From contig OX442314.1 of assembly GCA_949358305.1 (NCBI GenBank), positions 37,607,211-37,671,210 on the forward strand: DNA of 64,000 nt, written 5' to 3'. A program made the position numbers and the translations under genes. This document shows positions 1-64,000 of this stretch, piece by piece. The notes beneath the pieces are model-generated. The model was not told the DNA's origin. It saw only the letters and a list, made by a program, of their open reading frames with translations, and ran no database searches. Origin of the DNA: Strigamia acuminata (Eukaryota > Arthropoda > Chilopoda > Geophilomorpha > Linotaeniidae). The first letter of the stretch is position 1; every line of letters starts with the position of its first letter.

Positions 1-2
1 CA

Positions 3-1358
3 AGCCTCCCTTCCGACAATCCACGATCATCACCGCTGCTTAGTGAGACTGACTCGCTAAGCAACCAACTACGGACGATGAGAGACGAACTCCTTCAGGC
101 CATGGACCAAAAGCTTCAACAAAGCCGTGGCCAAGAGACCGAGGAGGACGATCGAAGCGAAGGATTGTTGAAACGTTACTCCGCAGACCGATGGCTGTAT
201 TCTCGCAAGGATAACAACATCAAGTGGACGACCCTGAGACTAATTAAGTTCGACGGATCCTGGAACGCCGGCAACTTGTTTTTGGACGAAGTCGCCCTGA
301 CGATTAATCGCTTAGGAGCGGAACCCGACGAAATGGTTGCACGCGGAATACCAGAAATGCTGATCAACCGGGCCCGAAACTGGTACGCTGATGTCCAACC
401 CCGAAACTGGGAAGATTTCGTCATAAAGTTCCACAATCAATATGGCGAGACGAGCCAAGAGATCCAGAAAAGAGTAAGCTCTATGAAGCAAGCTCCCGGG
501 GAAACTCTGAGGGAATACGTACAACGAGCCGACAGCCTGTTCCGTGAAATGGACAAACCATTTGACCAACACGCTCAGAAAGCTCTCTTCGAACAAGGAC
601 TAAACGAAACCGCAACCAAAGTCCTACGAGAAATGAACGCTCCTAAGGGGGATAATTTCAAAGCCATCCTAGCTTTCGTCGAGAAGAAACACACCGAAGT
701 AAATGCTCGGTATAACGAAAATCTGACAAAAGAAGAGCGAGCTCTAGGAGTGGCCCGACAGCAACGAATACAGGAGCGCAGCATAGACTCCACTAAGCTG
801 CTCCAATCGCGAAATTATCTAAACGGAAGTATAGAGCCACTCCCCTCGAAGAAAAACCAACAAGCTTCTAACCCTTTACCACCTCCGAGTAAGGCCTATC
901 GCACGCAAACTAACGCCGCCGAGGAAAAGTCGGAAGACGAAGTAAGCGAAGACTCTGAGCAATTCTCGGAAAGCGATGAGGCTGACGAAGGTATCAACGA
1001 TGTGGTACACGCAAACATGGGGAAGGAACTGGCGCCCAGCTACCGACCTCAGATGAAGTCCAGAAAATCGGAACACCACAACCCGAAAACAGAGGCGACT
1101 TCCGAGAAGAAGGACTACCCCAAAAAACCTTTTGAGCGGGAGGGAAAGAAAAAAAGCCCTTGTAATTTCTGTAACGAAGACGGCCACTGGCGTCAGGCCT
1201 GCCCAAAACTGGCAAAGAAAAAAGCCGACGACAAGGCCGCAGAGCGTGAGGAGCTAGTGAAATTGCTCGCGAAGGAACAAGACAAAATCTTGAAGGAACT
1301 CACCGCCAAACTCGACAGTATGACAAAAAACTGGAACTCGCGGGCGGAACAAAAGTGA
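3..1358 (+). CDS. gag: Gypsy element A gag (5' end outside window)
   Basis: Structural (capsid/nucleocapsid) polyprotein of an LTR retrotransposon, which packages the element RNA in cytoplasmic particles. The first in-window ATG is at 78, but the frame is open back to base 3 and reads as a plausible Ser-rich, then helical segment, so gag probably starts left of the window. Counting from 78, residues about 60-200 look like a retrotransposon capsid domain (RARNWY, then a Trp-Glu-Asp-Phe motif and an ETLREYVQRAD-like helix). A disordered acidic stretch follows (about 275-310), then one CCHC zinc knuckle at about 362-375 (CNFCNEDGHWRQAC). The C-terminus is a Lys/Glu helix. It ends at TGA 1356-1358, just downstream of a frameshift signal that feeds pol. 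Family call is secure; the true start is not visible. Confidence 0.88.
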   Translation, partial: SLPSDNPRSSPLLSETDSLSNQLRTMRDELLQAMDQKLQQSRGQETEEDDRSEGLLKRYSADRWLYSRKDNNIKWTTLRLIKFDGSWNAGNLFLDEVALTINRLGAEPDEMVARGIPEMLINRARNWYADVQPRNWEDFVIKFHNQYGETSQEIQKRVSSMKQAPGETLREYVQRADSLFREMDKPFDQHAQKALFEQGLNETATKVLREMNAPKGDNFKAILAFVEKKHTEVNARYNENLTKEERALGVARQQRIQERSIDSTKLLQSRNYLNGSIEPLPSKKNQQASNPLPPPSKAYRTQTNAAEEKSEDEVSEDSEQFSESDEADEGINDVVHANMGKELAPSYRPQMKSRKSEHHNPKTEATSEKKDYPKKPFEREGKKKSPCNFCNEDGHWRQACPKLAKKKADDKAAEREELVKLLAKEQDKILKELTAKLDSMTKNWNSRAEQK

Positions 1359-1376
1359 TTCCACATCCGCTCGCGA
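1325..1376 (+). promoter_or_regulatory. -1 ribosomal frameshift signal, element A gag/pol
   Basis: Slippery heptamer A AAA AAC at 1325-1331, exactly in the gag reading frame (codons AAA 1326, AAC 1329). A 6-nt spacer (1332-1337) follows, then a 10-bp GC-rich stem: 1338-1347 (TCGCGGGCGG) pairs with 1367-1376 (CCGCTCGCGA) with one G-U pair. A possible pseudoknot joins loop bases 1359-1364 (TTCCAC) to 1407-1412 (GTGGAA). Pol lies in the -1 frame and is open from 1250, so the site falls in the gag/pol overlap. Confidence 0.85.
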
Positions 1377-4300
1377 TAACTTCGAAAACGATGGACCTTA
1401 CTCTGGTGGAAAAACAAATTAAAGAAATGGAAAAATTGTTGGAATTCTTCGAGGAAGCTGCCAACGAGGAAGTCACAACTCCAACCAAAAAACGGAAATT
1501 CGAAATTAGAGACGAAGACGGTATAGCCAACGCTTTCATGACTTTGCCGCTTGACCAAGGGGCCAATCCTCTTAAAAAGCGAATACTTCGTTGCAACCTA
1601 TCAACAGAAGCGAAGAGCGTACTGGCTAAAATACCAGTCTCTTTCGGCAAAAAGGTGTTAATGGGACTACTCGACTCGGGAGCGGATCAGTCGTTTATCT
1701 CCACCGACTTATTCGAATCACTCGAAAAAAAAATACAGAAAAAATTACGGGGAATGAACGAGAACATTCGAGTTCTTACAGCAGCGGGAGAAGTTAGAGC
1801 AGTGGGGACGTTATCAACCGATTTTGTATGGGAAGGAGGCACGATTAAGCATTTCTTCATCGTGTTACCAACCCGAGACACAATCCTGCTGATAGGAATG
1901 GATTTGATGGAACGGATGAACATCCAGCCCAACCCAGTCACACGTTCGTGGAATTACATCGACAACCACGAGGACCCACGACTACCCATAATACCTCCGG
2001 AACTCCTAGACAAAGCTAAGGACGACGAGGAATGGGGAGGAGGCGAAATTAAGAAGTTCATCCAAGACTATAATTTTAAGTCGTTTAATACTATCCTCCA
2101 AGAGGAGAATTTAATACATAATCTGGCCATGGACGCCAATCTTGGAGAAGAACAAACGAAACTCCTCGAGGAAATGCTCAAGAAGCACTCGAAGAACTTA
2201 AATAAAGATCCAGGAAAGACTAGTTACGTAATGCACGAGATCGAATTGGTTACGGGAAAACCGGTGCGAGTACCTTTTAAAACTATGAATCCCCAAAAGA
2301 GACATATCGTAAGAACGATGTGCAACGAGTTGCTCGAAAAAGGGATCGTGTCGCACGCCATCGGAGAATATGGAATGAGGATTGTCCTCGTCATGCGACC
2401 AGGCTCCGAACCGCGCCTCTGCATCGATTATAGACCTTTAAACGCCATAACCGTCATCGACCCCATCCAAATGCCGTCAATAGAAGCGATTCTACGGGAG
2501 CTCGCCCCATTTAACTGGGTCACGACCATGGACTTGTCCAAGGGTTACTGGCAGGTTGAATTGCGGGAAGAGGATAAAGAGAAAACAGCTTTTTGGGCAC
2601 CACAGGGTCGACTGATGTTTAATGTAATGCCCTTCGGGTTAGTAAACGCACCCGCCACCTTTCAAAAACTAATAGAAAAAGTTCTCGGCGATGCCTTACA
2701 CAAATACGCATGGGCTTACCTCGATGATATAGTCATAGTCTCCCAAACTTTTGAAGACCACCTGATACACGTGAATGACGTCATGGAGCGACTCACAAAA
2801 GCCGGTCTAAACATTCATCCAGGGAAAAGTAAATTTTGCCGCAAAGAATTGGCATTCCTGGGTTACACAGTCGGAACAGGTGGCCTATCCATCGACCCGA
2901 AAAAGACCCAGGCGATTAGCCAGTTCCCCGCCCCGGAAGATGTAAAAGGAGTCCAACGTTTCATGGGCATGGTGAATTTCTTCAATCGATTGCTCCCAAA
3001 TTTGGCAGACGTCGCGGCACCCATCACAGATCTGTTACGCAACGATAAAGATTTCGAGTGGACTGACCACTGCGAAACATCGTTTAACAAGATAAAACAA
3101 ATGCTGATCGATGTAAAACGAATTCCCCTACCAGATCTTAATCGAGAATTCACTCTTCACACCGACGCCAGTCGAATTGGCCTAGGTGCTGCGTTGCTTC
3201 AAAAGCATGACATCGACGGAGTAGTGTTAGAGGTCCCGACGATGTTCATCAGCCGGAAATTACAAGCAGCCGAAAAGAATTATAATGCGACAGAGTTAGA
3301 ATGTCTAGCCGTCGTCTGGGCAATCCGAAAATTCAGACCATACCTGGAATTTACCAAGTTCAACGTACAAACTGACCACGAAGCACTAAAGTGGTTAATG
3401 GCGTTGAAGGAACCGTCCGGAAGAATGGCTCGCTGGCAGCTAGAATTAATGGCTTGTGACTTAATCATTGAATACCGACCCGGAAAATTCAACGTCGTGG
3501 CAGACGCCCTCTCACGAGCCCCAGCTTCAGACCCCGAAGACGAGACCGACTGCGGAGAGGACGACTCACGCCTCTTCTACTGTCCGAACCCCGTCCGAAA
3601 ATGGGAATTTAAAAAGCTAAACGAATTACCCAAGGAGAAACTCGAGTCAGGAGACCAAAATTATTACAATTATTGGCTCCGAGCATACCAGTCTGTCAAG
3701 GACGCTCACCCAAATTACGAGCTAACGATAGAACCTCGAATCTCCGACAAGTACGTTCGAGCATTCGTCGCCCACGTAAGCAAGGGGACGAATAGTAAGC
3801 CGCCCACCAGGGACGAATTAATAGCCGCCCAGATGACAGACGACTTCTGTAAAACTTATCGAAACTTCATCACAGATAAAAAATTTCCCGACGAGAATTT
3901 CGACGAAATCCAACGCGAAGAATTCGAAAGAGAAGCCTCCACGTACTTAATCGAGGATGGACTTCTACTAAAACACCACCCGAATTTCCGCGATGATCTG
4001 ACGGAGACGGGAACTTCGATGAAAGTCGTTATACCCAGGAGTCTGCTGACAAGGTTTCTGTGGATGGTCCACGGACACCCGCTCGCCGGACATTCTGGAG
4101 TGGCCAGAACGATCTACCGAGCAAATCAACTTTATTTCTGGCCAAAAATGACCCGAGATATCGTTCGTTTTATTCATCACTGCCCCAGATGCCAAGCGTG
4201 CAAGCCGAGGACGCCCAAGAACTACGAGAGAATCTCACTTGGCCCTTTCGCACCCTTCGATTGCTGGAGCGTGGATTTAATGGGCCCAAAGCCCACGTCA

Positions 4301-5437
4301 TCCAATAAAAACAAATATATATTAGTGATCATGGATGTCGCGACTGGATGGCCCGAACTCTTTCCAATGGAGAGACCAACTAAGCAAAAAATCATTCGAT
4401 GTTTGTACGAAGTGGCGCTTCATTTCGGATTCCCTCGAAAATTAATCTCCGATAATGGACCACAATTCGCGTCAAATTTGTATAAAGACTTCTGTAAAAA
4501 ATTCGACATCGAGACATCATATACATCAACCTATAATCCACGGGCCAATCCCGTCGAAAGGTTAAATCGCGATATAAAATATGCACTAGCAATTTTCACC
4601 GATGTTCACTCCAGCTGGGACGAATATCTTCGTGAAATTGCCTTCAGCATCCGCACAACGATCTCAAGGAACCGCAAATTTTCTCCCGCGTTTCTAAACT
4701 TCGCTCGGGAACTCAGAGTACCCTGGGACCCACGAATACCGGAGGAAATACTGGAAATTGATCCTGAGAAGCCTCATATTTATGTCGACAGACTGGAGCA
4801 AATAATTTCGGCCACTTATCAGCACATGATGTCACACATATTCGACATGAGAGATCGTATTAGCATTGCTGGAAAGGATCGGCCCTTCTGCAATTTTAAA
4901 GTCAATGACCTCGTCTGGAAAGACACACATATTCAGTCCAGCGCCGATAAGGGGGTCCACGCAGGCTTAGCAGACAAACGCGACGGCCCGTACGTCATAC
5001 TCGAAGCCCACGGCGGAAACGCTTTCAAGCTAAAAAGATTGGCAGACAACGTTAATTTTAGATCGATCCACGCCCGAGAATTAACTCCATACTTACCTGA
5101 GTTTCCTCAAGAGGCTTGGACGGAATATCAGACGAAACCAGCGCAAAATCCAATTATTCGCGACATGTTTTTAGATGAACAAACTGGCCCAACCAATTTA
5201 GTTCAAGATGAGTCACACGAAGCGGCCGACGCCCCGGATGAGATTTCGGAGAGGGAGGAAATAGTCGAAGAATCTCCTAAAAAAGGAAAGCAATCAAACG
5301 AAAATAAGACTACAAGAATCCTCAAACCTGATAAAATATACGGTATGCGTCGACACAAGCCAAACCCGTTCATAAAAGACGGGAAACTCGTCGGAAAACA
5401 AAAAGCGACTCCGGCCATTGTCTCAAACAATCGATAA
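1331..5437 (+). CDS. pol: Gypsy element A pol (protease, RT, RNase H, integrase)
   Basis: Replication polyprotein, intact over about 1368 residues if entered by -1 frameshift at 1331. Order seen: aspartic protease (LLDSGADQSF, catalytic Asp about 115); reverse transcriptase with the YLDD active site at about 463-466; RNase H (TDAS, Asp about 612); integrase with an HHCC zinc finger (HGHPLAGHSG to CPRCQACK) and a catalytic triad (SVDLMGP, SDNGPQF Asp about 1041, NPVERLN Glu about 1076). The last two acidic residues have 34 residues between them, one fewer than the common 35. A GPY-type motif (GPYVILEAHGGNAF) closes the integrase; no chromodomain follows. The C-terminal tail is basic and low complexity. 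Order RT-RH-IN identifies Ty3/Gypsy. No stop or frameshift interrupts it, so the copy looks young. The downstream ORF3 starts 185 bp later. Confidence 0.93.
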   Translation: MELAGGTKVIPHPLAITSKTMDLTLVEKQIKEMEKLLEFFEEAANEEVTTPTKKRKFEIRDEDGIANAFMTLPLDQGANPLKKRILRCNLSTEAKSVLAKIPVSFGKKVLMGLLDSGADQSFISTDLFESLEKKIQKKLRGMNENIRVLTAAGEVRAVGTLSTDFVWEGGTIKHFFIVLPTRDTILLIGMDLMERMNIQPNPVTRSWNYIDNHEDPRLPIIPPELLDKAKDDEEWGGGEIKKFIQDYNFKSFNTILQEENLIHNLAMDANLGEEQTKLLEEMLKKHSKNLNKDPGKTSYVMHEIELVTGKPVRVPFKTMNPQKRHIVRTMCNELLEKGIVSHAIGEYGMRIVLVMRPGSEPRLCIDYRPLNAITVIDPIQMPSIEAILRELAPFNWVTTMDLSKGYWQVELREEDKEKTAFWAPQGRLMFNVMPFGLVNAPATFQKLIEKVLGDALHKYAWAYLDDIVIVSQTFEDHLIHVNDVMERLTKAGLNIHPGKSKFCRKELAFLGYTVGTGGLSIDPKKTQAISQFPAPEDVKGVQRFMGMVNFFNRLLPNLADVAAPITDLLRNDKDFEWTDHCETSFNKIKQMLIDVKRIPLPDLNREFTLHTDASRIGLGAALLQKHDIDGVVLEVPTMFISRKLQAAEKNYNATELECLAVVWAIRKFRPYLEFTKFNVQTDHEALKWLMALKEPSGRMARWQLELMACDLIIEYRPGKFNVVADALSRAPASDPEDETDCGEDDSRLFYCPNPVRKWEFKKLNELPKEKLESGDQNYYNYWLRAYQSVKDAHPNYELTIEPRISDKYVRAFVAHVSKGTNSKPPTRDELIAAQMTDDFCKTYRNFITDKKFPDENFDEIQREEFEREASTYLIEDGLLLKHHPNFRDDLTETGTSMKVVIPRSLLTRFLWMVHGHPLAGHSGVARTIYRANQLYFWPKMTRDIVRFIHHCPRCQACKPRTPKNYERISLGPFAPFDCWSVDLMGPKPTSSNKNKYILVIMDVATGWPELFPMERPTKQKIIRCLYEVALHFGFPRKLISDNGPQFASNLYKDFCKKFDIETSYTSTYNPRANPVERLNRDIKYALAIFTDVHSSWDEYLREIAFSIRTTISRNRKFSPAFLNFARELRVPWDPRIPEEILEIDPEKPHIYVDRLEQIISATYQHMMSHIFDMRDRISIAGKDRPFCNFKVNDLVWKDTHIQSSADKGVHAGLADKRDGPYVILEAHGGNAFKLKRLADNVNFRSIHARELTPYLPEFPQEAWTEYQTKPAQNPIIRDMFLDEQTGPTNLVQDESHEAADAPDEISEREEIVEESPKKGKQSNENKTTRILKPDKIYGMRRHKPNPFIKDGKLVGKQKATPAIVSNNR

Positions 5438-5622
5438 AAACAACCACAGGGGGGACACCTGTTACGTCCCACAATGCGTCTTAATTGGCCAAACCAATCA
5501 AAGATGACATGAGACTAATAGTTAACCTCTAACCCGACCCACATTTATCACTGTCATCTCCGACTAAGCGACGATCACCTCGAGGCAGCCGTAAATCAAA
5601 GTATCAAATTAATTTCCGAAAA
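5438..5622 (+). other. pol-ORF3 spacer of element A
   Basis: Non-coding 185 bp. It contains a purine tract CAGGGGGGAC (about 5447-5456) closely followed by TGTTACG at 5460, which resembles a polypurine tract plus LTR start. It also has paired CCAAT-box motifs (ATTGG and CCAAT about 5487-5501). It may hold an internal promoter for ORF3; no TATA box is evident. Confidence 0.4.
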
Positions 5623-8600
5623 ATGAAAAGAAATGATTGGAAGAAAGAAATTGAACGGGCCGTAAACAACGCTTCCGAGGATGACGATGAAGATCAAGTG
5701 GATTTGTTACAAATCATTGTAAACAACGAAGAGGGAAATTGGGACGAACCCAATGAACCCGATGTCCAACCCGACGTAAGTAAAAAAATAGAAAAAATTC
5801 AAGTATCGATAATCAAAAATACGAAATAAGTTCGTGGACTGACCACAAACGAAAAAATAATTTAACTTTAAGTGACAAATTATCAAAATTAATCAAATAC
5901 CGAAAGAAAAATTAACTTCAAAACACGTGGTCGAAAAGCACATGGCCGACCATGACGCCATCTTGTGTTAGACGAAAGAATCTCTACAAAAATATGACAA
6001 ATTAATCAACGATCCTAATATATTTATTAATATTCTAATATTTAGGACGGATATCGCACTACGTGGGGGCAAATCGACCCGAAAAGAGTTTCCGCAGGCA
6101 GCTTATGGCGCGAAGTAATCCCCATACTGTTCCGACAAGCGCTCGAAGAAGCGGTCGACTTTGAACCATGGAAAATTCGCCTTTTATTGTCCCGTGCGAT
6201 CAGCCGCTACTGGTCCAGCCAGCAAACGTTGATCCACTACATGCCGCGCCAATATCAAGCAGCTTTACGGGCAGTTATCTCGAGAAATATGGACCCGCCA
6301 GCGCCAATCCCGAATCCACTAATCCGAGCCGCCTTTCCTGACGACCAGCGAGGATGGGACGTTTACGAACAATGGCGCGACGCCGAAACAGATGAAGAAA
6401 AACACCAGATCCATATGGCATATTACGAAGAAGTAAGGCGGACCGCACATGACGAGGTTTTCAATTATCTACAGCCGGACGGTTACTCGACCGAGGAAAT
6501 CAGGTTTTGGCTCCTTCAGATCCGCGAAGACCGGCCCGACCGCCCAGATTGGAGACCGAGACACGGTTTCATCACCTCGCAACGAGCAATGCATCAATTG
6601 CATTTTTTGGGCTTCTTTGGTCGCAAACGCCAGAAAGCCGAGAAACGTCTCTCCAACGAGCACGACGAAGCAGGCTGCTCAGCGAAGAAACAATGCCTGG
6701 ACAAGCCAAGCACTTCCAGCAGCGCGCAGAATAAGAAACCCGCGACAGAGAAACGCCTGGCCAAACCAAGCGCTCTCTCTCGCCTGGGAAAGACGGAGGC
6801 CCCACAAACATCGCGATTTCAATCCAGGGACGCCCCGTCAACCAGCCGAAGAAGAGAAAATGTGCGCGAACGCCCCGACCGTCGAGAGGATCAACGCAGA
6901 CGCGATAGGAACCAAGAAAATTGGGACGATTATCGTAGAAATTACTTCCGACGGCGGGAAGAAAACAAGGAATCCTGGAATAGACATCGAGAGGAGTTCC
7001 TACGCGAACGTGATGAGAAAGCCCGACGTGAACGAGAGAACCTCCGGTTACAGGACGAACGAAGAAGGAGAGGATCGGAGAGTCGCGCACGTTCATGGAA
7101 AGCGTATCGCGAAGAGGAATTACGACAGCGAGATAGGAGACGCTGTGAAGTCATCAAATCGATTTGGGACAGTCCCGAACCGATGAAGATTGACGACGAA
7201 GTGATTATCGACGAGGTCCCCGAGCAGAAGAAGATGTATACTCAGGCGGATCTCCTCGCGGTGGTTATGAAATACCAACAAATGCAGCCGAAACCAGTCT
7301 ACCGCCCGACTCCCTCGACCGCCTCGAGTCTAGAGACGGCGCCAAGTGCTTTCATCAAGCCGGAACTCTCACAGACGAGAAGCGTAACATCCAGCGTCAG
7401 CCTCCCAAGCGCCTTTCGCAAGAAAGTGATAATCGGCGCACCGACACTGAGTTCTGAAGAACAACTCAGACATCGAGAAGCTCGCTTTGGACCGACCAAA
7501 GTCGAACCTCTCCCAACTATCCCCGAAGCCTCAACTTCAACGAGAACTCCAATCGTTTGGGACAAGCCCGAACCGGAAAAATCAAGACGTCTGGTCAGAT
7601 CTGTGCCTCAGCCAATGACATCCACGGGACCCAATCCGATGTTGCCAGCCCCAGCAGTCATCCAAGCCTCGACTCCAATCAACCCTTCGGAGGTAACGTT
7701 GCAACAGTTTCTGGAGGTAACGACCGTGGAGCAAGCTAGAGCGCTTTTGTGCGAGATGGACTCCTACCAACAAAACGTGATCCAAAACGTCATCACGAAC
7801 CTTCAGCGGATCTCAATTGAATATACGCAGAACAAAAATCGGGATCATCCAAATTGGAATACGAGGATCGTGGTTGCCATTACCGACTTGATGTCGATTT
7901 TGCTGGCCGCCGCCACCTTCCGAAACGCACGTGTTGCTGTAGCAGCCTGGATCGTGGTGGCCCACGAGGGTTTCCAAGTTCCGCCGGCTCTCGTAGACAG
8001 CTGGACACGTCTGGTGCCCTCTGCGGCAGTAATTCGAGCCCAAATGGTGGCCCAGGACCCGGATCCAGAGGCCTCCTACCAGAACGTTCGAGCGATAATT
8101 CAACGCTCGCTCCCGTCACCTTCGGCGGCCACGCCAACCGCAGAGACTCCGGTTCCCAGGGATCCGACGCCTCCTCCTCCGCCTCCGCCGAGGGAGAAGG
8201 GACCCTCCGAGCCACTGGCCGAACCAGTCCCGCTCAAGAAGAAGGAACCCAAGAAAAAGATGCTCCTCCCAAAGTCGAGCAAGAAGGTTCCAAAGACGAC
8301 AGAGCCTCAAATCGCCGCCAGACTCAGGATGTACTTCCCAGGGTTGTCCTTTACGAAGGACACGGAGGCAAAACTACTCCAGTCTCCAGATCGTGGCTAT
8401 TCTCTTTACGTCTGGATGAAGGACGCTATCGAAGCCGGAGCCGGAGGCGAGCGCTTCATCCAACATCAACGACTACTCCGAGCCCATCGCGCACCAACCA
8501 GCATCGCCGAGGCCCAAAGAATCCACCACACCAATCAAGGTATGTCGGCCTTCCTGCCACCAATTTGGGCCCACGAACGAACGGGAAATCCGCTGGAAGC

Positions 8601-8736
8601 GCCGGGACACCTACGTTTCTACTTGAATGAGAGCGAAGACCCCTCGGACTACTCTTCAAGACTGACCACATCTCCCAACCTGGACGAACCAAGTTCGGAA
8701 GATAAGCCGAGTTATGCCGATAACTTGAAGAAATAA
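5623..8736 (+). CDS. Element A ORF3, two exons, non-env accessory protein
   Basis: Unrecognised protein of about 947 residues, encoded after pol. I infer two exons, 5623-5775 and 6046-8736. The donor is GAC|GTAAGT, the acceptor a T-rich tract ending TTTAG, the intron 270 bp, and the phase 0 on both sides. Exon 1 starts at a real ATG and is acidic (EDDDEDQVD). The exon 2 frame is open from the acceptor, well upstream of any usable start. Next comes a Trp/Arg-rich helical region; an Arg/Glu-rich repetitive segment (genomic about 6840-7150) likely to be coiled or RNA-binding; Pro/Thr/Ser-rich linkers; a helical hydrophobic block (about 7690-8060); a polyproline run (about 8160); a basic Lys patch; and an acidic tail. 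There is no signal peptide or membrane segment, so it is not an envelope protein. It may be a second structural or nucleic-acid-binding protein. Function unknown. Confidence 0.7.
5776..6045 (+). other. Predicted intron inside element A ORF3
   Basis: Begins GTAAGT, ends TATTCTAATATTTAG (branch-point-like CTAAT close to the acceptor). AT-rich with many stops in all frames, flanked by exons in matching phase 0. Confidence 0.7.
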
Positions 8737-8921
8737 GTAATTAGAAATCGTGACGAGAAGACTGTCTTCTCCAAACTAGGAAATTATTATTATTTGTTTG
8801 CGTATCAATTATTTAAGAATGTAAAATATTTTATGCACCATTCATCATCATTTAAATAAAAAGATTATTTTATGATTAGATATTGTTCCTCCTTTTATTT
8901 AAGGGACCCCGATGATTTATT
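8737..8921 (+). other. 3' untranslated stretch of element A ORF3
   Basis: AT-rich, no coding. Contains AATAAA (about 8855-8860), a possible polyadenylation signal before the LTR. Confidence 0.45.
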
Positions 8922-8935
8922 CTCGGGGAGGGACG
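8922..8935 (+). other. Polypurine tract of element A
   Basis: CTCGGGGAGGGACG immediately before the TG of the 3' LTR. It primes plus-strand DNA synthesis. Element C's tract also ends GGGACG at the LTR edge. Confidence 0.7.
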
Positions 8936-9566
8936 TGTGGTGATTCGGCATCACCTGAAGAAGTAATTAGCGGTGATTATTGTGTTACTAATACTCGCCA
9001 CTAGAGCGCGCTAGAAATACCGACTAGACTGACTAGTCTCGTGTTTCTGCGAACCTGCATAATCGGAAGGATTTGCATATGACGTCATTTCCGGTTAGTA
9101 TATAACGCCGATACTTGACCGGAAACGACACTACAGTTACCACATTTCAGCAAGAGCACCATTTACCTCACCTTTCAGGCCGTTTCACGGATTGATCGAG
9201 GACCGGTGCCCGCTGACCATTTCAACTGTACAACAGCCACATTTATTTAGCGTAGCCAATCTACGCTAGAATAAATATTCGAACGATATTCGTTTAATTC
9301 GCACGAGAAAGCGAATTCTCGCGTGTTCATAATAACACGTGGAAATACCCTAGACAACAAACATAGACCACGCGTAGGACTAAACAATTGGATCCGCCAT
9401 TGTTTAGCGGCAACTCGTATTCGCAGCCGAATCCGAGGACCAACACAGGAAACATCTTGACTTATATTTGTATTAGTAAGCGTGTTTTAATAAAGCAGTA
9501 TTTGAAATATATTGTATTCCCGAGTGTATTATTTATTATCTTTAACCACAAAGTCGAATCACGACA
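8936..9566 (+). repeat. 3' LTR of Gypsy element A (631 bp)
   Basis: Starts TGTGGTGATTCGGC right after the polypurine tract. It ends GTCGAATCACGACA, whose reverse complement TGTCGTGATTCGAC matches the start at 12 of 14 bases (terminal inverted repeat, TG...CA). It carries a core promoter and two AATAAA signals (about 9270 and 9489). The partner 5' LTR is outside the window, so the right boundary rests on the inverted repeat only. Confidence 0.72.
9063..9105 (+). promoter_or_regulatory. U3 promoter of element A LTR
   Basis: In order: ETS-like CGGAAG (9063), octamer ATTTGCAT (9071-9078), perfect CRE TGACGTCA (9080-9087), ETS-like TTTCCGG (9088-9094) and a TATATAA box (9099-9105). Such tight packing is typical of an RNA polymerase II LTR promoter. 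Binding is inferred from motif match only. Confidence 0.6.
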
Positions 9567-10896
9567 AACTTCGTACGAAACTTACTTTAAATTCGAACTC
9601 GAATTCTTTTTTGGGAAATTAAACTTTCTCGTTTAAGCCTGTCCGCGCGTATGATCGTAACGGTGACGATTAGACGTTCCGTGAACGGACAAAACAACGA
9701 TAAGTTCGGATTAGAATTCAAACATTCCGTGGTGAGATTTTTAGGCCTCGCCACGTGGTAAAATAATCATTTTACTTGACGTTCAATTTTCCGGTGGAAA
9801 ATCTGGATAAAAGTGAATTATACTTTTCGTTCTTTACGCAAATGTTTGATTTTCCTGCAGAAAAACACAATGCAAGTGAATTACACTTATCATGAGATTT
9901 ATTACTTCGAATAAACTGGATTCTCGACATTTTTTAAATCGTTTAGCAACAATTTGTGAAAGCACGTTAAATCGTTCAATTTGGGTAGCTTTCCCGTAAA
10001 ACACCGTTGCTAGGCAATCGTAGCAGCAAAAGTCTTTGCTAAGTTCGAATGGGATTCTATTCGCGAAATTGGTTTTAAAGACTTAAAACCAAAAGGTGAT
10101 TAACACATTTGTAAATTAGAATGTAAATCAGGTATGTAGAACAATTTATCGAAATAAAATATCTTTTATTCCATTGAATCAACTTTTCCTTCGTTTTATT
10201 TAATCAAATAAAATTAGGCCTTGAAATATAAAAACATTCTTTATTTGAAATCTCAAACAGAATTAAACTTGGTTGTTTTAATCAAAACAACCGGCGAATA
10301 CTGGAATTCATTTTTGAATTTCCTTCGAGAAATGTTCGAACTTTATGTATTAAGCCCAACCACGTGGTTTCTCGGATCGACGACGGCGAAACGACGTTAC
10401 CCGGGCGGACGTAACAGCGACAAGTTCGGGCAAGATTTTCAAACTTTCGTGGTAGGTTTTTAGGCCTGACCACGCGGTAAAATTATCATTTTACACAAAT
10501 ATATAATTTTTTCTTCAGAAAAACAAATTAAAGGGAATACAATCGTTGTTCTTGTGATTTTAATCACAAAACAACATTCAATACATTTAGTAAAGATATA
10601 AATTTCGTTCGAAACTTATTTTACAAGAAATTTTGTCGTAAGACTAAATTATCCAAACTCCACTTTTCACGAGCACGATTTCCAAATTCATTCGAATAAG
10701 AATTGTAGTCTATCGTCGGTAGAACCGCTTGTGGCGGTCCTAATGAAATTCCTAGAAAAGTTTCACGAGGAGAACTGTAAAACAAACATTAATTTTACCG
10801 TAAAAAATTTCATTTGAAATTTTAACACCGTAAGCACATTTCCTAAATTCTCATAAACACACACAACTCAAAATTCACTTGAATTTTTGCAGCCTT
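9567..10896 (-). other. Untranslated leader of element E (related to element C)
   Basis: No convincing ORF. AT-rich with many short self-complementary pieces, like the leader of element C (58.1-59.5 kb). It lies between the 3' LTR of A and the primer site of E, which fits insertion of A into this leader. It holds two imperfect direct repeats of about 115 bp (9656-9775 and 10378-10492, both with a cgac...aaacttt/ccgtggt...ggcct core). A degenerate second copy of the primer-site region lies near 10712-10740. Confidence 0.5.
9656..10492. repeat. Pair of about 115-bp imperfect direct repeats
   Basis: Units at about 9656-9775 and 10378-10492 share cgtaac-gacaagttcgg, a ttc-aaac-ttccgtggt core, tttttaggcctggccacg and ggtaaaat-atcatttta. 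Spacing is about 720 bp. Origin unknown; probably an internal duplication of the leader. Confidence 0.55.
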
Positions 10897-10914
10897 ATCT
10901 CGGTAGAACCTCCA
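10897..10914 (-). other. Primer binding site of element E (tRNA-Gln type)
   Basis: On the + strand ATCTCGGTAGAACCTCCA, matching the 3' end of eukaryotic tRNA-Gln (ATCTCGGTGGAACCT plus CCA) except at one base. It lies two bases inside the LTR edge and is identical to the primer site of element C. Confidence 0.75.
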
Positions 10915-10916
10915 CT

Positions 10917-12469
10917 TGTGACGATTCTGCTTTTGGCTGATTTATTAGCCATTTTAAGAGATAAATCGGTCGGAACAAGACGTTGTTAAGACTAACAACA
11001 ACCTAACCGAGATAAGCTACGAAATGTGCGCTAAATGAATAAAACAACGAAATGATATAAACTTACGGTTTTACTTGCTTGTTTCTACGAATACAAATGG
11101 TTCGGGGTTCTGGATACGTGTAAGCGGCGGCTACACTGGTTGAGGATCCGGGCGATGCACGAAGGGTACGGCTGACTTTGCGGCATCGTCACAAATAACG
11201 CTACGGAGACGTATTTGGTCCGCAGCTCGAATATCTAATAATACGAAGAGTCCTTCGTATGGAAAGGAATATTCTGTAGAATATTCCAGGTCAAATAAAT
11301 ACAAAGTGATTAGTGGAATACAACAAATGAATTGTTGTATAAATATTAATGGGGCGGGGACAGTCACGACAGTCGACAGGACCGTCGCGGGAGTTGTTGA
11401 GGCTCCATCCGCCAGCATGCCTTACGACGACAAGATCTCGTGATCAGGCGCCGAGTATTTGTTTGTACGCTTTACATCGCTATCGGTGGTACCAACCACC
11501 GGGTAAACATTCCTATGGATTTACCAATTCCAGGATTACCAATACCTGAGTAATTGTTTAACGAAATGTCTTCACGGACAATTCTCACGGGCTACCAACC
11601 CGGCGTAGTGTGCCTTTAAATATGCCATTCACCGACCACTAAAGTACGGAAGGACCTATGATACGCAATTCGCCCTGGAATAGCATTTGTCCGTGTTTGT
11701 TTCGTGCTCGGGTGGGACCTCCCGCACACACGCTCTTGGCAGAGCGTCTGACCCTCGTCCGAGGAATCGCTCAGATAGATGCGACTATCACCGATCATAT
11801 AGTTTGACATTTATTTAACGGGTTAGTCAATCCCGTGCATGAGCATTATACTATGCCACCGTATGAAATCCTACTGTCCCTTAGAACAGCTGGCTAACAC
11901 TACGGGGCCATTTCATGTTGTTAACATGTCTACAAGGTTAGCCTTCCCCGATGGGCCCTACAACAAGCAATAACGAGATAGTAAGTCTACATATCCATTG
12001 AGAGCTGAGGAGGCCTGATGTGTCGATAAGAAAGAGAGAAATCAAACGATAACCAACAATACATACAAACAATATTCAAATCAAGCCAGGGGCCTGGTAG
12101 AAAACCAGAGCTTATATAGTTCCTGAGAACAATCAGATTGGCGACAGCCAATCAGGTGCCTGGATCGACGGATTCGTGGATCACTAGTCCGGACCTAATA
12201 GAGACCGGGGTTCGGACCTAATATGGAATTGGGTCCAGAAGGGTCCGATTGGTCCCCTTCAACAAGTAAATATAAAATATAATATTGATTCGGCAGAATC
12301 AATATTTAAGTAAATAATACTTTATCATGTTTAATAAATAATTTATATTTATTCACGTCATTCCGACAATTAATTATAATTCTCGCAATTCATTCGAAAA
12401 TGCGCGCTTTTAGTCAAATAGCGCCATCTGGCGGCAAATCGGAAATTATACGGTTTTATAACCGTCACA
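10917..12469 (-). repeat. 5' LTR of degraded Gypsy-type element E (about 1.55 kb)
   Basis: On + it starts TGTGACGAT, like the element C LTR, and ends ACCGTCACA (TG...CA). The adjacent primer site makes it the 5' LTR of a minus-strand element. Near the right end, the AGCGCCATCTGGCGGC block and surrounding bases are clearly homologous to the end of the C LTR. No second E LTR is in the window. The rest of E is presumably beyond element A, to the left. Confidence 0.62.
12418..12434 (-). promoter_or_regulatory. CTCF-like motif in LTR E
   Basis: Reverse complement reads CCGCCAGATGGCGCTA, a close match to the arthropod CTCF core (AGATGGCGC). The same position in both element C LTRs has TAGATGGCGC. 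Motif match only. Confidence 0.4.
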
Positions 12470-12742
12470 TATTAACGGTTATACAATTAATAAAATTAAT
12501 TATAAAACATTCATGAGATTATTACCCAAATCGGGTGTCCATTTGGGGTCACAACACCCATTTACATAGTGGGTCAACTTGTTGACCCCTGGCCACTAAA
12601 CATGGCGTCGCCTCCAATTTATAACAGCAGATTTACAGAAGGGAGCACACAGACGAAAAGTGACGTAGAGAACGAAATTTGACGTAGAAAATGGAAAAAT
12701 AATCGCACACAAAATCCCCGTTCGGCACACAACAATGCGATA
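12470..12742. other. Spacer; left edge of the DEG/ENaC array duplication
   Basis: No ORF. From about 12630 the sequence (cgtagagaacgaaatttg...) matches copy 1 intron sequence from about 35225. This marks where homology with the next array unit begins. Confidence 0.5.
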
Positions 12743-12744
12743 TA

Positions 12745-13261
12745 CAGTGGTGGAAAAAAGTTTTGAGACCACTACAGGTTTTTCAGTTGCAAGTCAAATT
12801 TTGATGTCAATTCTTGCAGTTGTTACACCTAATTCTCATTTGTTTCACCACATTCTGACTGAGGCAATATACTACTCTTCTTCCATTTAGAGATGAATTT
12901 CACCGAATAATGCACCTACCGATGCTAAGAACAACATCAAATAATCTAAAATATTTAGTGAATTCAATGACAAATAGGTTCATTATAGTTATTAGAACAA
13001 GTAGGAAGTATACCAGGCATTAAAAATAAAAATTGGTTATATTTTTGATGATTTAGAGCACATGGTCTCAAACTTTTTTCCAGCATAAATGACATTTTTT
13101 AGAGAATTATTTTAATTTCTTAAATTTGATTTGAGTTAATTATCTTAGAATTTTAAACAATGCTTTATTGTCATGATATAAACCTGTAAATAAATTTTCA
13201 AGTCAAAATTTGACTTGCAACTAAGAAACCTGTAGAGGTCTCAAACTTTTTTCCACCACTG
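12745..13261. mobile_element. Tc1/mariner-type MITE (517 bp)
   Basis: About 60-bp terminal inverted repeats beginning CAGTGGTGGAAAAAAGTTT at both ends, flanked by TA on each side (12743-12744, 13262-13263). No transposase ORF. The corresponding site in copy 1 (about 35330) lacks it and has a single TA. Confidence 0.9.
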
Positions 13262-13515
13262 TAATGTGCACTTACAAGTTAGTGAAGAACAGACATTTTC
13301 ACAGAAATAGACACCTACAAACCACACCGACAACTTACCCCACCTCATCTAAATAACCAGATATTCCTCCAGATGTAGTTCTACGTTGTGGCATAGTAAA
13401 GACTGTGCCTATTTTGTTATTTTTTATTCATGGGAGTACATAAAGTACACAATTCTTTGTTGTGAACTTCAAATGGTAACAGAAATTGTTGTTTTTAATC
13501 AATTTCTACTTTTAG

Positions 13516-14277
13516 ATATATTTCAGCAGAGGTGAAATGAAATTACCATCAATTCTCAAAAGTAGAAGAAGTATTAAAAGAGACACTAGCACCATTCTTA
13601 CATTCAAAATGCTAAAAGTATGCACGCAAATAATTAGAAACGAATTGAAATTTATCAATCACTATGAATTTAGATTATTCGATTGAACTTGCAATCGCAA
13701 CCATGCCTCAGCCATGATGAATACAAAAGATGCCAGGTTGATTGTTACAACAAAAAGATTTATGATAACATCCAGTGCAAGTGAGTTGTAAAAATAAATG
13801 AAAAAGACTTGCTGGTTTCTCTGCACACTTGCAAATGCTAAGTAGTTACCATCTGATGCAATGTAGTTCATAAATTTATTTTACCATACTTTCAGGTTAC
13901 CATTTCTTAACAACATAAACAAGAATGAATGTACCAGCGCTAAAGATGCCTTAAGAACATTGGCATTTTTCTTGAACAGTTCCTTAAAAGTTGATCTAAG
14001 CAGAGATTGTGGGTGTCACCAACCTTGTGAAGAACCAGTGTTCGAAACCTTTGTTTACTTTCAACATCCTGAACTACGATTATTGAATGGTCTTTTTATA
14101 ATTCCAATGAATAATATAATTGAAGAGATTACACAAATATTATCCTATAATGGAGTTGCACTGTGCTGCGATATTGGAAATTGTTTTGCACTAATGCTTG
14201 GTTTTTCCATTTTTGCAATTCCTGAACTCTTGCACAAGTTGTTTTTTCAGTTACTAAAATTAAAGAAAAAATTCTAA
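13516..14277 (+). CDS. DEG/ENaC array copy 0: last three exons (second domain)
   Basis: 3' end of a sodium-channel-type gene whose upstream exons lie outside the window. Exons: 13516-13617, 13674-13780, 13896-14277, with introns of 56 and 115 bp and GT-AG borders. The junction phases agree, giving an open frame to TAA. The first exon has the ectodomain strand with GEMKLPS. The second has the finger/thumb Cys pattern (QSQPC, CQVDCYNKKIYDNIQC). The third has the conserved CGCHQPCEE motif, then the pore helix with the GFS selectivity-filter motif (GNCFALMLGFS) and a short basic cytoplasmic tail ending LKKKF. It is equivalent to copy 1 exons at 35529-36292, with the same exon lengths (102, 107, 382). 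Protein is plasma-membrane, cation-conducting, trimeric by family. The intact frame suggests it is functional or recently so. Confidence 0.8.
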
Positions 14278-14415
14278 TCCCATTCCCATTCCCATGTTAA
14301 CATTATAAAGCCATGCATCATTAAAATCAAATCATATTTACTCATTACCATGTATTGTTCATACCTTTTATGTTTTATCAATACCATGCTGCATTGTTGG
14401 GCTTGGGGCTCAATA
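14278..14415. other. 3' flank of copy 0
   Basis: AT-rich non-coding, conserved with 36293-36430 after copy 1. Confidence 0.5.
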
Positions 14416-14417
14416 TA

Positions 14418-14494
14418 CCGGGTGGCCCACATAAAAGCGGCCCCATAATATTACATACACACATTTTCGGGCCGCTTTTATGTGGGCCACCCGG
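14418..14494. mobile_element. 77-bp hairpin MITE
   Basis: Perfect 26-bp inverted arms starting CCGGGTGGCCCACATAAAAG, flanked by TA on both sides (14416-14417 and 14495-14496). The matching place after copy 1 (about 36430) lacks it. That confirms a recent insertion in this spacer only. Confidence 0.88.
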
Positions 14495-14496
14495 TA

Positions 14497-15480
14497 CATT
14501 CACGCAAAATGTCAGCAATCTAATAGTGTTTGCATTAAGTATTAGGTGCATTCCAAATATTGCATTCATACTTTTACTTCAGGTTTATCTCTTTACACAT
14601 ACACAAATGCATTTACCAATAAACTGAAGTTAGATAAACGTATTGGATCATTTGGCTTGTAAAATTTGGATGGGTTCAGTTAGTCTTAATACTAGTATTA
14701 TTTGAGAGCCTAAAGTATAATCAGCATCTAATAACATAGCACCTGATTAAAGTACTTTTAAAACACAAATCGAGTGGTATTTCAATATTACTTGACAGGA
14801 ATATATCTACTAAATTTAAAATTGTATGTAGGAATTTAATTGGTTGCACATGTTTAAAAAAAGATTCAATTTTACAAATATTTGTTGTTATTTTGGGTTC
14901 ACTTCTTTCTCTGCACATTGAACTCACATTCTCTGCCATAGTTCAATTTTACTAGTAATTATTTGGTTTGGGTTTCATCTGTGTTATTTTTTTTATAGTT
15001 TTGTATTTGAATTAGCATCGTCATTATTCTTCTAGTTCTGAGTCTAAATGAACTTCATGTATTGTACATCATAGCAAATAAAGAGAAAATACACAAAAAA
15101 TAAACTCGTCCTCTGTTGTAATATAAATATGATCCGTAATATGCGTGATATTAAAAAAGTCGACAGCTTCATCGTGTTAATACATATTCATTCTTTTGAA
15201 CTTAATGAAAAGGGTCAAAGTTACATTTAATTAGTCAGTTGTTGCACAGGAAAGCTGCTCATTGGCATATACAGATGTACTGTACTTACTACGTGTTGAC
15301 AAAGCATTTACAGATACAGGGGTACTCGTTCCAATGACGAATCGCCCAAGAGCAAATTTTGTGATTCCCCAATGGAAACCTATTTTTACGTTCCCAACAG
15401 CGAATTTCATAATATTTGCCATTGGAACAGCATTCTAATTTTGAACTAATTGAGTGAGTACTGGGTGAAGCAGGATCAAT
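14497..15480. other. Intergenic spacer, array unit 0/1
   Basis: No supported gene. Collinear with 36440-38115 (for example the AATTTAATTGGTTGCACATG stretch), apart from the 36.7-37.36 kb insertion there. Small ORFs are not conserved between the two copies. Confidence 0.5.
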
Positions 15481-15489
15481 CCCTTTATC

Positions 15490-15745
15490 TCCAGTGTTCG
15501 ACACCTTTGTTTACTTTCAACATCCAGAAGCAATGGTATTGAATGGTCTTTTTATAATTCCAATGAATTGAAGAGATTGCACAAATATTAACCTACGTAT
15601 AATGGAGTTGAACTGTGTTGTGATATTGGAAATTCTTTTGCACTAATGCTTGGCCTTTCTATTCTGGCAATTCCACAACTCTGGCACAAGTCTTTTTTTT
15701 TAAATGCTAAGATTAAAGAAATAATGCAAATCCCTACATTCACAT
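15490..15745 (+). pseudogene. Relic of the last DEG/ENaC exon
   Basis: Matches the last exon of copies 0 and 1 from TFVYFQHPEAM onward, including the LNGLFIIPMN segment and the GNSFALMLG-like pore region. It has a short deletion, an in-frame stop after IPMN and frameshifts. It shows that an older array unit, or a partial duplication, decayed in the spacer. A stub of the same relic is at about 38133-38175 in the other spacer. Confidence 0.75.
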
Positions 15746-15765
15746 TCCCACAGTGACATTTTAAA

Positions 15766-16730
15766 AACTGGTGTTTGTAGTGTGACTGGTATGGTCTTCA
15801 CCAGAGCAATCAGGGGACTGATAGTGATTACACTGGTGTGGGACGCATACTCACGTAAATAAAACTAGGAGACTCCACATTGTTGGTAGTTGGCCTTTAA
15901 TGTCTAGGGGTTGGAGAATCCCGTCACCCGTTGCTGGGGTGCCCTTGCTCACAGGCCTTGGACACGTCTTGTCCCTTCGGTGGTCGCAGCTCCTCTCTCT
16001 CTCACACACTCTTGTAAAATCCAGATTTGATTTAGTGAATTTTATTAGTTAATAATTCGTGTTTTTGGTTTAAATTTAATTGTGTTCTTTATTCAGAAAA
16101 TGTTCATTTATCGTTTACAAGTGTTTTATCTCATATTGAATTGATTTGATAGTGTTTCAATGAATAACTGTGTTTTTGATCGAGGGTCACCAAAAGTGCC
16201 CTCTGGTGTGCAATCTGTACTTTTGACCGGTCCCTGTTGACCGGAAGTTAACCCCGTTTTTTGGGTTGACCACCATCTTTTTTACCACGCGTTTTCTGCC
16301 TATGATAATTTCAACGATTAAACCTAGTTAATTATTTGTTAAAACTTGAATTGTTATTTGCGCGTGCTGCAATCGCAGCTAGATTATTTCGAAGTCTCGA
16401 AAACTCTCCTCCTCACCACACCACTCTGCTCCCTCCTCCCCCGTACTGGGTCAGTCCACCGCAAGGAGACCGGCTTGGGGCCGTAAGGCGGTGTGTGGCA
16501 GTGACGCAGTTCACCGAGAGTGGCCAAGCGGTCACAGTAGAAAGGCGAGGTCATGGGAAATCAGAGGAAGCAATTGTAACGACGAGCAGTGGAGCCAACG
16601 TTCAGAATTTGTATTTAGTTGAGATGACGCCCAACAGGAAGCACATGCAAAGTGTCATAAATTGTCATAAAATACTTTTGTTTCTTTGAAATTGTACCTG
16701 TGACCCCCGATTAAAACACAATAATTATGC
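15766..16730. other. Insertion specific to the first spacer (possible solo LTR)
   Basis: Interrupts the spacer homology. The left part (about 15837-15920) resembles the LTR of element B weakly (an ATAAAAC...GGAGAC block and ATGTCTAGGGGT). The rest is unplaced. No ORF convinces me; the 117-codon ORF at 16336 has no recognisable motif. Confidence 0.3.
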
Positions 16731-17444
16731 ATTTATTCACACTCAACGTTTATCAACTTTTGGCAAAATAATAACTCTAATCCTGCTTCAACTACTCCAA
16801 ATGATTCGTGAACGTGAAACATATGTCAACAAATTAAAATTTAATTTGAAAAAAAAGAAACCAACTTCTAACCAACATTTTCTACTTTCACAATATAATT
16901 ACAGCCACTTTTTCATTATTTTTACATTTAATTTGATTTTGCTTACAACTTAATTGCACTGACAACTTGCTAAACTGACCCTGCCTACACCTATGCTGTA
17001 CAACATATAATTTCCTTGTTATTTATTCCAACTATCGTGTCAAGAATGAATGTTAATTTGCTTATTTTTCAAGGAAGAATTAATGATTTTGCAAAATCAT
17101 TATCACTCTGACTGCAAAACAGTAATTACTATCTGCAAACACAAAAATATATTATTTAAAGTAAAAATCAATTTCATGGAAAAATTTACTTCTCGATATT
17201 TCACAAAAATAATTACTACATACATGTTGACAAAAACATAAGAAGTGGTCAGTCAATCCATAGATGCAGCTAAAGCTGTAAACACTTTTCAGTTAGGCTT
17301 CTTGAGCCAAACTACGGTATTGAAAACGCCAAAAAGCGGTAAATAATTTTTATTCCTTTTATTTTGCACGTTCTATCAATATTTTTAATTTTGATATTTG
17401 CTAGTTTATAGAATTTTTTTAAAAGCAAACTGACATTTATACTC
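16731..17444. other. Intergenic spacer, homologous to 39725-41790
   Basis: AT-rich, no gene. It contains the intact site (CTGTACAAC, about 16995) into which the 40011-41341 element inserted in the other spacer. Confidence 0.55.
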
Positions 17445-18757
17445 ACATTATTGGGGCTTGAAGCTCGGGAATAAATGAGTGGACCCAAACTGCACCGATT
17501 TCGGGTGTCGACTCACTTTAATGAGAATAAAAAGCGAGAGCGAGAGATGTTGCTAGGCTCAACTGCCTAGCAACACGTAATACAATACTATTAGTTGTGT
17601 ACATTGTAATAATAACGGGGTGGAAGACACAACATGTCTTCCCCTTTTACAAAGGAAAAGGCAGTAACGTTTGACGATTCAAATCCGGTGGCGGGCGGCA
17701 GCTTAAGCCCGGTAGGTCCCGCAACGAGCTGCGACTTGAGGTCCCGGGATGACGCAAGTGATGTCTCAGTCGAATAGCGACAAGCGGCCAACACAAATGG
17801 GGATTGATTAAGGGGCGTCGAGCAGGCCATGGGAACGCGGGGCGGCGAGCGGCCACAGGAGTACAGTGGCGGCAACCAACACGAATGCAAGGGCAGCGAG
17901 CGGGCCAACGCGGATGCGGGGCAGAGAGCGGCCACAAGGACGTAAGGCAGTGCTGGACTGGCCCGGCGGGCTACCGGGAACTTCCCGGTGGCCTGTGGCC
18001 TGGTGGCCCGGTGACGGGCCCACTGTGGACCGTCCTGGCCCACCGTAGCCTGTCCCTGTGGCCCGACACATCTAGATTTCCCGGTACTAAATTTGTACCC
18101 AGTCCAGCCCTGACGTAAGGGCAATAAGCAGGTCAACGCGAATGCGGACGGACTAAAGGGCGGCGAGCAGGCCACGCGGATGCGGCGCGGCGAGCGGCCA
18201 AGCGAATGTAGGAGCGGCGACCAACGAAAATCCGGCGACGAGAGCAAGTGAGCAGCCCACGCGCGGGCGCAGAGAGCGACGAGAGGCTGCAGCAAGCGAC
18301 AAGCGGCCCACTTTCCCCCATCGAAATGAGGGATAAGCGGGCACACAGGGCGAGTTAAAGGTGAACTCCAAAAGCACGGAACTACGGAAGGCCCAAGCGA
18401 GTAGCCAAGGAAAGGCCAAACGAGTGACCACGATGAGAGAACAACGTCGATGCGTTGCATGACTACATCAGTCGTGTTGCACAAAACAAATGCACGCGGT
18501 GTAGAAAAACACACATGGTGGGTGAGTGGACAAGTACCATGGCGACGTAACCAACCAAAGAGTGACGAGAATAGGTTGCTACAGCGACGCGAGTTTAGCG
18601 ACGTCGACTTTAGCGACCGCCACAATTTTTCACCAGTAAGCACAGCACGCTCTTTAAGAAACTGCGTCACTCTGATGACATCTGCTCGATTAGCATCAGG
18701 ACGATGACTACGCGCTGTTGGGTCAATCGTTATTACTGGTTGCACTGTGTTCCGAGT
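17445..18757. repeat. GC-rich insertion with degenerate minisatellite
   Basis: Absent from the other spacer (compare 41800-41840). Much higher GC than its surroundings, with diverged reiterations of GCGGCGAGCGGCCA-type units (about 17820-18320). A short palindrome GTTGCTAGGC...GCCTAGCAAC lies near 17550. Long ORFs here on both strands are a by-product of GC-rich repeats. Confidence 0.45.
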
Positions 18758-18830
18758 ACAGGTTGAACCTCTATATACCGAACTCGCTTATTGCGAATTC
18801 CTCGTTATAACGAATTTTGAAAAATAAATG
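18758..18830 (+). mobile_element. Terminal fragment of a pogo/Tigger-like transposon
   Basis: TA followed by CAGGTTGAACCTCTATATA and then CGAATTCCTCGTTATAACGAA-like sequence, typical of pogo-class ends. Only one end is seen. Confidence 0.45.
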
Positions 18831-19094
18831 GCTGGTTTCCTATACCACGATAGAACACAATTCCAAGTATAAATAGTGCACAATAGAAAGCAATTCCCAT
18901 CAGGGGGTGGCATTAAAAACACAACAAACAATCCCCTCCCAATGTAGTTCTACATTGCGGCACAGACACTACGGTACTTTGCCCCCTTTGAATATTTTTT
19001 TTGGATCAGAAAATTCAAAACAAGTGCAAAAAGCCAGCATAATTGATTAGCTAATGTTGAGTTAATCGAAATAGCAAATGTATCCATTAACAGA

Positions 19095-21296
19095 ATAAAG
19101 GAGTTGGAAGGCTTGCGTATTCGTCGTAGTCTTATTCGCCGTTTGGTGCAGCAAGATATGCAAACTGCAATATCTGACAAAGATAGTTTGAAGTTTATCG
19201 ACAATATTATCAACAAGAAAAACAGTTGTACACTTCGAACAGTTTGGTTGGTTGGTCTGATTGTTTGTTTTACCATCTGTTGTTATCAAACAATTGAAAG
19301 ACTTCAATACTACTTTCATGGCCATTTCAAAGTTGAGGTCGAGTATGTTCCAATTGCAGAAAAAGAACCATTCGAATTTCTTGTAGTTGGTCTAGACACC
19401 CAATTGCTGACGAAGTATTGGAAGCAGTTAAAAGAAGAATCTATCAATGGTATGAATAGTTTTACTTGTACCCGTCCTGTACAAGCAATGATCGAAGAGA
19501 AATTGAAAGTAAAGAATTATACAGAATTATGGTTACAATCCAACATTCGAAGCAATTTCCAACAAATTAGAGTTAAACAGGTATGGTATTTGATAGTACA
19601 GTACAATTTTCATCTATGCAGTTCGACAATTGCGAGAAAGTGATGAAATTACTTTAACAAAATTAAATTCCATATCATACTGAATGATTCCGGTACATTT
19701 ATTTTAGGGCAAGACTATTCTGCATGAAACTTCAATTGCAAATGGAATTTATAAAAAGGAAGACACAACAATTACATTCAAATATAAAAATACCATTGTT
19801 GGAAATATGCTGATCATCATGCCTGGTTAAAATAGAAGTTAAAATGTTTTATTTTCCTTTCTAATTAAAAAATTATCAATTTTCATCTAGATGTCAAATT
19901 AACCCACAAAATGATAATACAAGTACTGTTTAAAAAAAACGGAGAGTGCGAGCAGCCATGGATTTTAGTATGAACATAATTTCACGTCATATTGAATTCA
20001 TTACGAACCTGTATTTTAAATTTAAAAACGTTTAATTTATTTTTCAGATTTCTATCAATGACGATCTCATGCCATTTCGATATGCCCAAATAATGAAGAT
20101 GGAAATAGAGCTTAAATTTCAATTTTTTTTTCGAAAAGTAAGTGAAGTTTAGTAAGCTGAGTTTTGATTTAGTTTAGGCTTATTTCTTTCCTGGCAGTAT
20201 CGATTTTTGCCTGCAAGATATCCTTTTTGCGAGTCAAACCAGCAAAAACAAATCCAATGTTATGAAGAATGCGTGACAAAGCAAACTCAATTAGATCATC
20301 CAGATTGCAGGTTAAAATCTATTATTCCATTTAAACCATTGAACATTGTATACTAATAGGTTTTTAAATTAGATTGCCATACATGACAGACAAAAATCTG
20401 CCAGATTGTAGTTTAGAACCGAACAAATCAATTGTGGCTAAGGTGTATGCAGACTCTTACAGTCATGAAATAGCTACATTGGCATCATTAGACTGTGGCT
20501 GCTTGAGACCTTGTCAAAACAATGTTTATCTCCTCATAATACAAACCGATGATCGTTAAGCTAAACTAAAACCATGTTCATGCATAATAAACAAAATTAT
20601 TCCTCTCCCTTAGGTTTTCAAGATATTCAAAATAATGAAGAACTTTTAGGCTTTTATGTTTCTGTTCGCGAAGAGACATTTGTGCGAATGACGGAAGTCT
20701 ACATTTACACAATTTCTGACTTGTTGGTAGATTTTGGTGGCAATTTGGGATTCTCATTGGGATTTTCTCTTCTCTCTATAATTGAGATTGCGCAGCTCTT
20801 CTTACTCCGTTTGTATAAGTATATCAGACCTATCCATCTTGAATCCAGCATCAAGAAAAAAATTACCAATGAACTACATTTGGCCGTTAAGAAAAAAAAT
20901 GCATTTGCTGATTCACAGACTAAGCTATTGTTGCTGCAAGAAAAACCTGTCCTGCTTCGCCTGTTTTACTTAATTCTTATTTCTATTTGTGTCTTACTAG
21001 CATTCTATGTAAGCAAGGAAAAAATATCATTTTATTTAAGCGAACCTACAAGATTTGTAGTAATCATTCAAGAAAATACCACATTATATTTGCCTAATGT
21101 AATTGCATGTATGGATGGACCCTTTATGATTTACTATAGGAGAAAATATGCCAAAGAAATAGGCACAAATGAATGCAAGATACATTTTATCAATTTAATG
21201 GATATGACTATTAAAAAGAAAAAACCATCAATAGAGGATGTGTGGAAACTACAAACCCCTTTAATGGATACAAGTGCAATAAACCTGTCTATGAAA
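19095..21296 (+). CDS. DEG/ENaC array copy 1, exons 1-7 (domain 1 plus start of domain 2)
   Basis: Exons (GT-AG, phases agree): to 19580; 19708-19825; 19891-19967; 20048-20137; 20198-20310; 20373-20554; 20614-21296. Exon 1 encodes a basic cytoplasmic N-terminus and membrane helix 1 (RTVWLVGLIVCFTICCYQTI). Exons 3-6 encode the Cys-rich ectodomain (NGECEQPW, CYEECV, CGCLRPC). Exon 7 encodes the pore helix with LGFSLGFS (GFS filter), a linker of about 40 residues, and then, in the same exon, a new helix (LFYLILISICVLLAFYV) and ectodomain start (YLPNVIACMDG) of a second DEG/ENaC domain. I end exon 7 at AAA|GTAGGT; it continues in phase 0 into exon 8 at 34684. The position equal to the copy 2 ATG is ATA here (19095-19097) and no in-frame ATG lies upstream in this exon, so the start is lost or elsewhere. 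The canonical HG motif before helix 1 is not seen. Confidence 0.8.
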
Positions 21297-21322
21297 GTAG
21301 GTTTTAGGTCAAATATGTATAA

Positions 21323-21584
21323 CCTTGGACATAATAATCGTTGAAGTCTAGCTTGAAGCTCACCTGCAGAATCTAGCCACCAGCTGATAAGTTATGACAT
21401 ATTGACATTTAAATGATGCCACACAATCACCTTCACATCATGGGTTTAGATGATTGTGTGACATCATTTAAATGTCAATTTGTCACAACTTATCAGTGCG
21501 GTTGTTCACCTGGTGGATACAGCCAAAAACGCCCATTTTGCAGGTGAGCTTCAAGCTGGACTGGGACGATTTTTATGTCCAAGG
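21323..21584. mobile_element. Foldback MITE in intron 7 of copy 1
   Basis: Long inverted arms: outer CCTTGGACATAA..., inner AGCTTGAAGCTCACCTGCA and GACATTTAAATGATG. 262 bp in total. Read-through from exon 7 enters it and soon stops. Confidence 0.8.
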
Positions 21585-21955
21585 CTGCACAGCATTATCT
21601 GGTCAAGTGTGTTGGTTGTTTAAATTTTAAAATCACAATCTTATAGTAAAAGATCTTTTCGCCGTGTAGGCCAACTTGCCGCCCTTCCAAAAATACAGTC
21701 ATTTGAATGTTTTGCAAATTTTGATTTTGGGTCCTCTAACTTCTTTTATAAACCCATGGTTCTATAGATTTTTATCTAAGCCGTCCTTTTTTTAAGCTTT
21801 AAAATATACGTTTTGTTTTGTTTCTGTAACACTCATGGTTTAAGAAAATATTTTGTTGTCATATATGTAATTGATACTTTTGAACTTTCTATTGATAAAC
21901 TTTTGACCCCATTGATAGTCAAGAAAACAGTCTTTTTTAAACTTTGAATGTATAA
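21585..21955. other. Intron sequence, nothing recognised
   Basis: AT-rich, no ORF with a motif. Confidence 0.4.
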
Positions 21956-22199
21956 TCTGGCCATGTGTAAGTTTGGCCTAAATCCGAGCCTTTTCTCTGG
22001 TGTAGTGATACAAGAAAATAGATCCAAACACCGGAGTTACTGGTATCCATTTTGTTTCAGACTTAACAATCAATAATAAATTTCAAAATTGTTTTGGTTT
22101 CTGGAAGAAGCAAGCAATAAACTCTGAACTATTTTCCCTGGTGGCAGCACAGAGTGAGTCATGAGGCTCGGATTTAGGCCAAACTTACACATGGCCAGA
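21956..22199. mobile_element. MITE with 35-bp terminal inverted repeats
   Basis: Starts TCTGGCCATGTGTAAGTTTG and ends with its exact reverse complement, with matching repeats through GGCCTAAATCCGAGCC. Interior about 170 bp, non-coding. Flanks are TA-rich. Confidence 0.82.
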
Positions 22200-22223
22200 G
22201 TATATATAGTAGTAACACTACTA

Positions 22224-22381
22224 GGTGCATTCAAAAACTCTAAAACGCCTCTAAAACTCGTTTAGTGTTTGTACGTGACGTCATTCCCATTGAATAACAT
22301 GGGAATGTTATTCAATGGGAATGACGTCACGTACAAACACGAAACGTGTTTTGCATACGTTTTAGACTTTTTGAATGCACC
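22224..22381. mobile_element. 158-bp palindromic MITE
   Basis: Ends GGTGCATTCAAAAA...TTTTTGAATGCACC, flanked by TA on each side. The inner half is a near-perfect palindrome (GTTTGTACGTGACGTCATTC and complement). Confidence 0.85.
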
Positions 22382-22663
22382 TAGTGGTGACTCTGTAATC
22401 AGTTTTAATCATAACATAATTAAAGACTCCAGTACACGGAACCGGAAGCAGAATTTAGAAATGTCAATGATTTGAGAAAAACATGCAACTCTCAAATTTA
22501 CTTAACCTCACGCATTTGTTCACTATTTTAGCTTTTGATTAACTGATTTCAGTAATAGGAAGTTTGACTAGTTTTTGGCCAAGTATGTTAATTACTTGCG
22601 CTAGAATGTCATGTCACAAATGATTGAACAGATACAAGTTTATATAAATTTGTCCCTCAAGAT
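22382..22663. other. Intron sequence, nothing recognised
   Basis: AT-rich, no supported feature. Confidence 0.4.
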
Positions 22664-22819
22664 GAATGTGTGGGGGGTAAATTAAACGCCCCCCAAAAAG
22701 ACCGGGATTCCCCCCAAATAAAACTAAATCGGCCCCTTCTTTTTCAACCCCCCAAAAAAAACTAATTTGCCCCCCTTTATGTAGGAACCTCCCCCCCAAA
22801 TTTTAATTTGTCAAAACAG

Positions 22820-23086
22820 ATTACAGAGGCTTATAACTGGAAACGATCAATGCCAGAAATTAAAATCCGGACAGAAGAATACACTAAACGTTACTTCGTT
22901 GTTCCTACTGCTAAAAAGTCACTGCGGGAATGTGACATCGACAAGTACATACGACAGGTTGACCTCAAAAACTGGCGCCACTTCGATACCTACATACAGT
23001 CGAAGAATAGTTTATGGCTTGTGACCATTGAAAACAGCAAATGGGATGAAGGGACTTGCACATGTCCCACTTTTTTTAAGACTTAC
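22820..23086 (+). pseudogene. MULE transposase fragment, SWIM finger 5' half
   Basis: The open frame reads into LWLVTIENSKWDEGTCTCPTFF, then KTY. This has the first half (CxC) of the SWIM zinc finger common at the end of MULE transposases. It is cut after KTY at 23086 by the LTR of element B. The part upstream that would hold the DDE nuclease is absent because the element's terminal repeat begins just before it. So this is a decayed, internally deleted derivative and cannot make a transposase. Confidence 0.75.
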
Positions 23087-23709
23087 TGTGAGTGTTCGGA
23101 CGGACGCCACGTGGTCGGGGGAGAGCCACGGAGGCGCTGGACGCAACACACACGATAAAACAAACCACGAAATACACGGAGACACAATATAGTTTTAGTT
23201 ATGGCTTTATTGGATGTCTAGGGGTATGATTGTAGTGTCCCATAGTGTATTTCCCAAGGCGGCGGTTCCTTCGAACCGTCCCTAATCAGACCGCGTGGCA
23301 CGGCGGCCATCGGCCGCCATGACACACGAGGTCGGTAATCGGTTTTGGGCCACGCCGCCGAAGTTACGGTTAACGTCCGGCGGACGTGGCGCAACTGGAC
23401 GCTCAGGTCCCGGCGGGCGATATCATCGCCACGCCGATAGTTTGGGTTATCTCAATAGCCAGTTTCGGAGGCGGTCGCAACACGACCGTTCGCCTTGCTG
23501 GTTGATCAACAACTCTCTTGTCCCTACGGGGACCAACCACTTCCGGAAGGGCGACTTCCGGGGCCCGATCCTGCTTGACCAAAGGCCCGCAGCTCCACCT
23601 GGTTGCGGGGGACCGCAACAGGCTGCGCGAGATACGAGAGGCGCTGGAGCTGCGCCAAGTGCATTGCCGTTGCAGTGCAGCGACCCGTGCGCAGGGGCAG
23701 CTGGTCACA
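23087..23709 (-). repeat. 3' LTR of Gypsy element B (623 bp)
   Basis: On + TGTGAGTGTTCGG...CTGGTCACA. Appears identical to 33252-33874 (offset exactly 10165). A polypurine tract on its inner side makes this the 3' LTR of a minus-strand element. ORFs inside it are fortuitous. Confidence 0.92.
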
Positions 23710-23723
23710 TTTCCCCCCCCTGG
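23710..23723 (-). other. Polypurine tract of element B
   Basis: On the minus strand CCAGGGGGGGGAAA directly before the LTR. A near-identical tract (CCAGGGGGGGGAAG) recurs just upstream of gag at 31160-31172. Confidence 0.8.
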
Positions 23724-24199
23724 AAAAAGGTAAGTACGAGGGGGTACAACGCAGTCACTGAAGTGGTTGTTGAAAGTTAACACATCGCATTACTTTTCTT
23801 TTTTCAGATTATCAGATGACCATATTTCGGACGAGCCATCAGCTAGAACGAAGATCACCGGTAGGAATGCACTTGGGAAAATCAACACTACAAAGGAACA
23901 CATACACACTTACCCCCAGGATGGAAACTTGTACAATTTAAACACTATTGAAAAATAAAAATGTAAAATAACACTTGTAATTTAAAAATATATATGAATA
24001 AAAAACACTTTTTGAACTTTAAAATCTAACATTTGTAGTTATTGAATCCATTTAACATTTAAAAGGTAAGTATGCTAATTTTAACACTTTGGAATAATAA
24101 TAAAAAAACTTGTTTTGACAATAAAAAAAAATTATTTCTGGCACTATAAAAGTCTTAATAGGCTTGGCCAAAATCTCCTTTAAAACGACGGCGAAAACT
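23724..24199 (-). other. 3' untranslated region of element B
   Basis: AT-rich, no conserved ORF. On the + strand it has a donor-like GGTAAGTA (23729) and an acceptor-like TTTTCTTTTTTCAG (23807). The short open stretch after that matches nothing I recognise. Confidence 0.45.
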
Positions 24200-25474
24200 T
24201 CACTGCAGCGATTTCCCCGGAGTGGGTGGCGTATCGTCGTTTTTTGGCTCTTCTTCAGTTTTGTCGTCGACGAATTCTTCTGCTAGCTTCTTGCGTGACT
24301 TCTTATTCGACTTCTTTTTCACGGCGGTAGCTTTGGGCTCGGGAACGACTGGCGGTGGTGGTGGCGGCGTGTGCGACTCCTCGTTCGATGCGCCGTCAAT
24401 TTGCATCGCGGTCTCGATCGTTGCTTCGGCGGTGACTACATTGTTGCCGCAAACTGGTGGAGGATCCGCGAATCCCTGGAACACGACGTTCGTCGGGCGT
24501 TCTCCAACCATCGGCGGCATAATGACAGCCGGCGTCGCTGCTGTATTGGCACCAAACATCGTTTGTGCCGTTTGCGGTAGTTGGCAGGCCGCTGGAAAAG
24601 CGATTGCGGCCGCCGTGGCTTTGGTCGGGATCAGGTTCACAATACCTTGGATTGGTTGAGGGCCGTACTGTCCCGCCCAAGCTGTTCGTAGCTCATCGGG
24701 AGTTTTTTCCGTTTGAGCCGGGATTTTTTTAACGAGTGCGCGTGGCGCATTCGATGTGATTGTGGCCGATGGCGCAGTCAATTGCTGATGAGCCGCTTTC
24801 TCGGCGTCTCTTTTTGCCATTCGGTCCTTATGGTCCGCGTGTTTTTTCGCTCTGTACCGAATTTTTGCTTCGGTATTCACGCTTCGTTCACTCAACGTGG
24901 GATTTTCGATCGCCACGAGCCGTCGCATTTCCAGCAATTTCTCCGAAATGTTTGGACGGGCGGTCGGTGGTTGGTGAGGAGTTGGGGCGACGATACTTTG
25001 TACGGTCGCTTTTGTCTCCTCGGCAGCCTTCTTTTTAAGCACAAATGGCTTATGTGGCGGACGAAGAACCTGCTGCGACGTCGTCGCTGCGGTTTTCTTC
25101 GTCGAAATATTAGTAGAGGCAGTCGGCGGCGGTTGAGAGCGTACGCTCTTCGTTGCCGTTTTCTGTCTTTTCTTTGGGGGTTCTGTCGGTGCGGCATTCG
25201 CCACACGCGCTTGTTCCCTGTCTGCGATTTCCTTCTCGCGTTCTGCGCGCGATCGGACGCGCATCCAGTTAATATGTCGGTGGTGCAGCGGAATCGGCTG
25301 ACCGGGCAGCGTCATGAACATGACAAACCATTCCTCGAGTGGTTGATCCGTCAGCACGATTTCGTCTCCGCCGCAGTTCATGCACGGGATTCGCGACAGA
25401 TTCCACAGCGTGATGTAGCCGAAGCCGTTACAGATTGGGCACTGAACCCATTCGTTGTTTCGGTGATTTTCCAT
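24200..25474 (-). CDS. Element B ORF3, zinc-ribbon accessory protein
   Basis: 424 residues from a true ATG at 25474, starting 221 bp after pol. The first 40 residues carry two CxxC pairs (CPICNGFGYITLWN..., CMNCGG), a zinc-ribbon or treble-clef-like module. A conserved-looking Trp-rich segment follows (EEWFVMFMTLPGQPIPLHHR). Then come a charged helix (RSRAEREKEIADREQARVA), a long Lys/Pro/Ala-rich disordered middle, a polyproline run (TPPPPPPPVVPEP), a Lys-rich patch and an acidic tail (DDKTEEEPKNDD). There is no signal peptide or membrane helix, so it is not env. Element C carries a relative in the same place (52189-53397). Paired CxxC and basic patches suggest nucleic acid binding; function unknown. 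The pol-ORF3 gap has a CCAAT motif (about 25653) and could hold a promoter. Confidence 0.75.
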   Translation of the reverse strand: MENHRNNEWVQCPICNGFGYITLWNLSRIPCMNCGGDEIVLTDQPLEEWFVMFMTLPGQPIPLHHRHINWMRVRSRAEREKEIADREQARVANAAPTEPPKKRQKTATKSVRSQPPPTASTNISTKKTAATTSQQVLRPPHKPFVLKKKAAEETKATVQSIVAPTPHQPPTARPNISEKLLEMRRLVAIENPTLSERSVNTEAKIRYRAKKHADHKDRMAKRDAEKAAHQQLTAPSATITSNAPRALVKKIPAQTEKTPDELRTAWAGQYGPQPIQGIVNLIPTKATAAAIAFPAACQLPQTAQTMFGANTAATPAVIMPPMVGERPTNVVFQGFADPPPVCGNNVVTAEATIETAMQIDGASNEESHTPPPPPPVVPEPKATAVKKKSNKKSRKKLAEEFVDDKTEEEPKNDDTPPTPGKSLQ

Positions 25475-25695
25475 CGTTTTTCCAATCTTTTCGTTTCGAT
25501 TTTCCAGAGAAGTTCCACACGACTGGTCAGTGGCGATCGCAGCGAATAAGTGATTTGGACAAAGAATGGTGGTGGCTAAGTATAGAACCGGAAGACGTTT
25601 CGCGAACGTTTAATTGGCGTATGGACCGCAGATGTTTTGTAAACAGTCTGTGATTGGTCCAAATGGGTCTCCCGATTTGAAGTGTCACCTAGCGG

Positions 25696-28600
25696 TCAAT
25701 CCCGATATCGGATCGGTAAAACGTGATTTCTCGAAGGTCTATTTGAGTCCGAATTTGGTTTTGGTCGAGCCGTCGTGGGTTTTTGTGAATCCACTTGTGG
25801 CAACAGCAAGGGTTTTATTCTTTTTGGTTTCCCAAAAGGTTTTACTGGTGTTGGCAACTTAGTTGCGATACCAGATTCCGTTGGTCGCACTGGAGTTGGC
25901 AATATTGTTGCTGTTCCAGTGTCCACAGGTTGGTTTTCAAGAGCTTCTTCATCTTCCTTATCTAAAATGGGCCATTCAGCCTTTTCTTCTGAGGGGATGA
26001 ATCTCCTGAGTTTTACAATGTTGTGTGTACCCCTCGCTTGCAAAGTTATTGGTTTCGCAAGGGCATACGCATTGTTGTTAAAGACTTTAGCTATTACATA
26101 AGGTCCTTCAAAGCGATCCTCAAGGGACGCAGCATATCGATTAGCAGCATTGGACAATGGGTGGGTCTTTAGTAGAACCAAGTCTCCAATTTCGAACTTA
26201 TCGTCGCTGCGGTGTTGATCGTAGTAAGTTTTCTGTTTTGCTTGGGCCAGACTCTTATTTTTAAGAGCTGCAGCAATCAGAGTACGGTGTCTAGCGACTA
26301 GCATTCTGACAGCGTCGTAGGGCCTATTTGGGTCGAATGGGGTGTCATAAGACACATCTCGATTATCCCAAAATGGTCGTAATTCCCTGCCATACGTCAG
26401 CATTGCTGGTGTAAAACCGGTAGACACATTTGGGGCAGAGTGCAAAGCAAAATTTATCTGGTCAATGCATCTGTCCCAGTGATCGTGCTCAAATGTAAAA
26501 ATTCGAAGCATAATCTTGATATTCCTGTTTACGCGTTCAGTCAGGTTAGTCTGGGGATGGTAAGGCGTTGCTTTAATTGGTACAACCCCTGCATCGTCAC
26601 AGAGAGTCTGAAACACGTCAGAAATGAATTGGGGGCCATTATCGCTCAACATAAAACGAGGGCACCCATGACAGCTGAAAAATCGTCTTAAAATTGGTGC
26701 AATTGCAGTCATTTTAGCGGATCTCAGCGGTGTAGCTTCCATCCAGCCGGTGGCATAATCCACCACAACTAGAATGAAGCGATTTCTGTTCGAGGTTCTA
26801 GGTAATGGACCTATTAGATCGATTCCTATCTTCTCAAAACGACCAATTTTTGGAGAAGTTGGGACCATCAATCCCTTTGGTTTTCTCTGAATCGGTTTGC
26901 AGCGTTGGCAGCGATTGCAGCTTGCTACATGAAGTTTTACTTCTTTTTGCATGCCAGGCCAGAAATAAACTCTTTTCAATCGCTCTAGAGTTACTTCAAC
27001 TCCTCCGTGACCAGCCATCGGATGGTCGTGAATTAGTTGAAGTGCTGCGAGTTGCAGAGATGGTGGAATAAAGATTTTAAATCCAATTCCCAAATCCTCT
27101 TCCTCCACAAAGAAATCAGTTTTAAAAGGTGCATAAATAATAAGCATTCCTTTTCTAGTGAGTGTGCAGTCGTACTGCCTTTCTTCCAAGAACTTAGGAA
27201 GTTCTGGTCGAGGTTGTCCATCATCCAATTCCAACCATTCGATTAGTTTTGAAAGATGTTTATCTGCACGCTGCTGTAATATAATGTTCTCGAAAGACAT
27301 CGGGTAATCGGTCTCATTGGTGAGATATGCCAGAGCAACAGGCTCTATAATCTCAGTTAGAGTTGCTTTCCCTTCTAATGGATTGCCATTATCAAGAGAG
27401 ACTCTGGATAAGGCATCTGCGACTTGATTGTCGGTGCCTTTCCGGTACTTGATGGTGAAATTTTCATTCTGCAATTTCATTGCCCACCTAGCCAGTCTTC
27501 CAGCTGGATTTTCCATTGTCATGAGAAATCTCAGAGCATGATGGTCAGTCTCAACTTGGTATTCAGAATATTCAATGTATGGCTTGAACTTATCAACCGC
27601 CCAAACCACAGCTAAACATTCCAAATCGGTGGTGCTGTAGTTGTTTTCCGCGCCTTGCAGAGTTCTGCTGGCGTACGCAACTGGTCTTAAAGCACCATGG
27701 TCATCAATTTGCATGAGGACAGCTCCGAGCCCGCCGCCACTAGCATCTGTATGGATGGTGAAGTTGCGTGCGAAATCAGGCAGAGGCAGCATAATTCCTT
27801 TTGCAAGTTGATTTTTCAAATATTCGAAGGCAACATTGCATTCTTCAGACCATTCCCATTTTGTATCTTTCTTTAGAAGGGCAAAGAACGGTTTTTGAGT
27901 AATACTCAATTTTGGAATCAGAGCAGCATAGAAACCCACCATTCCAATAAAACGCTGAAGTTGTTTTATACTGGAAGGGGTTGGATAATTTAAAATTGCT
28001 TCCACTTTGTCGTTGTTTGGGCTGTAACTCCCATTTGACATCGTGAAACCAAGAAAACTTAGTTCTTCTGGGCAAATAAATGACTTTGACGGACTCGCTG
28101 TCAATTTATTTTTGTCTAATTTTGACAATATGTCATCTAAATGCTGAAGGTGTTCTTCAAATGAGTCGCTAAAGATGATAATATCATCGAGGTAAGCGAG
28201 TGCCCACTTGTGTTGTGCAGTTCCAAGAACTTGATCCATCATTCTCTGAAACGCACTGGGTGCATTGCACAGTCCGAAAGGCATACGAGTAAACTGGTAT
28301 GTTCCATCAGAAGTAGAAAAAGCAGTTTTCTTCTTGTCACTTGGTTTAAGTTTTATTTGGTAATAACCTTTAGTTAAATCCAAAGTAGAAAAGAACTTTT
28401 TTCCACCTAAACAGGCCAAAATCATAGAAATTGAGGGCATCTGATAGACGTCCTTAATTGTGATTTTATTTAGCCAGCGAAAGTCAATACAGAGGCGGTA
28501 CCCTCCGTCTTTCTTTGCAACAATCACGGGGGGATTTTTATAACTCCCCTCGCAAGGTTCGGCCCAACCATCTCTCAGCAATTCGGCAACCAATTCGCGA

Positions 28601-29463
28601 TAAATCTCAGCTTTCTTGGGATTCATTGGTCGGTCTTTGCATCGAAATGAAGGCGCATCTCCAGTCGGAATTGGATGTTCCAACGTGGGGTGGCAGCCAG
28701 CTTTGTCACTAAACACATGTCTGTATTTTTCTACAAGAGTTAAGATTTGAGATCTCTGCCTTGGTGACAAATTGCTTTTTGCTAACAGTCTCTGGCTCAA
28801 ATCAGCCGTGGAGACAGAAGGTGACTTTGATTCTGCAACCAAAGCATCCCATCGATCCATTATTGCATTTCCAAGTTCTTCAGGCGATGGTGGGTCGTCG
28901 AAGGGAAATGTGTCATGTGGAAAATCAAGAAAGAAATATTCTCGATCTGTTAGATTGAGAACAATCCTATTTTCGATAATCCAAGAGCAACCTAATAATA
29001 TAAATTTGGAAGCTGATGGAAGAACAGTAAATGTCACAGGGATTTCGCCACCCCGCCACTTGAGTGACAGCGTGATTGTCCCGATTGGACGTGTTGGCCT
29101 ATCGCCAGTGTATACAACTCGATTTTCTAAAAATGGAGTCATAAAGTGCAAGAGGTTTAGCTTTTTAAGCATTCCCCCGCTGATGTACCTGTGGGTTGCC
29201 CCAGAATCCATCAGAGCGGTGACCTTTAAACCGTTTAGTGTTGCCTTGATGTAAGGCAGGGGAGTAATACTCTTTCCTGTCTTCAATGCAACGTTTACAT
29301 GGTCGATTTCAGGTTCTGTGGAAAAAACCACGCGAGGATCTGGCTCTGTGGATGAAATGTCATCAAATAGAGCATCCTCCATGTCCTCTTCCATTGGAAT
29401 CAACACTATAGTAAGAGCGCAGTCGTCAGTTACTCGGGGGTTTCTGTCGACTGCGACTCCTCG
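25696..29463 (-). CDS. pol: Gypsy element B pol
   Basis: About 1255 residues if entered by -1 frameshift at 29463; intact. Protease ALMDSGATHRYISG; reverse transcriptase with YLDD (tyrosine codon at 28194-28192) and the usual FTRMPFGLCNAPSAFQ; RNase H with HTDASGGGLGAVL and TDLECLAVVWAV; integrase zinc finger (HDHPMAGHGG to CNRCQRCK), core GIDLIGPLP, LSDNGPQF and NLTERVNR with 34 residues between the last two acidic residues; GPYVIAKVFNNNAY motif. The C-terminal tail repeats a T-LPTPV-P unit. No chromodomain. The first codon of the pol frame downstream of gag is not an ATG, which supports expression as a gag-pol fusion. Confidence 0.93.
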   Translation of the reverse strand, partial: RGVAVDRNPRVTDDCALTIVLIPMEEDMEDALFDDISSTEPDPRVVFSTEPEIDHVNVALKTGKSITPLPYIKATLNGLKVTALMDSGATHRYISGGMLKKLNLLHFMTPFLENRVVYTGDRPTRPIGTITLSLKWRGGEIPVTFTVLPSASKFILLGCSWIIENRIVLNLTDREYFFLDFPHDTFPFDDPPSPEELGNAIMDRWDALVAESKSPSVSTADLSQRLLAKSNLSPRQRSQILTLVEKYRHVFSDKAGCHPTLEHPIPTGDAPSFRCKDRPMNPKKAEIYRELVAELLRDGWAEPCEGSYKNPPVIVAKKDGGYRLCIDFRWLNKITIKDVYQMPSISMILACLGGKKFFSTLDLTKGYYQIKLKPSDKKKTAFSTSDGTYQFTRMPFGLCNAPSAFQRMMDQVLGTAQHKWALAYLDDIIIFSDSFEEHLQHLDDILSKLDKNKLTASPSKSFICPEELSFLGFTMSNGSYSPNNDKVEAILNYPTPSSIKQLQRFIGMVGFYAALIPKLSITQKPFFALLKKDTKWEWSEECNVAFEYLKNQLAKGIMLPLPDFARNFTIHTDASGGGLGAVLMQIDDHGALRPVAYASRTLQGAENNYSTTDLECLAVVWAVDKFKPYIEYSEYQVETDHHALRFLMTMENPAGRLARWAMKLQNENFTIKYRKGTDNQVADALSRVSLDNGNPLEGKATLTEIIEPVALAYLTNETDYPMSFENIILQQRADKHLSKLIEWLELDDGQPRPELPKFLEERQYDCTLTRKGMLIIYAPFKTDFFVEEEDLGIGFKIFIPPSLQLAALQLIHDHPMAGHGGVEVTLERLKRVYFWPGMQKEVKLHVASCNRCQRCKPIQRKPKGLMVPTSPKIGRFEKIGIDLIGPLPRTSNRNRFILVVVDYATGWMEATPLRSAKMTAIAPILRRFFSCHGCPRFMLSDNGPQFISDVFQTLCDDAGVVPIKATPYHPQTNLTERVNRNIKIMLRIFTFEHDHWDRCIDQINFALHSAPNVSTGFTPAMLTYGRELRPFWDNRDVSYDTPFDPNRPYDAVRMLVARHRTLIAAALKNKSLAQAKQKTYYDQHRSDDKFEIGDLVLLKTHPLSNAANRYAASLEDRFEGPYVIAKVFNNNAYALAKPITLQARGTHNIVKLRRFIPSEEKAEWPILDKEDEEALENQPVDTGTATILPTPVRPTESGIATKLPTPVKPFGKPKRIKPLLLPQVDSQKPTTARPKPNSDSNRPSRNHVLPIRYRD

Positions 29464-29469
29464 TTTCCC
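29418..29469 (-). promoter_or_regulatory. -1 ribosomal frameshift signal, element B gag/pol
   Basis: Minus strand: slippery heptamer G GGA AAC at 29469-29463 in the gag frame (codons GGA AAC). A 7-nt spacer follows, then a perfect 8-bp GC-rich stem: 29455-29448 (CGCAGTCG) with 29425-29418 (CGACTGCG). Gag stops at 29430-29432 inside the loop. The pol frame is open from 29475. Confidence 0.85.
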
Positions 29470-31031
29470 GACATTTCAGGCCAGCCACCAAATTCATTGG
29501 CTGCAAGCATAGCCTGCATCATGCTGTGTTGGGCAGCGGCGATTGTTTCCATTGCTGCTTTAGCGGCTTCCACTTTAAGGGGGCAATCCCTTTCAAAGTG
29601 TGCGCCACCGCAGCCCCAGCAACCGCCAACTCTTGGTTTGGTCGCATAGTCTTTGAGCCTATTGCTCGGGACTAGCGCCTTCTCGTTGCCTTCTGCGGCC
29701 TTTGTTGCTGCTATCGCAGCATTTTTAGGCGCAGGGAACAGTGTTCTATTGTTTGGATTTCTCAATCCAAACGGAACAAATTTCGGTTTATCTCCACCCG
29801 CAGCATTTGGTATTGTTACCATTTGCTGGTTGGATTTTTGAATTGGCGTAACAGTTTCTGTTTTTGCCGCCTCAATGATTGCTGCATTTGTCACAGTTTC
29901 CTGATTTATGATCGCGGCCTCCGTAGCAATGCAGGCTCTCCTGAGCGACGCCCAAGTGTTCTCTAAATTAATGGCATTTGCGACCATGTTCTTGGCCGCT
30001 GGGCGCAGAATTGCCAGCACTTTTTGAATTTGCTGGCTCTCGTGCACAGGAATAGTCAATTGAGCGTATAACTTCTCGAGTCTTATCACCACTTGGGTGG
30101 CAGACTCATGAGACAGTTGCTGTGTTTTAGCAATTTCTGCTAAAAGCAGCGCATCGCTCGGACGAAAATGGGTGATAAATTCATGTTCGAATTCCTCCCA
30201 ATTCGTTTTGGCATGAGAAGAGAACCATGTGGCCGCATCTCCTCGGAAAAACTTAAACAAATGCTCAGCAAGCACTTGGTTCAGATAGGGCAAAGCAAAG
30301 CGTAGAGAACGTTTTAAATCAATAAGGAAAGACTTAGCTTTCGTTTTGTCCCCTGCAAACGCTTCAATTCCAATGGATTTGACTCGTTTACTTAGCTCTA
30401 CTTCATCCATTGGCCTGGGAGCAGGCATAGCCTGGTCAGTTTTGTGAAGAAACTTTTCTCCCCAAGCCAGAAAAAGAGGATTTCCAGTCGTAGGCGTTGA
30501 GCCTGTGCTGGATCCAGAGTTTGGTGTTGTCACGGTGGGAGAAATCGTGTTTGAGATTGCAGATTGTGCTCTCAAATTCGATTGTCCAGCCGCCACCACG
30601 CTGTCAACGATAGCTTTTTGACTAGCTATCATCTTCAACAAGCTTTCATTCGATAATTTCGTAGAGTCTAACTCCTGCAAAGCATGAGTTAACCGGTCGC
30701 TAATATCACCGAATTCCGTGCGCGTTTGCGTTAATTGACGCATAGTGCTATCCGATTTGTCTTGGAGTTCCACCAAGTGATCGGCTACTTTCAGAAGCGT
30801 GTCTTCCCACACTTCGTAGGTTGTCATATCATCGATAACTAGATTAAAGACGTTGCAAGTCGTTTCAAGCATCGCTTGATCCAACAATTTAACTTTAGGA
30901 CTTGACATATCGTCGTTTGAAGAAGCAATCGAATTGTTATCCGAGTCGTTCAAATCTGAATCCGTTGCGGGTGTGAAAGAATTAGGTGCAGGAGAGTCCC
31001 ACGTGGTCTTACCAGTTCTGGTCGCTGGCAT
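29430..31031 (-). CDS. gag: Gypsy element B gag
   Basis: Capsid/nucleocapsid polyprotein, 533 residues from the ATG at 31031-31029 (MPATRTGKTTWDSP). The frame is also open upstream to 31124, but that part reads like leader and I prefer the internal ATG. An N-terminal Ser/Asp-rich region is followed by a helical region with coiled-coil character (VADHLVELQDKSDSTMRQL), then a capsid-like domain (LFKFFRGDAATWFSSHAK, then WEEFEHEFITHF). One CCHC zinc knuckle (CWGCGGAHFERDC) precedes the C-terminus. It overlaps pol by the frameshift region. No damage is seen. Confidence 0.88.
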   Translation of the reverse strand: MPATRTGKTTWDSPAPNSFTPATDSDLNDSDNNSIASSNDDMSSPKVKLLDQAMLETTCNVFNLVIDDMTTYEVWEDTLLKVADHLVELQDKSDSTMRQLTQTRTEFGDISDRLTHALQELDSTKLSNESLLKMIASQKAIVDSVVAAGQSNLRAQSAISNTISPTVTTPNSGSSTGSTPTTGNPLFLAWGEKFLHKTDQAMPAPRPMDEVELSKRVKSIGIEAFAGDKTKAKSFLIDLKRSLRFALPYLNQVLAEHLFKFFRGDAATWFSSHAKTNWEEFEHEFITHFRPSDALLLAEIAKTQQLSHESATQVVIRLEKLYAQLTIPVHESQQIQKVLAILRPAAKNMVANAINLENTWASLRRACIATEAAIINQETVTNAAIIEAAKTETVTPIQKSNQQMVTIPNAAGGDKPKFVPFGLRNPNNRTLFPAPKNAAIAATKAAEGNEKALVPSNRLKDYATKPRVGGCWGCGGAHFERDCPLKVEAAKAAMETIAAAQHSMMQAMLAANEFGGWPEMSGNEESQSTETPE

Positions 31032-33229
31032 TGACACAATGTGACCAAAAGCAGGACCGCAGCTTGCAAGGTGAACAAGTGGAATTAAGTCACGACCAAT
31101 GAGGAGACAGGAGATTAGGCTCAAGTAGCCATTCTTGGGAGAGGGATTAGTGATGTCACTTCCCCCCCCTGGTTTCCCATTGGTAGAAAAATTAAATTAA
31201 TTCATGGAATTGATTTCCCAGAGTTCCAAGAAAATGTCAAAATTTAAAATTCCAATCATTCTCGAAAATTCCGAGATTTCCACATGTTTTTCTATTGTTT
31301 TCAGGTCGCCATCTTGATTTTTTGACAAAAAATAAAACTTTGACCAATATAAATGCCGAATTTTCTCCATTTCTGAAGAGAAACAACATTTTTTTGAAAG
31401 CAAAATAGAAATTTGTTTGGAACTAGAAGTTCTGAACCAGATCAAAATGGTCTGATTCCACAAAAACATGACTTTTGTGCTTTCCTAAAAAAGCACGAAA
31501 TCATGTCTGTAGAACTTCGAAATTTTCAAACCAGTTAATTTTATCATTGTTGGCAACAAATAACAAAATCAAACCGCGCTAGCGCGCAGACAAACCGATT
31601 CTTGATGCCTCGCAAGAAGAAACAGAGGAAGAAAGATAAGAAAATAAAAATAAAAAATTACAAAATACTGGGTGTTTTTTAATCTAAAAGACACTCAAAA
31701 AGTTCCAATTTTTAGCAGAAGGTTTTTGCAGATATTTACACTACGGGGATATTGTTGCAATCTCTTCTTCTGCCCCAAGAGACCAACAAACGCGCCCGCT
31801 CACCCCTTTCGGAGACTCATTCCAGTCTGCACGAGGCTGCCTTTCGACAGAAACGTGCCTACACTGAGATGTCTGTTCATCCCAATGAAATGGTGTTTTT
31901 TGTGGAACAGTCAGTTGCACTTAAAGTAAGAAGGAAATGCATCTTCTGTCCCTAGTCGCCTTGGGTCCCACCCTTCAGCCGCCATTGTGAAGCCATATCG
32001 CCCTCCATTTGGCGCTGTATACAACCCGGCATTTGAGGTGATTACTACCGCTGTCAGGTGTGGAGTCCCAAGAAAACCATGAAAATCATAGATAGGGAAG
32101 TTTAGAGAAAAAGTAAAAAATGAAAAAGATGTAAAAACAACTAATTTCCAAATTACAGAGATTGCTCCAGACTGTGGTTCGAGCACAGTCCTTTAACAAA
32201 CTGCAGTAGCCCAGAAATCAAGCAAGAGTGAATAAAATTCAGAAACAAAAGTTACAGGCTAGATTCCCAATCTTTTTTCAAAGTTGGTAGCTACCTGAAC
32301 GCACAGATATCGTTCCTACGCCCTAACGAACTCTCTGTGCCATTTGAGCACTTCACCATCGGTATCCCCGTACCTCTGGCAGCTCTCCCTGCTGTCCGTG
32401 TCCCAATTTCAGCAACTCTTGGGTTAAATACGTTAACTTGCAGTTGCCTACCAACCAGTACACGGGACAGGGTAGGATTATGACCGATGTGAACCCGGAT
32501 GAGCGCCTTGAGCAGCCACAACGCAACCCATAAATTATGAGTCGCAACAAAAATCAAGGCAGTCTTCCCATGTGTGCGGACACTTCGCTGCTACTCGGGT
32601 CCAACTACACGCCAACTCACCGCACGTGACTGTTCCCGCGCCAGCGACCACTAAGCTAGCAACCTGCATCCAAGCGACTAAACGTCCTACAAGAAATTTG
32701 GTGTCACTCAAAGCTCAGTTCAACATCGCCTCCTCGCCCGGCCCATAATGGAACCAGTGATTGCAGCGTGGCACCTGGAATATGACCGCTTCTCCCCCGT
32801 GGGATTTGGTTTGCTGGTGGCCACCAGCGCGCCTCCTCCACGAATCGAGTTTGAATACGCTGCAGACTGTCCCATTACTTTTACTTGGGCTGCGCACCAA
32901 GAAATAGAAATAATAAAGAAGGTTTGGAATTATATTCCCCTCCCAACCACTCAGTTTTTTAGGCTAAGCTAGAAAGGAATAGAAGACCGTTGGAAAGTGT
33001 GGCTAGTGTAAGTCCCGGCTTGCCAGTACCCAGGCAAGCTGGACATGCAAAGCCACCAATTTTTGTCTGATCAGGGTCCAATGGTCAGCGATTAGCGGCC
33101 GTTTCGCCTGCTGACCCCCTGTCACAATCATGACCAAGGAAATTTCCCCCTCTAGTTGAAAGAAAAAATTCATTTAATATTGTGCTTCGCACAATCAGTA
33201 AATTAGAATAGTATTCGCAAGAGAATTCA
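31032..33229 (-). other. Unusually long region between primer site and gag of element B
   Basis: About 2.2 kb, far longer than a normal leader. It contains a second polypurine-like tract CCAGGGGGGGGAAG (minus strand, 31172-31159) just before gag. On the + strand it has exon-like open stretches I cannot identify: about 31745-31926 ending at a donor AAA|GTAAGA, 32286-32490 after acceptor TTTTTTCAAAG, and 32749-32970. It may be a captured or inserted sequence inside the element. Confidence 0.4.
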
Positions 33230-33247
33230 AAATCCTGGACGGGCCCA
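33230..33247 (-). other. Probable primer binding site of element B (tRNA-Pro-like)
   Basis: Minus strand TGGGCCCGTCCAGGATTT, starting 4 nt inside the 5' LTR. It resembles the tRNA-Pro site TGGGGGCTCGTCCGGGAT with a two-base gap and a few substitutions. Confidence 0.45.
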
Positions 33248-33251
33248 CAAT

Positions 33252-33874
33252 TGTGAGTGTTCGGACGGACGCCACGTGGTCGGGGGAGAGCCACGGAGGC
33301 GCTGGACGCAACACACACGATAAAACAAACCACGAAATACACGGAGACACAATATAGTTTTAGTTATGGCTTTATTGGATGTCTAGGGGTATGATTGTAG
33401 TGTCCCATAGTGTATTTCCCAAGGCGGCGGTTCCTTCGAACCGTCCCTAATCAGACCGCGTGGCACGGCGGCCATCGGCCGCCATGACACACGAGGTCGG
33501 TAATCGGTTTTGGGCCACGCCGCCGAAGTTACGGTTAACGTCCGGCGGACGTGGCGCAACTGGACGCTCAGGTCCCGGCGGGCGATATCATCGCCACGCC
33601 GATAGTTTGGGTTATCTCAATAGCCAGTTTCGGAGGCGGTCGCAACACGACCGTTCGCCTTGCTGGTTGATCAACAACTCTCTTGTCCCTACGGGGACCA
33701 ACCACTTCCGGAAGGGCGACTTCCGGGGCCCGATCCTGCTTGACCAAAGGCCCGCAGCTCCACCTGGTTGCGGGGGACCGCAACAGGCTGCGCGAGATAC
33801 GAGAGGCGCTGGAGCTGCGCCAAGTGCATTGCCGTTGCAGTGCAGCGACCCGTGCGCAGGGGCAGCTGGTCACA
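33252..33874 (-). repeat. 5' LTR of Gypsy element B (623 bp)
   Basis: Direct repeat of 23087-23709, no differences seen by eye, so the insertion is recent. The outer flanks (CTTAC at 23082-23086, CTCTT at 33875-33879) do not form a target duplication. Confidence 0.92.
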
Positions 33875-34105
33875 CTCTTTCTATCGTTTCGTTTAACTGG
33901 TCGTAGAAGCACACTACTCAACATGTTGCTGCCATTACTGGTCTAAAATTAACCTGGCAACAAAATGAAAAGAGAAATAAATAAATATGAAAATACTACA
34001 AGATACTAGATTTTAAAAAATAACGAAAAAATATCAACTCAAATATCAAATAAATTACGGAGAACAATTTTGGACAAATTTGCCCAAAATTTCACTAAAA
34101 AAAAT
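33875..34105. other. Unexplained 230 bp between LTR B and the resumed MULE reading
   Basis: AT-rich. It separates the LTR from the point where the SWIM reading resumes. It may be a further insertion or a remnant of a rearrangement that also removed the target duplication. Confidence 0.35.
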
Positions 34106-34220
34106 CACATTTTAGGTATAGCGATTGGTGAGAAGCTATACTCTGTTCCACTTGAGGCGAAAAATGTCCCTCTAGGTCAAAAAAGAAAACGGGGCAGGCC
34201 ATCGAAGGCACTGATGGCCC
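34106..34220 (+). pseudogene. MULE transposase fragment, SWIM finger 3' half
   Basis: Reads HILGIAIGEKLYSVPLEAK, then NVPLGQKRKRGRPSKA and a stop. This is the usual end of MULE transposases (second half of the SWIM finger and the AT-hook-like GRP motif). It continues the fragment ending at 23086, from which it is separated by element B. Confidence 0.75.
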
Positions 34221-34411
34221 AATAATTTATTCTTCTGAGGTTTGTTTTGGGGGTTAAATGAGGTTTTTCTGTTTTTATTTTCGGGGGGAAAAATAAGCTT
34301 TTTCGGGGGGCAAAAGAAGTTTATTTGGGGGGAGGAGCAGGTTTTTCGGTTTAGTTTTATTTGGGGGGAAACCTAGTTTCTGGGGGCCATTAAATCATAT
34401 CCGAATGTGTG

Positions 34412-34683
34412 TACGCTGAAGCAGTGTGTACTCGTAAATTGTCAAGTGGTAAAAAATCCCAAAACCATTGAAAACTGGGAAAATTATGGTATGGTACTAA
34501 TTGAAAATAGTGTGCGAATAAGTGAGTGTAGGATTCAGTGTTTTAGTGTAAAATTAAGCAAAATTGTGGTGAAAACGCAGTAATGACCACATCTGTGGTA
34601 GTTAGAATAGTTTGCAGTTTATATCCTAGTTTTCTTAACCAAAAGTGGAAGCTTGTAATTTGATATTTATCAATGTTTTTCAG
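34412..34683. other. Intron 7 of copy 1, right part
   Basis: AT-rich, ends in a good acceptor (ATCAATGTTTTTCAG, to 34683). Confidence 0.5.
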
Positions 34684-36292
34684 CTCTACGGATTAAAAAG
34701 TAATGTGTCTTGGCACCAGACACCTATGCACACCGGAACGTGCTTTGAATCTGATATGAGCTTAGGTAGTGTAATTTTATATTTTATTGCATATTTAAAA
34801 TGAAATTACAATATTTTTTTCCAAGTTCCACTAAAGTATACAGGGACTGCTTCGCTTATACTTTTTAGTTTTATACCTAACACCGATAAAATCTGCAAGC
34901 CGGACGAATACGAAGTAATGTATCAATTTGTTAATAAAACTCACACACCCCTGGACAAAAAAAATTCCATTCAGTTTAGCTGCTCGAAGTTATCTACCAG
35001 GTGGCATGAAAACCCATTGAGATTTAATGACATCGGCTTTGACTCGTTCTCTTGTCTTACTGACAACAGTATGAAAAAGATAAACCAGACAAACGATGAT
35101 GTCATTAAATCTCAATAATTCTTTATGCCTCCATGTGGAGAAATTTGAGAGCTGTACTGCATTAAAGTATTTGACGTACAACTACGTCTTTCCCCGCATT
35201 AGAGGATAAGACAGACAAACAGTGACATAGAGAACGAAATTTGAAGTATAAAACGGAAATTGAGAATAATCGCATAAAACTCAAACAGTCGCACACAAAA
35301 GCCCCATTCCGTAAAAAAAATGTGGTATAATATGCACTACAAACCACACTCACAACTTACCCAACCTCATCTAAATAATCAGATATTCTTCCAGATGTAG
35401 TTCTACGTTGTGGCATACTGTGCCCCATTCAATTTTTTTTTCACAGGTGTACATAAAGTACACAATTCTTTGTTCTGTACTTCAAATAGTAACAGAAATT
35501 GTTGTTAATAATCAATTTCTGCTTTTAGATATATTTCAACAAAGGTGAAATTAAAATACCATCAATTCTCAAAAGTAGAAGAAGTATTAAAAGAAACACT
35601 TACACCATTCTTACATTCAAAATGCTAAAAGTGTGCACGCAAATAATTACATACAAATTAAAATTTATCAATCATTATAAATTTAGACCATTCGATTGAA
35701 TTTGCAATCACAACCATGCCTCAGCCATGATGATTACAACAGGTGCCAGGATGATTGTTACAACAAAAAGATTTATGATAACATCCAGTGCAAGTAAGTT
35801 GTAAAAATAAATGAAAAAGACTTGCTGGTTTCTCTGCACACTTGCAAATGTTACATAGTTACACATCTGTTGCAATATAGTTCATTAATTTCTTTTTACC
35901 ATACTTTTAGGTTACCATTTCTTAACAACATAGACAAAAATGAATGCACCAGCGCTAAAGATGCCTTAACATCATTGGCATTTTTCTTGAACAGTTCCTT
36001 AAAAGTTGATCTAAGCAAAGATTGTGGGTGTCACCAACCTTGTGAAGAATCAGTGTTCGACACCTTTGTTTACTTTCAACATCCTGATGCAATGGTATTC
36101 AGTATTCTTCTTATAGTTCCAATGAATAATGTAATTGAAGAGATTACACAAATATTATCCTATAATGGAGTTGCACTGTGCTGCGATATTGGAAATTGTT
36201 TTGCACTAATGCTAGGATTTTCCATTCTTGCAATTCCTGAACTCTTGCACAAGTTGTTTTTTCAGTTACTAAAATTAAAGAAAAAATTCTAA
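34684..36292 (+). CDS. DEG/ENaC array copy 1, exons 8-12 (rest of domain 2)
   Basis: Continuation of the gene begun at 19095, after an intron of about 13.4 kb. Exons: 34684-34765, 34826-34914, 35529-35630, 35687-35793, 35911-36292, all GT-AG with matching phases. Exon 8 has the signature ectodomain turn WHQTPMHTGTCFESD (family pattern T..G.C..F). Exons 10-12 match copy 0 closely: GEIKIPS, then CQDDCYNKKIYDNIQC, CGCHQPCEE, and the pore helix with GNCFALMLGFS. It ends at TAA 36290-36292. With exons 1-7 the product is about 837 residues with four membrane helices. The exon 9 donor (GAA|GTAATG) is the least certain border; reading on would enter a foldback element. Intact frame throughout. Confidence 0.75.
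34965..35175. mobile_element. Foldback element in intron 9 of copy 1
   Basis: Inverted arms of about 75 bp, with an exact core TTGAGATTTAATGACATC / complement (about 35018-35035 and 35099-35116) and outer arms about 70% alike. The 67-codon ORF at 34918 runs into it. Confidence 0.65.
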
Positions 36293-36690
36293 CCGCATTC
36301 ACATTCCCATGTTGACATTATAAAGCCATGCAACATTAAAATCAAATAATAATTACCACTTATTGTTCATGCCTTATTCTATGTTCTATGTATACCTTGT
36401 TGCATTGTTGGGCTTGGGGCCCAATTTATATATTGCACGCAAAATATTAGCAATCTAATAGTGTTAGCGTTAAGTACTAGGTGCATTCCAAATATTTCGT
36501 TCATACTTTTACTCCAGGTTTACCTCTGTACAACTTTTACACATGCACGAATGCATTTACCAATAAACTAAAGTTAGATATAGGTATTGGATCATTTGGC
36601 TTGTAAAATTTGGATTGGTTCTGTTAGTCATAATACTGCGATAGTATTATTTGATAGCCAAAAGTATCATCAGCATCTAATAACATCCAT
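36293..36690. other. 3' flank of copy 1 / spacer
   Basis: Homologous to the sequence after copy 0 (14278-14730), lacking the 77-bp MITE. Confidence 0.55.
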
Positions 36691-37365
36691 GTGCCGGCAG
36701 TGTTGGGCCCGCTAACCAAATTTCGCTATCGCTACTTTAGCGAAGCTATCGCTATTTTAGCGAAGTAAAAAATCGCTACTTTTATAAAATTAGCGATTTT
36801 CTTTTAGCGAAGCTAACAAAAAATGATAAATTAGCGAGGAAATCAGCGAAAATTTCGCTGATTGTCTCGCTAATTAATACGTTTTCACGACGTAAACTCA
36901 AAAACGCAAAAATGTTAACCTACCGTTTCCGTCCGGTATCTTGATGCTAAATTCGTACTGTGCACCCCATTCTGTGCAGAAGATTTTCAAATTCCAGTTG
37001 TTATTTAGCAGTATTAAACCTAATATTTGGCTTAATGCTGCTAAAATAAAGTAAATAAACAACAATAAACTCATCATTAAAAGTAATTTACAGCGTAGTA
37101 CCAAAATATTTTTGTTTATTGACTTTAGTTTTGCATTATTAGGTTGTATACAGTATATAAAATGTTTGGCTTAATACTGCTAAATAACAACTGGAATTAG
37201 CAAATTGTCTTCGCAGAATGGGATGTGCATTACAATTTTAGCTGCAAGATACCGGGCAGGAACTATACTGTAGGTGATGATACGGAGGAAAACGAATTCT
37301 GTTTAGATGAACCCGTGTTTTTTAATGGACACCAAAATGTTCGCCCGTGCCGGTACCTCTAAAAC
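36690..37365. mobile_element. Foldback/hAT-like insertion
   Basis: Absent from the first spacer. Flanked by GTGCCGG on both sides. The left end CAGTGTTGGGCCCGCTAACC is hAT-like, followed by reiterated TTAGCGAAGCTA units. An inner inverted repeat has arms at about 36957-37030 and 37168-37235 (TTCCAGTTGTTATTTAGCAG and complement). No matching right terminus was found. Confidence 0.45.
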
Positions 37366-38132
37366 ACAAATCGACTGGTATTTCAATATTAACTTGTCAG
37401 GAATGTATCTACTAAATTTAAAATTGCGTGTAGGAATTAAATTGGTTGCACATGTTTAAAATAAAATTCAAATTTACAAACATTTGTTGTTATTTTGGGT
37501 TCACTTTTTTCTCTGTACATCAAACTCACATTCTCTGCTGTAGTTCACTACCGGTAGTCAGTTTAATTTTACTAGTAATTATTTGGTGTGGTCTTCATCC
37601 ATGTTATTTTTTCTTTACAATATTGTATTTGAATTAGCATCGTCATTATTCTTCTACTTGTAGTTCTGACTGTAAATGAACTTCATGTACTGTATACCAT
37701 AGCAAATAAAGAGAAAATACACACAAAACAAACTTGTTCTTTGTTGTAATAAAAACAACTTTAGTATTAGTAATGGGACTGAGACTATTAATCTTTGGTG
37801 ATCCATAATATTCGCGACATTCAAAAGGTCGACAGTTTCACTATGTTAATACATATTCATTTTTTTGAACTCAATGAAAAGGGTCAAAATTATATTTAAT
37901 TGATGAGTTGTTGTACAGCTAAGTTGCTCATTATCAGACACAGAGAAATACAGTACTTACAATCTGTTTACAAAGCATATACAGGCAGAAAAGGTAGTCG
38001 TAAACCTATTTTTACGTTTCCAACGACGAATTTCAGAATATTTGCCATTGGAACAGCATTCTAACTGCAATAATGCAATTTTGAAGTCATTGAGAGAGTA
38101 CTGCGTGAAGCAGGATCTAGCCCTTTATCGCC
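37366..38132. other. Intergenic spacer, array unit 1/2
   Basis: Homologous to 14740-15490; no conserved ORF. Confidence 0.5.
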
Positions 38133-38175
38133 AGTGGTCGACAGCTTTGTTTACTTTCGACATCTTGATGCATGG
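38133..38175 (+). pseudogene. Stub of the relic DEG/ENaC last exon
   Basis: Reads SFVYFRHLDA, corresponding to TFVYFQHPEA of the relic at 15490. It is truncated here by the following insertion. Confidence 0.5.
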
Positions 38176-38191
38176 ACACTCTCGAATCTAA

Positions 38192-38395
38192 ATGTTCAAT
38201 AATACCGAATCTCTTGAGGAACTTAGTTGGTTACAGAACTTAAGTTTATGCAATAGTTGCTCTCTTCTTCCCAAATCTTTAGCTTTATCTGTAAAAACTG
38301 ACGCCTCTCTTAAGGGATGGGGCATGGTCGCAAACAATATCAATATTGGTGGTTTGTGGACTGGGATTTACTTGCACAAACACATAAACGTTTAA
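38192..38395 (+). pseudogene. DIRS-type retrotransposon RNase H fragment
   Basis: Short open stretch with SLEELSWLQNL, then VKTDASLKGWGMV and GGLW. This order (E-L-x-W-L, TDAS-GWG, GG-W) is typical of the RT/RNase H region of DIRS elements. Only about 65 codons remain; no other DIRS part is seen nearby. Confidence 0.6.
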
Positions 38396-38464
38396 AATGT
38401 TAAAAGTACCATATATTTTTTGTACATTTTTAATAAAAGCCATATTTGTTTTAAAATCAACTAA

Positions 38465-38670
38465 AAATCACGTTTTTAATTATTTTCACCAATTTTCAAA
38501 GCTGTTTCACCAATTTTCGAAGCTTTTTCACCAATTTTTCACGAATTTCCGAAGCTTTGTCACCAATTTTTCAAGAATTTTCGAAGCCTTGTCACCAATT
38601 TTTCAAGAATTTTCAAAGCCTTATCATCAATTTTCGAAGCTTTGTCACCAATTTTTGAAGCTTAAATGTA
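38465..38670. repeat. Tandem repeat, TCACCAATTTT...GAAGCTTTG units
   Basis: About seven diverged units of 18-33 bp containing CACCAATTTT and CGAAGC(C/T)TTG. Confidence 0.7.
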
Positions 38671-38834
38671 TAACAATAATAATTAGATTTACACAAACTT
38701 TTGCAACTGTGAAATTTGTTAGTCAAACATACTGTAGAAGTAAACATTTTCACAGTTACATAAAATCAAAAAGAAAATACAAGCAACAAAATTGGTTAAG
38801 AATTGGTAAATATCTTGAAAAATCATTTTCATTA

Positions 38835-39365
38835 CGGACACCTGACGCCTGACGCCTAACAGTTTGTAATAGTCAGGGGCCTGACAGTCTGGAATAGTCA
38901 GGGGCCTGACACCCCACACCCGACACCTGACGTTTCGTTTTAGTGAAAATGGAGATTCAGACGCCTGACACCTGACACCTGACAGTCTGTGTGAAAATTG
39001 GAATTTTAGAATAGCGGGGTTGCGCGTTATCAGTCAGAGTCACGCAGAGAAGTCAACATCGAGGAGGAGTTTTTGGATCGTGAGATTGTATGATGCACGT
39101 GCGGAAGTTCGGTTGTTGGTCCTAAATTATCAATTCTAACCACTGTTCCTGTTTTTCCTATACGTAAACCCCAAAGAAACACAATAAATCTTGTCTTAAA
39201 CTTTAAAGCATGGTTTTTATTCGTCTGAAGTAAAAAGTTCAATTTAGACAGAATTTCATCTAGTATTCAATCAAAATTAGTTTTATTCGAATTACGACAT
39301 TTCAAAGTCTGGAATAGTCAGGGGCCTGACACCTGACACCCGACGCCTGACACCTGACGTTTAGT
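38835..39365. repeat. CCTGACACCTGACGCCTGAC repeat clusters
   Basis: Two clusters (38838-38995, 39305-39362) of 8-bp CACCTGAC/CGCCTGAC units with the phrase AATAGTCAGGGGCCTGACA recurring in each. A stretch without repeats or genes lies between. Confidence 0.65.
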
Positions 39366-40001
39366 CCATCCCCGCTTGGTACACCTCGCCTAGGTCGTTG
39401 GGTTGCCTTACCCAACCCAGTTCAACCTCTGACTAAAACTCCTTGACTCCTTGACCACGTAGTCAAGGACCACATGGACAGCGTGGTCGGATTACATTTG
39501 CCTTCCGTGCACTACTGCACGCCGATCGACATTGTCACATATTGGTAAAACTTTTAATTTTTATTGGATTTATTTGTGTAAATGTTCTTTTTTTCCCATC
39601 TAAATCATGTATTTGTTCCGTTTATATTTGAAGCCCTGTCATTGAATGACATGTCAGAGTAACAGATGTTACGCCTGGGGTTTTTCCTGAATTCACTTTT
39701 AAGATCCCCAAAATTCATCAAACTACACGTATGCATTTATTCACACTCTACGTTTATCAACTTTTGGCAAAATAATAACTCGCTAATCCTGCTTCAACCA
39801 CTCCAAACGATTCGTGAACGCGAAACATATGTCAACAAATTAAAAATTAATTTGAAAAAAAAGAAACAAACTTCTAACCAACATTTTCTACTTTCACAAT
39901 ATAATTACAGCCACTTTTTCATTATTTTGACATTTAATTTGATTTTGATGACAACCTAATTGAACTGACAACTTGATAAACTGACCCTGCCTATACCTAG
40001 G
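39366..40001. other. Spacer
   Basis: 39366-39720 is unplaced and holds no gene. From about 39725 it is homologous to 16731 onward. Confidence 0.45.
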
Positions 40002-40010
40002 CTGTACAAC

Positions 40011-41341
40011 GGGTTACAATAACTGGCGCGGAATGAATGAGCGCGGAAAGAAATTCCGCGCTTATTCATTCGCGCTTATTCAGTTCTCGGCTGATCATTC
40101 CGCGCCTGTTCAGTTGTGGTAATGAGAATTCCGCGCTCAGGCAATTCCAGAACTGACTAAGCGCGGAATTATTTACAGAACACCATTCCGCGCTTATTCA
40201 GTTCTTGAATTGCCTGAGCGCGGAATGGTGTGCTGTAGAGAATTCCGCGCTTATTCAGTTATTGAATTGCCTGAGCGCGGAATGGTGTGCTGTAGAGAAT
40301 TCCGCTAGGAGACGGGAGGGGGCTTTACTGCAATGAGCGTTTGTTCAATTTTCGTCGTAATTTGCTGATTTCTTCTTTTTAACTAAATTTAATGAGAAAT
40401 ATAAGGACGCCAACGTTTTCAGCGGCAGATTACACATAGGATTCATGTGTTAAATATTCCTAAAGGTCAATTTTGAAAATTAGTCTTTTTTTTAAATTTC
40501 AAAATTAAATTCTATTTTGGTCACGGCTTCCGCCAGATAAAGCTCTAGTTTGTTTACAATTCGTGGTCAATCGAAATTCAAAATGAAAATGGTGAACATG
40601 AAAGTTAATCGGTTTTTCAAAAAAATACCCAAGTTTAATTACGAAGACATGCATTTTAAAATTAGAAATTTGAAATAAAATGGTGAACATGACATAAATC
40701 ACCGATTTTTTAAAGAAAAAATGACTACCGTATTTTATCAATTAAGAGCTGCGGCTCTTATTCAAAACTGCAATTTTTGTCAGCAATTACAATTTCGGTT
40801 TTTCGTTTGCTATATTTGTTTAATGTAACAAACGAAGTCCAATTATGTCCATTGAAAGGGCTATCTAGTCCAATAAATTTTTTGGATTGGACATAGGGGG
40901 GGCCAACTTAACGAAAGTCACTAATTGGACGAATCGTGTCGTTAAACGAACATTTTTCAAGTGTGAGAATTTTGGTTGAAAAAACGTCCAAAATTGACTT
41001 TAAAAGCCTAAAAACCACGAAAATAAGTAAATTCGATTGGAAAACAACAAATTAAAAACTTGTATTGCTTTTCGTATTCCGCGCTTATTCAGTTCCAACT
41101 TTTGTCCAAATTCCGCGCTAATTCAGTTCCAAACTTTGTCCAAATTCCGCGCTAATTCAGTTCCAAATTTTAACAAATTCCGCGCTTATTCAGTTGACAA
41201 TGTTGGCATTCCGCGCTAATTCAACAATTGAATTCAAAATTCCGCGCTTATTCATTCCGCGCCAGTTCAATTTACTGAAATAACGGGTCTGTAAAAAAAA
41301 TTAATTCCGCGCCAATTCATTTCGCGCCAGTTATGAATCCC
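40011..41341. mobile_element. 1331-bp non-autonomous DNA transposon with 9-bp target duplication
   Basis: Perfect 9-bp duplication CTGTACAAC (40002-40010 and 41342-41350). The duplicate spacer has the empty site, one CTGTACAAC near 16995. Ends are imperfect inverted repeats (GGGTTACAATAACTGGCGCG; GGGATTCATAACTGGCGCG). Both subterminal regions are packed with ATTCCGCGCTTATTCAGTT-type units. No transposase ORF. The 9-bp duplication suggests the MULE superfamily. Confidence 0.88.
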
Positions 41342-41350
41342 CTGTACAAC

Positions 41351-41961
41351 ATATAATTTTCTTGTTATTTATTCCAACTATCGTGTCAAGAATGAATGTT
41401 AATTTGCTTATTTTTCAAGAAAGAATTAATGATTTTGCAAAATCGTTATCACTTCTGACTGCAAAACAGTAATTTTTATCTGCCAACTCAAAAATATATT
41501 ATTTAAAGTAAAAATCAATTTCATGGAAAAATTTACCTTGATATTTCACAAAAATAATTACTACGAACATGTTGACAAAAACATAACAAGTGGTCAGTCA
41601 ATCCATAGATGCATCTAAAGCTGTAAACACATCTGAGTTAGGCTTCTTGAGCCAAACTACGGTATTTAAAACACTGAAAAACGGTAAATAATTTTTATTT
41701 ATTTTATTTTGCAAGTTCTATCAATATTTTTAATTTTGAAACATACAGTACTTCGACATTTGCAAGTTGATAGAATTTTTTTAAAAGCACACTGACATTT
41801 ACCTTTGCAATTATTTGAAGTTTAATCCCTTAATCCTTGCTTCTCTTTACTGATTGCCCCTCTGAATATTTTTTTTTATCAGAAAACTCAAAACAAGAGC
41901 AAAAATCCAGCTTAATTTGATTAGCTTACGTTGAGTTAATCGAAATAGCAAATGTATCCGG
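41351..41961. other. Spacer and 5' flank of copy 2
   Basis: Homologous to 17005-17444 and then to 18985-19085. The last 100 bp are the 5' flank of the channel gene, cut off from its coding part by the BEL insertion. Confidence 0.6.
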
Positions 41962-42751
41962 TGTTGCAAACAAAAGGACACGGCGCACATGGCCGCAACT
42001 AACACGGAAGAATGAACTCGGCGAATCGGACCCGATCGCTTCGTGCGATCGTATCGACAAATAGGTGAGTTGTAAAACCCCGACGATGAAAAACCTCAGC
42101 AGCATAGTTGAAACTCGGCAGAAGCACGCCAGCAGGAACAGCAACGATCTCAGGTGGAAATAAAGCTCGACTACTCACAATTCATAAACGTTTAACAAAA
42201 AACGGGAACCAATATTTATTGCGTGTGAAAGCAATGGATGCATACAATGTAGTAGTGAATAAAAACCAAATTTACACTTTTAACAATAGAAACCACCATG
42301 CGCTCATCAATTAAATCTCGAGCGTAACAAACAGACACTTGAAAGTAAAAATTTAACCCTAGATGGTTGCTAGGAAAACAAAAGAAAAAAGAGCACAGCC
42401 AAAATGAAAATCAATGAGGCAAACACTAAACATGGATTTAAATACACGAAAAAGATCACAAAGACCTCAAGAACACAAAATGTAATCGTAACCCATGTGC
42501 AAAAACGTGACAAATGCCTTAAAACTCATAAATACCAAATGCAAATAATGTCACCCAATCAGGATGAAGCACACTAAACGTCATATAAATTAAGAAAATT
42601 GTTTAGCTTGAAAATCATGACAAACTTAGGGAAAAATCTAAAACGAAAACTGCAAACACAAAGTAACACAGTTACATATTAAGTTTGACAAAAATAAACA
42701 AGTGTTGAATAAAAAACCGCTTCAAATAAAACCTCCAAATTGCTGGCAACA
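41962..42751 (-). repeat. 3' LTR of BEL/Pao element D (790 bp)
   Basis: On + TGTTGCAAAC...GCTGGCAACA, with short inverted ends (TGTTGC/GCAACA). Its partner starts at 48911 (offset 6949) and is split by element C. Confidence 0.92.
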
Positions 42752-42805
42752 ACGTTACCGACGGAAAAATAAAGATAACCACAAAAAGAAACCCCAAAAA
42801 TGAAA

Positions 42806-45800
42806 TCACAAGTCTAATTCCAAAACTCTAACGTGTTTAACAGAGCGTACCAAGGATTTACCCTGTGGGTCGATTACCTTGACTACACGTACAACTCCGT
42901 CCTCTCCTGGAATTACTTCACTAACGCGGGCCAAAGGCCAAAAGTAGGGGTTCTTTCCAACCTTTTCAAGTAGCACGACTTGATCCTTCTCAACGTTCTT
43001 GTAAGTTGGATCTCCAAACACTTCATGCGCGTTCCTTAACTGCTTAAGGTAACTGTCTTTCCAGATTTGCCAAAACTCGAAGATTAATTTTCGTCGAGAC
43101 TTCTCGAGATTTACGAGATCACGTCTGCGGATGGCTGCAGGCTCTTTGTTTAACAGAATTTTCGCCATTCCGCCAGTTAAAAAATGTTCAGGAGATAACA
43201 CATATCCACCATCGTTTGATTCAGAAACGTAGGACAACGGTCTTGAATTCAAAATTGAACTTATCTCCAGGGCTACGGTTTGCAAAATCTCAAGGTCTAC
43301 GGTTTTCCTCTGGAATAGTTTCCTCAATTTGTCCTTCACGGACCTGACCATTCGTTCCCAAGCTCCGCCAACCCACGGTGAATATGGAGGAATGAATTTC
43401 CAAACTGTTTTCTTCTCTGAGAACAAGGTTTGAATGTCTTCGTGATCCAAAAATTGACCCCAAGACTCAATTTCAATGCTACCTCTTTCGAATGTGCGAG
43501 CATTGTCTGAAAATAAAACAGCAGGGAATCCATATCTTGCTCCAAATCGACGATAAGCGAGTAGAAACTTTGGCACAGTCAGATCTTCGGTGACTTCCAA
43601 ATGGATAGCCCGAGACACGAGGCAGGTAAAGAGCAAAATGTATGTTTTTAACCCCTTTTTCCCGGACTTGACGTATATCGGACCCATATAATCCATCCCA
43701 GTGTTCGTGAAGGGCTTTGATGGCGTCGTTCTTTCCACTGGAAGATCACCGGAAATGGGTTGATGTTTTTCAAGTTTTGAAATCCGACACACAGGACAAT
43801 TTCGTATCACCGACTTGATCGTTCTTCTAGCTCTTAGCAGCCAAAAACGATCTCGCAAACGATATAGAGTTTCACTCTGATCTCCGTGTGCTATCTTCTT
43901 GTGTATTGAACGTATCAGCAACCGACTTATCCAACAGTCGGGATGAAGAATGATCGGAAATGTCTCATCGTAATTCAAAAAAGATTTCTTCAACCTTCCT
44001 CCTAAGCGCAAGAACCCTTCTTCCCCAACAAATGGACAAAGGTTTTTGATCACAGAGCTTCGATTTAAAACCACTCCAGTTTCCAATGCAGTAAATTCTT
44101 CTTCAAAATAAAGCTTTTGCGACAAGTGGAGTAGAGTCGACTCGCTTAACTCCAGCTCGTCCAACGAGATTTTCCCGGCACAAAAGTTTCTTGTCTTCCA
44201 TTTATTCACATAGACAAATACTCTCTTCAGCTTCTCGAAAGATTTGAATATTTTGATGCGTTGATACACCGAATTCTCTTGTGTTTTTGTGAGGAGACAA
44301 ACTGTCTCTGTCTTATACTCTTCCTCAGGCAGGTTGACTTCCGGTGGATCCTCTTCTACTGGAAGACCCTCACAACTCCACCAAAGCGGATGTTCCACAA
44401 GCTGCTTTGCCGGCAGTGGTCTCGTGAGTGCATCAGCAGGATTGCTGTGAGTTGAAACGTAATGCCATTGCTCATGCCTGGAACCCTGATTGATTTCGAA
44501 TATCCTATTTGATACATAGGGTTTCCATTCGTTTTTTGAAGATTTTATCCAAGCTAGAGCAATCATTGAATCGGAAAAGTAAGCAATTTCCCCAATCGGA
44601 AACTCTTGACTCATGTTTTCCTGAAGATATTGTCCAATCCGAATCCCAACAACGGCAGCAGTCAGTTCGAGTCTCGGAAGTGATATTTTCTTGACCGGAG
44701 CGATTCTACACTTGCTCATCAGCAACCTTCTTCTTCCGCCCTTCTCCACAATATATACTGCGCATCCAAAAGCCATCGGACTTGCGTCACAATAAATGTG
44801 AATGGTGAGCTTTTCCTTCGATTTCGTATGTGTCCACCGTTCAATTTCCAATTCCTTTAAACTTTGAATATCACGAACCCACATCTCTGCTAATTCTCGA
44901 TCCTCTTGGGCGACTGGTACATCCCAATCAATTCCCTCTATCCAAAACTTTTGAAGCAAAAGTTTCATTTGCAACGTTATTGGAGAAAGTAAGCCTAACG
45001 GGTCGAAAATTGAAGCGACGGCAGTCAAAACTTCTTGAATGACGTTCCATTTTACTCCCAGTATTTTCAAATTTCCGATTTCACTGAATTTCTCGTTTCT
45101 CATGTGGAAACCGTCATTAGTAAGTTGAGTATGAACGTCTTCGCTGTTCGAGGCCCATTTCACGAGTGGCATTTTAGCTTGGTCCAAAATTCCCTTAATC
45201 CTGTGGCAATGGCCAGCTGTATCAGGCGGATCGTCACCACCCGTCATAAGATCATCCATGTAAATTCCAGAATCGAGTGCTTCCGCTTCCTTTGGATACT
45301 CGTTCTTGAAATGAGCAGCTTGATCCCTAATGGAAGCACACAACAGAAAAGGAGAGGAATTTACTCCGAATGGCACTACGGTCATCCTCAATATCAACAA
45401 ATTGTTCCAGAGATTCGCCCAGCTGAATGGCAGATTAAAATATTCCGGTTTGACCCACAAGAAACGTAATACGTTTCGATGACCTTTAGCGATTGCTACT
45501 TGTAGAAAAGCTTGTTGAATATCAGAAATGGCAATAATCAAATACAAGCGGAATCTCAAAAGCATAACTAAAATGTCTGGATTAAGAGACGGTCCCGGAT
45601 AGAGACACTCATTCAAGGAACAAAATCCTTTTTTCTTCGATGACGCGTTAAATACGACGCGAAATTTGGTCGTTTCTCTGTCTTCACGTATTATTGGATG
45701 ATGCGGTATGTAATACACCAAATCACTGTCTATTTCCTCGTCAGGTACAATCTCGGCATGGTTTGAATTGAGATACGCTCTCATAGCATCGTCGTATCGT

Positions 45801-47998
45801 TTCTTATGATCCGTATTCCCGTCTATCTTCTTGAGAGTCGCGGCTAGTTGATTCAATGCGACAGACCAATTCGAATCCAACTCAGGTAATTTCTCATTAA
45901 ATGGAAGTTCAACTTCGTATCGACCATCCTCCAAACGTTTGGTAGTCTTTGTGAACCGATCTCTGACGAAATCTGTGGTTTTTTCCCCGGAATTTATTCC
46001 TATCGATTCTAACGACCACAATTTCTCCATCGGATCTTCAATAGACAAACACGAGACATTGCAAAAAGTCGCGTTATTGTTATCCTCAAACAAGTCTGGA
46101 TCTCCTGTGACCCCGTTGAGCACCCATCCAAAAATTGTCTTCAACAATCCCAAATTCTTGTTCAGTCGTTTTCGCCCAGCGAGACAAATCCTCCACCAAC
46201 AGTCTCCGCCTAGAATCACTTCTACTTCGTTTGTAGTGGAAGGGTGAAATTCAGCCATGTCCAGCCCAAACGATTGAATTTTTTCAATGACTCGGTTGTC
46301 TGGAATTCCACGTACGTCAGGCAGTACGTTGGCACAGAGAGTGTCCAGTTCGATTCTTTGATGACCGAATCTTGACTTTAAAGTGATATGAAAGACTTCC
46401 TGGCTCGAGGATATCGGCGTTTTATCCTCCATTCGTTGAGTTGAGACCAAAATCGCACCTTTTTTCTTTAATTTCAGTCGGTCAACTAATCCACGAGATA
46501 AATAAGAACGATGACTTCCTGTGTCAATTAGTCCTCTAATGAGTTGCGTTTCCCCAGAATCTAACACGATAAGAGCAGAAAAGACCATCAATTGAATCCC
46601 ACTGGACACAGCAAGCGTCACGTTGGCCGAAATATTTTCTTCCTTCGGCGGTTCCTTTTTAGGTTCCTCGTTCTTGGACTTTTCCTTTTGACAAATGACA
46701 GTATGATGTCTGCCTCCGCAATTCCGACAATTGAATTTGATGGTACAGTTTTTAACTGCATGAGACCGACGCAAACAATTATAACAAAGACGCTTTTTCT
46801 TTATTATCTCGAGTTTTGCAGGAATGTCCAATTTAGCATCGCACTGAGCATTGTAATGCGAACCTTCACAAAAGACACACTCCAGTTTGAACGGTTTGTC
46901 CCTTGAATTTTCGGATTTGTCAGAATTTTCGGACTTGACGCTCGATGCCTTTCCTTTGGAGTTTTGCAAAGCAGCACAAGAAGCCATACTGCCCTTCGCC
47001 TTGTCCTTCTCTTTCGACCCGACGTCTTCAGGCTTTTTGCTCGTCGTTCTTTGCGACATCACGGCTTCCTCAGACAGTTCGGCAATTTTCAACTCATCGG
47101 CCACAAAGTCAATATATCTAAACACGTTGTCGTCTTGGCCCGGATAAGCCCTATAGAATCGTTCAGCAAACCGGGAAGGAAATTTTTTCAACAGTTCAGG
47201 CAAAAGAAAGAAGCCAGCAGTTCGTATGGGTACATGCAGTTGCTCTAAAGATTGGAGCGAAGAAGTCACGGAAGTTAGCAGAGCTTTTATTGGCTCCACG
47301 GGATACATGTCTTTAATTGCTTTAATCTCTCTCAATGCTTTAAAGACTGCCTTCTTTTGAATAGATTCGGAGCCAAAACGCGACTTCAGCGCCTCAAGTG
47401 CCAGCGGATAGGAGTCCTTTGTGAGTCGAAACGACTCGATGACCTTCGCAGCCTCTCCGGTACATGTAGCTTTCAGATACTGAAGTTTTTCAATATCCGA
47501 AAGATTTTCATTCTCATCCACAGATCTTGAAAACATGTCCAAAAAACTGTTAAAATGCAGAGCACTGCCATCGTATTTCGCTGCGTCAAGCTTGGGAAGT
47601 CTCGTGTTACTCTTTTTCCCGGAACCCGCAAGACCTCCGGAACTGGAGGAAATACTGACATCCGCTCCGGGATTAAACGAAATGGGATTTCGTCTGGCGA
47701 CCTCCAATCTTTTTTTCAAATACTCGATTCTGCTATGTATCTTGTCCTGACGTAACACGTGATTCAAATACGTTTTCCGATTCAAATATCTTTGTAGCGC
47801 CGTCAAATCATCGATCAACTTTGCCGACATCTCCTCGACTGACTCCTGAATCGCCTCAAGTTCACCCACTTCAGCCAATGTGGCCGCACGCTGTACCAAC
47901 TCTTCAATCATCTCCGCTCGATTAATCCAGAGTAAATTCCATTCTTCAATTTGTTCAGCAGAAGGTTTGCCTTGCACTTGAGTACCCGGAGAAGCCAT
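42806..47998 (-). CDS. BEL/Pao element D gag-pol polyprotein
   Basis: 1730 residues from the ATG at 47998-47996 (MASPGTQVQGKPSAEQ). Single-ORF polyprotein as usual for BEL/Pao. Order: N-terminal helices; a DUF1759-type capsid-like region (LPKLDAAKYDGSALHFNSFL); three zinc knuckles (CVFCEGSHYNAQC, CYNCLRRSHAVKNC, CRNCGGRHHTVIC); protease GLIDTGSHRSYLS (DTG); RT of the Pao type with YMDDL (residues 913-916) and VPFGVNSSPF; RNase H (IYCDASPMAFG); integrase zinc region (HGDQSETLYRLR to CPVCRISK), core GMDYMGPIYVK, LFSDNARTF and VGGAWERMVRSVK; a DUF5641-type end. No stop or frameshift, so potentially active. The frame is open far upstream, through the leader into the LTR (to 49093); I regard that as chance and take the Met before the gag domain. 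Confidence 0.9.
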   Translation of the reverse strand: MASPGTQVQGKPSAEQIEEWNLLWINRAEMIEELVQRAATLAEVGELEAIQESVEEMSAKLIDDLTALQRYLNRKTYLNHVLRQDKIHSRIEYLKKRLEVARRNPISFNPGADVSISSSSGGLAGSGKKSNTRLPKLDAAKYDGSALHFNSFLDMFSRSVDENENLSDIEKLQYLKATCTGEAAKVIESFRLTKDSYPLALEALKSRFGSESIQKKAVFKALREIKAIKDMYPVEPIKALLTSVTSSLQSLEQLHVPIRTAGFFLLPELLKKFPSRFAERFYRAYPGQDDNVFRYIDFVADELKIAELSEEAVMSQRTTSKKPEDVGSKEKDKAKGSMASCAALQNSKGKASSVKSENSDKSENSRDKPFKLECVFCEGSHYNAQCDAKLDIPAKLEIIKKKRLCYNCLRRSHAVKNCTIKFNCRNCGGRHHTVICQKEKSKNEEPKKEPPKEENISANVTLAVSSGIQLMVFSALIVLDSGETQLIRGLIDTGSHRSYLSRGLVDRLKLKKKGAILVSTQRMEDKTPISSSQEVFHITLKSRFGHQRIELDTLCANVLPDVRGIPDNRVIEKIQSFGLDMAEFHPSTTNEVEVILGGDCWWRICLAGRKRLNKNLGLLKTIFGWVLNGVTGDPDLFEDNNNATFCNVSCLSIEDPMEKLWSLESIGINSGEKTTDFVRDRFTKTTKRLEDGRYEVELPFNEKLPELDSNWSVALNQLAATLKKIDGNTDHKKRYDDAMRAYLNSNHAEIVPDEEIDSDLVYYIPHHPIIREDRETTKFRVVFNASSKKKGFCSLNECLYPGPSLNPDILVMLLRFRLYLIIAISDIQQAFLQVAIAKGHRNVLRFLWVKPEYFNLPFSWANLWNNLLILRMTVVPFGVNSSPFLLCASIRDQAAHFKNEYPKEAEALDSGIYMDDLMTGGDDPPDTAGHCHRIKGILDQAKMPLVKWASNSEDVHTQLTNDGFHMRNEKFSEIGNLKILGVKWNVIQEVLTAVASIFDPLGLLSPITLQMKLLLQKFWIEGIDWDVPVAQEDRELAEMWVRDIQSLKELEIERWTHTKSKEKLTIHIYCDASPMAFGCAVYIVEKGGRRRLLMSKCRIAPVKKISLPRLELTAAVVGIRIGQYLQENMSQEFPIGEIAYFSDSMIALAWIKSSKNEWKPYVSNRIFEINQGSRHEQWHYVSTHSNPADALTRPLPAKQLVEHPLWWSCEGLPVEEDPPEVNLPEEEYKTETVCLLTKTQENSVYQRIKIFKSFEKLKRVFVYVNKWKTRNFCAGKISLDELELSESTLLHLSQKLYFEEEFTALETGVVLNRSSVIKNLCPFVGEEGFLRLGGRLKKSFLNYDETFPIILHPDCWISRLLIRSIHKKIAHGDQSETLYRLRDRFWLLRARRTIKSVIRNCPVCRISKLEKHQPISGDLPVERTTPSKPFTNTGMDYMGPIYVKSGKKGLKTYILLFTCLVSRAIHLEVTEDLTVPKFLLAYRRFGARYGFPAVLFSDNARTFERGSIEIESWGQFLDHEDIQTLFSEKKTVWKFIPPYSPWVGGAWERMVRSVKDKLRKLFQRKTVDLEILQTVALEISSILNSRPLSYVSESNDGGYVLSPEHFLTGGMAKILLNKEPAAIRRRDLVNLEKSRRKLIFEFWQIWKDSYLKQLRNAHEVFGDPTYKNVEKDQVVLLEKVGKNPYFWPLARVSEVIPGEDGVVRVVKVIDPQGKSLVRSVKHVRVLELDL

Positions 47999-48910
47999 TG
48001 TCAGATAAGTGGATAATTGCAGAAAAACACGATGCTTTGTGTTGATTTGATATATCTTTTCCAGATGCACGCACTTTTTGGTAATCGACACCACAAGGAT
48101 AAACCTATGTCTGACACGCACGTACCTTATCTGGTTGGCTTTGATATCAAGATGTCCCGGTGACTGATCGGGAACAACCTCACGTCTAACAAAACCCGCA
48201 AAAACCAACCCCGAAAACTGACTTAACGTGTACGTGATACACTCCGAACACACTCTTAGCCTAGACCGACCCACAGTCACCCCTAGACTAAAAACCCAAT
48301 TTAACAACGAATTGAATAATGGTGCTCCCCACCTATTGTGGTTATATGAGACACCAAAGGCAAACAAGTTATTGTCCAGTGCCAGTAACTTGTTATCATT
48401 GACTCCCTGAGGAGATGATAAAACCCCAACTAAATCTAAATATATTTCGAGTTTAAACTCACAAAATGAGCGACTAAATTGACTAAACTTTCTAAACTTG
48501 ATGAAAAATCTCCCCCCAAGATCAGAAACTGGCTGCTGGACAATACTTATAAACCCCCAAAAAGAAATGCATTTTTTAATTTTAATGATAAAACGACAAA
48601 AGCACAAATTCTTTGCTGACGATTCATCGACGACTGTTGCGTTGTGTATTGAAAACGGCGGATTCGCGTCATTGCTCATCAGCCTGGTCGCTTGGAAACA
48701 CTCGCACGGACGGCCGCTGTCGATGCACGGACGATCGACGTAACACGGCGCAATAAAACGACACAGATCAAACTGATGAACCCACGAATGCATGTGAAGC
48801 TCTCTACGACGACTTGGGACGTAAGCGGCTCTCACTTGACATGACACGAATCCCGTAACAGCAGGCTCGGCTTGGCATCCTGGTCGTGAAGGCATCAAAA
48901 ACTCTTCCGG
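47999..48910 (-). other. Leader of BEL element D
   Basis: About 0.9 kb between 5' LTR and polyprotein. No primer site could be named with confidence (the sequence after the LTR begins CCGGAAGAG). Confidence 0.5.
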
Positions 48911-49620
48911 TGTTGCAAACAAAAGGACACGGCGCACATGGCCGCAACTAACACGGAAGAATGAACTCGGCGAATCGGACCCGATCGCTTCGTGCGATCG
49001 TATCGACAAATAGGTGAGTTGTAAAACCCCGACGATGAAAAACCTCAGCAGCATAGTTGAAACTCGGCAGAAGCACGCCAGCAGGAACAGCAACGATCTC
49101 AGGTGGAAATAAAGCTCGACTACTCACAATTCATAAACGTTTAACAAAAAACGGGAACCAATATTTATTGCGTGTGAAAGCAATGGATGCATACAATGTA
49201 GTAGTGAATAAAAACCAAATTTACACTTTTAACAATAGAAACCACCATGCGCTCATCAATTAAATCTCGAGCGTAACAAACAGACACTTGAAAGTAAAAA
49301 TTTAACCCTAGATGGTTGCTAGGAAAACAAAAGAAAAAAGAGCACAGCCAAAATGAAAATCAATGAGGCAAACACTAAACATGGATTTAAATACACGAAA
49401 AAGATCACAAAGACCTCAAGAACACAAAATGTAATCGTAACCCATGTGCAAAAACGTGACAAATGCCTTAAAACTCATAAATACCAAATGCAAATAATGT
49501 CACCCAATCAGGATGAAGCACACTAAACGTCATATAAATTAAGAAAATTGTTTAGCTTGAAAATCATGACAAACTTAGGGAAAAATCTAAAACGAAAACT
49601 GCAAACACAAAGTAACACAG
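48911..49620 (-). repeat. 5' LTR of BEL element D, inner part (interrupted)
   Basis: Matches the first 710 bp of 41962-42751. It is broken at 49620 by element C and resumes at 61211-61294. Confidence 0.92.
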
Positions 49621-51330
49621 TGTGACGATGACCTTTCGATGACGCTATCCGCTCAAAATGTGTATTTTGGCATAACAAGCAAGTCTATCAATTCTAGTAG
49701 TTGAGAGATAAGTTAACAAACCTAAAGTGTGAACTGGGTAAAATAATGACACATGCGGTTATCAAGACATAACATGATTTATTGATATATAAATATAATC
49801 ACCGTGAAGTGATTATATTAATCAATTCGCATAAACTACAGTTATACATTAACTATGCCGACAATTGGCCGTATAAATGGGTAGATAAACTATACATACA
49901 GTCGCCTAAACGGCGCTATGATAATATCAAGTCGGCTTCGTCGGGTCAGTAAGATGTCGTCTAAATCGGTCGATTATTGGATCCTAGTTGTACATCGGGG
50001 TCTGGTTCAAATCTGTAATGAAAAGGTTAGTATCCGAGGACATCCGGTTGACGGTATCTGCATCGCCACAAACTTGGGGCGGTTATTGGTTTAAATGGCT
50101 TGTGAGAGCCACTTACCAATTAACCTCTTATAAATGTTTTAAGACATTCATAATTGGTGTGATACGTCAAACTGGTTCTTCATACGAGAGTAAACTGTTG
50201 CGAGTTTACAATCATAACTTCTGGTTCCGTGTAATGGATGTATTTATTAGAGTATTACTTTTCAGTAAATACTCGTAATAATTCTGCTTACATAAAGTTG
50301 GCAATTTAGCTACACATCTACTGGCAAGTAAATGCTAATGTAGCTAGTCTTCAGTTTTGTACAGTTCTGGAAGAAGTATCCATGTTTATGCACAATGTTA
50401 AGTGTGACATAAACCAGTTGGGGATTTAATCTAACTAAACTTTTCCGAGTTTAGTTATTTCAACCCTAATGTTACATTTTCGACACGCTGTTCGGCAGCC
50501 GTGGTTTACTGTAACTGGCAGGCCTTGTGGAACACTTGTTGAATTATATCCGGCCCGACGGGATTCTTACTACTCATCGCCGCGACCTGATCTCCTCACG
50601 GCCACACAGCCGTCATCGGGCACCCGGACATGGAGGCATCATATCACCCATCTCCACGTCAAGTGTACGCCGTATGTAGGTTGTCATAGGCCCGCAGTAT
50701 AAGGGGCATTGACTGCGCAATCAACAGACAAGCAAGTGTCTGCGCAATCAACATGACAACCGGAGTAGTAGAATGGGCTCAAGAAAACATATAGTCAAAT
50801 ATCTGGTCAAGAGCGAGCTACTTCCTGTTGCGAGGAAGTATATACTCGGGGAAAACAATAGCTTGGCCATTGCTCCAATGAGAGCAATGGTCCTGCAAAT
50901 CCCCCCAATCACTGGTCCAGGTGATGGGATACTCAGGACACATTTTCAGTCCAGGTGGTCAGCTAGACAGACCATAGCTCTCTGCTAGGTCGGGACAGGA
51001 ACTGGATAGCGAGGAACACTTTTGGATTAAGTCTTTCAACTTGATCCGCGGGGGTCCACGCTTGGAGCAGGTGCGAGGGGGAGATTTAATCCCCTAGGCC
51101 TAGTTTTGGGGTAACTTTGCAGAGTTACCACAAAACAACCTAATATCTATATTTATTGCCATAAACATAAGATAACGTTGATTTTCTGCCTTAAAATCAC
51201 ATAAAAGTTGTATTTTATGTGGTTTTACGTCAAGTGACAAATTCTATTCGAATTTGCCGCTTTTGGTCGTCAGCGCCATCTATTGGCGTAATTTGTCGCT
51301 ATATCGATGAGCGACTGCATGATCGTCATA
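49621..51330 (-). repeat. 3' LTR of Gypsy element C (1710 bp)
   Basis: On + TGTGACGATGACC...ATCGTCATA. The partner at 59501-61210 is at a constant offset of 9880 with no differences seen. A 4-bp target duplication ACAG (49617-49620, 61211-61214) bounds the element. Very long for an LTR. ORFs inside it are not supported. Confidence 0.93.
51271..51289 (-). promoter_or_regulatory. CTCF-like motif in LTR C
   Basis: Reverse complement contains AATAGATGGCGCTG, an arthropod CTCF-like core. The second LTR has the same at 61151-61169, and element E at 12418-12434. Confidence 0.4.
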
Positions 51331-51341
51331 CGTCCCCCTTA
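51331..51341 (-). other. Polypurine tract of element C
   Basis: Minus strand AAGGGGGACG next to the LTR start TATGACGATC. Confidence 0.7.
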
Positions 51342-52188
51342 ATCACTGGAATTATCGAAAATAATTACACGTGATTCCGCCTATAATCGTCTCGATATAC
51401 GACACTGTTCATCGTGGATCAGCAACTTTACGTATTTTGTGAGAAATACGGATCGTCGGCAAAATATAACATCGAGTGAGGGTTTATTCAACTCATATTA
51501 CATTTATCGTTTTACTAAACTAATTAATAACTTGGACTAGCTCATTAAAAGTTTATAAACACCGGTTACTCCGTGCCGAATTAATAATATGTTTTATACA
51601 AAATATATTATCATCGCCGCATGACATCATCTTGAGTGTACTGAATAAATCTTTCAATCATTATTAAATGTTCAAAGAAATTGTTTTATTTATCATTTCA
51701 AAAAATTGTTAATTTTTTCGAAAAGTAAACAAACTATCACACACAAAATATCTGGAACAATGGCTTGTATTAATTGAAATTGTTTCAAATTCAAAAAATA
51801 AAGAGTATACTGATTTTTAGTTAACATTTTGGTTAAAAAATGGAAAAATAAAATATCACGGGTTAAATTATTTTGTTCAACTTATAAAAATTGACAAAAC
51901 CAAAAAATCTTCAAATTACGTATCCGTTAGGATTTGTAGAAACAACACGAAAAAAGTTTTATCACAAAATTAGTTCGGTTAAAATGTTGACTCTTATAGT
52001 TGTCCATCATTGTTGTTAATATCAAAAGGAATAAAGTTTTTTAACAATTAGTTCTTTTTAGATGAAAACAAACACAAACGCTGTCTCAGAAAAGATTAGT
52101 TTTTTGGTCGCCTGGACAGGCTAAAGAAAACCACAACGTAGACGAATATCGTCCGACACGACGTAATGCGTGGGTGTAACTCCTTCTT
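51342..52188 (-). other. 3' untranslated region of element C
   Basis: AT-rich, no ORF. Confidence 0.5.
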
Positions 52189-53397
52189 CTAAATGACGGG
52201 GCTCTGGCGGCCATCTTCCTTTTCATCGTCTTTCTTGCTCGATTCAGGGTCGGCGCTCTCATCAATGACGAGTTTCGAAGAGTCTTCCGACGAACTTCTC
52301 GGCAAAGGTGTTTCTACACTCGGGGAAATCCTTCGTGAAGTGCTCGGTCGACCAATTTTGGCGGCGAATCCGTCGGGTAACGGGCGCAGGCTAGCAATTG
52401 GTGGGTCCCTGGCGTGGCGTTCTTGCTGGAACACTTCTTCGGCCGTTGGCAGCTCGACACTCCAATCTGCGCGGATATGGATGGCGGCAGGAAGTTGGCT
52501 TACACGCTCCAACAATCGTGACCATATGTGCTCCAACACGGGGAAGGGCTCGTTACGCAAGGGATTCATAATCCATCTCATGACTAAGATTGGCAAATTA
52601 TAATAAACGTTGCGCTTCTGATTAAGCCGTCTAGAAATGTCCAAGGCGGCTTCTCTGATGATTGGAGTGTAGTGTTCAATCTCACACTCAGCTGCGTGTT
52701 CATTCGTGATGCCTGCCGGAACTATGAAAGGATACGCCGTCACAACAGATTTCAAAGCCGGCAACTTCTTGGCTGGTGGGCCTGGTGGAGGCGTTGTTAC
52801 TTCTGAGCTTGCTATCGGGGATTCCGCGGGAGTGGGAATCTTGGATGACACGCCTGCTTCGCATTGTGTTTTCACCTCGGTGACGGGAGTTGTCGCGGTC
52901 AGTGTTGCTTGCTTCGCCTCTTGCTCCTCGTTGGCCTTTTTAGCTTTCAAACTCAATTCTGCCAACATGCGGACCTCGTCCTGAGTCCAAGTGGTGACTT
53001 CGTATCCACCGGGTCGATGATTATCCACAATAAATCTTGGGTCTACCAAAATCACCTCTCCTAGATGGGAGTGGATGACTTGGCAGGGGTCGCAGGTCGA
53101 CCATATGCGGGGTCCCGGCTGCGCAATTCCCATCACAGTGAACGGCAAAACGTTGTCGTTCCAGGGTGTAATTTTTTCCCGTATCTTCCAACCGGAGCAG
53201 TTCGGACACAACATGGCGTGGCTGCCCTGGATGATTCCGATGGCCCAACCTCCCCCGTTGCAAAACGGACAGGTCACTTCGGTCCTCTCGTCATATGGAA
53301 TACGACATTTGGGCAGGATTACGTTGACAGCTTGCTCCACTTGTTCTCGCCGTTCTTTCTTGGTTCCAACTAGCGGGGCTGATTTCTTGAGCTCTTC
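52189..53397 (-). CDS. Element C ORF3, zinc-ribbon accessory protein
   Basis: About 400 codons. The frame is open from 53397, overlaps the end of pol by 28 bp in its -1 frame, and has no ATG before the zinc module (a GTG at 53340 is the first start-like codon). Expression therefore needs frameshifting, splicing or a non-AUG start; no classical slippery heptamer is in the overlap. The N-terminal module has paired CxxC (CPFCNGGGWAIG..., CPNCSG), as in element B ORF3, followed by a similar hydrophobic segment (PFTVMGIAQPGP). A third CxxC-like pair (CDPC) and a YEVTTWTQDEV helix follow. Then come a Thr/Pro-rich disordered region, a second folded-looking region (YYNLPILVMRWIMNPLRNEP) and a Ser/acidic tail. 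No membrane segment. Function unknown; probably nucleic-acid- or protein-binding. Confidence 0.68.
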   Translation of the reverse strand, partial: EELKKSAPLVGTKKERREQVEQAVNVILPKCRIPYDERTEVTCPFCNGGGWAIGIIQGSHAMLCPNCSGWKIREKITPWNDNVLPFTVMGIAQPGPRIWSTCDPCQVIHSHLGEVILVDPRFIVDNHRPGGYEVTTWTQDEVRMLAELSLKAKKANEEQEAKQATLTATTPVTEVKTQCEAGVSSKIPTPAESPIASSEVTTPPPGPPAKKLPALKSVVTAYPFIVPAGITNEHAAECEIEHYTPIIREAALDISRRLNQKRNVYYNLPILVMRWIMNPLRNEPFPVLEHIWSRLLERVSQLPAAIHIRADWSVELPTAEEVFQQERHARDPPIASLRPLPDGFAAKIGRPSTSRRISPSVETPLPRSSSEDSSKLVIDESADPESSKKDDEKEDGRQSPVI

Positions 53398-55745
53398 TTA
53401 TTACCGGTCCATAGAGGATAGAATTGGTTAATTTCTACCGGCTCAATGTAATCGGTAAAAGGCGTATCCATTGCAGATAACGGCGCTCTTGAAAGAGCGT
53501 CGGCTACCTGGTTCAAAGCGCCTTTTCTGAACACAATCTTGAATGCTCCGCACTGAATTTTCACTGCCCAGCGTCCAAATCGGCCGGATGGTTCGGGCGT
53601 TCTCATTAGCCAGCCTAACGCTTGCGCATCCGATTCCAACGTGAACGTTGTGTATTCCAAGTATGGGCGGAAGCGATCAACTGCCCACACCACTGCCAAA
53701 CATTCCAGTTCGGGAGTGGAATAACGTTCTTCAGCCCCTCGTAAAACTCGGCTCGCATAAGCAACGGGTTTTGGGACCATCATCTTTTTCTGTGTTTTTT
53801 CGTTAAACACTTCGACATCCTGGCAGAGGACTGCACCGAGCCCTGTATGGGACGCGTCAGTCATTACTACCATAGGTTTTGACATATCGGGCATATGTAA
53901 AACTTGGTTTTTATCGCACAAAATCTCTTTGATTTTTGCAAATGCCTCTTTCTGTTCCTTGCCCCACACAAAAGCAGCATTTTTATGCATGATTGAGGTG
54001 AGTGGTCTAGCGATATCCGCATGATTAGGAATAAACTTCCTAAAGAAATTGGACAGACCATGAAACCTCTGTATATCCTTTGAACAGGTGGGTTCGGGGA
54101 ATTCCTTGACTGACTTGATTTTGTCGGGGTCAGCATTCAAACCTTCCGGTGTGATATAATGACCCAAGAACTTTAGTGAAGTTCTTCCAAATTTTGATTT
54201 GGCTTTGTTGATTGTTAAATTAGCTTTGTGGAGCTTTTCTAACACGTCCTTTATGTGGTCCAAGTGTTCTTTCCAGGAGTGGGAGAAGATGATCAGATCA
54301 TCTAAATAGACGAGGACATGCTTATGCAGCGAGTCACCCATCACTCGGCTCATCAAGTTCTGGAAAGAACAAGGAGCATTGCAAAGACCAAAGGGCATCC
54401 TTTTAAATTGATAGTTTCCCTTTGGTGTGTAGAAGGCAGTTTTACAACGATCCTCCTCTTGCATCTCCATTTGATGATATCCCTGTGTTAGATCTAATGA
54501 TGTGAAATACTTGGCCTTATTCGTACTGTGGATCAACAGGTCGATACTAGGCATTTGTATTGTGTCGAGTTCCGTAATTGCATTAAGCCAACGATAATCG
54601 ATGCAGAGTCGATATTTGCCATTGGGCTTAGCTACAATCACGGGATGGCTGATGTACGGGCCAGTTGCAGGCTCGATTAAACCATCGGCCTCCAACTCCT
54701 CGACTAATTCCGTCATTATGGCCTTCTTGGCCGGGTTGTACATTCTGTAAGGTTGGACTCGCCATTTAGCATCTTTTTTCAAAGTGATTTTATGCTTGGC
54801 AAGGTTGGTGCAACCTACCTTGTCCCTAAAAACGTCTTTTATTGCTAAAATGACAGCTTTTAGTTGGTCCTTACGTTCGTCCGTACTATCACAGTCTGCG
54901 ACAAGCTTTTCAGCCCAATCAGCAGGCGTGTGAGTCTCGGCGCCATTAGCATCGAGTGTACGGATACGTGCCAATTCACAGTCAGACTCTCTAGTTTCAT
55001 AGGGAGCCGACCATCCAGGCATGGAATCGCATGTGAATGATCCTCTTTTCGCTCTTAAGTCGATTCCGGCGCGTCGCATGAAATTGTGGCCAATGATAAG
55101 GTCACACACTCCATGTTTCAGGATAATAAAGTTGATTGGCGTATATTTTAGTCCGCCTGCCCACTTGACACAAAGTGTAATTTGTCCAAGCGGCACGTGA
55201 CTAATTCCTACTGCACAAACTCGCATTCCCCGAGGACATTCTTGGATATAATCGGGTTCTGCATTAGTTTGAGATAGAAGTTGGATTCCAATGAAGCACT
55301 GGGTTGCACCAGAGTCCATTAATGCATTGAATTTCAGACCTCCAATCTGAACTCTCATCCGAGGATCGTCAGAATGTCGGGCGGTCAGAGTTTTCACGAA
55401 TGCCGTAACTCCGCGTTGGTCTAAACGTCGGAGGTTACTGAATTTCTTCACATTCCACTTTCCACCGTGGTTGAAGATGCTGAGTCCCTCCAATTGTTTC
55501 GTCATTGCGTCGAATCCTTCCATCACGCCGCCAGTGTTACTGTTGGCGTGCTCTGCTGTGGGAATTAAATCAAGGTTCAAGTCGTCCCACTTGAATAGTT
55601 CCTTATTTAAATTGGTCGCCAGTTCAACTGGCGGGGTTTTCAGATATTCTCCAGATAATTCGAATAAATCATCTGAAAACTCCGAGAAATCAAAAGGATC
55701 TGTTTTAATGGGGGCTGGAATGGTTGGTTCAACCCCCTCTAGCAG
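53370..55745 (-). CDS. pol: Gypsy element C pol lacking integrase
   Basis: About 791 residues from the -1 frameshift at 55745. Protease ALMDSGATQCFIG; RT with CIDYRWLNAI, RMPFGLCNAPCSFQ and YLDD (tyrosine codon at 54308-54306); RNase H with VMTDASHTGLGAVL, PELECLAVVWAV and NQVADALSR. The protein stops about 30 residues after the RNase H end, and the next ORF begins at once. No HHCC finger or DDE core is present anywhere between RNase H and the 3' LTR. A normal Gypsy pol continues for about 500 residues. Otherwise there are no stops or frameshifts and the LTRs look identical, so the loss did not stop recent mobility. Integrase was presumably supplied in trans. Confidence 0.9.
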   Translation of the reverse strand: MLEGVEPTIPAPIKTDPFDFSEFSDDLFELSGEYLKTPPVELATNLNKELFKWDDLNLDLIPTAEHANSNTGGVMEGFDAMTKQLEGLSIFNHGGKWNVKKFSNLRRLDQRGVTAFVKTLTARHSDDPRMRVQIGGLKFNALMDSGATQCFIGIQLLSQTNAEPDYIQECPRGMRVCAVGISHVPLGQITLCVKWAGGLKYTPINFIILKHGVCDLIIGHNFMRRAGIDLRAKRGSFTCDSMPGWSAPYETRESDCELARIRTLDANGAETHTPADWAEKLVADCDSTDERKDQLKAVILAIKDVFRDKVGCTNLAKHKITLKKDAKWRVQPYRMYNPAKKAIMTELVEELEADGLIEPATGPYISHPVIVAKPNGKYRLCIDYRWLNAITELDTIQMPSIDLLIHSTNKAKYFTSLDLTQGYHQMEMQEEDRCKTAFYTPKGNYQFKRMPFGLCNAPCSFQNLMSRVMGDSLHKHVLVYLDDLIIFSHSWKEHLDHIKDVLEKLHKANLTINKAKSKFGRTSLKFLGHYITPEGLNADPDKIKSVKEFPEPTCSKDIQRFHGLSNFFRKFIPNHADIARPLTSIMHKNAAFVWGKEQKEAFAKIKEILCDKNQVLHMPDMSKPMVVMTDASHTGLGAVLCQDVEVFNEKTQKKMMVPKPVAYASRVLRGAEERYSTPELECLAVVWAVDRFRPYLEYTTFTLESDAQALGWLMRTPEPSGRFGRWAVKIQCGAFKIVFRKGALNQVADALSRAPLSAMDTPFTDYIEPVEINQFYPLWTGNKKSSRNQPR

Positions 55746-55751
55746 TTTTTT
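55710..55751 (-). promoter_or_regulatory. -1 ribosomal frameshift signal, element C gag/pol
   Basis: Minus strand: slippery A AAA AAC at 55751-55745, in the gag frame two codons before its stop. A 7-nt spacer follows, then an 8-bp stem: 55737-55730 (GGGGGTTG) with 55717-55710 (CAGCCCCC), one G-U pair. The pol frame is open only from 55754, so the fusion must occur here. Confidence 0.85.
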
Positions 55752-58030
55752 GACTCATCTGCTTTTTCTATCGAGCTTGTAGGAGCTTTCAAGAATTTTG
55801 TAAGTAGATCGGTAACTGAGCTGTGAAGAGACTTTTGAAGAGACGACTGCAATGTTGATTGTAAATCGCCTAGTTTCTTGTCCAGAAGTTCGGTCGTAAC
55901 CCAGTTAGGTCTAGGCCGTTTTACATCATCGGGAGTAGCTTGTGAGCTCGCCGGACGTTTATTTGCGGAATCTGCTTTATTTTTATTCAGCCATTTCGGG
56001 CATTCCCGTTTGAAGTGCCCTGTTTCATGACAGTAAAAACACTTCCCGGACTTGGTCTCCATGTGGTTAATATAGATGGTCTCCATCGATTCTTCGTCTC
56101 CACTTTCAACTTCAATGTCACTTTCCACTTGGGTATTTTGTTCATAACCGACAGTGGAACTCTTGAGTGATGGTTTAGATGCGAATTTGTTATCTTTTGC
56201 CTTTGTCGAGGCATTGGATGCTGGGAATTCGCTGTTGTCAAACTCGAGACGCGCAGAATGTTGCTTTTTGTTTTCAAACATACAGCGATGTTTTCCCACG
56301 AAATAAATGATTTCTTCGACTGTACTTTCACCGTACAGGTCCTTGTTCATTAATAACATAAAGCTTTCATCAGTTACATTATCGAACAGGTGGTCTATGC
56401 CTTCTCTGCTTCCGGGTGCGATTTTCCCTTGCGCTTTGGAAAAACGCAACAGAAAATCATATAAGCTTTCGTCAGCTCTCTGGATTACGTTTTTTAGTCG
56501 TCTTGCTCGCGTAAGCGGGACGAGATCGAAACGTCTTAGAAAAGCGTCCTCGAAAATTTCCCAACTTGTGAAACGTCGTTTCTCTTGCCTGAACCATGTT
56601 TGCGCATGGCCCAGCAAATAACCTGGAATGATTTCATGTACCATGTTGTCTAATGTTATTTCTCGTAACATTGAAACTGATTTCACAACTTCCAAAAATC
56701 TTGACACGTCTTCCTGCTTTCCTTCAAAAGCTGGGATTTCTATTCCTTTACAGATGAATTTCCTATTTGATTGCGGTTGCGATTGGGTATTTCGCACATT
56801 TCCCGACAATCTCTGAACTAGTAAGTTCATATCGTCTTGCGACAGGGTGGGGGCAGTGCTACTCGCGCTGTTTCCCCTCCGTGGCGGTGGAGAATATGAA
56901 CGTTGAAAATAACTGGGAGGAAGCAAGTTGGGATTATCGGTGTGATGTCCCCCTTGCCCTCCTTGTCCCCCTTGTCCCCCTGGCTGGGGTGGACGGGGCT
57001 CATTTCTTCGGCTCCCCCTTGCAGGAGGTGGCGAATATGAGCGTTGAAACTCATCTGGTCGTGGTGGCGAGGAATGACGGAATCTCCCCTGGCTGGGGGA
57101 GTTATAACCGTGATTCGTCCGATAATCTTCGTAATTTGGCCGAAATTCCTCATACCCTATTTGAGCACGGGGAATAATTGGCGATGGCGACTTCTCCCGA
57201 CGTAAGGCAGGTAAGTTCGGCCTTCTTCGCGGTGACTCGAAATGTGTATGAGGTTGAATTGGATTTGGGTCCAAATCTCGTACTTCGTCGCGAACTCGTT
57301 GTTGGAAGCGTTCGATCGGATCGGCCGGAAATTTTCTAGTCGGAAATTCCTGCTGCGCCCCGTAATCAACAGGGGTCTTCAACGTTGAGGCTTGATCCCT
57401 AATTTCTTGTTGGAAGCGTCGTATGGCTTCGGAGGGATGCTTAGGTGGATAAGCAACTCTCCTCGGCGGAATTTCCTGTTCCAACACTAGCGGGAGTGCA
57501 GGAATAGGCTGTTGGTTACGCCGTTCAGGGACGATGGCCTGCGACTCGCTCGCGACTTTGTCCACTACAGATGGTCGTTGTACGTTGTCCGTACGTTCAA
57601 CCAGTAACAGTTCATCTGACTTTGGAGTCGATGCCCGTGGTTCTGTCGTTTGTTCCTTACTTGGAGAAGTAGGGTTAGCGACTCGTGATGGAGGCGGAGC
57701 GGGTGGCGGGTCACGCGACTTCTCGTAAGTTGCCGGCGGCCCTCCGTTGATACCTCCGCGGTTCAGTTCCAACTCGTCCGCTGATCGGCCGGAACGGTCG
57801 GACGAACCTCCCGGCTGTTGATTGCGAGCCATATACTGTTTGGCTTCGGTCAGCGAACCGAAGAAACGTACATCTAAATTGAAGTGGCGACAATACGCCC
57901 GCAAATCCTCGTCGGCGTCGTACTGCGTGCTTTCTTCCGTTATAGGAGTAAGCTGGTTCCGCGATTGATTCTCGTCCTCCTGATCTCTCGTTTGATTCAG
58001 GGTGTCGAATAAATTACGATGATGTGTCAT
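55739..58030 (-). CDS. gag: Gypsy element C gag
   Basis: 763 residues from the ATG at 58030-58028 (MTHHRNLFDTLNQTRDQ). An upstream extension to 58219 is open but lies in the leader and is hydrophobic without a domain, so I reject it. The first 400 residues are Pro/Arg/Ser-rich and disordered (SYSPPPARGSRR-type repeats, a GGQGGQGGQGG run). A capsid-like domain follows (GYLLGHAQTWFRQEKRRF, then WEIFEDAFLRRF and ADESLYDFLLRF). Next is one CCHC knuckle (CFYCHETGHFKREC) and a basic, then helical, C-terminus. The long disordered N-terminus is unusual for Gypsy gag. Intact. Confidence 0.87.
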   Translation of the reverse strand: MTHHRNLFDTLNQTRDQEDENQSRNQLTPITEESTQYDADEDLRAYCRHFNLDVRFFGSLTEAKQYMARNQQPGGSSDRSGRSADELELNRGGINGGPPATYEKSRDPPPAPPPSRVANPTSPSKEQTTEPRASTPKSDELLLVERTDNVQRPSVVDKVASESQAIVPERRNQQPIPALPLVLEQEIPPRRVAYPPKHPSEAIRRFQQEIRDQASTLKTPVDYGAQQEFPTRKFPADPIERFQQRVRDEVRDLDPNPIQPHTHFESPRRRPNLPALRREKSPSPIIPRAQIGYEEFRPNYEDYRTNHGYNSPSQGRFRHSSPPRPDEFQRSYSPPPARGSRRNEPRPPQPGGQGGQGGQGGHHTDNPNLLPPSYFQRSYSPPPRRGNSASSTAPTLSQDDMNLLVQRLSGNVRNTQSQPQSNRKFICKGIEIPAFEGKQEDVSRFLEVVKSVSMLREITLDNMVHEIIPGYLLGHAQTWFRQEKRRFTSWEIFEDAFLRRFDLVPLTRARRLKNVIQRADESLYDFLLRFSKAQGKIAPGSREGIDHLFDNVTDESFMLLMNKDLYGESTVEEIIYFVGKHRCMFENKKQHSARLEFDNSEFPASNASTKAKDNKFASKPSLKSSTVGYEQNTQVESDIEVESGDEESMETIYINHMETKSGKCFYCHETGHFKRECPKWLNKNKADSANKRPASSQATPDDVKRPRPNWVTTELLDKKLGDLQSTLQSSLQKSLHSSVTDLLTKFLKAPTSSIEKADESKNC

Positions 58031-59480
58031 GATATTTTTGTTCAAAAATATGAAAACACAAAGTGAAAAGTTGAAAAATTGGCGATAGATTCGGTGTGAG
58101 ATTACGTACCGTTTAGTACGTAACCGACAAAATCGAACAACAACAAAAATTGGCGATAGGTTCGGTGTTAAAACGTGTACTGTGGGGTACACGAAAAACA
58201 ACAAGAAAATAACGCCCAAAAAATAGATTGGAGTACTAAGGATTTTAATACAACACTAGCGCGGAGAAACAGTCACGCCTAAAGTAAAACTAGAGAAAGA
58301 ATAGTACAACTGATTCTTTAAACTTGGTGTGGGCAAACACACTTAAACTACAAAAATGAAATACACTTTTTATACTAAACTAGCGCTTAGGAAGGTGCGC
58401 TTTAAACTACAATGTTTTAACAAAATTACACTTAACTTTACGGCTTTTTCGGATGCAAAATGGTCCAAACGAACAAGGTGGTCACGGTCCAAAATGGTGG
58501 TCAAGAGACGTCCAGTCAGTGTGGATGCAAGAAGGCAAGTGGTCTTCACACTTCCCAAAAAATGAATTTTGGGGGGTTAATCCGTTCAGTGGGATTGGGC
58601 GAATGAAAAAATGACACATTTGACGTGTGTCACTCATTCATCACCCAACAGTGCATTTCCTTTTCTGGATATGCCACCCACTGAGTTTTGGTCCAAATTC
58701 TTTTTCGAGAATTTGAACTTTGCCATTCTTGTCAGCAAGATTAACCTGTTTTTTAAGACAAGTCAAAATCGCCCATTCTCCACAGCTGCTTGACAATCTC
58801 CAGTCTCTTGGTAAAGAGAAAATTGTTTTTATTTCTTTTTCGGGAATTAATCACAAAATACTACCATTAGTCACATTTTTGGTGAGAAAATATGACCTCT
58901 TCAGACTACCATCCAAGTGTCGTTAACTTTTCGTACAAAAAGTTAAAGTTCAAGCATTTTGATTAGAAATAACTTAAACAATGGACAGCATCGTAAATTC
59001 TTCTAGTTGTAGAAACTTCTGTTTGTTTGTCGAGAATCAAAACTTTTTATTCAAAAGAAATGATCCAACAAACGTCTGGCACATTTATTTATATTTTTCG
59101 CGAAATAATAAATAACGTACGGTAGTCTACTTGTTACACATTCTTGTGAGAAAAATGCAACTAGACTCGGGAGACAGTGTTCAAATAATATTTCGATTAA
59201 AATATTAACAACACTGTGAAATTTGTAATTATATTTTTCTTTTTCGAGAGAAAATACAACAAACAAATCAAAAATCGTAACTTTCTCGTTAAAGAAAATC
59301 ACAACACGAACAAAACGGTTATAAATTTCTTTTTTAAGAAAATTTACAACACGGACATTTAGTCATAATTTTCTGGTTAGAAAAAATACAACTCAGCCAT
59401 AATTTTCTTGGTAAAGAAAAATTACAACAAAAATGTCAAAATTCAAAATTTTACCTAAGTTCACTTTTAGCTTGCAACCT
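58031..59480 (-). other. Leader of element C
   Basis: About 1.45 kb, no ORF. The gag end has two repeats of an AATTGGCGATAG(A/G)TTCGGTGT unit (about 58078 and 58147). The LTR end has many short palindromes of the TTTTCTTGGTAAAGAAAA type. Confidence 0.55.
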
Positions 59481-59498
59481 ATCTCGGTAGAACCTCCA
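59481..59498 (-). other. Primer binding site of element C (tRNA-Gln)
   Basis: Minus strand TGGAGGTTCTACCGAGAT, one mismatch to the complement of the eukaryotic tRNA-Gln 3' end, two bases inside the 5' LTR. Same as element E. Confidence 0.8.
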
Positions 59499-59500
59499 CG

Positions 59501-61210
59501 TGTGACGATGACCTTTCGATGACGCTATCCGCTCAAAATGTGTATTTTGGCATAACAAGCAAGTCTATCAATTCTAGTAGTTGAGAGATAAGTTAACAAA
59601 CCTAAAGTGTGAACTGGGTAAAATAATGACACATGCGGTTATCAAGACATAACATGATTTATTGATATATAAATATAATCACCGTGAAGTGATTATATTA
59701 ATCAATTCGCATAAACTACAGTTATACATTAACTATGCCGACAATTGGCCGTATAAATGGGTAGATAAACTATACATACAGTCGCCTAAACGGCGCTATG
59801 ATAATATCAAGTCGGCTTCGTCGGGTCAGTAAGATGTCGTCTAAATCGGTCGATTATTGGATCCTAGTTGTACATCGGGGTCTGGTTCAAATCTGTAATG
59901 AAAAGGTTAGTATCCGAGGACATCCGGTTGACGGTATCTGCATCGCCACAAACTTGGGGCGGTTATTGGTTTAAATGGCTTGTGAGAGCCACTTACCAAT
60001 TAACCTCTTATAAATGTTTTAAGACATTCATAATTGGTGTGATACGTCAAACTGGTTCTTCATACGAGAGTAAACTGTTGCGAGTTTACAATCATAACTT
60101 CTGGTTCCGTGTAATGGATGTATTTATTAGAGTATTACTTTTCAGTAAATACTCGTAATAATTCTGCTTACATAAAGTTGGCAATTTAGCTACACATCTA
60201 CTGGCAAGTAAATGCTAATGTAGCTAGTCTTCAGTTTTGTACAGTTCTGGAAGAAGTATCCATGTTTATGCACAATGTTAAGTGTGACATAAACCAGTTG
60301 GGGATTTAATCTAACTAAACTTTTCCGAGTTTAGTTATTTCAACCCTAATGTTACATTTTCGACACGCTGTTCGGCAGCCGTGGTTTACTGTAACTGGCA
60401 GGCCTTGTGGAACACTTGTTGAATTATATCCGGCCCGACGGGATTCTTACTACTCATCGCCGCGACCTGATCTCCTCACGGCCACACAGCCGTCATCGGG
60501 CACCCGGACATGGAGGCATCATATCACCCATCTCCACGTCAAGTGTACGCCGTATGTAGGTTGTCATAGGCCCGCAGTATAAGGGGCATTGACTGCGCAA
60601 TCAACAGACAAGCAAGTGTCTGCGCAATCAACATGACAACCGGAGTAGTAGAATGGGCTCAAGAAAACATATAGTCAAATATCTGGTCAAGAGCGAGCTA
60701 CTTCCTGTTGCGAGGAAGTATATACTCGGGGAAAACAATAGCTTGGCCATTGCTCCAATGAGAGCAATGGTCCTGCAAATCCCCCCAATCACTGGTCCAG
60801 GTGATGGGATACTCAGGACACATTTTCAGTCCAGGTGGTCAGCTAGACAGACCATAGCTCTCTGCTAGGTCGGGACAGGAACTGGATAGCGAGGAACACT
60901 TTTGGATTAAGTCTTTCAACTTGATCCGCGGGGGTCCACGCTTGGAGCAGGTGCGAGGGGGAGATTTAATCCCCTAGGCCTAGTTTTGGGGTAACTTTGC
61001 AGAGTTACCACAAAACAACCTAATATCTATATTTATTGCCATAAACATAAGATAACGTTGATTTTCTGCCTTAAAATCACATAAAAGTTGTATTTTATGT
61101 GGTTTTACGTCAAGTGACAAATTCTATTCGAATTTGCCGCTTTTGGTCGTCAGCGCCATCTATTGGCGTAATTTGTCGCTATATCGATGAGCGACTGCAT
61201 GATCGTCATA
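59501..61210 (-). repeat. 5' LTR of Gypsy element C (1710 bp)
   Basis: Direct repeat of 49621-51330, with primer site on its inner side and target duplication ACAG at 61211-61214 on its outer side. Confidence 0.93.
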
Positions 61211-61294
61211 ACAGTTACATATTAAGTTTGACAAAAATAAACAAGTGTTGAATAAAAAACCGCTTCAAATAAAACCTCCAAATTGCTGGCAACA
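61211..61294 (-). repeat. 5' LTR of BEL element D, outer 80 bp
   Basis: After the ACAG duplication, 61215-61294 equals the last 80 bp of the other D LTR (to 42751). 710 + 80 gives the same 790 bp, proving that C is nested in D. Confidence 0.93.
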
Positions 61295-61309
61295 CCATTA
61301 CATAACAAA

Positions 61310-63515
61310 ATGAAAGAGTTGGAAGGTTTGCGTATTCGTCGTAGTCTTATTCGCCGTTTGGTGCAGCAAGAAATGCAAACTGCAATATCTGACAACGATA
61401 GTTTGAAGTTTATCGACAATATTTTCAACAAGAAAAACAGTCGTACATTTCGAACAGTTTGGTTGGTTGGTCTGATTGTTTGTTTTACCGTCTGTTGTTA
61501 TCAAACAATTGAAAGAATTCAATACTACTTTCAAGGCAATTCTAAAGTTGAGGTCGAGTATGTTCCAATTGCAGAAAAGGAACCATTTGAATTTCTTGTA
61601 GGTGGTATAGACACCCAATTGATGACTGAGTATTGGAAGCAGTTAAAAGAAAAAACTGACGATATTGCTGCGGAAGGACTTGCTTGTGCCCGTCCTGTAC
61701 AAGGATTGATCCGTGAGAAACTGGAAATAAAAAATTATACAGAATTGTGGTCACGATCCAACATTCAAAGCAATTTTCAACAAATTAGAGTTAAACAGGT
61801 ATGGTATTTAAGAGTGGTACAATTTTCATCCAAGCAGTTCAACAATTGCGTGAAAGTGATGAATGACTTTAAAAAAAATTAAATTGCATCATATCATACT
61901 GAATGACTCCAGTACATTTATTTTAGGGCAAGACTATACTGCATGAAACTTCAATTGCAAATGGAATGTATAAAAAGGAAGACACAACAATTACATTCAA
62001 ATATAAAAATGGCGTAATTGGAAATATGCTGATCATCATACCTGGTTAAAATAGAAGTTAAAATGTTTTATTTTACTTTCTAATTAAAAATTTATCAATT
62101 TTCATCTAGATGTAAAATTAACCCAAAAAATGATAATACAAGTACTGTTTAAAAAAAACGGAACATGCGAGCAGCCATGGAGTGCTGTATGAATATAATT
62201 TCACGTCATATTGAATTAATTATAAATCTGTATTTTGAATTTAAAAACCTTTCATTAACTTTTCAGATGGCAATCAATGATGGTCTCATGCCATTTCAAT
62301 ACACTCAACTATCGCAGATGGGAATAGAGCTTCAAATTCAATTTATTTTTCGAAAAGTAAGTGAAGTTTAGTAAGTTTAGTTTTGGTTTAATTTAGGTTT
62401 ATTTCTTTCCTGGCAGTATCGATTTTTGTCTACGAAATATCCGTTTTGCGAGCCGGACCAGAAAAAACAAATCCAATGTTATGATGAATGTGTGGCAAAA
62501 CAAACTCAATTAGATCATCCAGAATGCAGGTAAAAATCTATTACATCATTTAAACCATTGAACATTATAAACTAATAGGTTTTTAAATTAGATTGCCATA
62601 CATGACAGACAAAAATCTGCCAGATTGTAGTTTTGAACTGAACAAATCAATTGTGGCTAAGGTGTATGAAAACTCTTACAGTCATGAAATAGCTACATTG
62701 GCATCATCAGACTGTGGCTGCTTGAGACCTTGTCAATACAATGTTTATCTCCTCATATTACAAACCGATGATCGTTAAGCTAAACTAAAACCATGTTCAT
62801 GCATAATAAACAAAATCATTCCTCTCCCTTAGGTTTTCTGGATATTCAAAATGACAAAGGACTTTTAGGCTTTTATGTTTCTGTTCGAGAGGAGACATTT
62901 GTGCAAATGACGGAAGTCTACATTTACTCAATTCCTGACTTGTTGGTAGATTTTGGCGGCAATTTGGGATTCTCATTGGGATTTTCACTTCTTTCTATAA
63001 TTGAGATTGCACATCTCTTTTTACTACTTTTGTATAAGTATATCAGACCTATCCATCTTGAATCCAGCATCAAAAAAAAAATTACCAATGAACTACAATT
63101 GGCAGTTCAGAAAAAAAAGACATTTGCAGATTCACAGACGAAGCTATTGTTGCTGCGAGAAAAACCTGTCCTGCCTCGCCTGTTTTATTTAATTCTTATT
63201 TCTATTTGTGTGTTACTAGCATTCTACGTGAGCAAGGAAAGAATATCATTTTATTTAAGCGAACCTACAAGATTTGTAGTAATCATTCAAGAAAATAACA
63301 CATTATATTTGCCTAATGTAATTGCATGTATGGATGGACCCAAGATGATTTACTACAGGAGAAAATATGCCAAAGAAATAGGGACGAATGAATGCAAGAT
63401 CCATTTTATCAATTTAATGAATATGACTATTAAAAAGAAAAAACCATCAATAGAGGATGTGTGGAAACTACAAACCCTTATAATGGATAAATATACAATA
63501 GATGCGTTTAAGAAG
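61310..63515 (+). CDS. DEG/ENaC array copy 2, exons 1-7 (gene continues past window)
   Basis: Starts at ATG 61310-61312, 16 bp after the BEL LTR edge. Exons: 61310-61798, 61927-62044, 62110-62186, 62267-62356, 62417-62529, 62592-62773, 62833-63515, all GT-AG. They total 584 codons in an unbroken frame; exons 2-7 have the same lengths as copy 1. Domain 1: helix 1 (RTVWLVGLIVCFTVCCYQTI), Cys-rich ectodomain (NGTCEQPW, CYDECV, CGCLRPC), pore helix LGFSLGFS. Exon 7 then runs through a basic linker (SIKKKITNELQLAVQKKK) into a second helix 1 (LFYLILISICVLLAFYV) and ectodomain start (YLPNVIACMDG). The exon 7 donor is AAG|GTAGGT; reading past it stops at 63542. Later exons should lie to the right. 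Cation channel subunit by family; the insertion has probably removed its native promoter. Confidence 0.85.
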
Positions 63516-63542
63516 GTAGGTTTTAGGTCAAATATGTACTAG

Positions 63543-64000
63543 GGTTTCGGTACCGGGAAACCGGAGTACCGATTTCCCGGCGGGAAACCCGGTGAGAAAT
63601 CGCGGAACCAGGAACCGGGAAATTTGAAAAATAACCGGTTCCGTTGAAAACGTTGCTGAAACGTTATTTTAGTCATTAAAACGTACATTTTGAAACTTTT
63701 CAATGACAAAAATGGCCATTAAAAATGGCTAAAAACGGCTAAAAATGGCTAAAAGTGGCTGATTTGGACGAGAACGGCCATTTTTGACAAAAACGACTAT
63801 TTTTACCATGAAAACGGCTTAAAATGGCCATTTTTGACAATAAACGGTCATTTTTGCCATGAAAAATGGCTAAAAGTAACCATTTTTGATGAAGAACGGC
63901 CATTTTCACTATGAAAAATGGTTAAAAATTGCCGTTTTTGACGAAAAATGGCCATTTTTGAAAAAAACGACCATTTTTAGCCATTTTTCGTCGCCTACCT
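63543..64000. repeat. Repeat-rich insertion in intron 7 of copy 2
   Basis: Begins TAGGGTTTCGGTACCGGGAAA, with self-complementary CGGTACCG/CCGGGAAACCGG blocks. It continues as tandem AAAATGGCCATTTTTGAC-type units to the window edge. Absent from copy 1. Confidence 0.6.

Follow-up and report, generated by a model that had tools for sequence, protein, structure and literature searches.

A predicted two-domain DEG/ENaC subunit, joined within a single exon, and its large gene family in the centipede Strigamia acuminata

Solved DEG/ENaC channels such as PDPNaC1 of the centipede Scolopendra subspinipes mutilans (PDB 9JF7) are built as trimers from single-domain subunits, according to the available part of the structural report (PMC12714832). 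In the same part of that report, PDPNaC1 is described as a homotrimer with two helices per subunit, in which Asp372 and Gly375 are pore constrictions and a Gly-Ala-Ser tract in helix 2 is the G-x-S filter. Its authors consider Gly375 analogous to Gly436 of chicken ASIC1, and sensory roles are given for the centipede relatives (PMC12714832). The C-terminal half of PDPNaC1 aligns with domain 2 of the gene described here, whereas PDPNaC1 itself is a single domain of 421 aa and its Gly375 is replaced by Asn or Ser in the second domains of this study. The best solved relative by sequence is another centipede channel, the broad-range thermal receptor 1 (BRTNaC1, PDB 8YMR), to which domain 2 aligned over 341 residues (7e-15). 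BRTNaC1 also differs in being a single domain, in a chain of 431 residues, with a Gly-Gly pore compared to Gly-Asn in domain 2.

DEG/ENaC subunits have been linked artificially in one chain, and such ASIC concatemers formed working trimers in oocytes, as stated in the accessible portion of the paper (PMC10329638). Those concatemers were made in the laboratory and hold three subunits, whereas the chain proposed here is natural and holds two. No two-domain DEG/ENaC protein was found in the open-access full-text literature, as judged mostly from titles and the openings of abstracts, in agreement with the original prediction that no natural example had been described. As for family size, 30 DEG/ENaC genes are reported for C. 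elegans in the part of the source available (PMC10424705). The Strigamia genome paper covers gustatory and ionotropic receptors, and a term search of its main text returned none of 'sodium channel', 'ppk' and 'amiloride' (PMC4244043).

The window analyzed here is a stretch of 64,000 nucleotides of the Strigamia acuminata genome, and its features are collected in Table 1. It contains one complete gene, copy B, and parts of two neighboring genes, copies A and C. Exon 7 of copy B, the fused exon, had been placed exactly to the base by the original prediction. Its frame is open from 20616 to 21296. It encodes the helix 2/pore with which one DEG/ENaC domain ends, then a basic linker, and then helix 1 and the start of the ectodomain of a second domain. 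The exon is flanked by an acceptor (TTAG/G) and a donor (AAA/GTAGGT), and two Pfam PF00858 (ASC) stretches were found in the ORF at 20565-21341 (5.3e-14). The proposal that a single exon joins two domains was borne out by the one frame and the two PF00858 stretches, although the linker, which had been put at about 40 residues, has 47 residues in copy B, or 51 with an alternative cut. The copy C exon, named in advance as a twin, is also fused, with a frame open from 62835 to 63515 and a protein 88% identical to that of copy B.

Table 1. Features of the two-domain genes and of the element inserted in copy B (window positions, except those given with G000:C1)
Feature	Position	Strand	Remark
Copy A, whole	G000:C1:37590689-37621484		
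Copy A, exons 10-12	13516..14277	+	exons 1-9 upstream of window
Copy B, exon 1	19095..19580	+	cytosolic start and domain 1 helix 1; start codon uncertain (model residue 22 is Met)
Copy B, exon 2	19708..19825	+	ectodomain of domain 1
Copy B, exon 3	19891..19967	+	
Copy B, exon 4	20048..20137	+	
Copy B, exon 5	20198..20310	+	
Copy B, exon 6	20373..20554	+	domain 1 CGCLRPC motif
Copy B, exon 7 (fused exon)	20614..21296	+	domain 1 end joined to domain 2 start
Domain 1 pore Asp, helix 2 and G-F-S filter	20730..20819	+	
Basic linker	20820..20960	+	47 residues, without Met
Domain 2 helix 1 core	20961..21011	+	
LTR-like element, copy B intron 7	23087..33874	-	two identical 623-base direct repeats (100%), long minus-strand ORFs between
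Copy B, exon 8	34684..34765	+	TGTCFESD
Copy B, exon 9	34826..34914	+	
Copy B, exon 10	35529..35630	+	
Copy B, exon 11	35687..35793	+	
Copy B, exon 12	35911..36292	+	CGCHQPC, domain 2 helix 2 (DIGN...LGFS), stop
Copy C, whole	G000:C1 37668520-37673162		partly past window end
Copy C, exons 1-7, with ATG	61310..63515	+	exons 8-12 beyond window at G000:C1 about 37671513-37673162
Copy C, fused exon	62833..63515	+	

A gene model of copy B (19095-36292) was built from splice signals and reading frame. The model has 12 exons with all junctions in phase and encodes 836 residues followed by a stop, as expected from the predicted product of about 837 residues. The exons from 34684 to 36292, which had been proposed to supply the rest of the second domain, complete that domain in frame. 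The intron phases are 0,1,0,0,2,1 in domain 1 and 0,1,0,0,2 in domain 2, and all five common positions agree. The ASC profile scored 78.0 bits on the first half and 55.3 bits on the second, where the curated cut-off is 23.6, and the second half covers profile positions 17 to 453. Hydropathy peaks at residues 45-67, 402-422, 460-493 and 800-827 indicate two membrane helices per domain, on either side of a large ectodomain that contains Cys. The whole halves contain 14 (first) and 16 (second) Cys residues, and both domains carry LGFS, which conforms to the G-x-S filter. DEG/ENaC proteins have one domain per polypeptide, and the 836-aa model has two. The novelty is the two predicted domains in one chain, and the assignment of each domain to the DEG/ENaC family is unaffected. 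At the site of the first ATG of copy C, copy B has ATA, so translation of copy B would begin either at model residue Met22 or in an exon outside those seen.

The exon-7 protein was compared with 5.8 billion proteins, and a single relative was found at E <0.001: T1ITA9, an uncharacterized protein of 346 aa from Strigamia maritima. T1ITA9 shares the junction of the domain-1 pore, linker and domain-2 start, is 58% identical over 98% of exon 7, and covers the stretch between the CGC motif of domain 1 and TGTCFESD of exon 8, junction included. It differs in that its model is without the domain 1 start and the domain 2 end, contains one Pfam ASC stretch and bears no two-domain name. By eye, about 35 additional residues precede TGTCFESD in T1ITA9, and this insert could be an additional exon or a mis-kept intron. 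The T1ITA9 model ends before domain 2 does, so that no complete two-domain protein is annotated. A single-domain profile search returned T1ITA9 as the sole match. When the full 836-aa model was compared with proteins of 460-1463 aa (7998 candidates scored), one marginal match was obtained (Anabrus pickpocket 28, E 0.17). An AlphaFold2 prediction for the Strigamia maritima protein and two window exons gave a mean pLDDT of 32 and was left out of the argument.

After 70 kb had been added on each side of the window, tblastn with the twelve exon peptides showed that A, B and C are three genes in a row, each of which matches all twelve exons in order. The junction of exons 7 and 8 is in phase 0 in copy B, in copy C and in a compact locus elsewhere (L059), where all twelve exons are present. 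The last exon of L059 stops a few residues early, and this locus may be damaged. In two distant loci inspected by eye (L058 and L060), the last part of a first-domain exon, a fused exon and a terminal, stop-bearing second-domain exon were recognized, and in one of them the first exon of the next gene then follows. The interpretation as a two-domain gene is supported at the sequence level. The arrangement recurs in copies A and C and L059, in outline in L058 and L060, and at the Strigamia maritima junction. Upstream of a fused exon, L060 also contains an in-frame tandem repeat on the reverse strand (1434-2054) with the eight-residue unit YYQSNEKI.

The whole assembly (237.5 Mb, 157 contigs) was searched with six fused-exon queries of different subfamilies, each of which gave at least 150 matches. 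With the six queries merged, the fused exon was found at at least 460 distinct places on 14 contigs, where rows spanning both helices were counted, partial rows were dropped and places no more than 900 bases apart were merged. This count includes three C11 rows that start within helix 2 and carry a stop, as well as some near-identical copies and some places on small contigs, which are possibly assembly duplicates; the true number is probably above 460. The fused places listed form clusters, for example of 38 places within 0.6 Mb on C6 and of 32 within 1.0 Mb on C1. We considered but did not adopt a transposon origin for the fused exons: in copies A, B, C and L059 the twelve exons are present with their introns, and the places are tandemly clustered.

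Thirty fused loci, including A, B and C, were read (L011-L020 and L038-L057), and in all of them the pore, linker, second helix 1 and ectodomain lie in one open frame. The linker has 34-59 residues (median 45) and is net positive in 30/30. Eight further loci were selected by a long frame at a pore match; six were fused, and in two the motif was not seen. The last exon was compared with most of the fused places, using 147 of its best 150 matches (one decayed fragment and two long open frames were omitted). A listed fused exon lay within 3 kb upstream of 60 of the 147 and downstream of none, and within 10 kb the numbers were 102 upstream and 32 downstream. As for three-domain genes, none of the listed second-domain terminal exons continues into another helix 1, and the chains examined end at two domains.

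The two halves differ at the gate position, the equivalent of Gly375 in PDPNaC1. Gly was found in all 30 first-domain rows (27 D-x-G-G and 3 D-A-A-G) and in none of the 33 second-domain rows, where the residue is Asn in 28 (including L065, a shortened row counted by eye as DIGN) and Ser in five; the 33 rows represent 32 places, since L034 repeats L023. Gly was also present at this site in BRTNaC1 and PDPNaC1 (2/2) and in 12/12 presumed single-domain genes; for L001-L009, L036 and L037 this label was taken from canonical terminal pores rather than from complete gene models. Second-domain rows were labeled by matching exon 12. For three of them (L066, L071 and L075) the 12 kb upstream contain no listed fused exon, so either the listed fused places are incomplete or these rows are of another nature. 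Inserted elements enlarge the distance between exons 7 and 12 in genes A and B.

In a quick tree of the C-terminal part (77 rows; L068 was excluded, having no intact motif in the frame used), the second-domain rows formed one group with a support of 86, the neighbors of which, including the placement of BRTNaC1 and PDPNaC1, are unsettled with 121 columns. Because L046-L048 and L050 fall outside the main first-domain group, the first domains require two changes in the tree. A single old fusion receives moderate support. In ten genes whose halves were paired by position, seven of them close relatives, the identities of the first halves were correlated with those of the second (Mantel r 0.97, p 0.0002).

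Over exons 1-7, 161 coding changes separate copies B and C, and no stop was found. In 2000 simulation runs without constraint the mean was 7.2 stops, and zero stops occurred in 0.05% of the runs, so chance is an unlikely explanation. The dN/dS of the fused exon was below 1 in 16/16 paralogue pairs (0.22-0.58; the pairs share members). The linker evolves faster than helix 2 in many of the 16 pairs, and for the linker alone dN/dS reached 1.15 and 2.56 in two of them. Between B and C, dN/dS was 0.62 over exons 1-7 and 0.95 in exon 1, with identities of 92% in introns and 91% in coding sequence, and for exon 12 of A and B it was about 1.0. These values suggest genes that are open, fast-changing and modestly constrained, some of them perhaps decaying, which would fit a sensory family without proving it.

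Taken together, we consider it probable that this exon marks where the two domains of a genuine DEG/ENaC subunit meet. The subunit would be a member of a very large family, with at least 460 fused exons, and has halves that are unlike at the gate. Exon 7 could instead be shared accidentally by two genes or be a dead fusion, with transcripts ending or starting inside the exon. A Met is present in 20/30 linkers, so a separate start of domain 2 is possible there, and intron 7 of copy B is 13.4 kb long. However, 10/30 loci, including A, B and C, have no Met between the helices, and intron 7 retains its phase-0 donor and acceptor in copy C and L059, where it is short (0.8 kb and 0.34 kb, respectively). 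Since the LTR-like element fills most of intron 7 in copy B, the 13-kb gap that raised the doubt is mostly a recent insertion. Stops were found in just 6, 12, 5, 7, 5 and 1 of the best 150 rows of the six fused-exon searches, and with the fused-exon dN/dS below 1, two genes or a dead fusion are very improbable. A cut in the basic linker after synthesis would yield two ordinary subunits in equal amounts. Such cleavage would agree with the net positive charge in every locus read and with the faster change of the linker than of helix 2 in many pairs, but the linker sequence differs between subfamilies, and we regard this processing as improbable.

In an uncut two-domain subunit, the chain would begin in the cytosol and pass through helix 1, ectodomain 1 and helix 2/pore 1 into a basic cytosolic linker of about 35-60 residues; second helix 1, ectodomain 2 and second helix 2/pore 2 would follow before the stop. 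The linker would lie on the cytosolic side because there are four helices, provided that each domain has the topology of the family. We propose, tentatively, that one chain may occupy two of the three places of a pore, the two being unequal, and that the third may be filled by a single-domain DEG/ENaC subunit. The chief rival is a dimer of trimers, in which three two-domain chains would assemble their first domains into one trimer and their second domains into another, so that two pores are linked and no single-domain partner is needed. This assembly would preserve the threefold rule of the solved PDPNaC1. The two pore types are each internally consistent, and a linker of 34-59 residues could place the domains of one chain in different trimers. 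We regard this assembly as unlikely; no DEG/ENaC member that pairs trimers is known to us. A pore of four places built from two chains would be the simplest closed ring for a two-domain chain, and a tetramer has been argued for ASIC1a at the cell surface in the part of the report available (PMC4529235). Such a ring would mean that the family departs from trimers, while the solved centipede relative PDPNaC1 is a trimer in the accessible description (PMC12714832), and we judge it decidedly improbable.

The two-domain gene probably arose by whole-gene tandem duplication of one ancestral gene followed by in-frame fusion, as suggested by the matching intron phases of the halves together with their weak protein similarity (3e-10 over 150 residues). 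The fused unit probably spread later by tandem duplication, and the halves would have diverged such that domain 1 retained the gate Gly and domain 2 acquired Asn or Ser. The size and divergence of the family and the sensory roles of centipede relatives suggest that its role is probably sensory. In insect odorant receptors, many tuning subunits work with a common partner; likewise, many two-domain tuning subunits would share a common single-domain partner. It is possible, though somewhat doubtful, that a myriapod lineage uses many hundreds of natural two-domain concatemers as DEG/ENaC chemoreceptors instead of OR, GR or IR, each working with a shared single-domain partner and having pore halves of which one is normal and the other altered at the gate.

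A two-domain chain raises the question of how it fits into a channel normally made of three separate parts. The fusion is the mark of a family, at at least 460 places, and extends beyond a single locus. With these natural two-domain places, one genome offers ready-made channels whose gene determines which two subunits are neighbors and in what order, so that the stoichiometry and asymmetry of the pore are directly testable. A receptor system may thereby have been overlooked.

Probable single-domain DEG/ENaC genes were observed 26-33 kb past the window end (G000:C1:37697032-37704263), where there are three pore exons with D-F-G-G-N pores; a matched helix-1 exon lies upstream of two of the three. 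They are probable genes of the single-domain kind and candidate partner subunits. At G000:C10:4.62-5.01 Mb and G000:C9:11.55-11.97 Mb, pore exons that have short open frames occur in clusters; these are probably also single-domain DEG/ENaC genes, and the single-domain family may have expanded as well.

Besides the element in intron 7, two LTR-like elements lie between copies B and C, at 41957-49621 and 49616-61210, with repeats of 716 bases (100% identical) and about 1715 bases (99.9%), respectively. Since the direct repeats are 99.9-100% identical, the three LTR-like elements of the window are probably very recent insertions. A retroelement at 1-8736 lies inside the long intron 9 of copy A. 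One open frame in it (1250-5434) carries domains of a reverse transcriptase, an RNase H and an integrase, along with a weak match to a protease. A decayed extra fragment of a last exon (15492-15765, DNA 82% identical) is located outside any complete gene. A piece of exon 1 at G000:C1:37695764-37696054, with no matched remainder of a gene nearby, is 90% identical to copy B.
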